A stretch of DNA of 64,000 nt, taken from contig JAUNLT010000006.1 of the NCBI GenBank assembly GCA_030532135.1, positions 25,228 through 89,227 of the forward strand, read 5' to 3'. Shown in pieces: positions 1 through 64,000 of this stretch (positions are counted from its first letter, which is position 1; each line of letters begins with the position of its first letter). This DNA is from Lagierella massiliensis. Lineage in GTDB: Bacteria; Bacillota; Clostridia; Tissierellales; Peptoniphilaceae. The notes beneath the pieces were generated by a model. That model ran no database searches. It saw only the letters and a list, made by a program, of their open reading frames with translations, and was not told where the DNA came from. Both the position numbers and the translations under genes were made by a program.

Positions 1-831
1 AAATCAATTTATGAGATTTTTGATAAAGAAAGACCTGAAATTGTAGTGAACTTTGCTGCGGAATCTCATGTTGACAGATCCATTGAAAATCCACAAATAT
101 TTCTTGAGACAAATATAATAGGAACGGGAGTTTTACTTGATGCAAGTCTTAAATATGGAGTAAAAAGATACCATCAAGTGTCTACAGATGAAGTGTACGG
201 AGATTTACCACTAGATAGGCCTGATTTAATGTTTACGGAAAAAACTCCTATTCAAACGAGTTCTCCATATAGTAGCTCTAAAGCTGCAGCAGATTTGTTA
301 GTTCTTTCATATTTCAGAACTTATGGTCTACCTGTGTCAATATCAAGGTGTTCGAATAGTTATGGACCGTATCAATTTCCAGAAAAGTTGATACCATTGA
401 TGTTCATTAATGCACTTAACGATAAAGAGTTACCTGTCTATGGAGATGGTTTAAATGTTAGGGATTGGTTATACGTAGAGGATCACAATGAAGCTATAGA
501 CCTTATAATTCATAAAGGAAAAGAAGGAGAAGTTTATAATATTGGTGGACATAACGAGAAAAAAAATATAGAAATTGTGAAAATCATCTTAAAAGAGTTA
601 AATAAATCTGAAGATCTCATCAAATACGTGAGAGATAGAAAAGGACATGACTTAAGATATGCAATAGACCCAACTAAAATCCACTCTGAATTAGGATGGC
701 TGCCTAAAACTAAATTTGAAGATGGAATTAAAAAGACAATAGATTGGTATTTGAAAAATGAAGAATGGTGGAAAAAGATAATTACAGGAGAATATTTGAA
801 ATATTATAAGAACATGTATGAGGGAAGGTAG
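1..831 (+). CDS. rfbB: dTDP-glucose 4,6-dehydratase, 5' partial
   Basis: This converts dTDP-glucose to dTDP-4-keto-6-deoxyglucose, the entry point to dTDP-deoxysugars. The frame is open from base 1, so the gene starts before the window and lacks roughly the first 60 residues with the Rossmann glycine motif. Visible are the RmlB signature AAESHVDRS, the active-site STDEVYG segment, and the catalytic Tyr/Lys pair in YSSSKAAAD followed by [18 protein letters not shown]. It is the first gene seen of a polysaccharide operon. An aminotransferase acting on its product follows after 5 bases. Identity is secure. Confidence 0.93.
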
Positions 832-836
832 TATTT

Positions 837-1946
837 ATGAAAATTAATGTTACTCAGTCCTCTATGCCAGATTTTGAAGAATACTGTGATATTATCAAAG
901 ACATATGGGACAATAAACACTTAACAAATAATGGACCAATACATGCAGAATTAGAAAAAAGACTAAATGAATATTTGAAGGTGTATAATACTAGTTTAGC
1001 AACCAACGGTCATCTTGCTCTAGAATTAGCTCTATCAGTTTTAAATATAAAAGGCGAGGTTATTACAACTCCATATACCTTTATTTCTACTGCACAAGCA
1101 ATAAAGAGAAGTGGTCTAACACCTGTTTTTTGTGATATCAATGAAGATGATTTTACAATTGATGTATCCAAAATAGAATCTTTAATAACAGAAAAAACTT
1201 GTGCAATTTTACCTGTGCATGTATATGGAAATATTTGTGACGTTGAAAGCATAGAAGAGATAGCTACAAAATATAATTTAAAAGTTATCTATGATGCTGC
1301 TCACGCATTCGGAGTAGAATATAACAATACAGGAATAGGAAACTTTGGAGATATTTCAATGTTTAGTTTTCATGCAACAAAAGTATTTAATACTATAGAA
1401 GGCGGAGCTTTAACTTTCTCTAGTGACGAATATTATGAAAAATTAAAAAGTTTGAAAAACTTTGGAATTATAGATGTGGATACAATAGGGTATGTAGCAG
1501 GAAATGCCAAAATGGATGAGTTCAGGTCAGCAATGGGGATTTTAAATTTAAAACATATAGATTCAAATATATCTAAAAGAGAGATAGTATATAAACGATA
1601 TATTAAAAATTTAGAAGGTGTTGAAGGGATTAGTGTTATTAAATATCGTGATGGCTTAAAGCCAAATTATGCATACTTTCCTATCACTATTGATGAAAAA
1701 ACATTTGGAGAAAATCGAGACACTTTATTTAATAGATTGAAAGATAAAGATATTAATTCAAGAAAATATTTTTATCCTTGCATCAATACAACAAAACCTT
1801 TTTATGATGAGATGTTTGAATCTAGTACGCCAGTAGCTTATAATGTTTCAAAAAAAGTCTTATGTTTACCTATGTATGCAGATTTAAGAATTGAAGATGT
1901 AGATAAAATATGTGAAGTTATTAAATCGGGTGAAGATTATAATTGA
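837..1946 (+). CDS. DegT/DnrJ/EryC1-family sugar aminotransferase
   Basis: A PLP-dependent aminotransferase of 369 residues that probably aminates the 4-keto sugar made by RmlB. The PLP lysine is K182 in SFHATKVFNTIEGGA, and YDAAHAFG (about 152-159) holds the cofactor-contacting Asp. Length is normal for the family. The SFHATK form and the GT56 transferase downstream suggest a WecE/VioA-type 4-aminotransferase giving a dTDP-4-amino-4,6-dideoxyhexose. The exact sugar cannot be told from sequence. The stop overlaps the TTG start of the next gene, so the two are translationally coupled. Confidence 0.85.
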   Translation: MKINVTQSSMPDFEEYCDIIKDIWDNKHLTNNGPIHAELEKRLNEYLKVYNTSLATNGHLALELALSVLNIKGEVITTPYTFISTAQAIKRSGLTPVFCDINEDDFTIDVSKIESLITEKTCAILPVHVYGNICDVESIEEIATKYNLKVIYDAAHAFGVEYNNTGIGNFGDISMFSFHATKVFNTIEGGALTFSSDEYYEKLKSLKNFGIIDVDTIGYVAGNAKMDEFRSAMGILNLKHIDSNISKREIVYKRYIKNLEGVEGISVIKYRDGLKPNYAYFPITIDEKTFGENRDTLFNRLKDKDINSRKYFYPCINTTKPFYDEMFESSTPVAYNVSKKVLCLPMYADLRIEDVDKICEVIKSGEDYN

Positions 1947-2743
1947 AAAAAAAATATGAATTATTAAATAAGGATAAAAGATGGGAACTAGCTGAACTAT
2001 TAGCAAAAGATAGATTAGAAAGTGTTAATAGCAGGTTAGAAGAGGTTACATTCCATGAAACATTTTACTCAATATATATAAAGCGATTATTAGATATAAT
2101 ACTTTCATTATTTGCAATTATCTTTACTTTTCCGATTAATATTTTGATAGGAGTTATTACTTTTTTTGATGTAGGTAGACCTATATTATTTAAACAAAAG
2201 AGGCTTGGGAAGAATGGAAAAGAATTTTTGATTTTTAAATTTAGGAATATGACTAATGAAAAAGATCAATTTGGAGAATTGTTGCCTGCAAAAGACAGGG
2301 TAACAAGATTTGGAAGTTTTGTAAGAAAGACTTCATTAGATGAACTATTAAATTTTTATTCTATATTAAAAGGAGATATGTCTATTATTGGGCCAAGACC
2401 TCTGCCTCCAGAATATAAGATTAGATTCAATAAAAGACATAAGGCAAGGCTTCTTGTTAAGCCAGGTTTAGAATGTCCACTACTCAATGAAAAGAAAACA
2501 GTATGGACATGGGATGAACAATTAGATAATGATGTGTGGTATGTTCAAAATATAAGTTTTAAGATAGATTTCTTATTATTTATTGCTCTTATTAAATTTG
2601 TCTTTAATAAAGATAATGCAGTTGCAAGAGCAGGGGTTAAAAGAGGAATATTTATGGGGTATGATTTAAATGGAAAGGTAATTACTCTAGAGTGTGTACC
2701 TGAAGATTATATTGACAAAGTATTAGTTAAGGAGACAAAATGA
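1943..2743 (+). CDS. Initiating sugar transferase (polyprenyl-phosphate glycosyl-1-phosphate transferase)
   Basis: A bacterial sugar transferase of the PglC/WcaJ type, 266 residues. It should move a sugar-1-phosphate to undecaprenyl phosphate at the inner face of the membrane and so start the repeat unit. One hydrophobic segment lies at about residues 50-75, followed by the family motifs RPILFKQKRLGK, FKFRNM, TSLDELLNF and KGDMSIIGPRP. The length matches mono-topic PglC-like enzymes with extra sequence at both ends. The start is TTG at 1943, overlapping the preceding stop. The next ATG overlaps its own stop as ATGA. Confidence 0.88.
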   Translation: MKKKYELLNKDKRWELAELLAKDRLESVNSRLEEVTFHETFYSIYIKRLLDIILSLFAIIFTFPINILIGVITFFDVGRPILFKQKRLGKNGKEFLIFKFRNMTNEKDQFGELLPAKDRVTRFGSFVRKTSLDELLNFYSILKGDMSIIGPRPLPPEYKIRFNKRHKARLLVKPGLECPLLNEKKTVWTWDEQLDNDVWYVQNISFKIDFLLFIALIKFVFNKDNAVARAGVKRGIFMGYDLNGKVITLECVPEDYIDKVLVKETK

Positions 2744-3954
2744 AGAAACTATTAATTTTAGGAGGCTCCAGCTATCTGGTTCCAATAATAAATACTGCTA
2801 AGAATATGGGGATATATACAATTACTTGTGATTATATACCAGATAATATAGCTCATAATTATTCTGATGAATATCATAATATTAGCATTCTAGATAAAGA
2901 AAAAGTTTATGATCTTGCTAATAGGCTTAAAGTAGATGGAGTTATGTCATTTGCAACAGATCCAGGAGTTATAACTGCTGCGTATGTATGTGAAAAATTA
3001 AATTTACCATCTCCACCTCTTAAATCTGTTGAAATTCTTCAGAATAAAGATTTATTTAGAAAATTTTTAAGAGAAAATAACTTTAACGTGCCTTATTCTG
3101 AAAGTTTTAATTCATATGAAGAAGTTAAAGCAAATTCATTTAAATTCAAGTATCCAATTATTATTAAACCCGTCGATAGTGCGGGAAGTAAAGGAGTTAC
3201 AAAATTAATTGGGCCTAAAGGTTTAAAAGAGGCCGTATTATTAGCACTGGATTATTCTTTTTCAAAGAGGATTATTATTGAAGATTTCATAGAAAAAAAA
3301 GGCAATTCATCAGACTCAGATTCATTTTCAATCAATAATGAACTGGTATTTAGTTCATATTCAAGTCAATTATTTGATAAGGAAGCACCTAACTCTTTTG
3401 TTCCATCTGCTTATATTTGGCCATCAAATATGGAAGAAGAAAATAAAAAAAATCTTAATGGTGAAATTTCAAGACTCATAAAACTTCTTAATATGGGAAC
3501 TTCTATATATAATATTGAAACTAGAGTGGGTAATGATGGACTGGAATATATAATGGAGTTATCACCAAGGGGTGGTGGAAATAGAATCTCAGAAATTTTA
3601 AAATTATCAACCAACCAAGATCTAATTTCAAATAATATAAAATTCGCTTTAGGGATGAAATTGGATGAAATTCAAAAACCAAAATACAATGGATTTTGGG
3701 CCCTATATATAATTCATTCCAATACTGATGGAATTTTTAATGATATTCATATTGAAGAAAATTTTTATAATAAACACCTTAAAGACTTAAATTTAATTGT
3801 TAAGAAGGGTCAGTTCATTAATAAGTTTAGAGGAGCAAATGATGCGTTAGGAAATATCATATTAAAATTCGACACATACGAAGATGCAAACTACCATATC
3901 CAAAATCATGAAGATTGGTTAAAAATAGATATTCAAAGGAGAAATAATGCTTAA
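2740..3954 (+). CDS. ATP-grasp ligase 1
   Basis: A 404-residue ATP-grasp protein. The N-terminal 100 residues form a Rossmann-like lobe (LLILGGSSYLVPIINTA), then come the ATP-binding lobe (YPIIIKPVDSAGSKGV), the IIIEDFI segment, and a metal-binding C-terminal part with ELSPRGGGNRISE. Such enzymes join a carboxylate to an amine through an acyl-phosphate. In an operon making a dTDP-amino sugar it may acylate the sugar amine, perhaps with an amino acid; that is inference. It overlaps both neighbours and resembles the next gene in fold, so an ancient duplication is possible. Confidence 0.8.
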   Translation: MKKLLILGGSSYLVPIINTAKNMGIYTITCDYIPDNIAHNYSDEYHNISILDKEKVYDLANRLKVDGVMSFATDPGVITAAYVCEKLNLPSPPLKSVEILQNKDLFRKFLRENNFNVPYSESFNSYEEVKANSFKFKYPIIIKPVDSAGSKGVTKLIGPKGLKEAVLLALDYSFSKRIIIEDFIEKKGNSSDSDSFSINNELVFSSYSSQLFDKEAPNSFVPSAYIWPSNMEEENKKNLNGEISRLIKLLNMGTSIYNIETRVGNDGLEYIMELSPRGGGNRISEILKLSTNQDLISNNIKFALGMKLDEIQKPKYNGFWALYIIHSNTDGIFNDIHIEENFYNKHLKDLNLIVKKGQFINKFRGANDALGNIILKFDTYEDANYHIQNHEDWLKIDIQRRNNA

Positions 3955-5248
3955 ATTCAGTAATAAAAACCTATTAATATTAGGAAGTAACGTTGGAACA
4001 GTTGATATAATAAATTATGCAAAATCAAATGGAGCAAAAACAATCGTTGCGGACTATTATGATATAGAAAAATCTCCTGCAAAACAATTGGCAGATTATC
4101 ATGAAGAAGTTAGTACAAATGATATAAAAGGTTTAATTAATTTATGCGATAGATATAAAATTGATGGTATTATATCTGGGATAAGTGAATTCAATTTACT
4201 AAAAGTGCAAGAACTATGCTCTATTTTAAAAAAACCGAACTATTTTAATAAAGAGCAATGGGAAAAAATCTCAAATAAGGATTTATTTAGAAAGTTATGT
4301 ATTGAGTATGGTGTTTCAAGTCCTAGAATAATCTATAGTGGATCGAATCTTGATGAGGTAAAAAGTCAAGACATAGAATACCCTGTTATTGTGAAGCCAG
4401 TAGATGGAAGTATGTCTCAAGGAGTATCAATTTGTAAATATGCTGATGAATTGAATAATGCTTTTATAGAGGCTCTAAAATATTCAAATAGTAAGAAAGT
4501 TATTATAGAAGAATTCTTTAATGGAGATGAATTTACTGCTCACTACTCTATAGTAAATAATATAGTCAATTTAGCCTGCATGGATAATAGATATCCCGTA
4601 TCAATTAACGAAGGAACAGTTACAACAATACCAATAGCTCGAGTATATCCTTCTACGTTCTTAGATAAATATTTAATGTCAGAAAATGAAAAAGTAATTA
4701 AAATGATAGAATCACTAAATATAAAAAATGGTATTTGTTTCATACAAGGACTTTATAACAAGGAAAAAGATAAATTTTGTATTTTTGAAGGTGGTTTACG
4801 TTGTGCTGGAGAGGCTCCATATAGATTTATTGAAAAAACGAATGGAATTAATTTTCTAAACCCAATAGTAGATTTAAGTTTGGGCGTAGAAACGAATGAT
4901 TATGACCATTTAAAAGAAAATCCCTTTTTAAATGAAAAAAAATGTGGTGTTATATCTTTTGCGACTAAAGGGGGAGAAGTCGGTGAAATTTCTGGACTGG
5001 AAGAAACTGTAAAAAAGGTTAATTCGCTTGTTGATTATGAATGTAGATATTTAAAGGGAGATATTACTCCTTCAGGAAATACACTAAGACAATTGATGAT
5101 AAGATTTGTATTGGTTTGTGATAGTATAGAACAAATGAAGTCAGATATTAGTTTTATTAATTCTAATATTAATGTTTTAAATACACGGAAAGAAAATTTA
5201 GTTATAAAATTTAATCAAGAGAGGTTAAATGATGAGTTTAAAATCTAA
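3947..5248 (+). CDS. ATP-grasp ligase 2
   Basis: The second ATP-grasp protein of the operon, 433 residues, with the same layout: Rossmann-like lobe (NLLILGSNVGTVDIINYA), ATP lobe (YPVIVKPVDGSMSQGV), KKVIIEEFFNGDE, and a metal-binding segment (IFEGGLRCAGEAPY). It starts inside the end of the first ligase and overlaps the next gene by 20 bases. Having two ligases may mean two successive acylations or a short peptide-like substituent. The substrate cannot be named from sequence. Confidence 0.8.
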   Translation: MLKFSNKNLLILGSNVGTVDIINYAKSNGAKTIVADYYDIEKSPAKQLADYHEEVSTNDIKGLINLCDRYKIDGIISGISEFNLLKVQELCSILKKPNYFNKEQWEKISNKDLFRKLCIEYGVSSPRIIYSGSNLDEVKSQDIEYPVIVKPVDGSMSQGVSICKYADELNNAFIEALKYSNSKKVIIEEFFNGDEFTAHYSIVNNIVNLACMDNRYPVSINEGTVTTIPIARVYPSTFLDKYLMSENEKVIKMIESLNIKNGICFIQGLYNKEKDKFCIFEGGLRCAGEAPYRFIEKTNGINFLNPIVDLSLGVETNDYDHLKENPFLNEKKCGVISFATKGGEVGEISGLEETVKKVNSLVDYECRYLKGDITPSGNTLRQLMIRFVLVCDSIEQMKSDISFINSNINVLNTRKENLVIKFNQERLNDEFKI

Positions 5249-6116
5249 AAATATTTTAGTAACTGGAGCTAGTGGTTTTTTAGGACGGAATTTAATAGAA
5301 AAGTTTTTGGAGTTTGATTATAAAGTATATGCTATGTCTTCAAAAAAACATTTAGACAACAGAGAACTAAGAAATCTAGTATATGTAAATAATAAAAAAT
5401 TAAAGGAATTTGATTTTTCTAAAATAGATATACTAATTAATTGTGCATTTTCTAGGGATGATAATGGAGAAGATTTAGCAAAAGCACTTGTTTTTACTAA
5501 AGAATTATTTTTAGAAGCGTGCAAGAAAAATGTTAAATCAATTATTAATATATCTTCTCAAAGTGTGTATACTAAGTATAGAATAGCACCTGCCAAAGAA
5601 ACTGATATAATAAACCTCGATTCAAAGTATGCTGTTGGGAAATATTCTTGCGAACTCTTACTTGAAAGTATTTGTGATATCAAAGGAATTCCTTATACAA
5701 ATATTAGACTAGCAAGTCTAATTGGACAAAATTTTAATCAAAGGTTATTTAATATAATTTTAAATAATATAATACAGGGAAAGGATATAACGTTCTATTC
5801 TGGGAAGCAAATATTTGAATATCTTGATATAAGAGATGCAGTTAGTGCACTAGGAGCTATAATTCGTATAGACCCTAAAAAATGGAATAAATTTTACAAC
5901 TTAGGTTCTTCGTGTGCTATTAATATGGATGGAATAGTAAATATGATCAAACCATATATAAAAGTTCATGAAGTAAATTTTAAAATTGAAAAGAGCGATA
6001 TTTTATCAAATAATTCTATAGATTCAAGCTTATTTTACAATGATATAAATTGGAAACCAAAATTTATGTTAGAGGATTCTATTAGTTGGATTTATGAAGG
6101 ATTAAAGAATAGTTAG
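5229..6116 (+). CDS. NAD-dependent epimerase/dehydratase
   Basis: A short-chain dehydrogenase-like sugar-nucleotide enzyme of 295 residues. The NAD-binding motif TGASGFLGRNL sits at about residues 13-23. ISSQSVY and YAVGKYSCE supply the catalytic Ser, Tyr and Lys. It probably epimerises or reduces a sugar nucleotide for this polysaccharide. Two adjacent ATGs (5229 and 5232) follow the ribosome site GAGAGG, and either could be used. The product is unknown. Confidence 0.8.
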   Translation: MMSLKSKNILVTGASGFLGRNLIEKFLEFDYKVYAMSSKKHLDNRELRNLVYVNNKKLKEFDFSKIDILINCAFSRDDNGEDLAKALVFTKELFLEACKKNVKSIINISSQSVYTKYRIAPAKETDIINLDSKYAVGKYSCELLLESICDIKGIPYTNIRLASLIGQNFNQRLFNIILNNIIQGKDITFYSGKQIFEYLDIRDAVSALGAIIRIDPKKWNKFYNLGSSCAINMDGIVNMIKPYIKVHEVNFKIEKSDILSNNSIDSSLFYNDINWKPKFMLEDSISWIYEGLKNS

Positions 6117-6125
6117 GTGTTTTAC

Positions 6126-7391
6126 ATGATAAACTTATCATCTATTAAAATTAAAGCTTCATATTTAATTGAGCTAACATGTATACTTTGGCTATTAAAT
6201 GCACCATTAAAAAGATTTTTTGCAAGAATTTTGGGAATTGTGGGGTTAACTAAATATAATCAATTGATAGTTGGTATATTGACTTTCATGCCACTATTAA
6301 TATATATATTAAAATTTAAAAAAGTTCCATTTAGATATTTTAATATAGTCTTTTTATTATGTGCGTTGTTTTTTTCTATTACTTATTTATTAAATCCCGA
6401 GATACTTTATTGGTATAATAGAGAGATATTTGGAATTTCTTATACTGTATTTAGACCAGACCATGGAGCAATATGGGCATTTTTGATTATTGAGTTATTA
6501 CATGACGAAGATAGAATATGGAAAGTTTTTAAAATATATTCAATATTTTTGTTTGTGTATAATATGTTTTTGTTATATGTAAAAAACAAATTAGGATATT
6601 GGTTAGTGTTCGATTTTCAGGGGACTTTTGTAGAGCGTAATTATTCTCTAGACTTCGGCTACGATATGGCTTTCATAGTAATATTTTTGCTTGCTTCATA
6701 TTTTTACGATAAAAAGCTTTATAAAATAATAATGTCTATTCCATGTATTATATTAATCATTTTGCAAGGATCTAGAGGTGCGTTCTTATGTATTCTATCT
6801 GCAATTGTATTATTGACTTTATATAATGCAGATACTAAAAAAGCTAAGATTGGTACATTGATATTTGGAACTATAATTTTTTTTATGACATATCTCTTGT
6901 TAATTGATAATGATCTCAAACAAATCCTCTATTCGAAATTAAATAGTTTAGGCTTTCAGTCAAGAACGATAGATATGATTATATCGGGGGAAGTATTTGA
7001 GGATAGTGGAAGGGAAGTAATATATGATTTGATAAAGGTAAAATTGAATAAAAATCCCTGGGGGTTTGGTGCATATGGAGATAGACCAATAGTTGGACCT
7101 TACTTCTATTGGGGGTATTCTCATAATATTTTTTATGAAATGGCTGCTAATTTTGGTATTATTCCCAGCTTTATTATTTTAGGAATTATACTTTTAAAAA
7201 GTATTGATTTTATTCTTGATCATAGTAATATCAAAATAAGCATAATTCTTATTATATTATTATCAATGTCTATGAAATTATTAATTTCTGATACTTTCTG
7301 GGGATATAAATATTTTTGGATGCTTATAGCGTTTATCTTTATATTTAGAAAAGATGAAGGAGTGAAGAAATCATGCGTTTCATACACATAA
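6126..7391 (+). CDS. Wzy-like polysaccharide polymerase
   Basis: A strongly hydrophobic protein of 421 residues with about ten membrane segments and a larger extracytoplasmic loop. This is the layout of O-antigen/capsule polymerases and ligases (Wzy/WaaL family). The segment GSRGAFLCILSAIVLL and the late GYSHNIFYEMAANFG, with a conserved-looking His in the external loop, fit that family. ATG at 6126 is chosen because TTAGGTG precedes it at proper distance; a GTG at 6117 is possible. The assignment rests on topology plus position between sugar enzymes and the flippase. Confidence 0.75.
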   Translation: MINLSSIKIKASYLIELTCILWLLNAPLKRFFARILGIVGLTKYNQLIVGILTFMPLLIYILKFKKVPFRYFNIVFLLCALFFSITYLLNPEILYWYNREIFGISYTVFRPDHGAIWAFLIIELLHDEDRIWKVFKIYSIFLFVYNMFLLYVKNKLGYWLVFDFQGTFVERNYSLDFGYDMAFIVIFLLASYFYDKKLYKIIMSIPCIILIILQGSRGAFLCILSAIVLLTLYNADTKKAKIGTLIFGTIIFFMTYLLLIDNDLKQILYSKLNSLGFQSRTIDMIISGEVFEDSGREVIYDLIKVKLNKNPWGFGAYGDRPIVGPYFYWGYSHNIFYEMAANFGIIPSFIILGIILLKSIDFILDHSNIKISIILIILLSMSMKLLISDTFWGYKYFWMLIAFIFIFRKDEGVKKSCVSYT

Positions 7392-8449
7392 TTGGTTCTG
7401 CTACTATGTTTACTAAAGACGTATATGAAATGATTAGTAATAACTTCAAAGAAGATAATCATATATTTGTTAGTAAATTTGTTAATCATTATAATTATAC
7501 TCAGATTCAAGGAGCTGAGAGAATCAAGTCTAAATCTCTCAAAATGCTAATTTACTTGTATAAATCAGACTTTATAATTGTTCATGGACTTATCAACAAA
7601 CTAGTGGTAATTCTATTATTTTTTCAACCATGGCTTTTGAAAAAGGTCAATTGGATAGTATGGGGTGGAGATATTTATCCAAATGGAGATAAAAAAATAA
7701 GTATTTTTAATAAAATAATTATCAAAATGAGAAATAAAATTATACCTAAAATTAAGTATATATCTACATTAACTACTGGAGATTATAACTATTTAATAAA
7801 AAATTATGATTTAAATAATTATCATTTTGAAATTAGTTATCCTGTTATTGCTTCAAATAAAAAGCTTTTAGATAAAAATCTACGAGATAGGAAAAAACAA
7901 AATCATGTTAATATATTAATAGGTAATAGTGCTACCAAGACAAATCAACATTTTGAAGCATTAGATTTGTTAGAAAAATTTAAGAATGAAGATATTAAGA
8001 TTTATATTCCTCTTAGCTATGGACAAAAAGATTTTGAGTTATATGCGGATGAAGTAATTAAATATGGAAAAGAAATTTTTGGTGATAAAATTATTCCTAT
8101 TAAAGAGTTAATGACTGGTGAAGAGTATTTAAAATTTTTAAATTCTATTGATATTGGTATTTTTAATAATAATAGGCAACAAGCTATGGGAAACATATCA
8201 CAGTTATTAATGCTGGGAAAGAAAGTATATATTCGTACTGATACAAATATGTGGAAACATTTTACTGGTTTAGGTTGTAATATCTTTGATATAGAATCAT
8301 TAAAATCATATTCTAATTTTGAAGAGCTTGTTTTTATGAAGGATTCGGATATAGAAGATAATATTAGAAGATTAACAATAAGAAATAGTATTGAGACAAA
8401 AATTTCCCAATGGAAGACCATGGTTGCGGAAATGAAAAAGGATAGATAA
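7373..8449 (+). CDS. GT56 glycosyltransferase (TDP-Fuc4NAc:lipid transferase-like)
   Basis: A 358-residue relative of WecF/RffT, the family 56 transferase that adds 4-acetamido-4,6-dideoxygalactose to a lipid-linked acceptor. Recognisable blocks are WIVWGGDIYPNGD, LIGNSATKTNQHFEAL, YIPLSYGQKDFELYA and DIGIFNNNRQQAMGNISQLL. It should use the dTDP-4-amino-sugar made by the first genes of the operon. The ORF overlaps the end of the polymerase gene. The family call is strong; the exact donor is inferred from RmlB plus the aminotransferase. Confidence 0.85.
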   Translation: MRFIHIIGSATMFTKDVYEMISNNFKEDNHIFVSKFVNHYNYTQIQGAERIKSKSLKMLIYLYKSDFIIVHGLINKLVVILLFFQPWLLKKVNWIVWGGDIYPNGDKKISIFNKIIIKMRNKIIPKIKYISTLTTGDYNYLIKNYDLNNYHFEISYPVIASNKKLLDKNLRDRKKQNHVNILIGNSATKTNQHFEALDLLEKFKNEDIKIYIPLSYGQKDFELYADEVIKYGKEIFGDKIIPIKELMTGEEYLKFLNSIDIGIFNNNRQQAMGNISQLLMLGKKVYIRTDTNMWKHFTGLGCNIFDIESLKSYSNFEELVFMKDSDIEDNIRRLTIRNSIETKISQWKTMVAEMKKDR

Positions 8450-9889
8450 GTGAAAAATAATATTATTTTAACCAATTTGTTTTGGAGATTTACTGAAAGA
8501 TTTGGGTCACAGCTAGTTACCTTTATAGTTTCTCTAATAATTGCAAGACTTATAGATCCCTCTGTATACGGTGTGGTAGCATTACTTATGATACTCATTA
8601 ACATACTTCAAGTATTTATTGATGGAGGGTTAGGAAATTCTTTGATACAAAAGAAAGATGCAGATGATTTGGATTTTTCTACGGTCTTTTTCTTTAATAT
8701 TTTTGCAAGTATAATATTATATATTGGTGTGTTTTATTTTGCACCTTTCTTAGCGAAATTTTATTCCATATCAGAATTAACTATTTTAATACGAGTTTTA
8801 TCCATTTCATTAATAATTTCAGGTATTGCGAATATTCAATTGGCATATGTATCAAAAAAACTTATTTTCAAAAAATTCTTTTTTTCTACTCTAGTAGGAA
8901 TAATTTTTGGAGCTATATTGGGAATTTTATTAGCTTATAAAGGCTTTGGGATATGGGCATTAATTGTTCAATATCTAACTAATGTAACTATCAACACTGT
9001 AGTTTTGTGGATTATTATAGATTGGAGACCAAAGTTATATTTTTCATTTGAAAGATTTAAAGGGTTATTTTCTTATGGTTGGAAAATATTAGTTTCTAGC
9101 CTTATAGATGTAATATATAATGATACAAGACAGCTCATCATTGGGAAAGTATACTCGACAAGAGATTTAGCTTTTTACAATAGAGGGAAGCATTTTCCGT
9201 ATCTTATAATATTTAATATTAATAAGTCTATTGACAGTGTACTATTTCCTGTAATGGCAGATATACAAAACAATATGCATAAATTAAAAAAAATTACTCA
9301 AGTATCAGTAAGAGTAAGTAGTTATATCATGTGGCCAATGATGATTGGGCTTTTTACTATTTCTGAATCTTTAGTAGAATTATTGTTAACAGAGAAGTGG
9401 CTACCAAGTGTTCCCTATCTAAAAATTTTTTGTTTAATTTATGCATTTTATCCTATTCATACTGCTAACCTAAATGCATTAAAAGCTATAGGAAGGTCGG
9501 ACGTTTTTTTAAAGTTAGAAATTATAAAAAAAATAATAGGTATTATTTCTATTATAATTACTATGAAAATGGGAGTATTCCAAATGGCAATAGGTATGCT
9601 TATTACAACCATCTTATGTACATTTATAAATGCTTATCCTAATTCAAAGCTATTAAATTATCATTTTACAGAACAAATTAAAGATTTTTTACCAAACATG
9701 ATATTATCAATAATGATGGGACTTTCAATTTATCCGTTAAAATTTATAATTTCGAATTTAGTTATACTGATTGTCTGTCAGATTCTATGCGGTATAGGAA
9801 CATATTATCTATATTCTAGATTATTTGGAATATATCCGATAGAGAAATTAAAAAAAGGATTAACAGAAAAATTAGATAAAATAAGATAA
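8450..9889 (+). CDS. Wzx-type polysaccharide flippase
   Basis: A MOP-superfamily lipid-linked oligosaccharide flippase of the WzxC type, 479 residues, with 12-14 hydrophobic segments. The N-terminus (NLFWRFTERFGSQLVTFIVS) and the DPSVYGVVALLMILINILQVFIDGG segment (split here: VYGVVALLM, FIDGGLGNSLIQKKD) are typical. It moves the finished undecaprenyl-linked unit outward for polymerisation. It starts at GTG right after the preceding stop and is the last gene of the operon. Confidence 0.88.
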   Translation: MKNNIILTNLFWRFTERFGSQLVTFIVSLIIARLIDPSVYGVVALLMILINILQVFIDGGLGNSLIQKKDADDLDFSTVFFFNIFASIILYIGVFYFAPFLAKFYSISELTILIRVLSISLIISGIANIQLAYVSKKLIFKKFFFSTLVGIIFGAILGILLAYKGFGIWALIVQYLTNVTINTVVLWIIIDWRPKLYFSFERFKGLFSYGWKILVSSLIDVIYNDTRQLIIGKVYSTRDLAFYNRGKHFPYLIIFNINKSIDSVLFPVMADIQNNMHKLKKITQVSVRVSSYIMWPMMIGLFTISESLVELLLTEKWLPSVPYLKIFCLIYAFYPIHTANLNALKAIGRSDVFLKLEIIKKIIGIISIIITMKMGVFQMAIGMLITTILCTFINAYPNSKLLNYHFTEQIKDFLPNMILSIMMGLSIYPLKFIISNLVILIVCQILCGIGTYYLYSRLFGIYPIEKLKKGLTEKLDKIR

Positions 9890-10034
9890 TGGATAAACTT
9901 TATTAAAAAATTTAGATTGATAGTATTTTATAAATTTTTAATTTTACTATTTCAAGATATACCACATATTAATTTAACAATTTATTGTACGAAAATTCCA
10001 AATCTTATTAAATAGAACTTTATTAGGAGCTACA

Positions 10035-10526
10035 TTGTATAATATGGAAAATTTTATCATTGTTGTAGAAAAATTATTACCAAAAGAATTGGCGGTTTTT
10101 TTCTTAGGTATGGTTCCTCTTATAGAATTAAAAGGAGCTATACCTATTGGTGTTTCCATAGGTCTTTCAGGGTTTGAATCCTTAGTGTACGGATACTTCG
10201 GAAGTTTTTTACCATGCCCTATTATAATATTCATTCTTAACTATATTTTAAATAAATTAAGAACAGTAAGTACATTTGAACCATATATTATTTTGTTAGA
10301 GAGAAGATTGACTAGGAAAGGAAAGAATGTGGAAAAACTCGGATTATTGGGCCTTTTAATATTTGTGTCAATTCCTCTTCCAGGAACAGGTGTATGGAGC
10401 GGTAGTTTGATAGCAGGGTTATTTAAACTAGATAGTAGGAAATCTTTATTTGTAATTATGTTAGGTAATTTAATTGCTGGTATTATAGTAACGTTATTAA
10501 CGGTAGGTATTAAAAATTTGGTATAA
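10035..10526 (+). CDS. Small multidrug-export family (COG2426) membrane protein
   Basis: A 163-residue integral membrane protein of the family named Sm_multidrug_ex (COG2426). Typical features are ELKGAIPIGVSIGL near the N-terminus and SIPLPGTGVWSGSLIAGLF in the middle; the re-entrant GTGVWSGS loop is the family hallmark. Transport function is largely unproven. TTG at 10035 is taken because AGGAG at 10025-10029 is 5 bases upstream; ATG at 10044 would be 14 bases away. It stands alone between the polysaccharide operon and a long AT-rich gap. Confidence 0.8.
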   Translation: MYNMENFIIVVEKLLPKELAVFFLGMVPLIELKGAIPIGVSIGLSGFESLVYGYFGSFLPCPIIIFILNYILNKLRTVSTFEPYIILLERRLTRKGKNVEKLGLLGLLIFVSIPLPGTGVWSGSLIAGLFKLDSRKSLFVIMLGNLIAGIIVTLLTVGIKNLV

Positions 10527-11094
10527 TTAAGAAAAAGATAGATTTTCATAATTGACTAATTAATTTAACTGGTTATATTTTGAATTTAGAATAGTAGGTC
10601 AAGTGATGATAATATTAATTTTTTAACATAGAGACTATTTTAAACTTTATATATCTATAAATATATTATGAAAAATAGTAAGGATATATTTTTTTCACTA
10701 CTAGTATCATATTCTAAAAAAGGAAATTTATTTAATAAATTTCCTTTTTTAGAACGGTTAAATATAATGATGTATATTTAAGTAAGATAATTATAAAAAG
10801 TATTTTACTTTTAAATTATTTTAGAGTGAAAAACATTAAAGAAGTAAATCTGAATACAAAAATAAAATATAAATTGGGAAAGATTGAAGATAATAGAAAT
10901 AAAAAACAGGTCTAAATAAAAATAGAAATTATAAATGTATTTCAAAACTAAGTATATATCTTTTAAAAATATAATTAAATAATATTTAAAGGTCAAATTT
11001 TATTAAACTTATTTTAAGTCAAAGATTATTAAATGCAAATTTTAAAACTATAATAGGATAAAATAATCTATAGAATTATAGTAAGGAGTTTATT
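10527..11094. other. AT-rich intergenic region
   Basis: This 568-base stretch is extremely AT-rich. It holds a perfect 21-base inverted repeat (10712-10754) and the ribosome site AAGGAG of the next gene. A 61-codon minus-strand ORF within it is low-complexity Phe/Tyr/Ile and is not credible. I see nothing else. Confidence 0.6.
10712..10754. terminator. Bidirectional intrinsic terminator
   Basis: Two 21-base arms (10712-10732 and 10734-10754) are exact reverse complements. The stem includes GGAAATTT/AAATTTCC flanked by A6 on one side and T6 on the other. It could stop transcription from either direction, though it lies 186 bases past the upstream gene. Confidence 0.6.
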
Positions 11095-11826
11095 TTGAAA
11101 AGTAAGATAAATTTAGATGAAGGATTTTTCTTTGGAATGGGACTTTTTGAAACGATTAAAGTAGTTAATAAAAAACCTATTCTTTTAGAATCTCATATAA
11201 ATAGAATAAATAATAGCTTAAAAGTTTTTGATATTCATGAAAGACTTGAGAAAACAGAGGTTTTAGATTTTATTGAAGGTTTTGAGGAATCTAATTATGC
11301 TTTAAAAATTTCCATTTCAAGGGAAAATAAAATATTTACTACAAGAAATGATGAATATAATATTAATTCTCCAGAAAAAGTTAAATTAAATTTAGCGTCG
11401 ACCTTAAGAAATTCAACTTCTATTATGACATATCATAAAACATTTAACTATATGGATAATATTCTTGAAAAGAAAAAATCAAAAGAAAAGGGTTTTTTTG
11501 AACCAATATTTTTAAATGAAAAAGGATATATAACTGAAGGTGCTGTATCTAATATATTTTTTGTTAGGGACAATAAGATATATACACCAAAGGTGGAATC
11601 AGGACTTTTAAATGGAGTAATGAGAGAGTTTTTCATCAAAGAATTCAATGTATCTGAAATATTTATAAAAAAACATGAAATAGAGTCTTTTGATAGTGGA
11701 TTTATTACAAATTCATTAATGGGATATATTGAAATAGAACAAATAGGAGATTGTATTTTAAAAAGGCTTCAATTAAAAAAAGATTTTAATGAGAGATTAA
11801 AAAACATTGGTTTTATAAAACTATAA
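11095..11826 (+). CDS. Class IV aminotransferase (IlvE/PabC-like fold)
   Basis: A fold-type IV PLP enzyme of 243 residues, shorter than branched-chain aminotransferases and close in size to aminodeoxychorismate lyase or D-amino-acid transaminases. The fold is shown by FGMGLFETIKV at the start, the probable PLP lysine in YHKTFNYM, EGAVSNIFFV, and the TPKVESGLLNGVMREF segment. The substrate cannot be fixed, because no folate or branched-chain genes adjoin it. The start is TTG with AAGGAG six bases upstream. Confidence 0.78.
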   Translation: MKSKINLDEGFFFGMGLFETIKVVNKKPILLESHINRINNSLKVFDIHERLEKTEVLDFIEGFEESNYALKISISRENKIFTTRNDEYNINSPEKVKLNLASTLRNSTSIMTYHKTFNYMDNILEKKKSKEKGFFEPIFLNEKGYITEGAVSNIFFVRDNKIYTPKVESGLLNGVMREFFIKEFNVSEIFIKKHEIESFDSGFITNSLMGYIEIEQIGDCILKRLQLKKDFNERLKNIGFIKL

Positions 11827-12401
11827 AATATTACAAAAAGCCATATAGTTTAATATTAAATTAATTTATGTAACAGTTAATGAGAGGGACTATAAAACAT
11901 CTTGTTTATAGAAGTTTTTAAACTAATTATCAAATCTAATATATGATGATTATAAGATTTTAAGGACTGTATTATAAGCTTTACCTAAAAGTATTAATTA
12001 AACTTTCACCTGTAGATATTACTAATACTTTTTAAAGGAGAAAGTGGTATTAATGTTTTCCTAATATATAATAATTGGTTTTAATGTTTCCTTTATATTT
12101 TTTATCTTATCAACCTGGAAATCATCAAAAAATATGTAAATTTAAGGATATTTAAGATTTTTATTTTAGTAAAATAGCAATTGTTTTTTCTAATAATATA
12201 TGAATAGGATTTAAATAAATGTATATATTATATTTTAAAATTATTTAGCTATTTTAAAATCTCAATTATTTCTATTTGTTATTGCTGAAATTTTTAGTAT
12301 TATTTTTATTGTTTTCATATCTAAAGGTAACAAAATCTTTTTTTAGTTTAATTGATAAGTTTTAATATAAAACGACCTTATCTTAAGATAAGGTCGTTTT
12401 T
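11827..12401. other. AT-rich intergenic region with an inverted repeat
   Basis: This 575-base gap lies between convergent genes. No ORF is credible. It contains AAAAGTATTA at 11987-11996 and its exact reverse complement at 12023-12032, which would form a hairpin with a 26-base loop. A second potential pairing exists between CTTTCACC (12003-12010) and GAAAGTGG just after the hairpin. The region ends in the terminator at 12370-12402. An unrecognised small RNA is possible but unproven. Confidence 0.4.
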
Positions 12402-12402
12402 T
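12370..12402. terminator. Bidirectional intrinsic terminator
   Basis: The sequence AACGACCTTATC TTAA GATAAGGTCGTT is a perfect hairpin flanked by A-rich sequence on the left and T7 on the right. It sits directly at the 3' end of the minus-strand PRPP synthase gene. Confidence 0.85.
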
Positions 12403-13526
12403 TAATCTTCAACTATTCTCTTTATTCCTCTAGTTTTATCTAGTAAGCCACTTAATGAAATATCTAAGTTTACATGGTGAATAAATGTTCCTAAAAGTTC
12501 TGACATGTTTACTTGTTTATACCATTTTCTTTCTTTAATAATATCAGGTACATATGTTAAATTTGTTGAATAAACAGCATTTAAAAGTCCTTCTTCATAG
12601 AACTTGTCAAATTTATCGGGACCTTCGGTAAATAGCGAGAAGGACACTGCGCAGTAAACTCTTCTAGCACCTTGTTTTTTAAGTTGAACACAAATATCTA
12701 ATACAGATTCTCCAGACGCAATCATATCGTCGACTATTAATATGTCTTTGCCTTTAACGTCTTTTCCAATATATCTATGTTCCACAATAGGATTTTTCCC
12801 ATCTACTATTTTGCTATAGTCTCTTCTCTTGTAAAAGATTCCTATATCCTGTTTTAAAACATTTGAATAGTGAACTGCTCTTGCCATAGCTCCTGTGTCT
12901 GGACTTATGATAATCATGTTATTTTCTTCTAATTCTTCTTGACTAATATTTTCGTTTTCAAGAAAATCTTTTACAATTTCAGCAGTTGGATATACATTTT
13001 CAAATGAAAGTAGTGGAATAGCATTTTGAACGTTAGGATCGTGAACGTCGAATGTAAAAATTCCATTTACTCCCATATCTTCAAGTTCGTGTAAAGCCAT
13101 AGCATTATCTAGAGACTCTCTAGCTTTTCGTCTGTGCTGACGACTTGAGTACATAAGAGGCATTATTACATTAATTCTCTTAGCTTTACCATTTATAGCA
13201 GAGATAACTCTTTTAATATCAGCAAAATGCTCATCAGGTCCAATTCTAGTTTCTAGACCGTACATTTTATAGGTCAATCCATAGTTTCCAATATCTGCAA
13301 GGATATATATATCTTTACCCCTAACAGTTTCATTTATAGTGATTTTACCTTCACCATTTGAAAATCTTACTTCTGAGATATCAATCATAAATGTAAAGTT
13401 GGGATCTTCAATACCAAATTGTTTTTTTAGTGACTCATCAACCTCATTCCCTAAATTGTGACAACTTTTTAATACAATTAACCCCAACTCTCCATAAGGG
13501 GTTTCAGAAAAAAATTCTTCAGACAT
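12402..13526 (-). CDS. prs: Ribose-phosphate pyrophosphokinase (long form)
   Basis: PRPP synthase makes phosphoribosyl pyrophosphate from ribose 5-phosphate and ATP for nucleotide, His and Trp synthesis. At 374 residues it is longer than the usual 310-320. It carries RQHRRKARE, FTFDVHDPNVQNAIP, SPDTGAMARAV and the PRPP loop ILIVDDMIASGES. The C-terminus has extra sequence after the phosphoribosyltransferase domain. I know such long forms from anaerobic Firmicutes. AAGGGAGC precedes the ATG on the minus strand. It is a single-gene unit, divergent from tadA. Confidence 0.85.
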   Translation of the reverse strand: MSEEFFSETPYGELGLIVLKSCHNLGNEVDESLKKQFGIEDPNFTFMIDISEVRFSNGEGKITINETVRGKDIYILADIGNYGLTYKMYGLETRIGPDEHFADIKRVISAINGKAKRINVIMPLMYSSRQHRRKARESLDNAMALHELEDMGVNGIFTFDVHDPNVQNAIPLLSFENVYPTAEIVKDFLENENISQEELEENNMIIISPDTGAMARAVHYSNVLKQDIGIFYKRRDYSKIVDGKNPIVEHRYIGKDVKGKDILIVDDMIASGESVLDICVQLKKQGARRVYCAVSFSLFTEGPDKFDKFYEEGLLNAVYSTNLTYVPDIIKERKWYKQVNMSELLGTFIHHVNLDISLSGLLDKTRGIKRIVED

Positions 13527-13640
13527 TTATAGCTCCCTTCAATTTTACTTTAATTTAAGAATATCATAGTTAGTATTAATTAACAAACATTAGGAAGATA
13601 AATTTCTAAGTATATACTATAATTAAGTTTAGGTGATTGT

Positions 13641-14093
13641 ATGGAGAAAAGTTTTTATATGAATGAAGCATTAAAAGAGGCAAAAAAAGCGTATGAATTA
13701 AAAGAAGTTCCTGTAGGTTGTATTATAGTTAAAGATTCAAAGATTATAGCTAGGGGACACAATCTTGTAGAAAATTTACAAAATCCTTTAAAACACGCTG
13801 AACTTGTTGCCATTGAAAAAGCTTGTAAATATCTAAAGAGTTGGAGACTTATAGATTGTGACCTATATGTTACATTAGAACCTTGCTGTATGTGTGCTTC
13901 ATCTATGGTTTACTCTAGAATCAGAAAAGTTTATTTTGGAGCATATGATATTAAAAGGGGTTTTGTAGGTTCTGTAGACAACCTGCTTTTAAGAAAAGAA
14001 CTAAATCATAGGGTTGAATTTGAAGGTGGAATTTTACAAGATGAATGTTTAAATTTATTTCAGAACTTTTTTAAAGATTTAAGAAAATCTTAA
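13641..14093 (+). CDS. tadA: tRNA-specific adenosine deaminase
   Basis: Deaminates A34 to inosine in tRNA-Arg(ACG), a zinc enzyme acting in the cytoplasm. The catalytic HAE is at residues 52-54 and the zinc-binding PCCMC at 81-85, with C82 and C85 as ligands. Length (150 residues) and the N-terminal FYMNEALKEAKKA helix are typical. A TATAAT-like -10 box lies near 13616. It is probably co-transcribed with the following radical SAM gene, 38 bases away. Confidence 0.93.
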   Translation: MEKSFYMNEALKEAKKAYELKEVPVGCIIVKDSKIIARGHNLVENLQNPLKHAELVAIEKACKYLKSWRLIDCDLYVTLEPCCMCASSMVYSRIRKVYFGAYDIKRGFVGSVDNLLLRKELNHRVEFEGGILQDECLNLFQNFFKDLRKS

Positions 14094-14131
14094 TGTAGAT
14101 ATGATATATTAATCTAATAGGTGGAGATTTC

Positions 14132-15046
14132 ATGGAAAGATATAATTCTGTATCTAGTTATTTAAAAGAAAAATTTGGTCAAAAAATCCTAAAGGTTTCT
14201 ATTGACGCGGGTTTCACATGTCCAAATAGAGAAAATGGTAGAAGAGGTTGTATTTTTTGTGGAGAAGATGGGGCTGGAGAATTTGCAGCTTCGAGAAGTT
14301 TATCTATTACAGAACAAATTGAATCTCAAATAGAATTTTTAAAACACAAAAGTAAGACTGATAAGTACATTGCATATTTCCAGTCGTTTACGAATACGTA
14401 TGGAAATGTTGTAGATTTAAGGAAAAAGTATTACGAAGCTTTAGATCATCCTAATATAGTAGGAATTTCCATTGCAACAAGGCCAGATTGTATTGATAAA
14501 AAGATTGCAGATTTGTTGTATGAAATTTCAAAAATCAAGGAAACTTGGGTAGAATTGGGTTTTCAAACCTCAAATGAAGGTACGGCTAAGTTGATTAATA
14601 GAGGATATAGAAATACTGAGCTTATAAAGTCTATAAATTTACTACATAATAGAGGTATTAAAACTATTGTACATTTAATATTTGGATTACCTTATGAAAC
14701 AAATATAGACTGGCTAAATTCTATAAAATTTATAAATGAACTTCCCATTTGGGGAATTAAGTTTCATAGTCTTTATATTTACAGGGACAGTTTACTCTAC
14801 GATTATTATTTAAAACATAAATTTAATATTTTAGAGCGTCAAGAGTATGTAGATGGAGTATGCAGTGCAATAGAGATTTTGAGAGAAGATATTGTAATTC
14901 ATAGGATTACTGGAGACCCGGATAAAAAGAAGTTGTACTTGCCTAAATGGCCAATGGATAAGATTAGAGTAATTGGCAATATAAATAAAGAATTAAAAGA
15001 AAAAAAGATTATACAGGGTAAAAAGCCCTACTTACAGGAGGTATAG
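14132..15046 (+). CDS. TIGR01212-family radical SAM protein (YhcC-like)
   Basis: A radical S-adenosylmethionine protein of 304 residues. The cluster cysteines are C30, C40 and C43 in CPNRENGRRGCIFC, the spacing of the TIGR01212/YhcC family rather than CX3CX2C. Further family blocks are SIATRPDCI, WVELGFQTSN and HLIFGLPYETN. The biochemical role is not firmly known; a link to tRNA modification has been suggested for some relatives. The next gene begins 2 bases later, so the two are coupled. Confidence 0.85.
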   Translation: MERYNSVSSYLKEKFGQKILKVSIDAGFTCPNRENGRRGCIFCGEDGAGEFAASRSLSITEQIESQIEFLKHKSKTDKYIAYFQSFTNTYGNVVDLRKKYYEALDHPNIVGISIATRPDCIDKKIADLLYEISKIKETWVELGFQTSNEGTAKLINRGYRNTELIKSINLLHNRGIKTIVHLIFGLPYETNIDWLNSIKFINELPIWGIKFHSLYIYRDSLLYDYYLKHKFNILERQEYVDGVCSAIEILREDIVIHRITGDPDKKKLYLPKWPMDKIRVIGNINKELKEKKIIQGKKPYLQEV

Positions 15047-15047
15047 T

Positions 15048-18000
15048 GTGATTTATCATATAGGTTTAGATGTCGGATCTACTACTGTTAAATTAGTAGT
15101 ATTAGACGATAACAACAATCTATTATATAGTGAATACAAAAGGCACAAATCTAATGTAGAGGAAACTGTTAAATCTGTTATTTTAGATGCTTATACCAAA
15201 TTCAAAGAAGCCGATGTAACTATTATGGTTACAGGTTCCGGAGGTATGTTTGTTGAAAAGTATTGGGGAATTGAATTTATTCAAGAAGTAGTATCTGGGA
15301 CAACGGCAATTAGAACTTTCATAGAAGAAACTGATGTGGCCATAGAACTAGGTGGTGAAGATAGTAAAATAACCTATGTTACGGGAAATATAGAACAGAG
15401 AATGAATTCTATTTGTGCAGGGGGAACAGGTGCGTTTATAGACCAAATGGCAGCGCTAATTGAAACGGATGCTTTAGGCTTAAATGAATATGCTAAGAAT
15501 TATAAAAATATATTTTCTATAGCATCCCGTTGTGGAGTTTTTGCTAAAACAGATATTCAAGCTTTGATAAATCAAGGGGCAACTAAAGAGGATATTGCAG
15601 TGTCTGTTTTACAGTCAGTGGTTAATCAAACCATTTCCAATTTAGCTTGTGGTAGACCCATAAAAGGGAACATAGCTCTTTTAGGTGGACCGCTTCACTT
15701 TTTAGATCAATTAGCTGAAAGATTTAAGGAAACATTGGGAGAGGAAAATAATAATTTTATAATTCCTGAAAACTCCGAAGTCTTTGTGGCTATTGGGGCA
15801 GCTGTTTCATCTAAAGAATTAGATAGCATAAAGTTTAAAGACCTTATAGATAATATAAACAAACCTATTGAAGTTGAAAGAGATGAGAAGACAACTTTAG
15901 AGCCTTTGTTTAATAGTGAGGAAGAATATGAAGACTTTCTTAAAGAACATGATGGAGATAAAAGTAATAGGCGTCCATTAAATAGCTATGAAGGACCTTG
16001 CTATTTAGGTATTGATGCTGGATCAACAACTTCAAAGGTGGTTTTGATTGATAAAGACTATAATATTTTGTATAGCGACTACAAAAACAATTACGGTAAA
16101 CCTCTAGAAATAATAATTGAAGTATTAAAAGACATATATGATAATTTAAATCCAAAATCAAAGATAGCTTGTGCTGGAATTACAGGTTATGGAGAAGATT
16201 TTATTAAAGCTGCATTAAATGTTGATGTAGGTGAGGTTGAAACGCTAGCTCATTACAAAGCAGCATCTTACTTTAAAGAAGATGTAGACTTTATTTTAGA
16301 TATTGGTGGCCAAGATATGAAGGCTATGCATATTTGTGATGGAATAATAGATTCTATTCAGCTAAATGAAGCCTGTTCTTCTGGGTGTGGGTCTTTCATA
16401 GAAACTTTTGCAAAATCATTAGGCTACACTGTTGAAGAATTTCAAAAAGAAGCTATTAAATCAAAAAATCCTGTGGACTTAGGTTCAAGGTGCACAGTAT
16501 TTATGAATTCTAAGGTAAAACAAGCTCAAAAAGAAGGGGCCACTGTTCCAGATATTGCTGCAGGACTTTGCTATTCAGTAATTAAAAACGCAATACAAAA
16601 AGTTATAAAAGTTCGAGATCCTAAAAAACTAGGCAGGAGTATTGTTGTTCAGGGTGGAACTTTTTATGGAGATGCAATTTTAAGGGCATTTGAGAAGACC
16701 ACTGGAAGAACTGCACTTAGACCAGAGATAGCAGGACTAATGGGAGCTATGGGTATGGCACTTATAGCTAAAGATAAAAGCACTGGTGTTTCAACTATTC
16801 TAAATAAGGAAGAACTTTCTAAGTTCACTTATAAACAAAAAAATGCCCAATGTAACAAATGTAGTAACAAATGTAGACTTTCAGTTAACATATTTAATAA
16901 TGGCAAAAAGTATATTACTGGAAATAGATGTGAACGTGGTGCAGGGATTAATATAGACAACGAATCAAAACTTCCTAATATGTACGAATATAAGTACAAT
17001 AGACTTTTTAATTACTATAAATCCCTAAGTGAAGAAAAGAGTACAAGAGGAAAAGTGGGAATTCCAAGAGTGTTAAACATGTATGAAGATTATCCACTAT
17101 GGCATACTTTTTTCACAGCTCTTGGATATGAAGTTGTATTATCTGATAAGTCGGATAGAAAGGTTTATGAAAAAGGAATTTCTTCCATAACCAGTGAAAC
17201 TGCTTGTTTTCCTGCTAAAATGGTTCATGGACATATTGAAAATTTAATAGAAAAAAAAGTTAAATTTATCTTTTATCCATCAATTTTTTATGAGAAACAG
17301 GAATTTGACAATGTGGATAATAATATAAATTGTCCAGTAGTTACAGGATATACCGAGGTTATTAAAAATAACTTAGAAAATTTAGAAACTTACAATGTAA
17401 AACTATTGAATCCTTTTATTTCATTACAAGACAAAAAGAAGTTAGGACAAAGATTGAGTGAAGAACTTAAGTCTGAAGGTTTAAAACCCAAAGAAGTTAA
17501 GAATGCACTAGATAGAGCGTGGGAGGAATTTCATGCTTTTAAAGAAGATGTAAGAATGAAAGGACAGGAGTCTTTAACTTATATTAAAGAAAAGGGATTA
17601 AATGCGATTGTACTTGCAGGAAGACCTTACCATATAGATCCAGGTATTAACCATGGTATACCAGAACTTATCACATCTCTTGGTTGGGCTGTACTTTCAG
17701 AAGATTCAATTCTTACTTATGAAGATGATATTGAGGGAAAAATTAGGGTTTTAGATCAGTGGGTATACCATTCGAGATTGTATAGGGCTGCAAAAGTTGT
17801 ATCAGAGAACAAAAACTTACAATTGGTTCAACTTAATTCGTTTGGGTGTGGAATTGACGCTGTTACAACAGATCAAGTTGCGGAGATACTTCAAAGTAAA
17901 GGTAAGATTTATACTTTAATTAAAATAGATGAGGTTTCTAACCTTGGAGCTATAAAAATTAGACTTAGGTCTTTAACACAAGCACTAAAGGATAGGAAGC

Positions 18001-19280
18001 CATCAAATAAGAATGAAGAATTTATAATCGACCCTGTTGAATTTACAAAGGAAATGAAGAAAACTCATACTATTTTAGCGCCACAAATGGCACCTGATCA
18101 CTTTGAAATTCTTCAATCGGCTTTGGAAGCGGAAGGATATAAATTTGAATTTTTAAAAACTGTAGATTCAAAGGTAATAGACGAAGGATTAAAATATGTA
18201 AATAACGATTCATGCTACCCTTCAATTACAGTTGTTGGGCAAATGATGGAGGCTGTAAATTCGGGGAGATACGATACTGAAAACATATCTCTTTTAATGA
18301 CTCAAACAGGAGGAGCTTGTAGAGCATCAAATTATGTTGGTTATATAAGAAAAGCCCTTGTAGAAGCAGGACATCCAAATATTCCTGTAATTGCACTTTC
18401 AGCACAGGGCATTGAAACAAATGAAGGATTTGATATATCCTTAACTCTTGCACATAAATTGGTGTTAGGAATGTTATATGGAGATCTAATTATGAGATTG
18501 GCTAATGCTACAAGACCTTATGAATTAACAAAGGGAGAAACAGATAGATTAAAATCTCATTGGATAAAAAAATGTAAGGAAGATATAAATAATAAAGCTA
18601 CCACTAATTTCAAAAAAAATGTAAAAATTATAACGCAAGATTTCTCAAATATTAGAATAGATGAAAATAAGAAAATACCTAAAGTGGGAATTGTAGGAGA
18701 AATCTTAGTTAAATACCTACCTGAGGCTAACAATAATTTACAATCTGTGCTGGAAAAAGAAGGAAATGAAGTTGTATTGCCAGATTTGACAGATTTTATA
18801 TTATACTGTTTGAGAAATAGCATTCACAAGGCAAATTTATTGTCTAAGAGTAAGTTTTCAGGATTTGTTTCACAGATGGGGGTTAGATATATAGAATACT
18901 ATAGAAAATATATTAGAGAAGCTCTTACAGGTACAAGATATGACAAGCCATTAATGATAACTGAATTGGAAAAAAATGCTGAAGAGATAGTATCCCTTGG
19001 AAATCAATATGGAGAAGGGTGGTTATTGACTGCTGAAATGGTGGAACTTATAGAAGTGGGGGCGAATAATATAGTTTGTATTCAGCCTTTTGGTTGTTTA
19101 CCAAATCATATTACAGGCAAGGGAGTAATAAAAAAGGTAAGAGAACTTTATCCTGATGCAAATATCGTACCTATAGACTATGATCCAGGAGCTAGTGAAG
19201 TTAATCAGATAAACAGAATTAAGCTTATGCTTTCTCAGGCAAAGGAAATTCTAAAGAAGAACAATCCAATTAAAATTTAA
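15048..19280 (+). CDS. Giant 2-hydroxyacyl-CoA dehydratase activase-like protein
   Basis: A 1410-residue protein joining two BadF/BcrA-type ASKHA ATPase modules (about 1-265, GLDVGSTTVKLVV; about 318-585, GIDAGSTTSKVVLID) to a DUF2229/CoA-dehydratase-subunit-like C-terminal part (about 650-1400). Each ATPase carries the iron-sulfur Cys pair region, IASRCGVFAKTDIQ and LGSRCTVFMNSKVKQ. A Cys cluster at about 604-630 (QCNKCSNKCRLSV) looks like another Fe-S site. Archerases of this type drive low-potential electrons with ATP. No dehydratase subunits adjoin it, so its partner is unknown. The start is GTG after AGGAGG. Confidence 0.85.
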   Translation: MIYHIGLDVGSTTVKLVVLDDNNNLLYSEYKRHKSNVEETVKSVILDAYTKFKEADVTIMVTGSGGMFVEKYWGIEFIQEVVSGTTAIRTFIEETDVAIELGGEDSKITYVTGNIEQRMNSICAGGTGAFIDQMAALIETDALGLNEYAKNYKNIFSIASRCGVFAKTDIQALINQGATKEDIAVSVLQSVVNQTISNLACGRPIKGNIALLGGPLHFLDQLAERFKETLGEENNNFIIPENSEVFVAIGAAVSSKELDSIKFKDLIDNINKPIEVERDEKTTLEPLFNSEEEYEDFLKEHDGDKSNRRPLNSYEGPCYLGIDAGSTTSKVVLIDKDYNILYSDYKNNYGKPLEIIIEVLKDIYDNLNPKSKIACAGITGYGEDFIKAALNVDVGEVETLAHYKAASYFKEDVDFILDIGGQDMKAMHICDGIIDSIQLNEACSSGCGSFIETFAKSLGYTVEEFQKEAIKSKNPVDLGSRCTVFMNSKVKQAQKEGATVPDIAAGLCYSVIKNAIQKVIKVRDPKKLGRSIVVQGGTFYGDAILRAFEKTTGRTALRPEIAGLMGAMGMALIAKDKSTGVSTILNKEELSKFTYKQKNAQCNKCSNKCRLSVNIFNNGKKYITGNRCERGAGINIDNESKLPNMYEYKYNRLFNYYKSLSEEKSTRGKVGIPRVLNMYEDYPLWHTFFTALGYEVVLSDKSDRKVYEKGISSITSETACFPAKMVHGHIENLIEKKVKFIFYPSIFYEKQEFDNVDNNINCPVVTGYTEVIKNNLENLETYNVKLLNPFISLQDKKKLGQRLSEELKSEGLKPKEVKNALDRAWEEFHAFKEDVRMKGQESLTYIKEKGLNAIVLAGRPYHIDPGINHGIPELITSLGWAVLSEDSILTYEDDIEGKIRVLDQWVYHSRLYRAAKVVSENKNLQLVQLNSFGCGIDAVTTDQVAEILQSKGKIYTLIKIDEVSNLGAIKIRLRSLTQALKDRKPSNKNEEFIIDPVEFTKEMKKTHTILAPQMAPDHFEILQSALEAEGYKFEFLKTVDSKVIDEGLKYVNNDSCYPSITVVGQMMEAVNSGRYDTENISLLMTQTGGACRASNYVGYIRKALVEAGHPNIPVIALSAQGIETNEGFDISLTLAHKLVLGMLYGDLIMRLANATRPYELTKGETDRLKSHWIKKCKEDINNKATTNFKKNVKIITQDFSNIRIDENKKIPKVGIVGEILVKYLPEANNNLQSVLEKEGNEVVLPDLTDFILYCLRNSIHKANLLSKSKFSGFVSQMGVRYIEYYRKYIREALTGTRYDKPLMITELEKNAEEIVSLGNQYGEGWLLTAEMVELIEVGANNIVCIQPFGCLPNHITGKGVIKKVRELYPDANIVPIDYDPGASEVNQINRIKLMLSQAKEILKKNNPIKI

Positions 19281-19309
19281 TAGAAATTGTTATAGTATTG
19301 TAACTTTTC

Positions 19310-19350
19310 AACTTAGAAAACCAAGCCATTTAGTCTTGGTTTTCTAAGTT
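19310..19350 (+). terminator. Intrinsic terminator
   Basis: A 16-base perfect stem (AACTTAGAAAACCAAG at 19310-19325 and its reverse complement at 19335-19350) encloses a 9-base loop, 30 bases past the giant activase gene. There is no long T tract after it. Confidence 0.65.
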
Positions 19351-19413
19351 AAACTATTGTAAAAAAAGCTCTGAATGATATAATTAATAAGAACATTTAG
19401 GCTTGGAGGAAAG

Positions 19414-20454
19414 ATGAAAGTTAGGTCAGTATTAATATTTATAATATCCGTTTTCTTATTTGGAGGAGGATATTTTATAGTAAGTGAATTAAATGATTTA
19501 GAACAGAAATCAACTGTGGAAATACAGGGATCAGATATAGGTAAAGACAACGAAATTGAAGAAATCCAAGATGATTTATTTTTCTTAATGGTTGGTGTGG
19601 ACAAGAATATTGATGCAGTAGGAAAAGATCAAGATTTACACGTTAGAACTGATACTATGATGCTTGTAAACGTAAATTTTAAAACAGGAGAAATAAATAC
19701 TGTTTCAATACCAAGAGATACAAAAGTCAATTATGAATATAGTGATATAAAGATAAATGCAGCTCATGCATATGATGGGATAACAGGAGCATTAAAAGCA
19801 GTGAGAGAACTTACGGGTCTTGATGTAGACTATTATATGAGTGTTGATTATGATGCTGTATCTAGAATAGTAGATACCATAGGTGGAGTGGTAGTGGAAT
19901 CTAAAGTAGAAATGGATGTTCCTGATATTGATTTGTATATTCCAAAGGGGAAATCTAAATTAAATGGTGCTCAAGCCCTTTATTTTGTAAGAGCCAGAGA
20001 GCTTTTGGAAACAGGTACGGATTTAGAAAGGGTTCAAAATCAACAATACTTTTTAAAACAACTAATGAAAGCTGTTTTAAAACCATCAAATATAGTTAAT
20101 ATAGGAAATATACTCGATGTATATAAACAAAATGTAGAAACTAATATAGACTTAGGAAACCTAGGAGCAATGGCGTTAAAGGCTATTAATTTTAGTGAAG
20201 ACAAGTTACATTCTTATACATTAGAGGGTACAACAGGAGATGAGTATCCTAATGGTGTTAGAGTTGCTTATTTTTATGCAGATGAAAAGAAAATGAATAT
20301 TTTGTTCTCCGATATCTTCAGAGACTTTTTTATAGATGAAGATGACATAGACAAGTATAGGAATAATTCTTTATCAAATGAAAATTATGGTGATTATTAT
20401 GATGAAGACGATTATAATTACAATGATGAAGGAGAAAATGACTATAACTATTGA
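19414..20454 (+). CDS. LytR-CpsA-Psr (LCP) family cell-wall ligase
   Basis: LCP enzymes transfer undecaprenyl-linked glycopolymers to peptidoglycan at the outer face of the membrane. The 346-residue protein has one N-terminal membrane segment (about 5-25), then the LCP domain with FFLMVGVDKN, RTDTMMLV, SIPRDTKV, INAAHAYDG and the RAREL...TDLERVQNQQ region holding the conserved Arg/Asp residues. The last 30 residues are an Asp/Asn/Tyr-rich tail, unusual for the family. It could attach the polysaccharides made elsewhere in this window. GGAGG precedes the ATG. Confidence 0.9.
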   Translation: MKVRSVLIFIISVFLFGGGYFIVSELNDLEQKSTVEIQGSDIGKDNEIEEIQDDLFFLMVGVDKNIDAVGKDQDLHVRTDTMMLVNVNFKTGEINTVSIPRDTKVNYEYSDIKINAAHAYDGITGALKAVRELTGLDVDYYMSVDYDAVSRIVDTIGGVVVESKVEMDVPDIDLYIPKGKSKLNGAQALYFVRARELLETGTDLERVQNQQYFLKQLMKAVLKPSNIVNIGNILDVYKQNVETNIDLGNLGAMALKAINFSEDKLHSYTLEGTTGDEYPNGVRVAYFYADEKKMNILFSDIFRDFFIDEDDIDKYRNNSLSNENYGDYYDEDDYNYNDEGENDYNY

Positions 20455-20529
20455 TAATGCTTCTAAAATTTCTTAGAAGGTGTACTTACAAATTCTAATT
20501 AGGATATTTATAAGTAGAAAGAGGGCAAT

Positions 20530-21546
20530 ATGAGACTGGAAAGAAAAAAGGAACATGTGGAAAGTTATTTAAAAACTGGATACAGGGGAAACAATCTATT
20601 CAAAGATATATATATTGAAAATAATTCATTACCTGGAATTGATTTTGAAGAAATAGATACAAATGTTGAGTTTTTAGAAAAGAATGTAGATTTTCCATTA
20701 ATGATAAATGCAATGACAGGTGGAGGAGAAGAATTAGGCGGAATTAACGAAGATCTTGCAAGAATAGCTAGGGATTTCAATTTGCCTATGGCCTTAGGAT
20801 CTCAGACTATTGGACTTGAGTATCCTGAATGCAAGGATTCTTTTAAAATTGCTAGAGATATTATTGGTGAAGAAGGTATTTTAATAGGAAATCTTTCTGC
20901 TAATAGTACACTAAGCCAATTACAAGAAGCTTGTGAAATGATAGATGCAGATGCTATGCAATTACATTTAAATGTATGTCAAGAGCTTTTTATGGAAGAA
21001 GGAGATAGGAAATTTAAAGATATTTATTCTAACTTAGAATATCTTCTTAAAAACTTTGACAAACCGATTATAATAAAGGAAGTAGGTTTTGGAATATCAA
21101 GCAAAAATGCGTCTAAATTAGCTGAAATTGGTGCAAAGTATATCGATATATCTGGTTCTGGAGGAACTAATTTTATTGAAATCGAGGATATGAGAAATTT
21201 TAATAAAGACTATTCTGATATGTATGATTGGGGTATTCCTACAGCAAAAGCACTAATAGATTGCAAAAAATCAAATCCTGATATTTTTTATATTAGCAGT
21301 GGCGGAGTTAATAATGCTGATAGTATAATTAAATCGTTAATTTTAGGAGCTAACTTTACAGCAGTAAGTGGAGAAGTGCTTAGATATTTAATGCATGGTG
21401 GATTTGATGTGGCTAGAAATTATGTAGAAAGTACGATTACAAAATCAAAGATTCTTATGAATCTTCTTGGGGTTAAAACTATTAAAGAATTAAAAAATGT
21501 GGAATATACTATTACAGGAAGACTAAAAGAATTACTAGAGAAATAA
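20530..21546 (+). CDS. fni: Type 2 isopentenyl-diphosphate Delta-isomerase
   Basis: An FMN- and NADPH-dependent enzyme interconverting IPP and DMAPP for isoprenoids, typical of bacteria using the mevalonate route. The 338 residues include RKKEHVESY at the start, PLMINAMTGG, MALGSQ, QLHLNVCQELFMEEGDR and ISGSGGTNF; the FMN barrel motifs are in order. RBS AGAGGG lies 8-13 bases upstream. It converges on a minus-strand gene across a shared terminator. Confidence 0.92.
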   Translation: MRLERKKEHVESYLKTGYRGNNLFKDIYIENNSLPGIDFEEIDTNVEFLEKNVDFPLMINAMTGGGEELGGINEDLARIARDFNLPMALGSQTIGLEYPECKDSFKIARDIIGEEGILIGNLSANSTLSQLQEACEMIDADAMQLHLNVCQELFMEEGDRKFKDIYSNLEYLLKNFDKPIIIKEVGFGISSKNASKLAEIGAKYIDISGSGGTNFIEIEDMRNFNKDYSDMYDWGIPTAKALIDCKKSNPDIFYISSGGVNNADSIIKSLILGANFTAVSGEVLRYLMHGGFDVARNYVESTITKSKILMNLLGVKTIKELKNVEYTITGRLKELLEK

Positions 21547-21580
21547 AAAAGGTAGGAAAATATATATTTTCCTACCTTTT
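21547..21580. terminator. Bidirectional terminator between convergent genes
   Basis: AAAAGGTAGGAAAATA and its mirror TTTTCCTACCTTTT form a near-perfect hairpin between the stop codons of fni and the minus-strand gene, with A and T runs at the two ends. It can serve both. Confidence 0.85.
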
Positions 21581-21581
21581 G

Positions 21582-22259
21582 CTATCTAATTTCCCTGTAG
21601 TTACGCATTACAGACGAGAAGATTTCTGCACTAGATGGAGGTGTATAGGTTATGGCATTTGCTCCTGCTGCTATAGTTTCAGCAATTGATTGTTCTGTTT
21701 TTCCACCAGTTGCAATAATTGGAAATTCTTTTCCAAACATATCCCTTACTTTTTTTATTATCCCTATGGTGTTTTTACCACCTGAAACGTTAAAGATCTT
21801 TGCACCAGCTTTCGCCTTTCCATCAAGGTCGTCATTTTCAGAGACGACAGTTGCAACGACTGGTATGTCTAGGGCTTGAGACATTTCTTCGATAACTTCA
21901 TTTTGCATAGGTGCATTTACAACTACACCATATGCTCCTAAAAGCTCTGCTTGCAAAGCAAGATAAATAGATCTGTTTCCAGAAGTCAATCCTCCTCCTA
22001 CTCCAATAAATAAGGGTACGAATGATGAGGACATCAATGCCTGGGTAATAGTCAAGGTTGGAGTAAAGGGGTATACTGCCATAACAGCATCTGGATTACT
22101 ATTTTGAATTACAGCTACATCTGTAGAAAAAATAAGGGATTTAATTCTCTTATTTAAGATTATAATGCCACTAGCATCTCTAATAATTTGAGGCATACTT
22201 ACAGAGCGTCTTCTAAGCTCTGACTCTACCTCAGGTACGTATACTCTTTTTTTCATCAA
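21582..22259 (-). CDS. Uncharacterised TIM-barrel-like protein
   Basis: A 225-residue cytoplasmic protein I cannot name with confidence. After a short basic N-terminus it shows alternating beta-strand/helix stretches with glycine-rich turns (FIGVGGGLTSGNRS, KIFNVSGGKNT, PIIATGGKTEQSI, AGANAITYTPPS). The last two resemble phosphate-binding loops of TIM-barrel enzymes such as ThiE/PdxS-like synthases. The start has AAGGAGGAATTG upstream. It stands alone, divergent from the rpsF operon. Confidence 0.55.
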   Translation of the reverse strand: MMKKRVYVPEVESELRRRSVSMPQIIRDASGIIILNKRIKSLIFSTDVAVIQNSNPDAVMAVYPFTPTLTITQALMSSSFVPLFIGVGGGLTSGNRSIYLALQAELLGAYGVVVNAPMQNEVIEEMSQALDIPVVATVVSENDDLDGKAKAGAKIFNVSGGKNTIGIIKKVRDMFGKEFPIIATGGKTEQSIAETIAAGANAITYTPPSSAEIFSSVMRNYREIR

Positions 22260-22350
22260 TTCCTCCTTAATTCTATTTTGATTATAACATCTAATTAAAT
22301 TTAAATAAATATTTGAATTTTATGTCCCTTTATGATAATATACTTAAGTA

Positions 22351-22392
22351 ATCCTTGCCGCTTATGCGAGCCAAAGTCCAGAAGGAGGTGTA
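22351..22392 (+). promoter_or_regulatory. Candidate S6:S18 leader element
   Basis: Upstream of rpsF the leader reads CTTGCCGCTTATGCGAG, which can fold as CUU/GAG plus CGC/GCG with an asymmetric bulge containing the CCG expected for S6:S18 binding. The gene order rpsF-ssb-rpsR is the usual target of this autoregulation. The fold was judged by eye. Confidence 0.4.
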
Positions 22393-22397
22393 TAGAT

Positions 22398-22682
22398 ATG
22401 AAAAATTACGAAGGAGTTATAATTTTCAAGCCAGATCTAGAAGACGAGGCTAGAAATAAATCCCTAGAGGTTATCAAGAGTACTATAGAATCAAATGGTA
22501 AAGTTCTTGAAGTAGATGAGTGGGGAAAAAGAAAACTTGCTTATGAAATCAACTATATTAAAGAAGGTTATTATGTAATTATTGATTTTGAAGCAAACCC
22601 TGAATTAATTTACGAACTACAAAGAAAGAGTAGAATAGCTGATAGCATTATCAGATATATGTTCGTTGTTAAGAAAGCCTAA
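22398..22682 (+). CDS. rpsF: 30S ribosomal protein S6
   Basis: Ribosomal protein S6, 94 residues, which binds S18 on the small-subunit platform. The typical MKNYEGVIIFKP start and VDEWGKRKLAYEI block are present. ATG at 22398 is chosen because GAAGGAGGTG sits just before it; the upstream open frame is leader. It is first in rpsF-ssb-rpsR. Confidence 0.95.
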   Translation: MKNYEGVIIFKPDLEDEARNKSLEVIKSTIESNGKVLEVDEWGKRKLAYEINYIKEGYYVIIDFEANPELIYELQRKSRIADSIIRYMFVVKKA

Positions 22683-22693
22683 GGAGGGCGAAG

Positions 22694-23188
22694 TTGAATA
22701 GCGTTAATTTAATAGGAAGACTTACAAGGGATCCTGACCTTAGATATTCAGCTGGATCAGGTTTAGCAGTTTGTAGATTTACATTAGCAGTTGATAGAGG
22801 TATGTCCAAGGATAAAAAAATGGAAGCTCAACAAAAAGGTCAACCTACGGCTGACTTCATAGGAATTACTGCTTTTGGGAAAACTGCAGAACTTATTTCT
22901 ACTTACATGGCTAAGGGTAGAGAAATGGCTGTGTCCGGAAGAATTCAAACTAGCTCTTTTGAAGGACAAGATGGAAAAAGAGTTTACAGAACCGATGTTA
23001 TTGCAGACAGGATTTTCTTTATTGGTTCCAATTCAGGTTCCAGTCAAAACAAAAATCAAGGTAATATGAATTTTAACCAAGGAAACAGTTACAACAAAGA
23101 TATTGGTTTTAGTCAAGATTTTTCTGATGATGACTTTGGTCTAGGTGGAGATGCTTTTCCTTTAAACGATGACGATATACCATTTTAG
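22694..23188 (+). CDS. ssb: Single-stranded DNA-binding protein
   Basis: A 164-residue SSB with an N-terminal OB fold (NSVNLIGRLTRDPDLRY, AVCRFTLAVDR), a Gln/Asn/Gly-rich linker from about 115, and the acidic C-terminal tip DDDIPF that recruits replication and repair proteins. The start is TTG with AAGGAGG 6 bases upstream. It sits between rpsF and rpsR as usual in Firmicutes. A shorter SSB-like protein is in the conjugative element at 62011. Confidence 0.95.
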   Translation: MNSVNLIGRLTRDPDLRYSAGSGLAVCRFTLAVDRGMSKDKKMEAQQKGQPTADFIGITAFGKTAELISTYMAKGREMAVSGRIQTSSFEGQDGKRVYRTDVIADRIFFIGSNSGSSQNKNQGNMNFNQGNSYNKDIGFSQDFSDDDFGLGGDAFPLNDDDIPF

Positions 23189-23204
23189 ATAAGGAGGTAC
23201 TTTG

Positions 23205-23429
23205 ATGCAAAGAAGATTTAGACCTAGAAGAAAAGTTTGTGCTTTTTGTTCTGATAAGAATAAAAAAATCGACTATAAAGATATAAATACATTAAAGAAA
23301 TATGTTTCTGATAGAGGTAAAATTCTTCCAAGAAGAGCTACAGGTTGTTGTGCAAAACACCAAAGAGCGATTACGGAAGAAATTAAAAAGGCAAGACAAG
23401 TTGCTTTATTGCCATACTCTGCAGACTAA
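23205..23429 (+). CDS. rpsR: 30S ribosomal protein S18 (zinc-binding form)
   Basis: S18, 74 residues, partner of S6. It keeps the C+ set: C12, C15 (VCAFC) and C48, C49 with H52 (GCCAKHQ), suggesting a structural zinc. ATG at 23205 is preferred over TTG at 23202 because AAGGAGG lies 7 bases before it. Confidence 0.95.
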
Positions 23430-23439
23430 TAATAATTAT

Positions 23440-23480
23440 AACCTTCCGAATTCCAAGGTGTTTCGGGAGGTTTTTTGTTT
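23440..23480 (+). terminator. Intrinsic terminator of rpsF-ssb-rpsR
   Basis: AACCTTCCGAA and TTCGGGAGGTT pair with one G-U across a short loop and are followed by T-rich sequence, 10 bases after the rpsR stop. Confidence 0.85.
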
Positions 23481-23534
23481 TAATTATTTTTGTTGAATAT
23501 GATTTTGTTGCGTGGGATTAGAGTGTATATATGG

Positions 23535-23540
23535 TATAAT
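23535..23540 (+). promoter_or_regulatory. Extended -10 promoter for the second sugar cluster
   Basis: TATAAT preceded by TGG (an extended -10), 21 bases before the ATG at 23562. No good -35 is visible. Confidence 0.5.
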
Positions 23541-23561
23541 TTCATTAGAATGGAGATAAGT

Positions 23562-24644
23562 ATGAAAATTTGTTTTTTAGCGGATTGCACAAGTGCCCAC
23601 ACAAAAAAGTGGTGTGAGTACTTTTTAAATAAAAATTATGAAATTGTAGTAGTTTCACTAACTTCAGGAAAAATACCCGGTTGTAAGGTATATGATTTCA
23701 ATGTAGGTGAGACAATTCACAAAAAAGATTTAAATAAACTTTTTTCCTATTTTTCTAAAGTAAAGAGAGTAAAAGAAATTATAAAAAAAGAAAAACCGGA
23801 TATAATTCACGCCCATTATGCAACTAGTTATGGTCTTTTAGGGTCCATGTTAAAATTTAAACCCTATATACTTTCTGTTTGGGGTTCGGATGTTTATGAT
23901 TTTCCAAGAAGGTCTTTTATACATAAATATCTATTAAAATACAATCTTAAAAAGCCTGATATTGTTATGTCTACTTCAACTGATATGAAAAATGAAATTT
24001 TAAAATATACGAATAGAGATATTTTAATAACTTATTTTGGTGTAGATCCAAAAATATTTAAACCCATTTTAGGATTAAAAGATAAAGATACTTTCACTAT
24101 TGGAACAGTAAAGTCTTTATATAAGGTGTATGGACTGAAGTATTTAGTTGAGGCATTTAATAAACTTGTTAAAAAATATCCTGAAACAAGTTTTAAGTTG
24201 ATACTTGCTGGAGAGGGAGAAGAAGAAAGAAACTTACGAGAACAAGTTAAAAATCTTAATTTGACTAAGTTAGTAGAATTTCCAGGGTATTTGAGTATAG
24301 AAAAACTTGTAAAGACGTATAACAAGATGGATGTTGCAGTATTTCCATCATTACAAGAAAGTTTTGGAGTTTCAGCAGTTGAAGCTCAAAGCTGTTGTGT
24401 GCCAGTAGTTTGTACAGATGTAGGAGGATTACCGGAAGCTACAAAACCAGGTGAAAGCTCTATACTTGTAAAGCCTTCCAATAGTGATGAATTATTTAAA
24501 GCGATTGAAAAACTATTTTTAGATGAAAAACTCAGGACTAGAATGGGAGAAAATGGAAGAAATCATGTAATTGAAAAATTTGTGCTAGAAGAAAATTTTT
24601 CAAAGATAGATAGTATATATAAACTAATTTTAAAGGAGAATTAG
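23562..24644 (+). CDS. GT4-family glycosyltransferase
   Basis: A retaining GT-B glycosyltransferase of 360 residues. The N-terminal domain (MKICFLADCTSAHTKKW, HAHYATSYG, SVWGSDVYDFP) binds the acceptor. The C-terminal domain has the donor-site signature SLQESFGVSAVEAQ followed by VPVVCTDVGGLPE. Family 4 enzymes of this type build cell-surface glycans or glycolipids. ATG at 23562 follows GGAGAT. It opens a four-gene cluster that ends in a wall peptidase. Confidence 0.85.
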   Translation: MKICFLADCTSAHTKKWCEYFLNKNYEIVVVSLTSGKIPGCKVYDFNVGETIHKKDLNKLFSYFSKVKRVKEIIKKEKPDIIHAHYATSYGLLGSMLKFKPYILSVWGSDVYDFPRRSFIHKYLLKYNLKKPDIVMSTSTDMKNEILKYTNRDILITYFGVDPKIFKPILGLKDKDTFTIGTVKSLYKVYGLKYLVEAFNKLVKKYPETSFKLILAGEGEEERNLREQVKNLNLTKLVEFPGYLSIEKLVKTYNKMDVAVFPSLQESFGVSAVEAQSCCVPVVCTDVGGLPEATKPGESSILVKPSNSDELFKAIEKLFLDEKLRTRMGENGRNHVIEKFVLEENFSKIDSIYKLILKEN

Positions 24645-26501
24645 ATGAGATATATTAGAACAGTGGGATTAATTATACTTGATATATTATTAATTAATTT
24701 CAGTTATATTTTTGGATTATTCCTTAGGTTTGATGGAAATTTGCCAGAGGTATACTTGGACAAATACTTACAGTATGCTGTTTTTATAACAGCATTTCAA
24801 ATATTGGTATTTTTTGTAATGGGACTTTATAGAACTCTTTGGAGATATGCAAGTATTGAAGAGTTTGTAAAAGCATTACTTGCTGTTTTTATTTCCACAA
24901 TTATGGTTTTCATTGTGATGATTATTACAGTTGGTATGGACATACCAAGGTCAATTTATATAATAGCACTCGTTCTTGAAGCCATATTAATTCCTGGTAT
25001 TAGATTTTTTTCTAGGGCAAAATATAGTTTTAGAGATAATAAATCATTTAATAAAAGTGGAAAAAAGCCTAAGAAAACACTTATAGTAGGAGCTGGAGAA
25101 GCGGGAGTCTTAGTTGTAAAGGAACTTAACAAACACCATGAGATTTTAAATGTTCCCATTGGTTTTATAGATGATGATAAAAATAAAAAAAATAGAATTA
25201 TAAAAGGTGTACCAGTTTTAGGAACTAGATTCGATATAGAATCTGTGGTAAAAAATTACTCCATTGAAGAGATTATAGTGGCACTTCCATCGGCAAATGA
25301 TGATGATGCTAGGGATATACTTCAGAGATGTTATAAGACAAATGCAAAAATCAAGATTATACCTGGTTATTATTCTGTTATTGATGAGAAAAATTTTGAT
25401 CTTTCAAAAATGAGAGAGGTTCAAATAGAGGACTTACTTGGAAGAGATGAGATTCACTTGAATCAGAAATCTCTTGAAGGATTTATAAAAGATAAGATTG
25501 TACTTGTAACAGGGGCTGGAGGTTCAATAGGTTCAGAACTTTGTAGACAGATTATTAAGTTTAGTCCAAAAAAACTTGTAATGTTAGACATCTATGAAAA
25601 CAGTATCTACGACATTCAGATGGAATTAGTTAGAAAGTACAAAGACCCTCAAATCGAAGTGCTAATTGATAGTATCAGAGATGAGGAGAGAATGGATTTG
25701 TTATTTAAAACTTATAAACCTGAAATAGTATTTCATGCGGCAGCACATAAACATGTTCCTTTAATGGAAGACTCACCTATATCAGCGGTTAAGAACAATG
25801 TATTTGGTACGTTGAACTTATTAAGGTGTGCCGATAAGTATGGCTCTCAAAAGTTTGTAAATATATCTACAGACAAAGCGGTTAATCCTACATCTGTAAT
25901 GGGGTGTACAAAGAGGATTTGTGAGATTATGATACAAACAATGGACAAAGATTCCAATACTGATTTTGTTGCAGTTAGATTTGGAAATGTACTCGGTTCA
26001 AATGGCTCTGTTATACCACTATTTAAGGAACAAATTAAAAATGGGGGACCTGTGACTGTAACTCATCCAGATATTATAAGATATTTTATGACCATACCTG
26101 AAGCGTGTCAACTTGTTATGCAGGCGGGGGCAATTGCTAAAGGCGGAGAAATATTTATCCTAGACATGGGTGAGCCTGTTAGAATTGTGGATTTAGCGGA
26201 AAAGCTAATTAAACTCTCAGGTTTTAAACCTAACCAAGATATAAAAATTGAATTTACCGGGCTTCGTCCAGGTGAGAAACTTTATGAGGAATTAATTTTA
26301 GATTTAGAAAATTCTTCAAAAACAGAATTTGAAAAAATTTTTATTGAAAAACCAGTAGTTCATGATAAGGATAAACTTGAGCAAGGGCTTGAAAGACTTA
26401 AGGCACATTTAACTGAAACAAATTATAGAGTAATATTAGAAGATTTAAAGTTAGTAGTTCCGAATTTTACTCCAGAGAGGCTGGATAATAAGAAACAATG
26501 A
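24645..26501 (+). CDS. Membrane-bound nucleotide-sugar 4,6-dehydratase (CapD/PglF type)
   Basis: A 618-residue protein with four N-terminal membrane segments (about 1-120), a CoA-binding-like Rossmann domain (about 140-260), and a short-chain dehydrogenase domain (from about 283; LVTGAGGSIGSELCRQI). It probably makes UDP-4-keto-6-deoxy-GlcNAc. As in PglF, the usual catalytic Tyr is replaced: TSVMGCTKR has Met where YxxxK is expected. The stop overlaps the next start as ATGA. It supplies a sugar nucleotide to the flanking glycosyltransferases. Confidence 0.88.
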   Translation: MRYIRTVGLIILDILLINFSYIFGLFLRFDGNLPEVYLDKYLQYAVFITAFQILVFFVMGLYRTLWRYASIEEFVKALLAVFISTIMVFIVMIITVGMDIPRSIYIIALVLEAILIPGIRFFSRAKYSFRDNKSFNKSGKKPKKTLIVGAGEAGVLVVKELNKHHEILNVPIGFIDDDKNKKNRIIKGVPVLGTRFDIESVVKNYSIEEIIVALPSANDDDARDILQRCYKTNAKIKIIPGYYSVIDEKNFDLSKMREVQIEDLLGRDEIHLNQKSLEGFIKDKIVLVTGAGGSIGSELCRQIIKFSPKKLVMLDIYENSIYDIQMELVRKYKDPQIEVLIDSIRDEERMDLLFKTYKPEIVFHAAAHKHVPLMEDSPISAVKNNVFGTLNLLRCADKYGSQKFVNISTDKAVNPTSVMGCTKRICEIMIQTMDKDSNTDFVAVRFGNVLGSNGSVIPLFKEQIKNGGPVTVTHPDIIRYFMTIPEACQLVMQAGAIAKGGEIFILDMGEPVRIVDLAEKLIKLSGFKPNQDIKIEFTGLRPGEKLYEELILDLENSSKTEFEKIFIEKPVVHDKDKLEQGLERLKAHLTETNYRVILEDLKLVVPNFTPERLDNKKQ

Positions 26502-27646
26502 AAATATTAATGGCTACTCAAGGTATTCCATCTTTTAAAACTCCCATGTACGGTATTCACCAGTTGGAATATGCTAGAGCTTTAAAAGACTTTGGTATTG
26601 ATGTATACTTGGTTTCGTTAGATTTAAGATCTATAAGACGTTGGAGAAAATGGGGATATTCAAAAGGTCTAATTGATGATATAAAATATTATAATATAAG
26701 TGTTCCTTTGGGTAATTTTAGTGAAACGGTTCAAATGAAATACGCAAGTAAAGTCCTTAAAAAATATTTTGAGGAAATACTAGAGGAAGAAAAAGATACT
26801 GATTTAGTACATGGACATTTTTTTAATCATTCATATCCTTTTGTTAAAGTTATAAAGGACAGAAAAATTGAAATTCCTATTGTAATTTCCGAACATTCAT
26901 CCCATGTAAATAAGGAAAATATAGATGATATTTCAAAAGAAAAATTAGAAATTGGAAAATATGTATATAATAACTGTAATAAGTTAATTGTTGGAAGTCC
27001 ATACTTTAGAGATATTTTGAATAAAAATTTCAATGTAGATTCGATGGTTTCTCCAACTGTTGCAAATACAGACGCTTTCACTCTAGATAATCCTAGCTTT
27101 AATAAAGATATATTTAAAGTTGTATCAACAGGCAATCTAATAGAGGATAAGGGTCATTATGAACTTATAAATGCTTTTTCAGAAGTTTTTAAAGATAAAA
27201 ATGCAACCTTAAGTATATTTGGTCAAGGACCTGAAAAAACTAATCTTAAACGACTTATTAGAAATAAACAAATGGAAGATAAAATTTTTTTGAAGGGGCA
27301 TCAATCTTTATATACGATTAACGAAGAATACAATAAATCTGATCTTTTTGTACTAGCTTCTCGTCATGAAACATATGGAAAAGTTTATATTGAGGCTATG
27401 AATTCTGGTTTACCTATAATTACAGTAAACAATGGGGGATCGGAACATTTTATTAGGGACTTTAACGGAGTAGTAGCAAAGAAAAATAACAAAGAAGACT
27501 TAGCAAATAAGCTAAGATTAATGTATAATAATATAAAAGGTTTTGATAAAGTAAGAATTAGACAATTCATAGATTTGAATTTTTCTAAAAAAGCCTGTAT
27601 TAAAGACTTGAAAGATATCTATTCAAGCGTTTTAAAAGGAGATTAA
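26498..27646 (+). CDS. GT4-family glycosyltransferase
   Basis: A second GT-B enzyme, 382 residues. The N-terminal lobe has MATQGIPSFKTPMYGIHQLE and VHGHFFNHSYPF. The C-terminal donor site shows VVSTGNLIEDKGHYELI, FGQGPEKTNLK and ASRHETYGKVYIEAMNSG, the EX7E-type motif. It overlaps the dehydratase gene by 4 bases. Donor and acceptor are unknown; it probably acts on the same glycan as the gene at 23562. Confidence 0.85.
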   Translation: MKILMATQGIPSFKTPMYGIHQLEYARALKDFGIDVYLVSLDLRSIRRWRKWGYSKGLIDDIKYYNISVPLGNFSETVQMKYASKVLKKYFEEILEEEKDTDLVHGHFFNHSYPFVKVIKDRKIEIPIVISEHSSHVNKENIDDISKEKLEIGKYVYNNCNKLIVGSPYFRDILNKNFNVDSMVSPTVANTDAFTLDNPSFNKDIFKVVSTGNLIEDKGHYELINAFSEVFKDKNATLSIFGQGPEKTNLKRLIRNKQMEDKIFLKGHQSLYTINEEYNKSDLFVLASRHETYGKVYIEAMNSGLPIITVNNGGSEHFIRDFNGVVAKKNNKEDLANKLRLMYNNIKGFDKVRIRQFIDLNFSKKACIKDLKDIYSSVLKGD

Positions 27647-27647
27647 C

Positions 27648-28988
27648 ATGTCTAAGAGAGAAAGAAAAAGCTTTAAAGATATTAATGAAAAATATAGTTT
27701 CTTAGATCAAGGAGTTGAAGGATTAAAAGACCGAAATGTCAGTAGAGATGAGAAATCTAGACAGCGATATCAAGAAAGAAAAAGCGTAAATCAATCGAGA
27801 GGGCGAGAAAGTAGTAGAAGGCAAAGCGAAAACTTTAGAGATCATACTATAAAGATGAACCCTGAAGCCATTGAAAAAGAGCGGAAAAGATTGCAATATA
27901 TTGCTATGCAAGAAAGAAATAAAAAAAGACAAAAGTCTAGAATGATGGCAATAGGTCTTTCAATAGTAGCAATAGTAGTTGTGGCCTTTGCAATTAAGGC
28001 ATTACTTGATTCTAAAGATAAGGAAAATATAGCTTCAACAGATCCAACTAATATTATAGAAACTATAAATAGTGATGAAACAACGACACTAAAAGGATTT
28101 GTCCTGGTAAATAAAAGTTCTAAGTACTATCAGGAAAGTAACACCTCATCTACTGAGCTAGGTGAAATTGCAGCAGGAGAGTATTTGGAAAACTATGGTG
28201 TAATAAATGGTTTTAACAAGATAAAATACAATGGTGTAGATGGATATATTGAAACCTCAAATCTTTCATCTATAAATAACGAAAACCAATTTAAAGTGAT
28301 AAAAGGACTTTTAGTTGTAAATAATCAATATGGACTTCCTGAAGATTTTCAACCTGGAATGAATGTTCAAGCTAAGACTAATTTTGATATAATGGCAAGA
28401 AAAGCAAAAAATGACGGAGTAGTAATTAAAATTGCAAGTGATTTTAGAAGCTATGAGCAACAAAAGACAAATGGTTATACTGATGGAGTGTCTGCTTTTG
28501 GTGAATACATGGCAGATGGATCTGAAGTTGAACTTGGACAAAGTGAACACCAAACAGGACTTGCTTTTGATGTTGTAGGTGAGGACTATGAAAACAAGTA
28601 CAGTGAAAACTTTGAAGACAGTAAGGAATATAAATGGCTTTTAGAAAATGCTCATAAATATGGATTTATAATTAGATATCCTAAAGACAAAGAAGATATA
28701 ACAGGACGAAAGTTTGAACCTTGGCATATAAGATTTGTAGAGCCTACAGTTGCCGATGAAATGAATAAAAACAATTTTACTTTAGAGGAGTATTTAGGGC
28801 TTGCTAATGTAACAAATAAGGACTTAGATAATACTTCTGAAAGTGAAAATGTTGAAGATGACAATCTAGAAGATCAAAACCAAGATGGAAATAAAGAGGA
28901 CGGAGAAAAGGATAATACAAATCAGGACGATCCTCAATTAGAAGATGAAAATAACAGTAATGATGAAAATAATGGAAATGAAAATTAG
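27648..28988 (+). CDS. VanY-type D-alanyl-D-alanine carboxypeptidase with SH3-like domain
   Basis: A membrane-anchored zinc peptidase of 446 residues. Residues 1-98 are a very basic, Arg/Lys/Glu-rich cytoplasmic part. Residues 99-120 cross the membrane. A bacterial SH3-like domain (about 143-210) and the VanY domain follow outside. Zinc ligands are visible in SEHQTGLAFDV and EPWHIRF. The last 55 residues are an Asn/Asp/Glu-rich tail of low complexity. It trims terminal D-Ala from peptidoglycan stems. A large charged cytoplasmic domain is unusual for the family. Confidence 0.85.
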   Translation: MSKRERKSFKDINEKYSFLDQGVEGLKDRNVSRDEKSRQRYQERKSVNQSRGRESSRRQSENFRDHTIKMNPEAIEKERKRLQYIAMQERNKKRQKSRMMAIGLSIVAIVVVAFAIKALLDSKDKENIASTDPTNIIETINSDETTTLKGFVLVNKSSKYYQESNTSSTELGEIAAGEYLENYGVINGFNKIKYNGVDGYIETSNLSSINNENQFKVIKGLLVVNNQYGLPEDFQPGMNVQAKTNFDIMARKAKNDGVVIKIASDFRSYEQQKTNGYTDGVSAFGEYMADGSEVELGQSEHQTGLAFDVVGEDYENKYSENFEDSKEYKWLLENAHKYGFIIRYPKDKEDITGRKFEPWHIRFVEPTVADEMNKNNFTLEEYLGLANVTNKDLDNTSESENVEDDNLEDQNQDGNKEDGEKDNTNQDDPQLEDENNSNDENNGNEN

Positions 28989-28999
28989 CGAGAATTAAT

Positions 29000-29245
29000 A
29001 TGGATTTAGGTGTAATAATTGTTTCTGTAATACTGTTTATGGTATTTTTCTGGATTTTAGGATTTTCTATTAAAGTTGCTAGAAAGCTAATATTAAACAG
29101 TATTTCAGGATTACTACTACTTGTGGTGTTTAACATCATAGGGGGTATTTTTGGAATAACTTTAAAAATAACTTTTATTAATGCACTAATTTCTGGAATA
29201 TTTGGCATTCCGGGTATAGTTGTGTTATTATTGTTAAAGTCTTAA
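29000..29245 (+). CDS. Pro-sigma-K processing inhibitor BofA-family protein
   Basis: An 81-residue membrane protein with two or three hydrophobic segments and the BofA-like second half (LILNSISGLLLL, NIIGGIFGITLKITFINALISG is split here as NIIGGIFGI and INALISGIFGIPGI). In spore formers BofA holds the SpoIVFB protease inactive; relatives also occur in non-sporulating clostridia with unknown role. No sporulation gene is nearby. The ribosome site is weak. Confidence 0.7.
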   Translation: MDLGVIIVSVILFMVFFWILGFSIKVARKLILNSISGLLLLVVFNIIGGIFGITLKITFINALISGIFGIPGIVVLLLLKS

Positions 29246-29267
29246 GTATTAAATTTAGGAGGTAATT

Positions 29268-29909
29268 ATGACAGATTTTAATATTGAAGCCCAAATTAGA
29301 AAGGGTACTGGGAAAAATAAAGTAGATAAGATTAGAGTTGAGAAAAAAGTTCCAGGAGTAATTTATCAAAGGGGAAAGGACAATATAAACCTTGAAGTAT
29401 TAGAACAAGATTTAAATAAGTTATATCTTGAAGCAGGTACTTCAAATCTTGTAACTTTAAATATTGAAGGAGAAGCTAGAAAAGCATTGATTAAAGACAT
29501 TCAAAAACATCCGTTTAAAAATCAATATATTCACGTTGATTTTGTTGGAGTTGATATGTCTGAGAAGATGAGAGTTACAATACCTGTAGTTCTTGAAAAT
29601 AGAGATAATATCCATGTACAACCTTCAGTTCTAATGCAAATATTAAATGAGATAGAAGTTGAATGTCTTCCAGCAGATATACCTTCAGAAGCAGTAGTGG
29701 ACGTTCAAAACATGGAAATAGGAGATACAGTATCTGTTAAAGACTTAGATATCTTCAATAATGATAAGGTTGAAATTTTCATCGATGGAGAAGAAACAGT
29801 TGCAACATTAGCTGAGCCTAGAGAAGAAACTATAGAAGAAGACGAAGAAGTTATGGATGCAGCTGATGTTCCTACAGTTGACGAAACTGAGGAAGATTTT
29901 GAAGAATAA
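29268..29909 (+). CDS. rplY: 50S ribosomal protein L25/general stress protein Ctc
   Basis: The long Ctc form of L25 (213 residues): an N-terminal 5S rRNA-binding domain (about 1-95; RKGTGKNKVDKIR, VPGVIYQRG) and a C-terminal TL5-like beta domain ending in an acidic tail. TAGGAGGTAATT precedes the ATG. It lies directly before the L10/L12 unit, which has its own promoter. Confidence 0.93.
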   Translation: MTDFNIEAQIRKGTGKNKVDKIRVEKKVPGVIYQRGKDNINLEVLEQDLNKLYLEAGTSNLVTLNIEGEARKALIKDIQKHPFKNQYIHVDFVGVDMSEKMRVTIPVVLENRDNIHVQPSVLMQILNEIEVECLPADIPSEAVVDVQNMEIGDTVSVKDLDIFNNDKVEIFIDGEETVATLAEPREETIEEDEEVMDAADVPTVDETEEDFEE

Positions 29910-29913
29910 AAGC

Positions 29914-29942
29914 TTGACAGATTTGTTTTAATCTGTCATAAT
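29914..29942 (+). promoter_or_regulatory. Promoter of rplJ-rplL with internal dyad
   Basis: TTGACA at 29914-29919 and CATAAT at 29937-29942 with a 17-base spacer. A dyad GACAGATT (29916-29923) / AATCTGTC (29930-29937) overlaps the whole promoter. A similar dyad is in the saoT promoter (46062-46080). Confidence 0.75.
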
Positions 29943-29949
29943 GTACAAG

Positions 29950-30090
29950 GTAATTAAATACTACCAAAGACAGTAGGTGCACAAAAGCTTAATTTCCTAC
30001 CGAGGTGGACAAGATTAGATTATGGATCTTTCTGCCTATTTGGTGGAAAGATTTTTTGTGTTAAATTAACTTTGGTAGAGTTAAATGGTA
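29950..30090 (+). promoter_or_regulatory. L10 leader (ribosomal protein autoregulatory element)
   Basis: The 150-base leader of rplJ has the expected layout of the Firmicutes L10 leader: TACCAAAGACAGTAGGTGC with the paired CTACCGAGGTGGAC region downstream, a stem around GAAAGATTTTTTGTG, and a closing stem pairing the early ACTACCAAAG with CTTTGGTAG at about 30070-30078. L10(L12)4 binds it to control its own synthesis. A T run after the AGATC/GGATCTTTC stem could act as an attenuator. Confidence 0.8.
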
Positions 30091-30105
30091 GCGGAGGTGA
30101 ATTTT

Positions 30106-30636
30106 TTGAAAGATCATGTATTACAACAAAAAGAATCAGTTGTAGCTGAGATTACTCAAAATATTGAAGCTTCTAAATCAATAGTATTAGTTGATTATAG
30201 AGGATTGAATGTAGAAGAGTTAACAGATCTTAGAAACAGATTTAGAAAAGAAAATGTAGTTTACAAAGTCTATAAGAATACAATGATGAACATTGCATTT
30301 AAAAATCTAGGCGAAGAGTCAATCCTAGAACATTTAAATGGACCTAATGCAATTGCATTTAGTATGGAAGATGCAACTGCGGCAGCAAGAATTGCTAATG
30401 ATTTTGCTAAAGATCATGAAAAATTAGAGATTAAAGCAGGTTATATTGATAAAGAATTCTTGGATGTGGAAGGCGTTAAAGAATTAGCTTCTATTCCATC
30501 AAGAGAAGTTCTTATTGCTAAATTACTTGGTAGCTTCAAGGCTCCAGTTTCAAACTTTGTATACTTAGTAGATGCAATAGCAAAGAAAAAAGAAGAAGGA
30601 TCAGAAGAAACAGCAGAAGAAGTTACTGCAGAATAA
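30106..30636 (+). CDS. rplJ: 50S ribosomal protein L10
   Basis: L10 anchors the L7/L12 stalk. The frame runs 176 residues from TTG at 30106, which has GGAGGTGA 5 bases upstream; an ATG at 30085 would place the ribosome site inside the gene. VLVDYRGLNVEELTDLR and YKVYKNTMMNIAF are the rRNA-binding blocks, and the C-terminal helix binds L12. It is followed by rplL. Confidence 0.95.
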   Translation: MKDHVLQQKESVVAEITQNIEASKSIVLVDYRGLNVEELTDLRNRFRKENVVYKVYKNTMMNIAFKNLGEESILEHLNGPNAIAFSMEDATAAARIANDFAKDHEKLEIKAGYIDKEFLDVEGVKELASIPSREVLIAKLLGSFKAPVSNFVYLVDAIAKKKEEGSEETAEEVTAE

Positions 30637-30661
30637 ATTAATATTATATCGGAGGTAAGAA

Positions 30662-31039
30662 ATGAATACTGAACAAATTTTAGAAGCAATTGAGAACATG
30701 TCAGTTCTTGAATTAAATGAATTAGTTAAAGCAGCAGAAGAAAAATTCGGAGTATCAGCTTCAGCACCAGTAGTTATGGGTGGAGCAGCAGTTGCTGGTG
30801 GAGATGCAGCAGGTGCAGCAGAAGAAAAATCTGAATTTGACGTAGTTCTTGAATCAGCTGGTGGAGAAAAAATCAAGGTTATAAAAGTAGTTAAAGACAT
30901 TACAGGTCTTGGACTAAAAGACGCTAAGGCATTAGTTGACGGTGCTCCTAAGACAATCAAGGAAGGCGTAGCTAAAGACGAAGCTGAAGAAATGAAGTCA
31001 AAATTAGAAGAAGTTGGAGCTACTATCGAACTTAAGTAA
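30662..31039 (+). CDS. rplL: 50S ribosomal protein L7/L12
   Basis: The stalk protein that recruits translation factors, 125 residues: an N-terminal dimerisation helix region ([20 protein letters not shown]), an Ala/Gly-rich hinge (about 36-55), and the conserved C-terminal domain with [25 protein letters not shown] precedes the ATG. Confidence 0.96.
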
Positions 31040-31055
31040 TAATTACCAAGAATTA

Positions 31056-31083
31056 GGTGCCTGGGTTTCAGGTGCCTTTTTTT
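31056..31083 (+). terminator. Intrinsic terminator after rplL
   Basis: GGTGCCTG and CAGGTGCC pair over 8 bases (two G-U) around a GGTTT loop and are followed by T7. Confidence 0.85.
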
Positions 31084-31185
31084 ATTTACTAAATAGGAAT
31101 ATTTAGTATTTGATGTTATTTTTACTTTGACAATTCATGATTTTATAAGCTTGTGTTACAATTATAGTTTAGAGAGGATAGGATT

Positions 31186-34100
31186 ATGGATAATAAATTT
31201 ACTCATCTACACCTACATACAGGATATAGTTTACTTGATGGATTTAGTCCGATTCCTAAGCTTTTAGATCAAGCAAAGAAATTAGGAATGGAAAGTATTG
31301 CAATTACAGATCATGGCTGTATGTTTGGAGTTGTTGAATTTTATAAGGAAGCGATAAAAAGAAATATTAAACCAATATTAGGTTGTGAAATATATACAGT
31401 CAATAAGAACTACATGAACAAAACTCCTCAAAATAAGGAATACAATCATTTAGTCCTATTGGCTGAAAATGAAATAGGATATAAAAATTTAATGAAGATA
31501 GTTTCTCTTGGATATTTGAATGGTTTTTATTATAAGCCAAGAGTTGATAAGGACGTCCTTAGAAAATATAGTGAAGGTATAATTGCATTATCAGCATGCT
31601 TAAAAGGTGAAGTATCTGAAAATTTAATTAATAATAACTATCAAGGTGCTGTAAAGTCAGCTATGGAACTAAAGGAGATATTTGGTAAAGACAATTTTTT
31701 TCTAGAAGTTCAAAACCATGGTATGAAAGAAGATGAAATAGTTATTAGGGATATGCCCAAACTTTCTAAAGAACTGGATATACCTATTTGCTGTACAAAT
31801 GATGTACATTATATAAAAAAAGAAGATTGGAAAAATCACAAAGTTTTACTATATGTACAAATGGGAAAGACTATGGAAGAAGATACTAATGATAGGGAAA
31901 TGTACTATTCTCCAGGAGAGTTTCATCTTCGCTCGGCTGAGGAGATGAAAGAACTCTTTCCAAATAATCCAGAATATCTTGAAAATACTTTAAAAATTGC
32001 AGAAAGATGTAATGTAAGCTTAGATTTTGATCATTTACATTTGCCGTATTTTGAAGTGCCAGAGGGCTTTACGAATACCGAGTACTTAAAAAGTTTAACA
32101 TGGACAGGAGCTAAAAACAGGTATGAAAATATAACAGATGAGATAATTAAAAGAATTGAGTTTGAGCTTAATACTATTGAAAAAATGGGATATGTGGATT
32201 ATTTTTTAATTGTTTCAGACTTTATTAGATTTGCTAAGAGTAAGGGAATTCCTGTAGGACCAGGTAGAGGTTCTGCAGCAGGATCTATTGTAAGTTTTGT
32301 TCTTGGAATAACTGATATAGAACCCCTACAATACAATCTGCTATTTGAAAGATTTTTAAACCCTGAAAGAGTATCCATGCCGGATATTGATATAGATTTT
32401 TGCTACGAGAGAAGAGAAGAAGTTATAGACTATGTGGTTGAAAAATATGGGTCAAATAAAGTTGCACAAATAGTTACTTTTGGAACCATGGGAGCTAGGG
32501 GTTGCATACGCGATGTGGGTCGAGTTATGGGACTTGATTACAACTTAGTCGATATGGTAGCAAAAAATGTACCTAATGAATTAAATATAACCATTGAGTC
32601 AGCACTGGAGACAAGCGAAGAATTTAGAAAGTTATACGTTGATTCACCGGAAATAAAAAAACTTATTGATGTGGCTAATGATCTAGAAGGAATGCCTAGA
32701 CATACGTCTACTCATGCTGCTGGTGTAGTTATATCTAAAGATCCTATAGTAGAATATGTGCCTTTAGCAAAGAACAAAGACGCCATTATAACACAATTTA
32801 ATATGACCGAGCTTGAAGAATTGGGTTTACTTAAAATGGATTTTTTAGGGCTTAGGACACTAACTGTTATAGATGATACTATAAAGTTAATCAAGAAGAA
32901 TAGAAATATTGATATTGATATAAATTCTATAGATGTAAACGATCCTAAAGTATTGAAATTATTTTCAAAAGCTGAAACACTAGGGGTCTTTCAATTTGAA
33001 TCTGATGGGATGAGAAACTTTTTAAGTGAATTAAAACCTAGCAAATTCGATGATTTAATCGCAGCAAATTCACTTTTTAGACCAGGTCCTATGAATGAGA
33101 TACCTAATTATATTCAAAACAAAAACAATCCTTCAAATATAAAATATTTGCATCCCCTATTACAACCTATATTAAATGTAACTTATGGTACTATTGTATA
33201 TCAAGAGCAAGTTATGGAAATTGTACAAAAACTTGCTGGATATTCATTGGGGGCTGCTGATAATTTAAGAAGGGCCATGGGTAAAAAGAAAATGGCTGTC
33301 ATGGAGGAAGAAAGAAAAAAGTTTATTTACGGTGATACTGACAAACTGGGTAATATTATAATAGACGGTGCATTAAGACGTGGTGTTGATGAAGTTACAG
33401 CAAACAAAATTTACGATTTAATGATTGACTTTGCTAAATATGCGTTTAACAAGTCCCACTCTGCTGCGTACTCATTGGTGGCAATGAGAACAGCATGGTT
33501 AAAATATTATTACCCAGTGGAGTTTATGGCAGCACTATTATCTTCTATCATGGGTGATAGCAAAAAAGTTTCCCAGTATATTCAAGAGTGCAAGAGGCTC
33601 AAAATTGAAATTTTACCACCGGATGTATCTTATAGTTTTAAGAAGTTTTCTGTAGAAGATAATAAGATAAGGTTTGGTTTGTCAGCTATAAAAAACGTAG
33701 GCTCAACTTTAATAGACACTATAGTAGAGACTAGAGAAGAAGGTGGAAATTTTAAAACTTTTAGAAATTTCATTGAGAGGATTGCCTCCAAAAATCCAAC
33801 TGTATTAAATAAGAGGGCAATAGAATCTCTTATTAAAGCAGGAGCTTTCACATCAATTTCTCAAAACAGGAACTCACTTATGGTGGAATGTTTTATGATA
33901 ATAGATTCGGTACTTAAGAACAGGCGTACAAATGTACCGGGACAGTCTAGTCTTTTTGATAATTCAAACTCTGATAGTATAAGTGAAAATAATACTTACA
34001 ATGTAGATGAATATCCAAAAAAAGAACTTTTAAGTATGGAAAAAGAAGTTCTAGGAATTTATATTTCAGATCATCCATTAAAAGAGTATGAGGACTTTAT

Positions 34101-34704
34101 ATTGGATACACAAAAATTTTCAAGTTTAAATTTTACCTCAGATAGTTCGTCATCAGAATTAGATTGGGATAATAAAATTGTACATGTTTCAGGTATGCTT
34201 ACAGAAGTAACTAAACGCTATACAAGAAAAAGTCATTCAGCTATGGCAACGGGAGTGCTTGAAGATTTATACGGAACAATTCCTATTGTTATTTTTCCCC
34301 AATACTATTCTCAGTTTAGAAAATATATTCAAGATGATAACTTCGTTTATATAACGGGGAAAGTAAGTATTAACGAAAATGGTGATGGCAATATAGCTGT
34401 TGAAAATATAGAATTGCTAGAAGAAAAGTATGAGCAGTATCAAAGAGCTAAAGGATTACAGAGAGTGTCTAAAAATGACAGAATTCTTGAACTTACTTTT
34501 GATATAGGTAATGAAAAAGATTTAGTTAATCAAGTTAAAAATATTTTAAAAAATGCAGATGGAAATTCAAAAGTAAAATTGTATTTTAAAAGAAATAATA
34601 AAGAATTTATTTTTAATGATGAGTATAATGTGGATTTAAATGATAATAAAACTCTTGATGAGTTGAAGTCCATATTGGGAAATAAGAATATTAAGATTAT
34701 GTAG
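31186..34704 (+). CDS. dnaE: DNA polymerase III subunit alpha (DnaE)
   Basis: A C-family replicative polymerase of 1172 residues. Order: PHP domain (FTHLHLHTGYSLLDG; about 1-280), palm with GPGRGSAAGSIVSFV and the catalytic PDIDIDF pair (about 355-410), fingers (FQFESDGMRNFL; FRPGPMNEIPNYI), helix-hairpin-helix region, and an OB fold near 990-1080. No exonuclease insertion is seen, so it is DnaE and not PolC. It opens a run with pfkA and pyk, a common clostridial gene order. Confidence 0.95.
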   Translation: MDNKFTHLHLHTGYSLLDGFSPIPKLLDQAKKLGMESIAITDHGCMFGVVEFYKEAIKRNIKPILGCEIYTVNKNYMNKTPQNKEYNHLVLLAENEIGYKNLMKIVSLGYLNGFYYKPRVDKDVLRKYSEGIIALSACLKGEVSENLINNNYQGAVKSAMELKEIFGKDNFFLEVQNHGMKEDEIVIRDMPKLSKELDIPICCTNDVHYIKKEDWKNHKVLLYVQMGKTMEEDTNDREMYYSPGEFHLRSAEEMKELFPNNPEYLENTLKIAERCNVSLDFDHLHLPYFEVPEGFTNTEYLKSLTWTGAKNRYENITDEIIKRIEFELNTIEKMGYVDYFLIVSDFIRFAKSKGIPVGPGRGSAAGSIVSFVLGITDIEPLQYNLLFERFLNPERVSMPDIDIDFCYERREEVIDYVVEKYGSNKVAQIVTFGTMGARGCIRDVGRVMGLDYNLVDMVAKNVPNELNITIESALETSEEFRKLYVDSPEIKKLIDVANDLEGMPRHTSTHAAGVVISKDPIVEYVPLAKNKDAIITQFNMTELEELGLLKMDFLGLRTLTVIDDTIKLIKKNRNIDIDINSIDVNDPKVLKLFSKAETLGVFQFESDGMRNFLSELKPSKFDDLIAANSLFRPGPMNEIPNYIQNKNNPSNIKYLHPLLQPILNVTYGTIVYQEQVMEIVQKLAGYSLGAADNLRRAMGKKKMAVMEEERKKFIYGDTDKLGNIIIDGALRRGVDEVTANKIYDLMIDFAKYAFNKSHSAAYSLVAMRTAWLKYYYPVEFMAALLSSIMGDSKKVSQYIQECKRLKIEILPPDVSYSFKKFSVEDNKIRFGLSAIKNVGSTLIDTIVETREEGGNFKTFRNFIERIASKNPTVLNKRAIESLIKAGAFTSISQNRNSLMVECFMIIDSVLKNRRTNVPGQSSLFDNSNSDSISENNTYNVDEYPKKELLSMEKEVLGIYISDHPLKEYEDFILDTQKFSSLNFTSDSSSSELDWDNKIVHVSGMLTEVTKRYTRKSHSAMATGVLEDLYGTIPIVIFPQYYSQFRKYIQDDNFVYITGKVSINENGDGNIAVENIELLEEKYEQYQRAKGLQRVSKNDRILELTFDIGNEKDLVNQVKNILKNADGNSKVKLYFKRNNKEFIFNDEYNVDLNDNKTLDELKSILGNKNIKIM

Positions 34705-34712
34705 AGGTGCAT

Positions 34713-35672
34713 ATGAAGACAATTGCCGTTTTGACAAGTGGAGGGGATGCCCCTGGAATGAACGCAGCTATAAGAGCCATTGCAAGAACTTCTATCTTTA
34801 ATGGTTTGCGTGTAATGGGAATTAGGTTTGGTTATGATGGTCTTATTAATGGAGATATTTATGAGATGAATGTATCTTCTGTGGCGGATATAATTCAAAG
34901 AGGTGGAACCATTTTAGGATCTGCAAGATCAGATGATTTTAAGACGGAAAAAGGACAAAAACAAGCTGTTCAAATAATTAAAGATTTTGGTATTGATGGA
35001 TTAATTGTGCTTGGAGGAGATGGAACTTTTAAGGGAACAAATGTACTTAATAAAATGGGAGTTAAAACAATAGGTATTCCATGCACAATAGATAATGATA
35101 TGGGATATACAGATTCTACTATAGGATTTTACACTGCTGTGAATACGGTTGTTGAAGCAGTGGGTAAGCTAAGAGATACTTCTTCCTCCCACGGCAGAGC
35201 AAATATAGTTGAGGTTATGGGTAGAAGTTGTGGAGATTTAGCGCTGTATTCGGGAGTTGCTAGTGGAGCTGAGAGTATTGTAATACCAGAAAAACCTCTG
35301 GATCTAGAGTCAATTATGAACAAGATTAAAAGAGGACGAAAAAGAGGGAAATTACACCACATTATAGTAATGGCTGAAGGTGTAGGAAGACCGTATGTAT
35401 TAAAAGAAAAAATTGAAGAGATAACAGGAGTAGACACCAAAGTTACAATTTTGGGACATGTGCAAAGAGGAGGATCTCCTAGTCCACATGACAGATTACT
35501 TGGAAGTGAAATGGGAAGTAAAGCTGTTAAATTATTAATTGATGGACAATCGGGCCTTGCTATGGCGGACAAAGGGGGAAAAATTGTAAGCGTACCTCTA
35601 GAACAAGCTATTCAAAGCCCACATATACTGAATGAAGAACTTTACGATATGGCGGAAGAAATTTCCATCTAA
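34713..35672 (+). CDS. pfkA: ATP-dependent 6-phosphofructokinase
   Basis: Phosphorylates fructose 6-phosphate in glycolysis. The 319-residue protein has GGDAPGMNAAIRA (ATP site), GGDGTFKG, the catalytic GIPCTIDNDMGYTD with the proton-abstracting Asp, and EVMGRSCGDLALYSG. ATG at 34713 is chosen over GTG at 34707 because AGAGG ends 5 bases before it. It follows dnaE and precedes pyk. Confidence 0.95.
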   Translation: MKTIAVLTSGGDAPGMNAAIRAIARTSIFNGLRVMGIRFGYDGLINGDIYEMNVSSVADIIQRGGTILGSARSDDFKTEKGQKQAVQIIKDFGIDGLIVLGGDGTFKGTNVLNKMGVKTIGIPCTIDNDMGYTDSTIGFYTAVNTVVEAVGKLRDTSSSHGRANIVEVMGRSCGDLALYSGVASGAESIVIPEKPLDLESIMNKIKRGRKRGKLHHIIVMAEGVGRPYVLKEKIEEITGVDTKVTILGHVQRGGSPSPHDRLLGSEMGSKAVKLLIDGQSGLAMADKGGKIVSVPLEQAIQSPHILNEELYDMAEEISI

Positions 35673-35686
35673 GCTTAGGAGGACTT

Positions 35687-37441
35687 ATGAAGAAGACAAA
35701 AATAGTATGTACGATAGGACCGGCTTCAGAAGATTTAGAGACATTAAAACAACTTATGCAGTTAGGAATGAACGTATGTAGGCTAAACTTTTCTCATGGC
35801 AATCATGAGGAACATTTACTAAGAATTGAAAATATTAAAAAAGCAAGAGAAGAACTGGATTTGCCAGTAGCCATAATGCTTGATACTAAAGGTCCAGAGA
35901 TAAGACTTGGAGATTTTTCTGTAGAACAAATTCAACTTTCCATAGGTGATACTTTTACTCTAACAACGAGAGAAGTTTTAGGTGATCAAAGTCAAGTGTC
36001 GGTTTCATATAAAGATTTACCTAAAGATGTTCACATTGGGGGACATATATTAGTAGATGACGGTCTTGTAGACTTAAAGATAGTAGATGTTACAGAAACA
36101 GATATTGTAACTGAAGTTCTAAATTACGGTATTTTAAAGAGTAGAAAGGGAGTCAATGTTCCCGGCTCAAAGATAAACTTGCCTTCTATAACAGATAAAG
36201 ACTATGATGATTTATTATTTGGTATAGAGAATGGAATTGACTTTGTGGCAGCAAGCTTTATTAGAAAAGCTGATGATGTTATAAATATAAGAAAAATTTT
36301 AGAAAAGAATGGTGGAAATGAAGTTCAAATTATTTCTAAAATAGAGTCTCAAGAAGGCGTTGACAATTTAGACGAGATTATGGAAGCAACAGACGGAATT
36401 ATGGTTGCAAGGGGAGATTTGGGAGTTGAAATTAGGACGGAAATCATGCCTCTTGTTCAGAAAAAAATTATAAGAAAGGCGAATATTTCTGGTAAGCCTG
36501 TAATTACTGCAACTCAAATGCTAGATTCTATGATAAGAAATCCAAGGCCTACAAGAGCCGAAGTAACAGACGTTGCAAATGCAATAATTGATGGGTCAGA
36601 CGCTATTATGCTTTCCGGAGAAACAGCAGCTGGTTCTTATCCTGTGGAGGCAGTTAGGGTAATGAGTGAGATTGCAATGTCTACAGAAATTTCTAAAGAT
36701 TTTAAAGACAGTAACAAAGTAAGATCCACTTGGACAGATGGTCTTACTACAAGTTCAATTAGTAGGTCTACAAAGGGATTATCAGAAGAGTTAAAAGCTT
36801 CTGCAATATTGACAGCAACAACTACAGGGTCAACTTCTAGAGCCGTTTCTAGACTAAGACCAAATACTATGATAATAGCAGCCACATATGATAGATCAGT
36901 TATGAGGAAACTTGCTTTGTCATGGGGAGTATATCCTGTAATATCGGATATTTGTACTAGTACAGATGAAGTTATAGATAGATCTATAAAAGCAGCGTTG
37001 GATAAAAAACTACTAAAAGAAGGAGATTTAATAGTTATCACGGCAGGGGTTCCTGCAGGTATTGGCGGTACAACAAACTTAATAAAAGTTCATACAATTG
37101 GTGAGGTAATAGTTAAAGGACAAGGAATTGGAAAAGAATCTGTAATTGGACTTGTAAAAAAGGGTAATAATGCAGAAGAACTTATAAATAAATTTAAAGA
37201 TGGAGATATATTAGTAACAAGTTCAATAGATAAGGAATTAGTAAGTTTTTTTGAAAGAGCTGGGGCTGTAGTCGTTGAAGAAGGAGGACTTACATCTCAT
37301 GGTGCTATTTTAGCTCTTCACTTTAAAAAGCCGACAGTTGTAGGTGCAAATAAGGTTATGGAGTTATTAGAAGACAATATGATAATAACTGTAGATTCAC
37401 AATCGGGAGCAGTATATAAAGGATCTGCAAGAGTACTTTAG
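35687..37441 (+). CDS. pyk: Pyruvate kinase with C-terminal PEP-utiliser domain
   Basis: Makes pyruvate and ATP from phosphoenolpyruvate. The 584 residues are longer than the 470-residue core. Residues 1-475 are canonical (MLDTKGPEIRLG, ISKIESQEGVDN, MVARGDLGVEI, ITATQMLDSMIRNPRPTRAE). Residues about 500-584 form the PEP-synthase mobile-like domain with GGLTSHGAILAL, known from Bacillus pyruvate kinases. TTAGGAGG precedes the start. Confidence 0.95.
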   Translation: MKKTKIVCTIGPASEDLETLKQLMQLGMNVCRLNFSHGNHEEHLLRIENIKKAREELDLPVAIMLDTKGPEIRLGDFSVEQIQLSIGDTFTLTTREVLGDQSQVSVSYKDLPKDVHIGGHILVDDGLVDLKIVDVTETDIVTEVLNYGILKSRKGVNVPGSKINLPSITDKDYDDLLFGIENGIDFVAASFIRKADDVINIRKILEKNGGNEVQIISKIESQEGVDNLDEIMEATDGIMVARGDLGVEIRTEIMPLVQKKIIRKANISGKPVITATQMLDSMIRNPRPTRAEVTDVANAIIDGSDAIMLSGETAAGSYPVEAVRVMSEIAMSTEISKDFKDSNKVRSTWTDGLTTSSISRSTKGLSEELKASAILTATTTGSTSRAVSRLRPNTMIIAATYDRSVMRKLALSWGVYPVISDICTSTDEVIDRSIKAALDKKLLKEGDLIVITAGVPAGIGGTTNLIKVHTIGEVIVKGQGIGKESVIGLVKKGNNAEELINKFKDGDILVTSSIDKELVSFFERAGAVVVEEGGLTSHGAILALHFKKPTVVGANKVMELLEDNMIITVDSQSGAVYKGSARVL

Positions 37442-37450
37442 GAGGTAATA

Positions 37451-37894
37451 ATGAGAATAGCAATGGGTTCTGACCATGGTGGAGCAGAATTAAAAATGGA
37501 ATTGATAAAATATGTAGAAGAAATGGGTCATGAAGTAACTGACTTTGGTGTTGAATTAGGAGAAAAGGGAGATTATCCCGAATATGGAATCAAAGTTGCA
37601 GAAGAAGTTTCTAAAGGAAATTTTGAATGTGGAATAATTCTTTGTGGAACAGGAATCGGTATTTCAATAGCTGCTAATAAAGTAAAAGGTATAAGGTGTG
37701 CAGTTACTAACGAAGTTTTTTCTGCAAAGATGTCTAAAGTTCATAACAATGCCAATGTAATAGCTCTAGGAGGAAGAGTTGTAGGACCTGAAGTTGCAAA
37801 GATGATAGTGTCTGTGTACTTAAATTCAGAATATGAAGGTGGTAGACACGATAATCGTATAAAAATGATTACAGATTACGAAAATAAAAAATAG
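37451..37894 (+). CDS. rpiB: Ribose 5-phosphate isomerase B
   Basis: Interconverts ribulose and ribose 5-phosphate. The 147-residue RpiB/LacA-family protein has MGSDHGGAELK, the active-site Cys in CGIILCGTGIGISIAANK and the C-terminal GGRHDNRIKMI. It is 9 bases after pyk behind TTAGGAGG, within the sugar metabolism run. Confidence 0.92.
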   Translation: MRIAMGSDHGGAELKMELIKYVEEMGHEVTDFGVELGEKGDYPEYGIKVAEEVSKGNFECGIILCGTGIGISIAANKVKGIRCAVTNEVFSAKMSKVHNNANVIALGGRVVGPEVAKMIVSVYLNSEYEGGRHDNRIKMITDYENKK

Positions 37895-37915
37895 GTAATA
37901 ATTAGAGGAGGAATT

Positions 37916-38842
37916 ATGGTAAAAGGAATTATATTTGATATGGATGGAGTTTTGATAAATAGTGAAATTTATTATTTTAACTCACTTATCGAATTAATTG
38001 AATCGGATGGAAATAAAGTGGATAGAGAAAGCTTTAAACAAATTGTAGGACTTTCTGGTAATGAGTCAAAAAAAGTCATTTCAAGGTATTATAACCATGA
38101 TTTTGATCATAAGGACTTCATGTTAAGGTTCAGAAAAAACTACATGGGTGATAATATCTACTATGGTGATATATTATTTCCATATGTTTCTAAAACCTTA
38201 AAAAACTTAAAAGAAAAAGGATACAAACTTGGACTTGCCTCCTCCTCTTCAATGAGAACTATTAATCAAGCAGTAACCCAGTGTAATATTAAAGAGTATT
38301 TTGATTTTATAATAGGTGGAGACAAGGTTGAAAATCCAAAACCTGATAGTGAAATTTATCTTAAAGCCATAGATGGATTAGGTCTTAAAAGCGAAGATTG
38401 CGTTGCAGTGGAAGATTCATTTGTGGGGATAAAAGCTGCAAAAAATGCTGGACTTTACACCATAGCAAGAAGAGATAATGACTTTTCTATAAATCAAACG
38501 GGAGCTGACATTATCCTTGAAGACATGAATTTATTTAACACTATAATTGAGATTTTATCTAATAATAAAACTAGTTATAAGTACAGTTTAATGGAATATG
38601 GAACAAAATTATATCTTAAAGCACATATTCTAAGTAAAAAAGTTCGAAATTTAAATTTGAATTCAAAAAAACCATTTAGACTTGCACTAGAAGATAAGGA
38701 TAACTTAGTGGGTTATTTAGAAAAAAATTTAAATTCTAAAAAAGACTGTGGAAAAGTTTTTTTAAATCCTAAATATGAAAATATGGGTGTAAAAGAGGAA
38801 CTTGAAGATAGTTTAAGACGGATTAATGAATTTTATTTATAA
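37916..38842 (+). CDS. HAD-superfamily phosphatase with C-terminal extension
   Basis: A beta-phosphoglucomutase-like HAD protein. DMDGVLINSE holds the nucleophile and acid Asp, ASSSS is motif II, and KPDSEIYLKA plus AVEDSFVGIKAA are motifs III and IV. The HAD part ends near residue 215. About 90 extra residues follow (YGTKLYLKAHILSKKVR; KVFLNPKYENMGV) that I do not recognise; they may decide substrate or partner. The substrate cannot be named. Confidence 0.82.
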   Translation: MVKGIIFDMDGVLINSEIYYFNSLIELIESDGNKVDRESFKQIVGLSGNESKKVISRYYNHDFDHKDFMLRFRKNYMGDNIYYGDILFPYVSKTLKNLKEKGYKLGLASSSSMRTINQAVTQCNIKEYFDFIIGGDKVENPKPDSEIYLKAIDGLGLKSEDCVAVEDSFVGIKAAKNAGLYTIARRDNDFSINQTGADIILEDMNLFNTIIEILSNNKTSYKYSLMEYGTKLYLKAHILSKKVRNLNLNSKKPFRLALEDKDNLVGYLEKNLNSKKDCGKVFLNPKYENMGVKEELEDSLRRINEFYL

Positions 38843-38891
38843 TTCAGGTGTTTAAACTGTTAAAATTTGATATACTAAAGATGAGGTAATT

Positions 38892-39134
38892 ATGCGAATT
38901 GATAAATTTTTAAAAAATTCAAGAATAATAAAGAGAAGAACGGTGGCTAAGGAAGCCTGTGATGGCAAGAGAGTAAAAATTAATGGTAAGGTTTGTAAAG
39001 CTGGTGATGAAGTTTCTCTTGGAGACATTATAGAAGTATCGTTTGGAACTGGAACAATAAAGGTTAGGGTTTTAAAGTTAATGGACAATCCAAGAAAAAA
39101 TGAGGCTTCCGATATGATAGAAAGGGTAGACTGA
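38892..39134 (+). CDS. rqcP: S4-domain protein, RqcP/Hsp15-like
   Basis: An 80-residue S4 RNA-binding protein (MRIDKFLKNSRIIKRRTVAKEAC; GKVCKAGDEVSLGD). In Bacillus RqcP stabilises tRNA on obstructed 50S subunits during alanine tailing in ribosome quality control. The position before a DivIC-like gene and an S1-domain gene matches yabO-divIC-yabR, which supports the name. Its stop overlaps the next start. Confidence 0.85.
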   Translation: MRIDKFLKNSRIIKRRTVAKEACDGKRVKINGKVCKAGDEVSLGDIIEVSFGTGTIKVRVLKLMDNPRKNEASDMIERVD

Positions 39135-39424
39135 TGAAAAAAAATAAAACTTTATCAAAAAGGAAGAGAAGCAATTTGATTTTTGTCATTTTTATTCTAA
39201 CATTTACATATTTCCCATATGCATTAGCTAAACAGAGTTTGAAAATTTCAGCTTATGAAAAGGAATTAAATATGTATACAACTAAAAAACAAGAATTAGT
39301 TGAAGAAATATCAGATCTAAAAAAAGATTATGAAAACCGTGAATCATTAGAATTTGCAGAAAAAATTGCTAGAGAAAAATTAGGTATGATAAAACCAAAA
39401 GAGTATCTGGTGAAACAAAAATAG
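39134..39424 (+). CDS. Septum formation initiator (DivIC/FtsL-like)
   Basis: A 96-residue bitopic membrane protein: a basic N-terminus (about 1-14), one membrane segment (about 15-35), then an extracellular coiled coil (KKQELVEEISDLKKDYENR) and the FAEKIAREKLGMIKP motif of the DivIC/FtsB family. It works with FtsL and DivIB in the divisome. Position after rqcP agrees with divIC. Confidence 0.85.
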   Translation: MKKNKTLSKRKRSNLIFVIFILTFTYFPYALAKQSLKISAYEKELNMYTTKKQELVEEISDLKKDYENRESLEFAEKIAREKLGMIKPKEYLVKQK

Positions 39425-39431
39425 TTTATCG

Positions 39432-39461
39432 TTGACAAATCTATAATCTTATTCGTATAAT
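39432..39461 (+). promoter_or_regulatory. Sigma-A type promoter
   Basis: TTGACA at 39432-39437 and TATAAT at 39456-39461, 18-base spacer, 36 bases before the ATG of the S1-domain gene. Confidence 0.75.
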
Positions 39462-39496
39462 TTTAAGTATAATATTTTAGGAGGATTAATTATTAA

Positions 39497-39898
39497 ATGT
39501 CTATTTCTGTAGGACAGATATTGGAAGGAAAAGTTACAGGAATTACCAATTTTGGAGCATTTGTTTCTTTTCCAGAGGGAGAAAACGGTCTTGTACATAT
39601 TTCTGAGATTTCAAACGAATATGTAGAAAAGATTGATGACTTTTTAAAAGTAAATGATAAGGTTAAGGTTAAGGTTATTTCAATTAAAGATGGAAAAGTG
39701 AGTCTTTCCATTAAACAAGCTGAAAAGAAAACTTCAAGACCTGAAGAAATTAACTGGAATGATCAATCTGAAAATAAGGATATGTCCTTTGAAGATAAAA
39801 TCTCAAAATTTTTAAAGGAATCAAATGAGAAATATGTAGAAATGAGAACTCGAGACAATAAGAGGAAACAAGGCAACCGTAAATCTAAGAGTTATTAA
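39497..39898 (+). CDS. S1 RNA-binding domain protein (YabR-like)
   Basis: A 133-residue protein with one S1 domain (about 5-75; GQILEGKVTGITNFGAFVSF, VHISEIS, KVKVKVISIKDGKVSLSIK) and a Lys/Arg-rich tail. Its relatives downstream of divIC bind RNA or the ribosome; the exact role is unclear. TTAGGAGG lies upstream. A terminator follows immediately. Confidence 0.87.
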   Translation: MSISVGQILEGKVTGITNFGAFVSFPEGENGLVHISEISNEYVEKIDDFLKVNDKVKVKVISIKDGKVSLSIKQAEKKTSRPEEINWNDQSENKDMSFEDKISKFLKESNEKYVEMRTRDNKRKQGNRKSKSY

Positions 39899-39927
39899 AA
39901 CCGGAACTACCGGTTTTATTTTTTTAA
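39897..39927 (+). terminator. Intrinsic terminator just upstream of tilS
   Basis: AAAACCGG AACTA CCGGTTTT followed by ATTTTTTT. It overlaps the end of the S1-domain gene and ends 4-5 bases before the tilS ATG. Confidence 0.88.
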
Positions 39928-39931
39928 AATT

Positions 39932-41290
39932 ATGATAGATAAAATAGAAAAATATATTAATGAAAACAATTTAATAAAAGAAAATGAAAATATAGTTGTA
40001 GGTTTTTCAGGAGGAGCAGATTCAGTCTTATTATTATATGCTCTAAGTGAATTACAAAAAGTACACAAATACAATATAGTATCTGTTCATTTAAATCACC
40101 AAATAAGAGAAGAAGATGCAATAAGAGATCAAAAATTTGCGAAGGACTTTTCTAATTCTTTGGGAATTAAGTGTTTTATATTTTCAGTAGATATTAAAAA
40201 ATATGCTACTGACAATAAGATATCTGTTGAAGATGCAGGTAGAATAGTTCGCTACCAAAAATTTAGAGAAGTTCTAAACAATTACTTTAAAAAAGGAGTA
40301 ATTGCTGTAGGACATCATAAAAATGACGATGCAGAGACAATTTTATTAAACCTAATTAGAGGAAGTGGAAGCAATGGACTTTCAGGTATTAAACCTAAAA
40401 ATAAAGAAATTGTAAGACCATTATTGAATTTAAGTAAATTGGAAATAAAAAGTTATTTGCATGAGAATAAGATTCCCTATGTCGAAGATAAAACTAATTT
40501 TGAAAATGATTATATTAGAAATAAAATCAGAAATATTTTAATTCCTACCATAGAAAAAGATTTTAACCCTAATTTTGTAGATGCACTTACTAGATCTTCT
40601 AAAATTTTAGAAGAAGAAAATGATTTTTTAGATAAATATGTCTTAGACCAATTAAATATCTGTGACAGTGGTTTTTATTCAATGCTCGATATAAAAAATT
40701 TTTCAAAGTATCATTTAGCTGTGCAACGAAGGATTATTCTAAAATTTTATGAAATTTTTAAAGGGAATAAAAAGGATATAACTTTTAATAATATAGAAAC
40801 AATTAGAGAGTTAATACTATATAATAAAGGAGAATTTTATCTTGAAAAATATTTATTCTACCTGGCCTATGGGTATTTATATATAGTAGACTTAAATAAA
40901 ATACCAAAAACAAAAACAATTCTTATAAAATCAGAGGGTCAATATAGATTTTCTAATAAAGTTATAAAGGTGAAAAAGGTTTTAAATGAAGAAGTTAAGC
41001 TTTATAAAAACCAGGTGGTTTTTCCAACGTATCTCTTAGAAGAAGGGATTTTACTTAGAAGTAGAAGAGATGGAGATAAAATAAGGCTTAAGGGATATTC
41101 TAAAAAACTTAAAGATATTTTTATAGATGAAAAGGTGCCTAAACATTTGAGAGACTTAATTCCGATTTTTATATATAAAAATGATATAATATGGATTAAT
41201 GGGTTTAGAAGAGTAAACAAATATTTTTTAGACCCTAAAGATGATTTTATGGTAATGATAGAAGTGGAGGATTTAGATTATGTTAAATAA
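39932..41290 (+). CDS. tilS: tRNA(Ile)-lysidine synthase
   Basis: Makes lysidine at C34 of tRNA-Ile(CAU), an essential ATP-dependent step. The 452-residue protein has the PP-loop GFSGGADSVLLLYAL near residue 25, SVHLNHQIREEDA, GHHKNDDAETILLNLIRGSG, and a TilS C-terminal domain (LLRSRRDGDKIRL; RDLIPIFIYKND). No Shine-Dalgarno sequence is visible before the ATG, which lies right after a terminator. Its 3' end overlaps hpt. Confidence 0.93.
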   Translation: MIDKIEKYINENNLIKENENIVVGFSGGADSVLLLYALSELQKVHKYNIVSVHLNHQIREEDAIRDQKFAKDFSNSLGIKCFIFSVDIKKYATDNKISVEDAGRIVRYQKFREVLNNYFKKGVIAVGHHKNDDAETILLNLIRGSGSNGLSGIKPKNKEIVRPLLNLSKLEIKSYLHENKIPYVEDKTNFENDYIRNKIRNILIPTIEKDFNPNFVDALTRSSKILEEENDFLDKYVLDQLNICDSGFYSMLDIKNFSKYHLAVQRRIILKFYEIFKGNKKDITFNNIETIRELILYNKGEFYLEKYLFYLAYGYLYIVDLNKIPKTKTILIKSEGQYRFSNKVIKVKKVLNEEVKLYKNQVVFPTYLLEEGILLRSRRDGDKIRLKGYSKKLKDIFIDEKVPKHLRDLIPIFIYKNDIIWINGFRRVNKYFLDPKDDFMVMIEVEDLDYVK

Positions 41291-41837
41291 AAATGCAGAT
41301 TATATAAAAGAAGTTTTGGTTTCAGAAAAAGAATTGAATAATAGACTAGATGAGATGGCTCTTGAAATATCTGAAAAATACAAAGATAGCAATAAAGAAT
41401 TGCTTGTAGTAGGTATTTTAAGAGGTGCCGTTATATTTATGTCAAACCTTATTACAAGATTAGATCTAGAAGTTAAAATTGACTTTATGGCTGTTTCAAG
41501 CTATGGAACTGAATCTAAATCATCAGGTGTTGTTAGGATCTTAAAGGACTTAGAAGAAGATATTGAAGGAAAAGATGTACTTATAGTTGAAGATATAATA
41601 GATTCAGGAAACACTCTCAACTACTTGACAAAGAACCTACAAGATAGGGGTGCTAATTCAGTTGCTGTTGCAACTTTACTTGATAAACCCGATAGAAGAA
41701 AGGTTAATGTAGCAGTAGATTTTGTAGGTTTTAAAATTCCGGATGAATTTATTGTTGGGTATGGTCTTGATTTTGATCAACAACATAGAAATTTACCGTT
41801 TATAGCAGCATTAAAAGAAGAGTATTACACGAAATAG
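41280..41837 (+). CDS. hpt: Hypoxanthine phosphoribosyltransferase
   Basis: Salvages hypoxanthine and guanine with PRPP. The 185 residues contain LLVVGILRGAVIFMSNL, the flexible-loop MAVSSYG, the PRPP motif VLIVEDIIDSGNTL, and DFVGFKIPDEFIVGYGLD. It overlaps tilS by 11 bases and precedes ftsH, as in many Firmicutes. Confidence 0.95.
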   Translation: MLNKNADYIKEVLVSEKELNNRLDEMALEISEKYKDSNKELLVVGILRGAVIFMSNLITRLDLEVKIDFMAVSSYGTESKSSGVVRILKDLEEDIEGKDVLIVEDIIDSGNTLNYLTKNLQDRGANSVAVATLLDKPDRRKVNVAVDFVGFKIPDEFIVGYGLDFDQQHRNLPFIAALKEEYYTK

Positions 41838-41846
41838 GAGGATGTT

Positions 41847-43754
41847 TTGAGAAAAAAAGCAGGTAGTATTCTTTATTATTTAGGTCCTTTGTTATTTTTA
41901 TTGGTGCTAGTATCGATTTTTACAAAGGGATTTACTCAACCTGAAGAAATACCAGTAAATGAACTTATAAAATACGTTGAGGACAATAAAATAAAGACTT
42001 TGACAAGACAAGGAAACAATGTAATTATAACTACTAAAAAAGATGAGGAGAAATTTCAAACCTTCTTGCCTGAAGATCTTTCAGATAATTTTTATAATGA
42101 ATATTTACAGGACAAAGTAGAATCAGGAAATATTGAACTTATAGGAAAGCCTGTTCAGGATAATACAAGATTTTGGAATACCTTAATAAATGTTTTATTC
42201 TTTGCATTTACAATATTTATAGTTTGGTTTGTAATAATGGGTAATGTGCAAAAAAGTGGAGGAAATTCAGTTGCAAATTTCGGAAAGAGTAGGGCGAAAC
42301 TATATAAAGAGGAGTCGTCGGTAACTTTTGATGAAGTTGCGGGGCTAAAGGAAGAAAAAGAAGAGCTAGAAGAAATTGTAGACTTTTTAAAAAATCCTAA
42401 AAAGTACATTGAAATTGGAGCAAGAATACCAAAAGGAGTTTTATTGGTGGGGCCTCCAGGTACAGGAAAAACTTATCTTTCTAGGGCTGTTGCTGGCGAG
42501 GCAAAGGTTCCTTTCTTCAGTATTTCAGGATCTGATTTTGTTGAAATGTATGTGGGTGTAGGTGCATCAAGAGTTAGGGATTTATTTAAAGATGCAAAGA
42601 AAAATGCACCTTGCATTATATTTATAGATGAGATTGATGCAGTAGGAAGAAAAAGAGGTGCAGGACTAGGAGGAGGCCATGATGAGAGGGAACAAACTTT
42701 AAACCAACTACTTGTAGAAATGGATGGGTTTGGTAAAAATGAAGGTATTATTGTCATGGCAGCAACTAACCGACCTGATATTTTAGATCCTGCAATTTTA
42801 AGACCTGGAAGATTTGACAGAAGGGTCTATATAGGAATTCCCGACGTTAGAGAAAGAGAAGCTATATTAAGAGTCCATACAAAAAATAAAAAACTGGATA
42901 GCGATGTGGATTTACAATCTGTGGCTAAATCTACAACAGGGTTCACTCCAGCAGATTTAGAAAATTTAACCAATGAAGCTGCTTTAATTTCTGCAAGAGA
43001 AAATAAAAAATCTATTACGGCAAAAATATTTGATGAAGCTACAATAAAAGTTGTGGCAGGACCTGAAAAAAAATCAGCAGTAGTAATTGAAAAAGAAAGA
43101 GTTTTAACAGCTTATCATGAAGCAGGCCATGCTATAGTTTCAAGGCTTCTTCCAGATACAGATCCAGTTCATATGATAACTATTGTTCCAAGAGGAAGAG
43201 CGGGAGGATTTACTTCGTTTTTACCTGAAGAAGATAGAACTTATATGACAAAAAATGGAATGAAACACGAAATCATAACTTTATTGGGTGGAAGATGTGC
43301 AGAGCATTTAGTTCTTGATGATATTTCAACAGGTGCTTCAAATGACATCCAAAGAGCTACAAAAATTGCAAGGGCAATGATTACTCAATACGGTATGAGT
43401 GAAAAACTTGGACCAATAATGTATGATTCAGATTCAGATGAAGTTTTTGTTGGAAAGGAGTTTGGGAAATCTAAGCACTATTCCGATAAGATAGCTTATG
43501 AGATTGATGAAGAGATTAGAAAGACAATAAAAGACTCTTTTGAAAAGGCTATTTCTCTACTAAAAGAAAATATAGATTTACTTCACAAGTTAGCTAAAGT
43601 TCTTCTTGAGAAAGAGACAATAGACGCAGAGGAATTTGAAGAAATATTCCATAGGTATAATGCTGAAAATATAAAAGAAACTCCACCTGAGCTTTTGGAA
43701 AAAGTGCAAAAAAATGATAAAAAAATAGAAGACAAAATTTCAGGAGATGAATAA
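41847..43754 (+). CDS. ftsH: ATP-dependent zinc metalloprotease FtsH
   Basis: A membrane AAA+ protease of 635 residues. Two membrane segments (about 7-27 and 108-130) flank an external domain. Walker A GPPGTGKT is near 200-208, Walker [12 protein letters not shown] follows, and the second region of homology is [18 protein letters not shown]-like (split: [19 protein letters not shown]). The zinc motif H424-EAG-H428 is intact. The start is TTG 5 bases after AGGAGG. It degrades misassembled membrane proteins and regulators. Confidence 0.96.
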
Positions 43755-44220
43755 AAAGATGGATTATAAGAGTTTTTTAAATATTATTTATATTATTATT
43801 ATGCTTGTAGTACTTGGACAGATTTACGGTATATATAATGCTAAAAAATCAGATAAGGGAAATTTGATTGCATATTTTAATCCCCATTCTAGATTTTTGA
43901 TTGCGTTTTTGGCAGGAATGTTAGTGCTACTTGCAGCATATACTTTAACCCTTAAAGATTATTTTGGAATTGTATACTTAATTTCAGGATTTGGTTTTGC
44001 ATATATTGCATATCAAAAAATATATTTACATGAAAATGGTATTTTATATGGTTCTAAATTTACTAAATGGGAAGATATTAAAAAATGGAGCTATAATGAA
44101 AGAACAAAAAATCTTCAGCTAGTTACAGGTTCTGGAAAGAGACAAAAGCGTATAATTCCTGTAGCATTAGATGATAAAAGTCAAGTTATGACTATTATAA
44201 AACAAAAGAAGAAAAGATAA
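43747..44220 (+). CDS. Conserved membrane protein of unknown function
   Basis: A 157-residue protein with three hydrophobic segments (about 8-28, 42-64 and 69-85), followed by a basic cytoplasmic domain (KWEDIKKWSYNERTKNLQL) that resembles small PH-like or DUF5673 domains. I do not know its function. It starts inside the ftsH 3' end. An ATG at 43759 is an alternative start, and the ribosome site AGGAG does not decide clearly between them. Confidence 0.65.
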   Translation: MNKKMDYKSFLNIIYIIIMLVVLGQIYGIYNAKKSDKGNLIAYFNPHSRFLIAFLAGMLVLLAAYTLTLKDYFGIVYLISGFGFAYIAYQKIYLHENGILYGSKFTKWEDIKKWSYNERTKNLQLVTGSGKRQKRIIPVALDDKSQVMTIIKQKKKR

Positions 44221-44225
44221 TTAAA

Positions 44226-44253
44226 TACCCCCTAACCGCAAGGATAGGGGGTA
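44226..44253 (+). terminator. Strong hairpin with GCAA tetraloop before coaX
   Basis: TACCCCCTA pairs with TAGGGGGTA, then an A-A mismatch and CC/GG closed by GCAA, a GNRA tetraloop. Only a short A5T3 stretch follows, so it may be a weak terminator, a processing site or a structured leader. Confidence 0.55.
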
Positions 44254-44283
44254 AAAATTTAATGGGGAAGTGATATTATTTTA

Positions 44284-45054
44284 TTGGCAATTGACGTTGG
44301 AAATACTCATATGAAATTTGGGGTATTTGATGATAAAAATTTAATCTATACATGGACTATTAACACTAAATTAGAAAAAACATCTGATGAGTTAGGGCTT
44401 CAGATAAAATCATTTTTAGAATTTGGGAATATTAAGCCTGAGAATCTTGAAAATATAATTATGTCCTCAGTTGTTCCCAATGTATTGAGGGCAGTTGAAT
44501 CTGCTTGTATGAGATATTTAAACAAAAAACCATACTTAATAAGTGAAGTAGAAAATTTAGGCATTGTAAACAATTATCCAAATAAGGATGAGGTTGGTAT
44601 GGATAGGCTTGTTACGGCAAGTTCAGCTTATCACAAGTACGGTGCACCTTGTATTATAGTTGATCTTGGTACTGCAATTACTTTAGATTATGTATGCAAG
44701 GATGGTAATTATCATGGGGGCTTAATAGCTCCTGGTATTGAAATTTCTACAGATGCACTTTTTACAAAAACAGCTAAACTTCCTAAGATAGATTTAGTAA
44801 AACCTGAAAGAGTTATAGGATCATCTACAAGAGAGAGTATGCAATCGGGTATAGTTTATGGTTTTATAGGAATGGTAGACTTTTTAATAGAAAAGATTTT
44901 ACAAGAGCAGAACTTAAAAAGTGACGAAGTTAATATTGTAGGAACAGGTGGGTTTGCAGGACTTATTTCTAAACATAGTAAGTATATAACAAAAATAGAC
45001 AAAAATCTTGCAATGGAAGGCTTAAGAGTAATTTATGAAAAAAACTTTGAATAA
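44284..45054 (+). CDS. coaX: Type III pantothenate kinase
   Basis: First step of coenzyme A synthesis from pantothenate, ASKHA fold, 256 residues. Motifs are AIDVGNTHMKFGVF (phosphate loop), GMDRLVTASSAYHKYG, IIVDLGTAITLDYV and GGLIAPGIEIS. The start is TTG at 44284. GGGGAAGTGA lies upstream at slightly long spacing. The 3' end overlaps dusB by 20 bases. Confidence 0.93.
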   Translation: MAIDVGNTHMKFGVFDDKNLIYTWTINTKLEKTSDELGLQIKSFLEFGNIKPENLENIIMSSVVPNVLRAVESACMRYLNKKPYLISEVENLGIVNNYPNKDEVGMDRLVTASSAYHKYGAPCIIVDLGTAITLDYVCKDGNYHGGLIAPGIEISTDALFTKTAKLPKIDLVKPERVIGSSTRESMQSGIVYGFIGMVDFLIEKILQEQNLKSDEVNIVGTGGFAGLISKHSKYITKIDKNLAMEGLRVIYEKNFE

Positions 45055-46003
45055 AAAAATTGTAATTGGAAATTTAGAATTAAGAAATAATTTATTTATG
45101 GCTCCTATGGCTGGAATAACGGATAGAGCATTTAGGGAAATTGTTACAGAATTTGGATCAGGACTTAATTTCACCGAGATGGTATCAGCTAAAGGACTTT
45201 TCTATAAGGATAAAAACACAAAAAGGCTTATGGATAGGGGGAAAGAAACCAATTTAAGTATTCAAATTTTTGGAAGTGATCCTAAAATAATGGGAAATGT
45301 AGTTAGAGAATATATTAACGATGATGAGAGATTTCAAGCTGTTGATATTAACATGGGTTGTCCTGCACCAAAAATTGTAAAAAACAATGATGGTAGTGCA
45401 CTTATGAAAGATTTACCCCTTGCAGAAAAAGTTATAACCGAGGTTGTAAAAAACTCAAAAAAACCCGTTAGTGTCAAATTTAGACTAGGATGGGATGAAG
45501 AAAGTATTAATTATTTAGAACTTGGTAAAATTTGTGAAGAGTCAGGCGTATCATTTGTAACTTTACACCCTAGAACAAGAAAAGCTTTTTATTCAGGTAG
45601 AGCAGATTGGGAAGCAATCGCAAATTTAAAGAGTAGATTAAAAATACCTGTTATAGGAAATGGTGATGTTAATTCTCCAGAAGATATTTTAAATATGTTC
45701 AAATTTACAGGATGTGATGGAATATCTCTTGCTAGGGGAGCTTTAGAAAATCCATTCTTATTTAATAGGCAAGAAAAGCCGGAAATGTCTAAAATTTTAG
45801 AACTTATAATAAAACATTTAAATCTCAAGTGTCTATACTTAGGAGAAAAAGTAGGCGTAACAGAGATGAGAAAGCATATTAATTGGTATTTAAAAGGGTA
45901 TAGAAACTCTAAAGAGATTAAAAATGAAATTAATAAAATTACATCTAAAATTGAAGTAGAGAAAATTTTAAAGGATTATTTAGAAGAATATAATGAGAAA
46001 TAG
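45035..46003 (+). CDS. dusB: tRNA-dihydrouridine synthase
   Basis: An FMN-dependent enzyme reducing uridines in the tRNA D-loop, 322 residues. Signatures are LFMAPMAGITDRAFR, the active-site DINMGCPAPKIVKNNDGSAL with the catalytic Cys, VKFRLGWDEES and VIGNGDVNSPED. It is the last gene of the ftsH-coaX-dusB run, and its stop codon lies in a terminator stem. Confidence 0.93.
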   Translation: MKKTLNKKIVIGNLELRNNLFMAPMAGITDRAFREIVTEFGSGLNFTEMVSAKGLFYKDKNTKRLMDRGKETNLSIQIFGSDPKIMGNVVREYINDDERFQAVDINMGCPAPKIVKNNDGSALMKDLPLAEKVITEVVKNSKKPVSVKFRLGWDEESINYLELGKICEESGVSFVTLHPRTRKAFYSGRADWEAIANLKSRLKIPVIGNGDVNSPEDILNMFKFTGCDGISLARGALENPFLFNRQEKPEMSKILELIIKHLNLKCLYLGEKVGVTEMRKHINWYLKGYRNSKEIKNEINKITSKIEVEKILKDYLEEYNEK

Positions 46004-46027
46004 GATTAATTCTATTTCTCATTTTTT
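45992..46027 (+). terminator. Intrinsic terminator after dusB
   Basis: AATGAGAAATAG and CTATTTCTCATT form a 12-base perfect stem with an 8-base loop, followed by T6. It includes the dusB stop and separates the core genes from the selenoprotein operon. Confidence 0.9.
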
Positions 46028-46059
46028 GTATAAGAAAAATAAATAAATAACAGAATAAT

Positions 46060-46087
46060 TTGACAGATATAAAATCTGTCTTATAAT
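46060..46087 (+). promoter_or_regulatory. Promoter of the sao operon with operator-like dyad
   Basis: TTGACA (46060-46065) and TATAAT (46082-46087) with a 16-base spacer. A dyad GACAGAT (46062-46068) / ATCTGTC (46074-46080) fills the promoter, a place where a repressor would block RNA polymerase. It does not match the MerR operator at 51733. The start codon is 44 bases downstream. Confidence 0.8.
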
Positions 46088-46130
46088 TGTATAAGGAAAC
46101 TTTTTTAATAAATGGAAAAGGGTGTACATA

Positions 46131-46394
46131 ATGAATAGAGTTTTAGTTGAATTTATAAATACTTGACCAAGTTGTGACTCCATAGGGAGAAATGTCAAGG
46201 ATGTGGCAAAAGAATTTGGTGACAAGGTAGAAGTGAAAATTTACAATCAAGGAAAAGATATGGTTTCTTTACAAAAGTATGGGATGGTGTTTCAAGGAAC
46301 TATGATCATAAATGAAAAGAAGAAATTAACCAAGTTAAGTCTTAAAAATATTAGAACTGAAATTGCTCAAGCTGTTGAGGAACTGGATGGATAG
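46131..46394 (+). CDS. saoT: Thioredoxin-like selenoprotein SaoT (UGA = Sec12)
   Basis: An 87-residue thioredoxin-fold protein if TGA at 46164-46166 is read as selenocysteine. The redox motif is then T-Sec-P-S-C at residues 11-15, where relatives have CPxC. The rest (DVAKEFGDKVEVKIYN; MVFQGTMIINEK) matches a small thioredoxin/redoxin fold with its cis-Pro region altered. Without Sec the ORF would stop after 11 codons. A hairpin CTCC-ATAG-GGAG starts 11 nt after the UGA. AAAGGGTG precedes the ATG. It is first in the operon and probably reduces or carries metal for the other Sao proteins. The gene name is recalled from the SAO locus. Confidence 0.9.
46178..46189 (+). promoter_or_regulatory. SECIS-like hairpin for saoT
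   Basis: CTCC (46178-46181) and GGAG (46186-46189) pair around loop ATAG, 11 nt after the UGA. An outer UGAC/GUCA helix (46175-46178, 46194-46197) is an alternative extension. A loop G at this distance fits SelB recognition. Confidence 0.7.
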
Positions 46395-47169
46395 AGCTAA
46401 ATTTAATAGGCTCTATTTAAATCTTATTTTATTTATTATCATTTTTGCATTTATAGGTATAATTTTAATTTCTGATAATAGATCCAGAGAAGGGGCATTT
46501 AGAATTGGTGCAGGGGATGGTTTTGCAAGTTCAATAGTAAATAAGGTATTGGATAGTGAAAGTTTTGACTTTGACATAGAGACCTATTATATACAGGATT
46601 GTTGAGCTCCTACAGCTCAATGGTCATTGAAATCGGATGTATATGATATTGCAGTAATTTGTACTGATGCTGTTGATAAATTTATAAATGAAACAGAAGA
46701 ATTTGTAATAATTGGTGTGATAACTGAAAATACTGATGTTTTATTAAGAAAAGAAGGTAGTGGTAATAAAATAGGAGTTACAAATAATAAGTACATTTTA
46801 AAAGATTTAGTTGAAAATCTTTACGACAATAATGTTGATGTAGAGTTTATGTCTCCCCACGCTTTTCCATATGCCTATGAAACTAATCAAATAGATGGAT
46901 TTGTTATAGATATAGCATTGCTTAATTCGAGTTTAGAAGGAGAACTGGTAAATTTGTCTGATGGAGACTATGATTCAAATGTAATAATTGCAAATAAAAA
47001 AATAATAAAGGATTATAAATTTAAGAAGTTTATAAAAGCTTATAATAATATGGTTTTAGATTATAATGATAATCCAAAAGAGGATTATTTTGATTATAAA
47101 TTTGGAGAATATGAAGGGAGGAAAAGTGTTTGGAAAGTAAAGTTGAACCAAGTAAATTTAAAAAAATGA
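46387..47169 (+). CDS. saoB: ABC substrate-binding-like selenoprotein SaoB (UGA = Sec73)
   Basis: A 260-residue protein if TGA at 46603-46605 is Sec, giving Cys72-Sec73 in YIQDC-U-APTAQW. An N-terminal membrane anchor (about 8-28) is followed by a periplasmic-binding-like fold (FRIGAGDGFASSIVNKVL; YDIAVICTDAVD; FMSPHAFPYAYETNQIDGFVID). The frame before and after the UGA joins without shift. A SECIS-like hairpin starts 11 nt downstream. ATG at 46387 overlaps saoT and follows GAGGA. The vicinal Cys-Sec pair on the outer face could bind a soft metal and pass it to the SaoP permease. Confidence 0.88.
46617..46630 (+). promoter_or_regulatory. SECIS-like hairpin for saoB
   Basis: TCAAT and ATTGA pair over 5 bases around loop GGTC, starting 11 nt after the UGA. 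The GG in the apical loop is the expected SelB contact. A competing 7-bp stem TTGAGCT/AGCTCAA (46602-46620) includes the UGA itself. Confidence 0.75.
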
Positions 47170-47930
47170 TGGAGTCGGATACTTTTAAACAAAATATTTA
47201 TAAGTATGTATTTCTATTGATACTTTTGATAGTATGGCAAATAGCTTCGAAAAATATTGGAATACCACTATTATTGCCAACTCCAAAATCTACATTCACG
47301 GAATTTTTTGCAAATATAACTAATAAACAAGTTATGCTCAATGTTGGAATAACAATGTCAAGGGTACTTCGCGGTTGGATGATTGCGGTTATGATAGGTG
47401 TTCCTATTGGTATGGCCATGGGATTATCTAAAATTTTTGAAGGAATATTTGGTGGAGTAGTAAACTCTCTTAGACAAATTCCTATGATGGCATGGGTACC
47501 ATTATCTATTATTTGGCTTGGCATTGGTGATGGACCTACACTTTTTATGATTGCATTAAATGGTGTTTTCCAAGTGGTTATGAATACTTCTTCAGGCGTT
47601 GCTTCAATAGATAAAGACTACTATAATGCAGCAAAGAGTATGGGTGCTTCTAAGATAAGTACTTTTTTCCACGTTGTGTTACCTGCATCATTACCACATA
47701 TTTTGGTTGGTGCTAGACTTGCCATAGGAGCAGGCTGGATGTCTGTTATCTGAGCGGAGTTCATCGCGACAAGTGCTGGTATTGGATATGAAATGATACA
47801 AGCACAATCTATGATGCAGACCAATAGGTTATTGGCACTGATGATGTTATCAGCCTTAATAGGCTTTGTTTTAGATAGGTTTTTGTTATTACTTAACAGA
47901 AAACTTACAAGTTGGAGGTACATAAGTTGA
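47130..47930 (+). CDS. saoP: ABC transporter permease selenoprotein SaoP (UGA = Sec208)
   Basis: A BPD-type permease of 266 residues, resembling TauC/SsuC, if TGA at 47751-47753 is Sec. The N-terminal helix region, IGVPIGMAMGLSKIF, QIPMMAWVPLSIIWLGIGDG and the EAA-loop NAAKSMGASKISTFFHVVLPAS are all present. Sec208 falls in GWMSVI-U-AEFIATSAGIGY, a position usually Ala in relatives, inside a membrane helix after the EAA loop. Read-through restores the normal C-terminus (IGYEMIQAQSMM...). The start is TTG after GGGAGG. The stop overlaps the saoA start. A Sec inside a transport path suggests direct metal contact. Confidence 0.88.
47772..47783 (+). promoter_or_regulatory. Possible SECIS hairpin for saoP (weak)
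   Basis: AGTG and TATT can pair (with G-U pairs) around loop CTGG, about 18 nt after the UGA. It is weaker and farther than the other four; coding constraint in this conserved helix may limit it. The true element needs folding analysis. Confidence 0.35.
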
Positions 47931-48700
47931 AACTAGAAGTTAAAAACATTTCCAAGGCATTTAAAGAAAATCAGGGATTAAAAGTAGTGTTAGATAACGT
48001 CAGTTTCAATGTTGAAGAAGGAGAAGTGGTTACTTTACTTGGTCCTTCAGGATGTGGAAAAACTACTATGTTGTCTATAATTGCAGGATTTAAAAAACAG
48101 GATAGTGGAGAAGTACTGTTAAATGGACAGCCTGTAAAAGAAGCGGGTCCAGATAAGGCATTTATGTTTCAAAATTATGCGCTTTATCCATGGAAGACAA
48201 TTGAAAAAAATATATTATTTCCCATGAAACAAGCTAAGATGACAGATGAAGATCAAAATAAGAGACTTGATTATTTATTAAACATTTCTAGACTTGAGGA
48301 GTTTAGACAATACTATCCGCATCAGATTTCTGGTGGGATGAAACAAAGGACAGCTCTTGTTAGGGCGTTAGCTGTAAAACCAGAAATTCTTTTAATGGAT
48401 GAACCTTTAGGTGCTCTTGATATAGAGATGAGACAGAGTTTGCAAGATGAACTGTTAGAGATTTTTAGAAATGAGAAATTAACTGTAATTATAGTAACTC
48501 ACGATGTAAGTGAAGCTATATATTTATCAGATAGAGTAATTTTAATGTCCACTAATTATGGAGAGATTATTTTAAATGAAAAAATTGATTTGCCTGCGCC
48601 TAGAAATCCAAAGGATGAAAAGTTTAAAGAATATGTGGGACTATTATCAAATAAATTTATAGAAGCAGGTAGTAGAAAAAAGACTATGAAAGAGAAATAG
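47927..48700 (+). CDS. saoA: ABC transporter ATP-binding protein SaoA
   Basis: The ATPase of the importer, 257 residues, in the nitrate/sulfonate/taurine-type group. Walker A is LLGPSGCGKTT, the Q-loop MFQNYALYPWKT, the signature ISGGMKQR (Ser-Gly-Gly kept), Walker B ILLMDEPLGALD and the H-loop VTHDVSEA. TTG at 47927 is chosen because GGAGG is 8 bases upstream and the start overlaps the saoP stop by 4 bases. No in-frame UGA. Confidence 0.92.
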   Translation: MKLEVKNISKAFKENQGLKVVLDNVSFNVEEGEVVTLLGPSGCGKTTMLSIIAGFKKQDSGEVLLNGQPVKEAGPDKAFMFQNYALYPWKTIEKNILFPMKQAKMTDEDQNKRLDYLLNISRLEEFRQYYPHQISGGMKQRTALVRALAVKPEILLMDEPLGALDIEMRQSLQDELLEIFRNEKLTVIIVTHDVSEAIYLSDRVILMSTNYGEIILNEKIDLPAPRNPKDEKFKEYVGLLSNKFIEAGSRKKTMKEK

Positions 48701-49321
48701 ATGAAAAGAAAGATAGATGTAAACAAAGTTGAAAACAATGAAGAAGTTTTAAATTCTAAAGAGAGAGAAGATAGAATTAGTATTTTAAATCTAATGGTAA
48801 ATGAAAAAGGACCACTTCCATTAGACAAGTGTAGGGAATTTGAGACTTTGGACCAATTGATTGAAAAAGGGAAGTTAGTATTAAATGAGGATAAAACCGA
48901 GATTAATTTTGCCTATCCCATATCGGGATTACCTACTTCTCACAAGGTTACTTTAGCAGATGGTAGAGAGTTTCATTCCATGTGTGCAATAGACTCTTTG
49001 GGATCTTATTTTACTTTTTGGCAAGACTTAGAAATAAATTCCACATGCTCTGTATCGGGAGAGCCTATTAAAGTCGTTGTTAAAGACGGAAAAATTAGTG
49101 ATGTCAACAATCCTAATATACACTGTATTCATGTGGATTTAAATGAGTTTGAGGATTGGTCTGCATCGTGCTGAAATGTCATGAACTTTTTTCAGGATGA
49201 AAAAATGATGGAAAAATATTTTAAAGATAACAATCTTGATCAGGATACAACTTACGGACTAGATTTAGAAAAGGCTTTACAAGTAGGTAAGAAAATATTT
49301 TATAGTGAGGTTTTAAAATGA
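48701..49321 (+). CDS. saoL: MerB-like organomercurial lyase selenoprotein SaoL (UGA = Sec158)
   Basis: A 206-residue alkylmercury lyase relative if TGA at 49172-49174 is Sec. MerB catalysis uses Cys96, Asp99 and Cys159 (R831b numbering). Here Cys95 and Asp98 are in MCAIDSLGS. The C-terminal motif, read as SASC-U-NVMNFF, corresponds to FCCHVHFF or FCNEVHFF of MerB; anchoring on FF puts Sec158 at the Cys159 position, with Cys157 beside it. The rest of the MerB C-terminus (LEKALQVGKKIF) lies after the UGA. A strong SECIS-like hairpin starts 12 nt downstream. It should break a carbon-metal bond inside the cell. The stop overlaps saoD as ATGA. Confidence 0.9.
49187..49205 (+). promoter_or_regulatory. 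SECIS-like hairpin for saoL
   Basis: TTTTTTC (49187-49193) and GAAAAAA (49199-49205) form a 7-bp stem with loop AGGAT, 12 nt after the UGA, with GG in the loop. Confidence 0.75.
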
Positions 49322-49650
49322 GAGTAGCATATGTAGTTAGTTCAGTAAATTCTAGAAAGATTCTAAGGGATATGATTATTCCTCAAATGGAATCGGGAGA
49401 ACATGTAGCAGATGTTGTGGGTATGTTTTTTGTGTTTGATAATACTTTTATGCTTTTAGATGATACGGATTTAAGTTCGAGAATTCAAAAGTTAGTAGAT
49501 GAAAAAGATTTGGTAGTTTTAGCTTGTGATCAATGTGTGTATGAAAGAGAAATAGAGAACAAACTTATAAAAGGAGCTCATATTGGTTGTTTCCCAATGT
49601 TGTACGGGCTTTTAAAAGATGCAAACTTAGATCAAGTTATTACAATCTAA
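49318..49650 (+). CDS. saoD: DsrE-like protein SaoD
   Basis: A 110-residue protein of the DsrE/DsrF sulfur-relay type fold: MRVAYVVSS, VVGMFFVFDN, LVVLACDQCVYERE. Cys70, Cys73 (CDQC) and Cys91 could carry sulfur, selenium or a metal. The ATG overlaps the saoL stop, so the two are tightly coupled, and it may receive the metal released by the lyase. A hairpin follows the stop. Confidence 0.78.
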   Translation: MRVAYVVSSVNSRKILRDMIIPQMESGEHVADVVGMFFVFDNTFMLLDDTDLSSRIQKLVDEKDLVVLACDQCVYEREIENKLIKGAHIGCFPMLYGLLKDANLDQVITI

Positions 49651-49658
49651 ATCTACTT

Positions 49659-49675
49659 AGCCGGTTAATCCGGCT
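49659..49675 (+). terminator. Hairpin between saoD and saoE
   Basis: AGCCGG TTAAT CCGGCT followed by TTTAAG. The T run is short, so partial termination or an mRNA stability element is more likely than a full stop. Confidence 0.5.
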
Positions 49676-49722
49676 TTAAGCACGCGAAACATTGAAGTTA
49701 GATTTAAGGTTTGGAGATAGAT

Positions 49723-50808
49723 ATGATAGATTATATTAAAGAAATTATTTTTAGATCGGTTGAGCTATTAAACGGAGCATCTTCATGGCTTGTATTTAGT
49801 TACATAATTGCGGGACTTTTAAGAAATATTATTTCTCCTGTAAGATTACAAAAATCTCTTGGGAACACAAAATTCTCTTCAATTTTGAAAGTAACAGGAT
49901 ATTCTATGTTACTTCCTGTTTGTAGTTGTGGATCGGTTCCTCTTGGAATTAGTTTATATTATTCAGGAGCATATGTAGGACCTACTCTTGCTTTTTTGGC
50001 TTCCTCTCCTGTTTTAAATCCTGCAGCATTAATTTTAAGTTTTGGACTCTTAGGAAAAGAGATTGCAATTATAAATATTTTTGCGGGTATTACACTACCC
50101 ATCATAATAGGAGTAATAGGTAATTTAATTGCGGGTAAGGAGCTTAGAAATGAAACTGTGTTTAATCAAATAAATCAAATGAATTTAGAAGATGAACAAA
50201 AAAAGAGTATAAAGACTAGAATTAAGGAAGGTATGGAGTGGGTTAGGAATGACTTTGCTCTTACTCTAAGCAAATACGTTATATATGGAATGCTTTTTGG
50301 TGGTTTTATTCTTACTGTATTTCCTGAATCATTTATACAAAAATATTTAGGAAATCCTGGACTTCTTTCGCTTTGGAATGTAGCTGTTTTATCTGCATTG
50401 ATGTATGTTTGTGCTGTGGGACATATTCCACTAATTGCAGCACTTATTGCTTCAGGAGCATCACCAGGAGCAGCCATTACATTTCTTATGGCTGGAGCTG
50501 CAACCAATATTCCTGAAATTATAAGTATTGGTAAAATGATAGGAAAGAGAACAGCTGCAACATACACAATTGTGATTTCAGGATATGCGATGCTAATAGG
50601 GTTATTTACAAATAAACTCTTGATGCCAGGATTTCAAAGACAGATGGAATATGACAAGGTTACAAATGCAATTAGTTATGCAAACCATGTGTTATTGTCT
50701 TTTCCAGATTGGGTTAAATACTTAAGTTCCTTAATTATATTTTATTTTTTCATGAAGTCAGTTTATTTTAAATTAAGGTCTTATTATTACGAAAGAAGAG
50801 AGAATTAA
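49723..50808 (+). CDS. saoE: Permease/efflux transporter SaoE (DUF318/ArsP-like)
   Basis: A 361-residue membrane protein of the DUF318/YraQ permease family, which includes ArsP (organoarsenical efflux) and putative copper/zinc exporters. Two repeats are visible, each ending in a proline/glycine-rich re-entrant segment: LLPVCSCGSVPLGISLYYSG with Cys67 and Cys69, and AVGHIPLIAALIASGASPGAA. About eight membrane segments. It is the likely export step for the cleaved metal or organometal. ATG at 49723 has GGAG 6 bases upstream. Confidence 0.82.
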   Translation: MIDYIKEIIFRSVELLNGASSWLVFSYIIAGLLRNIISPVRLQKSLGNTKFSSILKVTGYSMLLPVCSCGSVPLGISLYYSGAYVGPTLAFLASSPVLNPAALILSFGLLGKEIAIINIFAGITLPIIIGVIGNLIAGKELRNETVFNQINQMNLEDEQKKSIKTRIKEGMEWVRNDFALTLSKYVIYGMLFGGFILTVFPESFIQKYLGNPGLLSLWNVAVLSALMYVCAVGHIPLIAALIASGASPGAAITFLMAGAATNIPEIISIGKMIGKRTAATYTIVISGYAMLIGLFTNKLLMPGFQRQMEYDKVTNAISYANHVLLSFPDWVKYLSSLIIFYFFMKSVYFKLRSYYYERREN

Positions 50809-50814
50809 TTTAAT

Positions 50815-51294
50815 ATGGAAAAGTTAAAAAGTTCAGTACTTACTAAGTTTTTACTTTTAGTTATAGTGTTCTTTATAGGTTATTTAGGATACAGAAATAA
50901 TGTAAAGTACAATAAGGTAGACTTTGGAGTCGAGACAGATCACTATCTATTACAGGCTTTTTACGATAAATTTCCAGGTAAAGAAGTTATCAAATGTAGA
51001 CTTGGAGATGTTAATGGTGATGACAGAGAAGACCTAATAATTATTTTTAGAGAGACAAAAGATATAAATCACTTAATTGTAGCAATGGATTTGAATGAAA
51101 AAATATCATTTTCAGATCAGACTAGTGCACCATATGAAAATCAAAAAATTGAATTAAAAGATATAGACAATGAACCTCCAAAGGAATTCATCGTAAGTGG
51201 ATCTAAGAGAGGACAATACGGTTATGGAATATTCAGGATAGAAGATAAACATCTACACAATCTCTTTTCAGAGGGTATGGGTGTTTGCTGATAG
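50815..51294 (+). CDS. saoC: Cys-Sec-COOH selenoprotein SaoC (UGA = Sec159, then UAG)
   Basis: A 159-residue protein anchored by one N-terminal membrane segment (about 10-25). The body has CRLGDVNGDDREDLIIIF, a VCBS/EF-hand-like aspartate loop, and FIVSGSKRGQYGYGIFRIED. Codons 158-160 are TGC TGA TAG: if the UGA is Sec, the chain ends Cys-Sec and stops at UAG one codon later. A near-perfect SECIS-like hairpin lies 11 nt after the UGA, outside the coding region. Without Sec the protein would lose only its last residue, so nothing but the SECIS reveals it. The pair may be an external metal or redox site. Confidence 0.85.
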
Positions 51295-51302
51295 TGGATT
51301 TG

Positions 51303-51319
51303 TTACTTGGTTCAAGTAA
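51303..51319 (+). promoter_or_regulatory. SECIS-like hairpin for saoC, overlapping the merR ribosome site
   Basis: TTACTTG and CAAGTAA form a 7-bp perfect stem with loop GTT, beginning 11 nt after the UGA and wholly 3' of the UAG stop. Its last two bases are the first two of the AAGGAG ribosome site (51318-51323) of the next gene. Confidence 0.8.
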
Positions 51320-51328
51320 GGAGTTATA

Positions 51329-51724
51329 ATGCGAGTTAAAGAAGTAAGTGAGATAACAGGTCTTAGTGATTCTACGATTAGATATTATGAGAAAGAAAAG
51401 TTGTTACTTAATGTAACTAGATCTAAAAATGGTTATAGACAATATGATGATGAAGATGTTGAAGTGTTGCAATTTATAAAAAAAGCAAGAAATTTAGGAT
51501 TTAGACTTGAAGAAATTAAAGAGATAATTGCTTTAAAAAAGATGGGTAATTCCACATGTGATTATGTTACAAGTCATATGAGAAAAAAGATAGAGGAGAT
51601 TGATAAAGAAATAAATCGATTAAAAAATGAAAGACAACTTTTAGTTGACCATCTACTGGAAGGACATACAGTTAATTGTTGTAAAGGAAAATTTTGTCAT
51701 TACATTGAAGGAATTAATAAATAA
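51329..51724 (+). CDS. MerR-family metal-responsive regulator
   Basis: A 131-residue MerR-family activator/repressor: N-terminal winged helix (KEVSEITGLSDSTIRYYEKEKLL), wing (NGYRQYDDEDVEVLQFI), dimer helix (about 82-112), and a Cys-rich end. Cys77, Cys117, Cys118 and Cys123 resemble the Cys82/117/126 site of Hg-binding MerR. The gene ends just before a MerR-type operator at 51733, which is probably its target. It closes the sao operon. Confidence 0.88.
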   Translation: MRVKEVSEITGLSDSTIRYYEKEKLLLNVTRSKNGYRQYDDEDVEVLQFIKKARNLGFRLEEIKEIIALKKMGNSTCDYVTSHMRKKIEEIDKEINRLKNERQLLVDHLLEGHTVNCCKGKFCHYIEGINK

Positions 51725-51729
51725 TTAAA

Positions 51730-51761
51730 TTGACCTTAAAGCTAGCTTTAAGGTTTATAAT
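51730..51761 (+). promoter_or_regulatory. MerR-type promoter/operator of saoX
   Basis: TTGACC at 51730-51735 and TATAAT at 51756-51761 are 20 bases apart, longer than the 17-base optimum, as in MerR-activated promoters. A perfect 22-base palindrome (51733-51754; half-site ACCTTAAAGCT) fills the spacer. The geometry predicts repression without metal and activation when the regulator untwists the DNA. Confidence 0.88.
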
Positions 51762-51798
51762 AAAAACATACGAACATAAATATATTAGGAGGTTGTAT

Positions 51799-53049
51799 AT
51801 GAAAAGAAAATTACTTTCTTTAGTACTTATTTCTTCATTGATGCTTTCAGTAACAGCATGTAATAATGAAGATTCTATTTCAACAGGTGGACATAGTTCA
51901 TACGATGCAAAAGCAGAAGTAGCTAAGTATGATTTACCTGAGATACCAGAAGAGGACAAAAATTTTAAAATTCAAATGGGTTATAATGATTGCGATCATA
52001 TGGTAGGTTCAATAATTGGAGAAAAAACAGGTATATATGAAGCATTAGGATTAGATGTAACTGTTACAAAAACTAGTAATACCAATATTGCTCAAGCCAT
52101 GACCACAGGAGAAATGCATGTAGGTTATATGGGAGTTGAGGGAGCTTTACACGCTAGAAATGAGGGAGCTCCAATAATAATGGCGGCTGCAAACCACGTT
52201 GGAGGATCTAGTTATCTTGTAGTGTCAAATGATATAAAAGACCCTAAGGATTTAGTAGGTAAAAAGCTTGCTATTTCACAAGAACCTGAAAATAACCCTC
52301 AGTGGATTAAATGGGCAAATAGACTTGATATTCCAATAGAAAGAGAAAATTATGAAATTGTTGAAATGTCTCAAAAAGATGGACCGATGGCTTTAAAGAC
52401 AGGTCAAATTTCAGCGTTTTCATGTTGTGACCCTTACGCATCCCAAGCAGAATACGAAAAACTTGGACATGTAGTAGCAGTAGGTTGGGGAGGATTAGTT
52501 GAAGAAAATCAGGAAGACCATGACTATGGTTGGGGAATGTGTTGTATATACGGTATGAACGAAAACTTTAACAAAGAACACCCAGAACTTGCCCAAAGAC
52601 TATTGGTTGGACACGCACTTTCACTTAAGTACTTATATTCTCATCCATATAATGCATCTATGATGTTTGCTGAAGGGTTTGGAACTAAGCCTGAAGTTGG
52701 ACTTATGACAATATATATGAAGACCATTGCAGAAGGTAGAACTTTGACTTGGGAATTTAGTCAAGACAATATAGATAATTTTGTAGCAGAATATCAACAA
52801 TTTGATATTGATGAAAAATTCATTCCTAAGACTGATAAGATTGACGAGTTTGTAAGTTTGAATTTTGTGGAAGAATCAGGTATTGAAGACTTTGATAAAT
52901 TCCTTGAAGAAGGAAAAATAAATGAGCAATTTCCAATAGGTATAAGCTTTGAAGAATGGCTTAAGAAAGCAAAAGAAATTGATGGAATTAATAATGAAGT
53001 TGGAAATGACGTAAAAATTTCCGATGTATATAAAGAAATAGAAGAATAA
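51799..53049 (+). CDS. saoX: ABC substrate-binding lipoprotein SaoX
   Basis: A 416-residue NMT1/TauA-like binding protein. The signal peptide ends in lipobox VTAC with Cys21 lipidated, then FKIQMGYNDCDHMVGSIIGEKTGIYEALGLDV (here split: MGYNDCDHM, EKTGIYEALGLDV). Extra cysteines are notable: Cys65, a SCCDPYA pair and a MCCIYG pair, all placed where ligand could be held. It probably captures the organometal outside for SaoB/SaoP/SaoA. ATG at 51799 follows AGGAGG. Own MerR-type promoter and own terminator. Confidence 0.88.
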   Translation: MKRKLLSLVLISSLMLSVTACNNEDSISTGGHSSYDAKAEVAKYDLPEIPEEDKNFKIQMGYNDCDHMVGSIIGEKTGIYEALGLDVTVTKTSNTNIAQAMTTGEMHVGYMGVEGALHARNEGAPIIMAAANHVGGSSYLVVSNDIKDPKDLVGKKLAISQEPENNPQWIKWANRLDIPIERENYEIVEMSQKDGPMALKTGQISAFSCCDPYASQAEYEKLGHVVAVGWGGLVEENQEDHDYGWGMCCIYGMNENFNKEHPELAQRLLVGHALSLKYLYSHPYNASMMFAEGFGTKPEVGLMTIYMKTIAEGRTLTWEFSQDNIDNFVAEYQQFDIDEKFIPKTDKIDEFVSLNFVEESGIEDFDKFLEEGKINEQFPIGISFEEWLKKAKEIDGINNEVGNDVKISDVYKEIEE

Positions 53050-53054
53050 AAAAC

Positions 53055-53083
53055 AAGGAGATACCCTAGTATCTCCTTTTTTT
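53055..53083 (+). terminator. Intrinsic terminator after saoX
   Basis: GGAGATAC CCTA GTATCTCC followed by T7: an 8-bp perfect stem. Confidence 0.92.
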
Positions 53084-53170
53084 ATGCAAATAAAGATATT
53101 TAAAGAAAGTAAATTTTAATTACATTAAAATATTTGATATTATATAGATATAAATAATAAAGAGGTAAAT

Positions 53171-55285
53171 ATGAAAGAAGGAATTTGTGGTATTTGTCCA
53201 GGACAATGTCATATTTCAGTTAACATAGAAGATGGACAAATTAAAAAAATAAGAAAATCCAGTAAAAATTTTCCTAGTGCTCTTTGTCTTAGAGGATTTT
53301 ATTCCAATGAGATTTTAAACTCTCCAGATAGATTAAAGACTCCGCTTATTCGCAACGGTAAAAAGGGAGAAATTTGTTTTAGAGAAGCATCCTGGGAAGA
53401 GGCTATGGATTTAATTGGAAAAAAATACAACAAAATAATTAACGACTACGGAGGACAAAGTCTTACATCTATTGTGGGAAGAGGTGGATTTGAAAATTCC
53501 ACAGCGGACTTTGTAAACATAGAAAATGTAGGAGGACAAGAAATAGGATTTTTTGCTCCTGTAGGTTCCCCTAATAATGGCTCGGTTGGTTCTTTATGTT
53601 ATGTGTCATTTGGTATATTTGCTCCAATGCTAAATTTTGGAATAAAGGGAAATAGAATAATTCCTGATTATGAAAATGCAGACTATATATTTATTTGGGG
53701 AGGACATCCTCCAACTGCATCTCCTGCATCGGATTATGAAAGAATACTCAAGGCTAAAAAACAAGGAGCTAAAGTTATAGTAATAGACCATTATAAGAAC
53801 AGGATGTGTGAAGTTGCTGATAAGTATATTCTTATAAAATCTGGTATGGATGGTGTATTGATTCATACAATTATTAATTATTTACATTCAAAAAAATTTT
53901 TTGATATGAATTTTATAAATAGATACTGTCATGGATTTGATTCTTATGAAAATTATTTTAAAGACTTTGATTTAGATAGTTGTGAGAAAAGGACCGGTGT
54001 AAAAAAAGAAGACATTGAATTTTTATCAAATACTATAATGTTTAATAAATCTTGTTTAAAAACATATACAGGTTTAGAATACACAAATTCAGGCGTACAA
54101 AGTATAAGAGCACTTTATTTGCTTTGGTTTTTAACAGGGAATGTGGATGTAAAAGGTGGAATTCTTATTACGCCAGAAAATAAAAAGAAAAGAGTAAAGA
54201 CATTTCCATGTGATACTTATTGTAAAAGAATTGGTAGTGAAGAATTTCCGTTATTTGATAAGTTTTTAAAATCACCTCAATTAACACAACTTCCAAAGGC
54301 TATTTTAGAAGAAAAACCCTATGCTATAAAAGGTCTTTTATCTATTGGTTGTTGTATTTCTAGTGTATTTCCAGAGTCTAAGCTATATGAAAAAGCCCTT
54401 AAAAAATTAGACTTTTATGTAAGTATAGATAGATTTTTATCAAAAGATGCACTTTATGCTGATGTAATACTACCAGCAACTACTTATTATGAAGATGAAT
54501 CTTATTGTATTTACAAGGACAGAGTTGAATTGAGAAAAAGACTCGTTGAACCCATTGGACTTTCAAAGCCAAATATTCAAATAATGCATTTAATTGCAAA
54601 ATCTCTAGGATATGGATATGTATATCCTAAGGATGAAAAAGAATTATTAGAATATGCTTTTTATCACGAACCTAAAATATTAAAAGATTTAAATGAAAAA
54701 GGTGTGTCATATTTTAAAAAGTCTAATGATCTGTCTTACGAAAAATACAAAACCGGTAAATTAAGAAGAGATGGAAAAGATGGATTTCCAACACCTACAG
54801 GAAAAGTAGAAATAGACTCTACTGTATTAAAATCATATGGGTATGAATCTTTGCCTAAGTTCATAATAAATAAAGAGTCTCTAGAGGGCGAAATGGAAAC
54901 TATAAAAAAATATCCTTTTGTATTAAATACTGGAGCAAGAATACAGTCTACATTTAGAACTCAGCACTTAAATATAAAGGAACTTTTAAAACATCAGGAT
55001 AGACCATATATTATTATGAATGAAGAGGATGCTAGGGAGAAGGGAATAAAAGATTTAGACAAAGTTCTTGTAAAAACTAAAAGAGGAGAGATTGAAGTAT
55101 TTGCAAGAACGGATAGAGAAATACCTAGAAAAGATACGGAATTAAACTTTGGAGGAGGAGGACCAATTCAGGGAAAGCACTGGAGGAATGCAAATGTCAA
55201 CACATTAACAGATAACTCCAACTTTGATGTAATTACAGGTTTTCCTGTTTTCAAACAACTTTTATGCCAAATTGAAAAAATATAA
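53171..55285 (+). CDS. Molybdopterin-dependent oxidoreductase
   Basis: A 704-residue DMSO-reductase-family catalytic subunit. Cys6, Cys9, Cys13 and Cys39 (CGICPGQC...ALCLRG) bind a 4Fe-4S cluster. GSPNNGSVGSLCYVSFG places Cys143 at the usual Mo/W ligand position of the thiosulfate/polysulfide reductase group. Further blocks are IFIWGGHPPTASP, LPATTYYEDES and the C-terminal MPT-binding FGGGGPIQGKHWRN. No twin-arginine signal is seen, so it is probably cytoplasmic. No electron-transfer or membrane subunit adjoins it. The substrate is unknown; a link to the neighbouring sao genes is possible but unproven. Confidence 0.85.
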   Translation: MKEGICGICPGQCHISVNIEDGQIKKIRKSSKNFPSALCLRGFYSNEILNSPDRLKTPLIRNGKKGEICFREASWEEAMDLIGKKYNKIINDYGGQSLTSIVGRGGFENSTADFVNIENVGGQEIGFFAPVGSPNNGSVGSLCYVSFGIFAPMLNFGIKGNRIIPDYENADYIFIWGGHPPTASPASDYERILKAKKQGAKVIVIDHYKNRMCEVADKYILIKSGMDGVLIHTIINYLHSKKFFDMNFINRYCHGFDSYENYFKDFDLDSCEKRTGVKKEDIEFLSNTIMFNKSCLKTYTGLEYTNSGVQSIRALYLLWFLTGNVDVKGGILITPENKKKRVKTFPCDTYCKRIGSEEFPLFDKFLKSPQLTQLPKAILEEKPYAIKGLLSIGCCISSVFPESKLYEKALKKLDFYVSIDRFLSKDALYADVILPATTYYEDESYCIYKDRVELRKRLVEPIGLSKPNIQIMHLIAKSLGYGYVYPKDEKELLEYAFYHEPKILKDLNEKGVSYFKKSNDLSYEKYKTGKLRRDGKDGFPTPTGKVEIDSTVLKSYGYESLPKFIINKESLEGEMETIKKYPFVLNTGARIQSTFRTQHLNIKELLKHQDRPYIIMNEEDAREKGIKDLDKVLVKTKRGEIEVFARTDREIPRKDTELNFGGGGPIQGKHWRNANVNTLTDNSNFDVITGFPVFKQLLCQIEKI

Positions 55286-55308
55286 ATAACTGATAAAGGC
55301 TTATTTCT

Positions 55309-55336
55309 TGACTTATTACAGGTTTTTTACTATAAT
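55309..55336 (+). promoter_or_regulatory. Promoter of greA-lysS
   Basis: TTGACT at 55309-55314 and TATAAT at 55331-55336, 16-base spacer. Confidence 0.75.
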
Positions 55337-55348
55337 TTGTGTAATGCG

Positions 55349-55378
55349 GCGAAAGAAGTCTTTCGCTTACTATTTTTT
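55349..55378 (+). terminator. Attenuator-like hairpin in the greA leader
   Basis: GCGAAAG AAGT CTTTCGC, followed by TTACTATTTTTTT and directly by the AGGAG ribosome site of greA. It lies after the promoter, so it would act as an attenuator in the leader. Confidence 0.6.
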
Positions 55379-55390
55379 TAGGAGTAAGGT

Positions 55391-55867
55391 ATGTCAGAAA
55401 AAGAGATTCTTTTAACAAAAGAAGGATTTAAAAAACTAGAAGATGAATTGGAATTCTTGAAAACTGTAAGAAGAAAAGAAGTTGCAGACAAGATTAAGGT
55501 TGCAAGAGGGTTTGGAGACCTTTCTGAAAATGCAGAGTATGATGAGGCAAAAAATGAACAGGCTCAAGTTGAAGATAGAATTCTAGTATTAGAACATATG
55601 TTGATTAACGCAAAGGTTATAAGCGACAACGATATAAAAACAGACACTGTAAGTGCAGGAGTTACTATAAAATTGGAAGATCTTGAAGATGGAGAAATTG
55701 AAGAATTTACAATAGTAGGTTCAGCTGAATCAGATCCTTTCAATGGAAAAATTTCCTATGAATCACCAGTAGGTAAATCTTGTTTAGGTAGAAAAAAAGG
55801 AGATACTGTAATAGTACAAACTGCAGGTGGAAGTTTTAATTACAAGATAGTGGATATTAAGAGGTAA
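55391..55867 (+). CDS. greA: Transcription elongation factor GreA
   Basis: Rescues backtracked RNA polymerase. The 158 residues form an N-terminal coiled coil (about 10-75) with the tip [12 protein letters not shown] and a C-terminal FKBP-like domain ([14 protein letters not shown]). It is 2 bases before lysS; greA-lysS is a common Firmicutes pair. Confidence 0.95.
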
Positions 55868-55869
55868 AA

Positions 55870-57351
55870 ATGGAAGAACAAAATCTTAATGAAATGCTTC
55901 TAATAAGAAGAGAAAAACTTAAAAAATTGGTTGATGAGGGAAAAGACCCACATACAATCGAAAATTTTAAAAATACTGTTTATAGTAAAGATATTAAAGA
56001 CAATTATGATAAATTTGAAGAAAAGACTGTAAGAGTAGCTGGTCGTATCATGACAAAACGTGGTCATGGTAAGGTTAATTTTATGGATTTGCAGGATTCA
56101 ACAGGTAGAATTCAACTGTTTAATCGTATGAATGACATAGGAAAAGATGAGTATGAAGAGGTAAAATCACTTGATTTAGGTGATATTGTTGGTGCTGAAG
56201 GCGAAGTATTTACAACTAAAACTGGAGAAATCAGTATTAGAACAAAAAAAGTTACTTTGTTAACTAAATCACTTCAAATACTACCTGAAAAATTCCATGG
56301 ATTAAAAGATCCCGATCTTAGGTATAGACAGAGATATGTAGATTTAATAATGAATCCTGAAATCAAACCAGTGTTTGTTAAGCGATCAAAAATAATTTCA
56401 AGTATTAGAAAATTTTTAGATAATAGAGACTTTTTAGAAGTGGATACACCTATATTAAATACAATTGCCGGTGGTGCAAATGCACGTCCTTTTATAACTC
56501 ATCACAATACTTTAGATATAGACATGTACTTAAGAATTGCAAATGAATTGTATTTAAAAAGACTTATAGTTGGTGGATTTGATAGGGTGTATGAAATGGG
56601 TAGAATGTTTAGAAATGAAGGAATGGATGCTACTCATAATCCTGAATACACTTCTATAGAACTCTATCAAGCCTACGGTGATTACGAAGACATGATGAGA
56701 ATAACTGAAGATTTAGTATCTACAGTTGCAATGGATGTTCTTGGAACTACAGAAATCACTTATCAAGGAACAAAACTTGACTTAAGTCCTCCTTGGAAGA
56801 GAATTACCATGGTAGATGCAATAAAAGAGTATGCAGGCCTTGATTACACTGAGGTTACAGATGTAGAAAAAGCATACGATTTAGCAAAGTCCAAAGATTT
56901 AAATCTAGATCCAGGTCTTTCAGTTGGAGAAGTTATATCTGAAGTTTTTGAGGAATTTTGCGAAGAACATTTAGTTCAACCAACATTTGTAACAAAACAC
57001 CCAGTTGAAATTAGTCCACTTGCTAAGAGAGATCCTGAAAATCCAAGATTTACTCAAAGATTTGAAGCCTTTATAAATTGCTCCGAAATAGCCAATGCGT
57101 TTAGCGAACTTAATGATGCAATTGATCAAAAAGAAAGATTTGAAAAACAAGTTGAAGCAAGGGAAAAAGGCGATGATGAGGCTCAAATGATGGATTATGA
57201 CTTTATAAACGCATTAGAAGTAGGGATGCCTCCAACAGGTGGTTTGGGAATTGGAGTAGACAGGCTTATAATGATACTTACAGATCAAAGTACGATAAGA
57301 GATGTATTGTTATTCCCAACAATGAAGCCTATAGACAAAAAAGATGAGTAA
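55870..57351 (+). CDS. lysS: Lysyl-tRNA synthetase, class II
   Basis: Charges tRNA-Lys. The 493-residue class II enzyme has an N-terminal OB fold ([20 protein letters not shown] is the anticodon-binding part), motif 2 [21 protein letters not shown] and motif 3 [14 protein letters not shown]. Length is normal and the C-terminus complete. The mobile element begins just after its stop. Confidence 0.96.
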
Positions 57352-57547
57352 AATCAAGGCTTACAGCATTTCGAGAATCAAAAAGACAACGAAAAGACAA
57401 CATTTTTGACACGAATAATGCTCGATAGTACGGAATAATACGTTGTTTAGCCTAAATGAACCACTTGAATTTTCGTTATTGAGATGCTTTTTACAAAAAG
57501 TATTCACGCCAAAGAAAAGCGAATTCATGGTCGAAAAATCATGTTAG

Positions 57548-57573
57548 AGCGGTATGAATTTACTCATACCGCT
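57548..57573 (+). terminator. Hairpin near the left end of the element
   Basis: AGCGGTATGA ATTTAC TCATACCGCT, a 10-bp perfect stem followed by TTAG. Only a very short T run follows. The 260 bases between lysS and the first element gene otherwise show two copies of AAAGACAAC and no convincing ORF. Confidence 0.55.
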
Positions 57574-57612
57574 TTAGCAAACTGAAAGAATGAATCTTCA
57601 AGAGGTAATAAA

Positions 57613-57894
57613 ATGAGATGGATATTAAAAATAATCCTGTTTCCAATCAGTCTGCTTTTAAGCATTCTTACTGCCTTTCTAACATTTTTGTTAGGAATAG
57701 GAACGACCGTACTGTATTTGCTCATGCTGTTTTGTATATTTGGGGCAATTGCGTCTTTTTTACGAAAAGAGGTTACCACAGGAATTGAGGCATTAATTAT
57801 AGGGTTTTTGGTTAGTCCATACGGTCTACCGATGGTTGGAGCTACAATTATAGCGTTTCTGCAAGGTATCAATGAAGCGATAAAATCAATCTAA
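57613..57894 (+). CDS. CD1845-like small membrane protein
   Basis: A 93-residue hydrophobic protein with two or three membrane segments (WILKIILFPISLLLSILTAF; TTVLYLLMLFCIFG). It is the small protein that commonly precedes the replication initiator in Tn1549-like elements. The function is unknown. AGAGG precedes the ATG, and a terminator follows. Confidence 0.7.
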   Translation: MRWILKIILFPISLLLSILTAFLTFLLGIGTTVLYLLMLFCIFGAIASFLRKEVTTGIEALIIGFLVSPYGLPMVGATIIAFLQGINEAIKSI

Positions 57895-57916
57895 AAATTT
57901 CATAAAAATGGTTACC

Positions 57917-57948
57917 AAAGACGATAGAGAAAAACCTATCGTCTTTTT
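57917..57948 (+). terminator. Intrinsic terminator
   Basis: GACGATAG AGAAAAAC CTATCGTC followed by T5, between the CD1845-like gene and the initiator gene. Confidence 0.8.
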
Positions 57949-57981
57949 CTATGCAAATTTTTAAAGGAGGGAGGTGAAAAG

Positions 57982-58752
57982 ATGGACTTTGACTATTTCT
58001 ACAACAGGGAAGCGGAGAGATTTAATTTTTTAAAAGTTCCGGAAATATTGGTCGATGGAGAGGATTTTAAGGGACTATCAGCGGAAGCAATCATTCTTTA
58101 CTCGATGCTTCTTAAACGGACAGGAATGTCTTTTAAAAACAATTGGATAGACAAAGAAGGCAGAGTCTTTATCTATTTCACGGTTGAAGAAATTATGAGA
58201 AGAAGAAATATCTCAAAGCCAACAGCTATAAAAACATTAGATGAGTTGGATGTCAAAAAAGGAATCGGACTTATTGAGAGAGTAAGACTTGGACTTGGAA
58301 AACCGAATGTAATTTATGTCAAAGATTTCATGAGTGTATTACAGATTAAAAAAATTGACTTCCGGAAGTCAGAAAAGTTTACTTCAGAAGTAAAAGACGT
58401 TGACCTCAGAAGTAAAGAAAATGGACTTCTAGAAGTTAAAAATATTGACTGTAACTATATAGAGAATAATAAGAGTAAGTATAGTAAGAGTGATTCTATT
58501 TGCATCAAAAGCGAATTCGGGACATTCCAAAATGTATTTTTAACAACTGAAGATATTTCAGATTTACAGATTGCACTATGCGGACAACTTGATAATTACA
58601 TCGAAAGATTATCTGCATATATCCAAAGCACAGGAAAAATCTACAAAGACCATAAGGCAACAATCCTTACTTGGTTTTATAAAGATCAAGGAAATAAGAA
58701 AACATCAAATATCCCTACTTTGGAAGAATATGATAAAGGAGAGCATCTATGA
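57982..58752 (+). CDS. RepA_N-family replication initiator
   Basis: A 256-residue plasmid-type initiator. Residues 1-100 are the RepA_N DNA-binding domain (FYNREAERFNFLKVPEIL; LSAEAIILYSMLLKRTGMS; RRRNISKPTAIKTLDEL, a winged helix). Residues about 120-155 are a variable linker. The C-terminal part (DNYIERLSAYIQSTGKIYKDHKATIL) is DnaD-like. Four palindromes lie in the linker coding sequence, the usual place of the origin in RepA_N plasmids. It could support replication of the excised circle. The next gene overlaps by 4 bases. Confidence 0.85.
   Translation: MDFDYFYNREAERFNFLKVPEILVDGEDFKGLSAEAIILYSMLLKRTGMSFKNNWIDKEGRVFIYFTVEEIMRRRNISKPTAIKTLDELDVKKGIGLIERVRLGLGKPNVIYVKDFMSVLQIKKIDFRKSEKFTSEVKDVDLRSKENGLLEVKNIDCNYIENNKSKYSKSDSICIKSEFGTFQNVFLTTEDISDLQIALCGQLDNYIERLSAYIQSTGKIYKDHKATILTWFYKDQGNKKTSNIPTLEEYDKGEHL
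58357..58436 (+). repeat. Four iteron-like palindromes inside the initiator gene
   Basis: ACTTCCGGAAGT (58358-58369), ACTTCAGAAGT (58381-58391), ACCTCAGAAGT (58403-58413) and ACTTCTAGAAGT (58425-58436). Centres are about 22-22.5 bp apart, near two helical turns. Start positions fall in different codon phases, so the repeat is kept at DNA level and not as a peptide repeat. Confidence 0.75.
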
Positions 58753-59600
58753 TGAGAGAATTAGAGAAAGTGATGATAGACGAGATAGAGTATACCTATG
58801 ATCCTGAAAAAGAGTATATAAAAGACGGACACGCCTATTGTAAAGTGTGCCATGAAAGAAAAGATGGGAAAGTCCTTGAACTATTCGGAAAAAAGATGCT
58901 ATTTAAAGCCTCGTGTAACTGTGATAGAGAAAGAGAAGCCAGAGAAAAAGAGGAAAAGAGAAAATCAGAAATAGAAAGATTAAAAATAAATTGCTTTAAT
59001 TCTCTTATTCAATGGACATACACCTTTGCAAACTATCAGGGAGAAGAAACTCAAAGTCTTATCATAGCCAAGAACTTTGTAAAAGATTATGAAACGATGA
59101 AAAAAGAAAATATAGGACTTTTATTCTACGGTTCGGTGGGAAGCGGAAAGACCTATCTTGCCTGTTCGATAGCCAATGCACTAATAGAGCGATATCAGGT
59201 AAGCGTTAAGATAAGGAATTTTGCACAGATTATCAATGAGTTGCAAAAGGGAGGGTTTGACCTTGATAAGAATGCCTATATTGAATCTCTTGTAAATACC
59301 TCTGTACTTATCTTAGATGACTTGGGGATAGAAAGAAATACAAGTTACGCCAAAGAGCAAGTGTACAACATCGTAAACAATAGATATTTAAAGCATAAAC
59401 CGACCATCTTTACCACAAATCTTTCCTATGACACTATTTTTAACTGTAAAGAGAGCGTTGAGTACCAGAGAATATATTCAAGAATTATAGAGATGTGTAT
59501 CCCTGTTATGGTAGTTGGAGAGGATTTTAGAAAAAATATCCAAAGGGATAAGTTGAAACGTAATAAGGAAAGATTACTTACAGGAGGTGAGAAAGCTTGA
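58749..59600 (+). CDS. DnaC/IstB-like ATP-binding protein
   Basis: A 283-residue AAA+ helicase-loader type protein. A zinc-finger-like region (YCKVCHERKDG; ASCNCDRER; about 30-60) is followed by a charged helix and Walker A LLFYGSVGSGKTYLA, Walker B VLILDDLGIER and sensor I IFTTNL. It probably loads a helicase at the element origin bound by the preceding initiator. ATGA overlap with the initiator; TTGA overlap with the next gene. Confidence 0.85.
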   Translation: MMRELEKVMIDEIEYTYDPEKEYIKDGHAYCKVCHERKDGKVLELFGKKMLFKASCNCDREREAREKEEKRKSEIERLKINCFNSLIQWTYTFANYQGEETQSLIIAKNFVKDYETMKKENIGLLFYGSVGSGKTYLACSIANALIERYQVSVKIRNFAQIINELQKGGFDLDKNAYIESLVNTSVLILDDLGIERNTSYAKEQVYNIVNNRYLKHKPTIFTTNLSYDTIFNCKESVEYQRIYSRIIEMCIPVMVVGEDFRKNIQRDKLKRNKERLLTGGEKA

Positions 59601-60082
59601 TTAACGAAGAAATTGCAAGAAAAACATTAAATATGGAGATAAGAGCTGCTAAAGTGACAGGAAAGACGCTCATGGATTTGTTAAAAAAACTGATGAAAGA
59701 GGCGAAAAAAAATGGAGGACTGGAAAATTTTATCAGTGAAAACGGAAATGAAGTTAAACTCAAAGATATGGTAAAAAAAGGGCAACTTGAGGAACTTAAT
59801 GTAAAAGACGATGAGTTAAAAGAGTTAAAAAAAGAACTCAATAAACACGGTGTGAAGTTTTCAATAATGCGAGATAAAGAGACAGGAAATCACTCCGTGT
59901 TTTTTCAAGCCAAGGATGTCAAGGTAATGGAACACGCTTTTAAGAAAGCAGTCAGCTGTTCAGAGAAAAAAGCTGATAGAAAAGAGTCTATTCACAAAAG
60001 TATCGAGAAGTTTAAGGAAATGGCAAAAGACACTATTTCCAAAGATAAGGTCAAGAATAAACAGAAGGAGCAAAGCTTGTGA
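59597..60082 (+). CDS. PcfB-family (DUF3801) protein
   Basis: A 161-residue, very Lys/Glu-rich protein. INEEIARKTLNMEIRAAKVTG and GVKFSIMRDKETGNHSVFFQAKD are the DUF3801 core; the last 45 residues are a basic, charged tail. In pCF10, PcfB joins the relaxase-DNA complex and presents it to the coupling protein PcfC. Here it lies directly before virD4. The start is TTG after AGGAGGTGA. Confidence 0.82.
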   Translation: MINEEIARKTLNMEIRAAKVTGKTLMDLLKKLMKEAKKNGGLENFISENGNEVKLKDMVKKGQLEELNVKDDELKELKKELNKHGVKFSIMRDKETGNHSVFFQAKDVKVMEHAFKKAVSCSEKKADRKESIHKSIEKFKEMAKDTISKDKVKNKQKEQSL

Positions 60083-61863
60083 TAGATAAAATACTAAAAG
60101 ACATTAAAGGCTTGTTTAAAGTGCAAGATAAGGCAAAGTTTATTAAGCAAAACATTCCCTATCTTGCATTTTTCTATCTAGGAGATATTTTTTCCAATCA
60201 CATAAGAGCATACAGAGGCGGTGATGTGATAGATAAAATCTTTCAAGGGATTTTAGAACTAAACACGATGAGCTTCATACCAAGCTTAAATATAGCAGAC
60301 CTAATCGCAGGTATTGCTTTTGCAGCACTCATCAAATTCATCGTCTACACAAAGGGGAAAAATGCTAAAAAGTTTAGGCAAGGTAAAGAATACGGTTCAG
60401 CCCGTTGGGGAACAAGAAAAGATATTGAGCCATATATGGACGAAAACTTTAAAAACAATATTCTATTGACGCAAACTGAAAGGCTTACAATGAACGGAAG
60501 ACCGTCAAATCCGAAATATGCAAGAAATAAAAATGTGCTTGTCATAGGCGGTTCAGGTTCAGGAAAGACTCGATTTTATGTAAAACCTAATTTAATGCAA
60601 ATGCACTCTTCTTACTGTGTAACAGATCCGAAAGGAACGATAGTCCTTGAGTGTGGAAAGATGCTTGAAGATAACGGATATGAGATAAAAATCTTAAATA
60701 CAATCAACTTCAAAAAGAGTATGAGATACAATCCCTTTGCCTATCTTCGTTCTGAGAAAGATATTCTCAAATTAGTGCAGACAATCATTGCAAACACTAA
60801 AGGTGAGGGAGAAAAAGCAGGTGAAGATTTTTGGGTCAAAGCGGAGAAACTATACTATACAGCCTTAATTGGATATATCTTCTATGAAGCTCCAAAGGAA
60901 GAGAAAAACTTTGCAACTCTACTTGATATGATAGACGCTTCAGAAGTTAGAGAAGATGATGAAACATATATGAATCCGATTGATAGACTCTTTGAAGCAC
61001 TTGAAAAACGAGAGCCTACACACTTTGCAGTTAAGCAATATAAGAAATATAAACTTGCAGCCGGAAAAACTGCGAAAAGTATTTTAATTTCTTGCGGTGC
61101 AAGGCTTGCTCCCTTTGATATTAAGGAACTTAGAGACCTGATGAAAGAGGACGAGCTTGAACTGGATACACTGGGAGATAGGAAAACGGCACTCTTTGTC
61201 ATTATCTCAGATACGGACGATACATTTAACTTTGTTGTGTCGATTATGTATTCACAGCTTTTTAATCTCCTTTGTGATAAGGCTGATGACGAGTATGGCG
61301 GAAGGCTTCCTGTTCATGTGAGATGTCTTCTTGACGAATTTGCAAATATAGGCTTAATTCCAAAGTTTGAAAAACTGATTGCGACCATTCGTTCAAGGGA
61401 AATTTCTGCGAGCATTATTTTACAGGCACAATCTCAGCTTAAAGCGATTTATAAAGACAATGCGGATACCATAGTCGGAAACTGTGACTCTACTCTATTC
61501 CTTGGTGGCAAGGAGAAAACTACTCTTAAAGAGCTTTCCGAAACACTTGGAAAAGAAACAATAGACCTATATAACACATCCGAAACAAGGTCAAATCAGA
61601 AGAGCTTTGGCTTAAATTATCAAAAGACAGGAAAAGAACTGATGAGCCAAGATGAGATTACAGTTATGGATGGCGGAAAATGTATCTTTCAGCTTAGAGG
61701 CGTTAGACCTTTTTTATCGGATAAATTCGATATTACAAAGCACAAGAATTACAAGCTGCTTGAAGATTACGATAAGAAGAATTTGTTTGATATTGAAGAT
61801 TACATCAAGCGAAGAGGAAAAGTAAAAATGAACAAAGAAACAGTCATTACGAGAATGCAGTAG
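60079..61863 (+). CDS. VirD4-type conjugal coupling ATPase
   Basis: A TraG/VirD4-family coupling protein of 594 residues. Two membrane segments (about 28-50 and 70-92) precede a cytosolic motor. Walker A is LVIGGSGSGKTRFYVKP, Walker B VRCLLDEFANIG, and SIILQAQSQLKAIY is a further motif. It links the relaxosome to the type IV channel. The start is GTG overlapping pcfB as GTGA. Confidence 0.92.
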   Translation: MIDKILKDIKGLFKVQDKAKFIKQNIPYLAFFYLGDIFSNHIRAYRGGDVIDKIFQGILELNTMSFIPSLNIADLIAGIAFAALIKFIVYTKGKNAKKFRQGKEYGSARWGTRKDIEPYMDENFKNNILLTQTERLTMNGRPSNPKYARNKNVLVIGGSGSGKTRFYVKPNLMQMHSSYCVTDPKGTIVLECGKMLEDNGYEIKILNTINFKKSMRYNPFAYLRSEKDILKLVQTIIANTKGEGEKAGEDFWVKAEKLYYTALIGYIFYEAPKEEKNFATLLDMIDASEVREDDETYMNPIDRLFEALEKREPTHFAVKQYKKYKLAAGKTAKSILISCGARLAPFDIKELRDLMKEDELELDTLGDRKTALFVIISDTDDTFNFVVSIMYSQLFNLLCDKADDEYGGRLPVHVRCLLDEFANIGLIPKFEKLIATIRSREISASIILQAQSQLKAIYKDNADTIVGNCDSTLFLGGKEKTTLKELSETLGKETIDLYNTSETRSNQKSFGLNYQKTGKELMSQDEITVMDGGKCIFQLRGVRPFLSDKFDITKHKNYKLLEDYDKKNLFDIEDYIKRRGKVKMNKETVITRMQ

Positions 61864-61888
61864 ATCAAATTAGATTTACTGCTTTTTT
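61857..61888 (+). terminator. Intrinsic terminator at the end of virD4
   Basis: GCAGTA and TACTGC pair, with inner ATC/GAT, followed by T6. It includes the virD4 stop codon. Confidence 0.7.
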
Positions 61889-61908
61889 AATTTAAGAGGA
61901 GACAAGAT

Positions 61909-61965
61909 ATGAGAAGGATTAGAAGCCCTACTACAGCAAACAAACGAATAACAGCAAGTTCTTAG
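61909..61965 (+). CDS. 18-residue leader peptide candidate
   Basis: A short ORF, ATG at 61909 after AGAGGAGA, coding MRRIRSPTTANKRITASS, ending at TAG and followed immediately by a terminator hairpin. It lies between virD4 and the SSB-like gene. The arrangement ribosome site, short basic peptide, terminator, next gene resembles translational attenuation control. It is too short for homology claims. Confidence 0.4.
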   Translation: MRRIRSPTTANKRITASS

Positions 61966-61998
61966 CGATTGAAAACAATCATTCAGTCGCTTTTTTTA
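61966..61998 (+). terminator. Terminator/attenuator after the leader peptide
   Basis: GCGATTGA and TCAGTCGC form an 8-bp stem (one G-U) with a 10-base loop, followed by T7, just upstream of the ribosome site of the SSB-like gene. Confidence 0.75.
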
Positions 61999-62010
61999 TT
62001 GGAGGTAAAA

Positions 62011-62328
62011 ATGGAAAAAGAAATGATTAACATTAACGCTAATCTCATCAAGGAGCCGACTTTCGGAAGCTTTATGAAAGATGATAAAGAGGTGCAGGTT
62101 GCAAACTTTACCCTTGCTAAAGGATATGGCAAAGGCAAGGAATATATCAACTGTGCCGTTTATGGCGATAAAAGTGAAGTAGTCAAGAACTTTCAAAAGA
62201 GTGATTTCATTCACATCTTCGGCTATTTCACTGAGAGAATTAAAAACGACAAGACTTACAAAAATTTCATTGTAATGTCTTGCAACAAAATCGAGAAAAA
62301 AGAAAAGAAAGAAAATGAGGAGGAATAA
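62011..62328 (+). CDS. Short SSB-like OB-fold protein
   Basis: A 105-residue single-stranded DNA-binding-like protein: ININANLIKEPTFGSF, VQVANFTLAKGYGKGKEYINCAVYG and FIHIFGYFTERIKND follow the OB fold of SSB. It lacks the Gly/Gln linker and acidic tip of the chromosomal SSB at 22694. ATG at 62011 follows TTGGAGG; the upstream frame overlaps the terminator. It is common in this ICE family and may protect transferred single strands. Confidence 0.78.
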   Translation: MEKEMININANLIKEPTFGSFMKDDKEVQVANFTLAKGYGKGKEYINCAVYGDKSEVVKNFQKSDFIHIFGYFTERIKNDKTYKNFIVMSCNKIEKKEKKENEEE

Positions 62329-62331
62329 ATA

Positions 62332-62547
62332 ATGGAATTTTTCACACAGTCAGTCAATGTTTTAAAAATTCTAGTAACAGCAATAGGAGCAGGACTTGGA
62401 GCGTGGGGCGTTATTAACCTGATGGAAGGTTACGGTAATGACAATCCCGGAGCAAAGTCCCAGGGCATAAAGCAACTTATGGCAGGGGGAGGCATTGTCC
62501 TTATCGGTCTTAAGCTTATCCCACTCCTTGCAAATATCTTGAATTAA
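62332..62547 (+). CDS. Maff2-family mobile element protein
   Basis: A 71-residue hydrophobic protein with two membrane segments around a GYGNDNPGAKSQGIKQLMAGGG loop (split: GNDNPGAKSQG, LMAGGGIVLIG). This matches the VirB2/pilin-like Maff2 proteins of Tn1549-type elements. The pilin role is inferred from size, topology and position before the TrbL-like gene. Confidence 0.82.
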   Translation: MEFFTQSVNVLKILVTAIGAGLGAWGVINLMEGYGNDNPGAKSQGIKQLMAGGGIVLIGLKLIPLLANILN

Positions 62548-62558
62548 GGAGATAGTCT

Positions 62559-63422
62559 ATGTTTGGTATTTTCGATAAAATAGAAGAGTTTTTCAAAGAA
62601 CTTTTACTCGAAGGTATCCAAGCAAACTTAGAGTCTATGTTTCTCGATATCAACGATCAAGTTGGTGTTATAGCAGCGGATGTAGGAAAAACTCCTATGG
62701 GATGGAACGGAGATGTTTTCAGCTTCATAAAAAGCATCAATGACTCTGTTATTATTCCTATAGCGGGATTAATCATAACGGCAGTCCTTTGTATTGAGCT
62801 TATCAATATGGTCATGCAAAAGAACAATATGCACGATACGGACACTTTTGAATTTTTCAAGTATATGATAAAGATGTGGATTGCCGTATGGTTTGTATCA
62901 CATGCCTTTGAATTTTCAATGGCGGTCTTTGATGTGGCACAGCACATGGTAAATAAAGCGGCAGGGGTAATTAACACCTCTGCCGTTATATCAGGAGATC
63001 AGATTGTGGCTATGGTGGACTCGTTGAAAGACAAGGGTCTTGGAGAACTTATTATGATTCTTTTTGAAACTTCGCTCATAAAGGTTGCGATACAGGCAAT
63101 TTCTATTGTGATTATACTTGTGGTTTACGGAAGGATGTTTGAAATTTATGTTTACTCATCAGTTTCGGCAATTCCGTTTGCCACTATGGGTAACAAAGAG
63201 TGGGGACAAATTGGTACAAACTACATCAAAGGTCTATTTGCTATAGGATTACAAGGACTCTTTTTAATAGTTTGTCTTGGAATTTACGCAGTATTAGTTA
63301 AGACAATTGAGATTACAGATATACACGCAAGTACTTTTATGATACTTAGTTATGCAATTTTGCTGGGACTTATGATGTTAAAGAGTGGAACCCTGGCAAA
63401 AAGTATTTTAAATGCACACTAA
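62559..63422 (+). CDS. VirB6/TrbL-like conjugal transfer membrane protein
   Basis: A 287-residue protein with an amphipathic start (FDKIEEFFKELLLEGIQANLE) and five or six membrane segments (SVIIPIAGLIITAVLCIELIN; VAIQAISIVIILVVYGRMFE). It is the inner membrane channel component of the type IV system in these elements. AAGGAG is 9 bases upstream. It is followed by a small gene and prgI. Confidence 0.82.
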   Translation: MFGIFDKIEEFFKELLLEGIQANLESMFLDINDQVGVIAADVGKTPMGWNGDVFSFIKSINDSVIIPIAGLIITAVLCIELINMVMQKNNMHDTDTFEFFKYMIKMWIAVWFVSHAFEFSMAVFDVAQHMVNKAAGVINTSAVISGDQIVAMVDSLKDKGLGELIMILFETSLIKVAIQAISIVIILVVYGRMFEIYVYSSVSAIPFATMGNKEWGQIGTNYIKGLFAIGLQGLFLIVCLGIYAVLVKTIEITDIHASTFMILSYAILLGLMMLKSGTLAKSILNAH

Positions 63423-63435
63423 AAGAAAGGAAAAT

Positions 63436-63702
63436 ATGATGAATAAAATAAAAACAGTAATAAAAATAACGGTAATCGGAGCAGGAATTGTAGCAGTGAT
63501 TGACAAAATAAGACTTCACAAAAGGATTAGGGGTTTGGAAGAAAGAATATACGATATAGGTCACTGCCATAATGATTTCTGCTTGTTGCAAGAAAGATAT
63601 AACAGAAGTACAGACGAACAGATTGAGAGCATTCAGGATGAAATTGGATCCGTTTATGAGCATATCGAGGAGTTATCAAAGGATAAAGAAGATAGGAGGT
63701 AA
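63436..63702 (+). CDS. Small anchored coiled-coil protein
   Basis: An 88-residue protein I do not recognise. One hydrophobic segment (about 5-22; TVIKITVIGAGIVAVID) precedes a charged helix that looks coiled coil (LHKRIRGLEERIYDI; EQIESIQDEIGSVYEHIEEL). ATG at 63436 is preferred since AAAGGAAA lies just upstream; the longer frame would overlap the previous gene. Confidence 0.6.
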   Translation: MMNKIKTVIKITVIGAGIVAVIDKIRLHKRIRGLEERIYDIGHCHNDFCLLQERYNRSTDEQIESIQDEIGSVYEHIEELSKDKEDRR

Positions 63703-63705
63703 ACT

Positions 63706-64000
63706 ATGGCGTATGTACCAATCCCAAAAGACTTGAAGAAAGTAAAGACAAAGGTAGCATTTAACCTTACAAAAAGACAACTTATAGGTTTTACACTTGC
63801 AGGACTGGTAGGTATACCGGTCTATTTATTTACGAGAAAGTACGTACCAAACGATATAGCAGTCATATTTCTTATCGTGTCAACATTGCCAATATTTTTT
63901 GTAACACTTTTTGAAAAGGACGGACTTACCTTTGAGAAGTATTTTAAGTACATCTATCTACACAAATTTTATCAACCACAGAAAAGGGTGAGAAAGGAGG
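63706..64000 (+). CDS. PrgI-family conjugal protein, 3' partial
   Basis: The start of a PrgI/VirB3-like protein: MAYVPIPKDLKKVKTKVAFNL, two membrane segments (about 25-45 and 52-70) and the cytoplasmic EKYFKYIYLHKFYQPQKR. It usually precedes the VirB4 ATPase. ATG after AGGAGG. The window ends inside the gene after 98 codons. Confidence 0.85.
   Translation, partial: MAYVPIPKDLKKVKTKVAFNLTKRQLIGFTLAGLVGIPVYLFTRKYVPNDIAVIFLIVSTLPIFFVTLFEKDGLTFEKYFKYIYLHKFYQPQKRVRKE

Follow-up and report, generated by a model that had tools for sequence, protein, structure and literature searches.

A selenocysteine-assisted organometal (SAO) locus with a linked MerR-type regulator and candidate operator in Lagierella massiliensis

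The window analysed here is a stretch of 64,000 nucleotides from Lagierella massiliensis. Nine SAO proteins and a MerR regulator are coded at positions 46131-53049, all ten genes lying on the same (+) strand. SAO (selenocysteine-assisted organometal) systems are widespread, selenoprotein-rich and found in anaerobes. The founding paper is that of Haft and Gwadz (2023, J Bacteriol 205:e00259-22); what is used of the system here comes from NCBIfam models and from papers that cite it. By NCBIfam's own Sao models, the locus is a member of this system, eight of the nine proteins passing their Sao cut-offs and SaoA falling short by 0.5 bit. The ten-gene SAO locus proposed for this place by an earlier sequence-only reading is thus confirmed, as is its remark that the family was not wholly new, since SAO is already known and has its NCBIfam Sao models.

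The first gene, saoT (46131..46394), codes for a thioredoxin-like selenoprotein with a UPSC motif (NF040730, 113.2 bits for a cut-off of 65). It is followed by saoB (46387..47169), whose product is a substrate-binding-like selenoprotein with a DCU motif (NF040727, 175.5 bits, cut-off 140) and, by eye, a hydrophobic N-terminus. The ABC permease gene saoP (47130..47930; NF040733, 363.9 bits, cut-off 295) carries selenocysteine (Sec) in a SVIUAEF motif, and the ABC ATPase gene saoA (47927..48700) scores 359.5 bits with NF040729, slightly below the cut-off of 360, the next best NCBIfam family reaching 221.1. Then come the MerB-like lyase gene saoL (48701..49321; NF040728, 161.6 bits, cut-off 140; PF03243, 91.7 bits), saoD (49318..49650) for a DsrE-related protein (NF040732, 180 bits, cut-off 169), and saoE (49723..50808) for an ArsP_1-type efflux permease (NF040736, 488 bits, cut-off 325; PF03773). 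The product of saoC (50815..51294; NF040734, 165.2 bits, cut-off 80) ends in Cys-Sec-COOH. The MerR family gene (51329..51724; PF13411, PF09278), with cysteines C77, C117, C118 and C123, precedes saoX (51799..53049), which codes for a substrate-binding subunit with conserved C65, C210 and C249 (NF040735, 472.9 bits, cut-off 300). By eye, the start of SaoX is lipoprotein-like.

Upstream of saoT, a sigma-70-type promoter (46060..46087, + strand; TTGACA, 16-bp spacer, TATAAT) matches the consensus at 12 of 12 positions; promoter-like sites as a whole are not enriched in the stretch (49, versus 51.4 in shuffles). A perfect 7-5-7 inverted repeat lies inside this promoter (46062-46080); its dyad was not seen in congeners and it is not claimed as an operator. 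A terminator-like stem (53055..53078, + strand) closes the unit, 11 such sites being found in the stretch where 3.4 were expected. The ten genes had been described as one unit; this is better put as a single strand that probably has two promoters, because saoX is preceded by a MerR-type promoter of its own.

Five of the genes contain one in-frame UGA each, in saoT (46164-46166), saoB (46603-46605), saoP (47751-47753), saoL (49172-49174) and saoC (51289-51291, with a TAG directly after), all on the + strand. These codons were compared across 87 SAO loci, from which one duplicate (L062 = L133) was left out of the Sec/Cys counts. The aligned columns hold 21 Sec and 55 Cys in saoT (76 sequences), 30 Sec, 51 Cys and one gap in saoB (82), 61 Sec and 26 Cys in saoP (87), 44 Sec, three Cys and one gap in saoL (48), and six Sec and 73 Cys in saoC (79). 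Thus, apart from two gaps, homologues have exclusively Sec or Cys at all five positions. Past the UGA, the reading frames run on and match homologues.

The host makes selenocysteine. Its genome contains selA (605, cut-off 268), selB (363 bits, cut-off 242) and a tRNA-Sec gene, selC, with anticodon TCA (69.6, cut-off 47), so that the absence of selB and selC, which had been named as an observation that would tell against Sec, was not what was found. No selD was found in the host assembly, which is 65% complete (best score 30.8, cut-off 125), and selD scores above its cut-off in four relatives. Taken together, the Sec/Cys exchange and the Sec machinery indicate that the five UGAs are Sec codons, as the earlier reading of these genes required. 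A general recoding of UGA can be ruled out, since UGA also ends saoB, saoP and saoL where their families end. That the five UGAs are ordinary stops in truncated or decaying genes is highly improbable: beyond the stops themselves, the missing selD and the mixed SECIS signals described below, nothing speaks for it, and the Sec/Cys-only columns, the frames matching homologues beyond the UGA, selA, selB and selC in the host and selD in four relatives all speak against it.

Bacterial SECIS (bSECIS) elements are recognised by a hairpin, a G in its apical loop and the right distance from the UGA. When Sec forms were compared with control positions in the same genes, SECIS scores were higher for saoT, saoL and saoC, less so for saoB, and fell under the controls for saoP. 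The three Cys forms of saoL do not score below its Sec forms, and the scan within the window returned no SECIS for saoP or saoL. Downstream of the saoC UGA, the hairpin TTACTTG-GTT-CAAGTAA (51303..51319, + strand) is a candidate bSECIS located outside the coding frame. The folding z-score is below -1 in all six Sec forms of saoC (mean -2.36), compared with a mean of -0.24 for 74 Cys forms. The same hairpin could be a MerR-type promoter of merR (TTGTTA, 19, TATAAT in the window). However, the stem is present in the window and in its three nearest relatives, where the -10 element is not kept; a SECIS is therefore the preferred assignment for what remains a putative signal. The 3' arm of the hairpin overlaps the likely ribosome-binding site of merR (51318-51323).

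The sequence-only reading had also called the saoL product a MerB-like lyase, and this description stands. In addition to the PF03243 match, the window copy has C95, D98, C157 and Sec158. An alignment of 35 sequences, namely the window copy plus 34 taken from the 43 SaoL proteins of named loci, shows C95, D98, C116, C157 and C/U158 to be invariant; they correspond to MerB C96, D99, C117, C159 and C160, respectively. With a structure model of SaoL, the first 11 structure matches are MerB and the following ones are unrelated. SaoL is thus a MerB-fold protein with the Cys-Asp-Cys triad of MerB (PDB 5C17, 3F0O). It differs from MerB in its low identity (16-21%) and in having a Sec where MerB has C160, directly beside the second catalytic Cys. 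As its scores lie below both NCBIfam MerB cut-offs (45.7 vs 193 and 43.7 vs 200), SaoL is a relative of MerB and not MerB proper.

Conserved Cys or Sec residues are also found in SaoX, SaoE, SaoD, SaoC, SaoT, SaoB and SaoP, along the path proposed below. The conserved positions of SaoX are Cys or Sec in 86 of 86 sequences, three Cys of SaoD are kept in 63 of 63, and a CxC and a further Cys of SaoE in 78 of 78; a fourth SaoE Cys, present in 73 of 78 sequences, is replaced by Ser in the window copy. SaoX, SaoP and SaoA belong to the class of nitrate/taurine-type ABC importers (NrtBCD, CmpB, TauABC), from which they differ by the conserved Cys of SaoX and by the Sec/Cys of SaoP at a position occupied by Ala in NrtB and CmpB. 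Six pattern matches to SaoX in viral contigs included no relative.

In its nine Sao families, and in having Sec in five genes at Sec/Cys positions of the respective family, the window locus resembles the SAO system as known from the NCBIfam models and citing papers; it differs in its linked MerR gene and operator. The locus had been held to be unusually complete. This is true of its Sec content, Sec occupying all five positions in only three of the 43 loci having all five genes; at the other extreme, 18 of 85 loci have Sec at none of them (Sec elsewhere in SaoT/SaoX being uncounted). However, nine-gene clusters are common, and a 2026 review ascribes six selenoprotein genes to SAO. The window locus rather seems to be a well-preserved copy of a known gene set, with a metal sensor and a switch of its own.

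We propose the name SaoR for this SAO-linked MerR. Its relatives at E 1e-18 or better occur in 10 of the 249 genomes of the order, all of them SAO-positive, so that the regulator looks dedicated to SAO. C77, C118 and C123 are conserved in 10 of 10 sequences, and a Cys aligns with that of 4UA1. A Cys at the corresponding sensor position has been tied to +2 ions (PMC9909328), which suggests that SaoR keeps a metal site of the +2-ion type. The sensor need not read mercury, because it fails the MerR equivalog model (76.3 bits vs 150.85) and its Cys spacing (77, 118, 123) differs from that of Tn501 MerR (82, 117, 126; PMC9909328). Among the 25 of 27 NCBIfam matches listed for the protein, none is Sao-named.

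A candidate MerR-type promoter/operator of saoX (51730..51761, + strand) consists of TTGACC, a 20-bp spacer with the palindrome ACCTTAAAGCTAGCTTTAAGGT, and TATAAT. It is the sole such site in its own assembly at up to three mismatches. At up to two mismatches, the 249 genomes contain 10 sites in seven genomes, all within or at most 2 kb from an SAO cluster; some relatives carry it in front of a CopZ-like gene as well. The locus thus has the two hallmarks of metal-sensing MerR proteins, a MerR helix-turn-helix with a Cys site and a palindrome in a 19-20-bp promoter spacer. As with MerR, CueR, ZntR and CadR, the palindrome lies within a 20-bp spacer and a Cys stands where +2-ion sensors have one; unlike them, SaoR has another Cys spacing and targets an importer subunit gene. 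According to PMC1526738, the 9-4-9 layout of the operator is that of Firmicutes MerR, whereas the palindrome, ACCTTAAAG-(4)-CTTTAAGGT, differs from the MerR, CueR, HmrR and ZntR signals described there.

From the gene set, the use of Sec, the SaoL active site and the association of regulator with operator, all present in the DNA, we infer a substrate, a direction of transport, an order of steps, ligand roles and an activation by the sensor. Most probably, the locus would serve to take up, cleave and export a mercury-like compound of a soft metal. Lying outside the membrane, SaoX and SaoB would capture this compound on Cys/Sec ligands, and SaoP-SaoA, an ABC importer of the nitrate/taurine class whose Sec occupies a position that is not normally a ligand, would carry it inward. 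SaoL, with its MerB fold, complete Cys-Asp-Cys site and neighbouring Sec, may then split the carbon-metal bond. The metal adduct could be handled or reduced by SaoT and SaoD and bound at the membrane by the C-terminal Cys-Sec of SaoC, and the freed metal would be exported by SaoE. The dedicated MerR-type sensor, through its +2-ion Cys site, would switch on saoX from the 20-bp-spacer promoter. We give about even chances to a thiol/selenol relay of this kind acting on a metal compound that is soft and thiophilic, with an organomercurial as the likeliest candidate. The Sao models, the Sec/Cys exchange, the Sec machinery, the MerB site, the conserved Cys/Sec and the confinement of MerR and operator to SAO all support it. 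It is weakened by SaoA lying under its cut-off, by the Cys that SaoE lacks, by the missing SECIS signal of saoP and by the occurrence of merR and operator in just 10 of 87 loci. Induction of an importer protein, unusual for a pure detoxification system, also counts against it.

The distribution of SaoL raises a second possibility. SaoB, SaoP, SaoA, SaoE and SaoC are found in 51 of 51 well-covered clusters, as is SaoX, through which the loci were found, whereas SaoL is present in 36 and absent from 15. Of the 15 genomes with SaoL-less clusters, 14 gave no match to SaoL, which weakens import, cleavage and export as a general account of SAO, although the window copy does have SaoL. In addition, one SaoL-less cluster (L072) retains merR and operator, hence a sensor kept without the lyase. 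The SAO core may therefore traffic an inorganic soft metal or a metal-thiolate complex, with SaoL as an optional extra by which metal is released from its organic compounds; regulators known to be related to SaoR respond to free ions (PMC9909328). This account appears clearly less probable than the relay, given that the window and most other copies retain SaoL with an intact MerB site, and that several of the records lacking SaoL come from drafts or metagenomes of unstated completeness. A related and somewhat more doubtful suggestion concerns one SAO branch within Tissierellales, which would form a genuine metal-responsive regulon under a dedicated sensor. SaoR would control SaoX, joined in some relatives by a CopZ-like iron-sulfur metallochaperone; metal-dependent acquisition, not simple defence, would be induced, and SAO would be a pathway for acquiring and processing metal, with carbon-metal cleavage optional. 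Because the candidate saoC SECIS hairpin of the window overlaps the saoR ribosome-binding site, selenium supply, by way of SelB occupancy, may also set sensor levels.

It is unlikely that the substrate is organoselenium (methyl-selenium), recovered to supply selenium for Sec synthesis. In PMC10418091, Sao genes and a dicubane cluster protein occur in clusters argued to serve methyl-selenium metabolism. In 23 of the 86 loci, HGD-D/double-cubane-type genes (28 copies) are no more than 400 bp from a sao gene, and nine loci have 12 copies at more than 2 kb; both of the two genes tested pass the NCBIfam double-cubane model. However, no such gene was found near the window locus, the 18 loci without Sec at the five positions fit poorly, the MerR has a +2-metal-type site, and a metal is the better match for both the efflux permease and the MerB-type active site. 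An organoarsenical or another metalloid is more improbable still. SaoE does belong to the ArsP_1 permease family (PF03773), but its NCBIfam matches are its own family and then, under cut-off, the SO_0444 Cu/Zn efflux family; moreover, the regulator is of the MerR type and no ars genes were recognised by eye among neighbour families of at least three loci.

With respect to the organomercurial relay and its alternatives, the dedicated sensor and operator offer a direct route to the substrate, as the metal to which the saoX promoter responds by way of SaoR is very probably what the system handles. Together with the +2-ion Cys site and the fold, triad and patchy presence of SaoL, they are what is added here to the known SAO system, and because SaoL is not present everywhere, the core part of SAO can be told apart. 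If methylmercury were the substrate, anaerobes with SAO would form a sink for it that has been overlooked. Among the papers listed by literature searches, which covered work other than the founding paper, none was recognised as a functional test of SAO; further papers searched for SAO passages gave citations or general selenium text.

Downstream of the unit lies a gene for a molybdopterin (Mo/W) oxidoreductase (53171..55285, + strand; PF00384; no NCBIfam model over cut-off). In 18 of the 86 loci, such a gene is found no more than 400 bp from a sao gene, and in two it is more than 2 kb away, matches at 400-2000 bp or under 90 bits being excluded. Replacement of SaoL by the double-cubane-type genes was considered and no association was found (p = 0.23 at 400 bp, 0.75 at 3 kb). 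Both accessories occur together in 0 of 51 clusters at 400 bp and in two of 51 at 3 kb (p = 0.045 and 0.038, uncorrected). The oxidoreductase was rejected as a tenth SAO gene and is at most a possible accessory that is not SAO-specific, because near relatives exist away from SAO; of nine such places examined, six are in genomes without a SaoE over cut-off. Three of these nine places adjoin a SaoX-like binding protein, two of them also with a permease and an ATPase.

Ten same-strand genes occupy positions 46131–53049 of the window, in the order SaoT, B, P, A, L, D, E, C, MerR and SaoX. Eight of the nine Sao proteins exceed the curated NCBIfam cut-offs, SaoA scoring 359.5 against 360, and the Pfam assignments are concordant (SaoL, MerB; SaoE, ArsP_1; SaoP and SaoA, ABC domains; SaoX, NMT1-type). 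The ten-gene locus of SAO type (selenocysteine-assisted organometal) proposed in the sequence-only reading is thus borne out, as is the remark that the family is not wholly new: the locus belongs to the SAO system already described, reportedly by Haft and Gwadz in 2023. A search of literature listings recognised neither a functional test of SAO nor a MerR dedicated to it. What we could not find described is the MerR-controlled form of SAO, the system itself being known. The closest relatives of the assembly holding the window (1.23 Mb, 65% complete, window on contig 3) among the genomes compared are Lagierella massiliensis (Tissierellales, Peptoniphilaceae) and Mediannikoviicoccus vaginalis, with SaoX identities of 77 and 75%. 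In total, 87 SAO loci were compared: the window, six loci from other genomes and, of 114 relatives located by way of SaoX, the best 80.

From its distribution, the regulator looks dedicated to SAO. With a limit of E 1e-18, which leaves out weaker MerR relatives, 10 of the 249 Tissierellales genomes searched contain a match to the window's MerR, one in each and always beside saoX; all ten belong to the 14 genomes with a SaoE over cut-off, the other four being without this MerR. The saoX promoter consists of TTGACC, a 20-bp spacer enclosing a 22-bp perfect palindrome, and TATAAT. Used as an operator pattern, it matches one site in its own assembly at up to three mismatches. At up to two mismatches, it matches ten sites in 7 of the 249 genomes, all inside SAO clusters or within 2 kb of them, against none for the reversed pattern. 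Among the 87 loci, the operator is found at up to four mismatches in all ten merR loci (three or four mismatches in the three nearest relatives), with no match in the remaining 77; at five or six mismatches, three further matches all fall in the same ten loci, with one control match. The operator lies between merR and saoX in the window and in the Lagierella, M. vaginalis and Parvimonas parva loci (L069–L071), and upstream of merR itself in six loci (L064, L067, L072–L075). A second operator precedes a gene for a CopZ-like 2Fe-2S protein, without mismatch in L064 (gene at 11205–11636), L073 (gene at 3626–4057) and L074 (gene at 3733–4156) and with five in L075 (gene at 11282–11773); the L073 protein passes the model for the Csac_0668 family of 2Fe-2S (seleno)proteins. 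In the Lagierella locus, a CopZ-like homologue at 16579 has no operator site among those listed.

A scan of 45900–55450 gave 49 promoter-like sites versus 51.4 in shuffles, and 11 terminator-like sites versus 3.4. Because of these counts, single sites are weak evidence, and the operator claim is based on the pattern searches of 87 loci and 249 genomes, not on single-site calls. An AGCCGG-TTAAT-CCGGCT stem between saoD and saoE (about 49660–49680) is not among the terminator-like sites that the scan reported. As for the ligand, MerR C77, C118 and C123 are kept in 10 of 10 sequences. The available part of one study ties the choice between +1 and +2 ions to the position of C77, which is Ser in CueR and Cys in CadR and ZntR (PMC9909328). 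Firmicutes MerR is described, in the accessible portion of another, with a 9-4-9 palindrome in a 20-bp spacer (PMC1526738), a layout identical to that of the saoX operator but with a different sequence. From the comparison of the conserved cysteines with these two sources, a +2 soft metal would be expected as the sensor's ligand.

The five UGA codons were read as Sec from the start, and the compared loci uphold this. Leaving out L062, a duplicate of L133, and including second gene copies within one locus, the five columns hold Sec or Cys plus two gaps, and no other residue: saoT, 21 Sec and 55 Cys (n = 76); saoB, 30, 51 and one gap (n = 82); saoP, 61 and 26 (n = 87); saoL, 44, 3 and one gap (n = 48); saoC, 6 and 73 (n = 79). 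Sec occupies all five positions in 3 of the 43 loci having all five genes, namely the window, Lagierella and P. parva. In M. vaginalis (L041/L070), a frame shift, through decay or sequencing error, splits saoL, and the remaining sao genes look whole. Six selenoprotein genes are credited to SAO in the part available of a 2026 review (PMC13188914), whereas SaoX of the window is a Cys form. In 20 SaoT sequences, Sec stands two residues downstream, directly before the second Cys (CxUC instead of UxxC), a shift of Sec inside one active site.

The search for selA/selB/selC/selD proposed earlier succeeded in part: selB and tRNA-Sec are found in the genome carrying the window, with selA and glycine/sarcosine-reductase genes near them, but selD stays under its cut-off (30.8 vs 125), though a selD with one in-frame TGA is found in four relatives. 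The shortfall is likely due to missing sequence. Folding of candidate SECIS elements gave mean z-scores of −2.36 for Sec forms versus −0.24 for Cys forms in saoC and −0.86 versus 0.06 in saoT; the signal is strong in saoL (−1.63, with just three Cys forms for comparison), weak in saoB (−0.30 versus 0.31) and absent in saoP (0.02 versus −0.29). A loop-pattern scan against same-gene control positions agrees with folding for saoT, saoL and saoC, less so for saoB, and places saoP under its controls. It gives the three Cys forms of saoL scores at least as good as those of the Sec forms, and within the window it gave no candidate for saoP or saoL. The candidate saoC SECIS overlaps the likely merR ribosome-binding site (51303–51323), an arrangement that might tie production of the sensor to the availability of selenium.

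In SaoL, C95, D98, C116, C157 and C/U158 are invariant in 35 of 35 aligned sequences (the window and 34 of 43 from named loci; nine were excluded, one of them the split gene) and align, in MerB structures, with C96, D99, C117, C159 and C160. A structure search with the AlphaFold2 model of SaoL (mean pLDDT 92.4) returned MerB as its first eleven matches (E 6e-12 to 3e-8), the next best having E 0.87. By these residues and matches, SaoL retains the MerB active site and fold, with a feature of its own, Sec158, at the place of MerB C160 and adjoining the second catalytic cysteine. SaoL falls under the cut-off of the NCBIfam MerB models; its identity as a MerB-like lyase stands on the Pfam match, the aligned residues and the structure matches, lyase activity being predicted. 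Once short rows and L062 are dropped, conserved Cys/Sec number three in SaoX (86/86, one being Sec in 6), three in SaoB (81/81), two in SaoC (79/79) and two in SaoT (76/76), with three conserved Cys in SaoE (78/78) and in SaoD (63/63). The Sec/Cys position of SaoP aligns with alanine in NrtB and CmpB. The pattern fits a relay in which a soft metal would be handed between thiols and selenols of the handling proteins. A fourth Cys, conserved in 73 of 78 SaoE, is Ser in the window's saoE (49723–50808).

The gene content of the loci bears on the substrate. In 51 loci, the cluster has more than 3 kb of sequence on either side. With presence judged by our own HMMs and thresholds, all 51 contain SaoB, P, A, E and C, and also SaoX, through which the loci were found; SaoT occurs in 49, SaoD in 42, SaoL in 36 and merR in 9. 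A SaoL model search of the 15 genomes with these SaoL-less loci, all of unstated completeness and some of them metagenome assemblies, gave no match in 14 and a partial one under cut-off in the other. Strains among the 15 include Thermosyntropha lipolytica, Pelotomaculum propionicicum and Fretibacterium fastidiosum, the last with a record title that reads 'complete sequence', and the SaoL-less L072 retains merR and the operator. The import/export part thus seems, from gene content, useful without the lyase, and SaoL-less loci weigh against a simple organometal account of SAO. Organoselenium stays a rival substrate because the available part of PMC10418091 connects methyl-selenium gene clusters with both Sao genes and a dicubane protein. 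HGD-D genes lie less than 400 bp from a sao gene in 23 of 86 loci, and both HGD-D proteins of L073 exceed the cut-off for double-cubane reductases; the window's SAO locus has no HGD-D gene. HGD-D/double-cubane-type proteins are seen near SAO clusters in 37 of 87 loci (e.g., L060, L064, L067, L072–L074, L081, L082).

Just 3' of the terminator-like stem after saoX, a molybdopterin (Mo/W) oxidoreductase (53171–55285) exceeds no NCBIfam cut-off. Among 86 loci, 18 have a homologue of it less than 400 bp from a sao gene and 2 have one at a distance of over 2 kb, and the subfamily is also found away from SAO, sometimes adjoining SaoX-like binding proteins. A double-cubane-type protein and this oxidoreductase occur together within 3 kb in just 2 of 51 loci. 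At 15048–19280, 27 kb from SAO, a 1410-aa protein whose acyl-CoA dehydratase activase domain exceeds its cut-off is a possible partner of double-cubane proteins. Positions 57982–64000 look like the beginning of an integrated conjugative element, with a DnaC/DnaI-like ATPase (58749–59600) and a VirD4-like CD1115-family protein over cut-off (60079–61863). The window's only Rfam match over gathering score is a ribosomal protein L10 leader (29946–30066).
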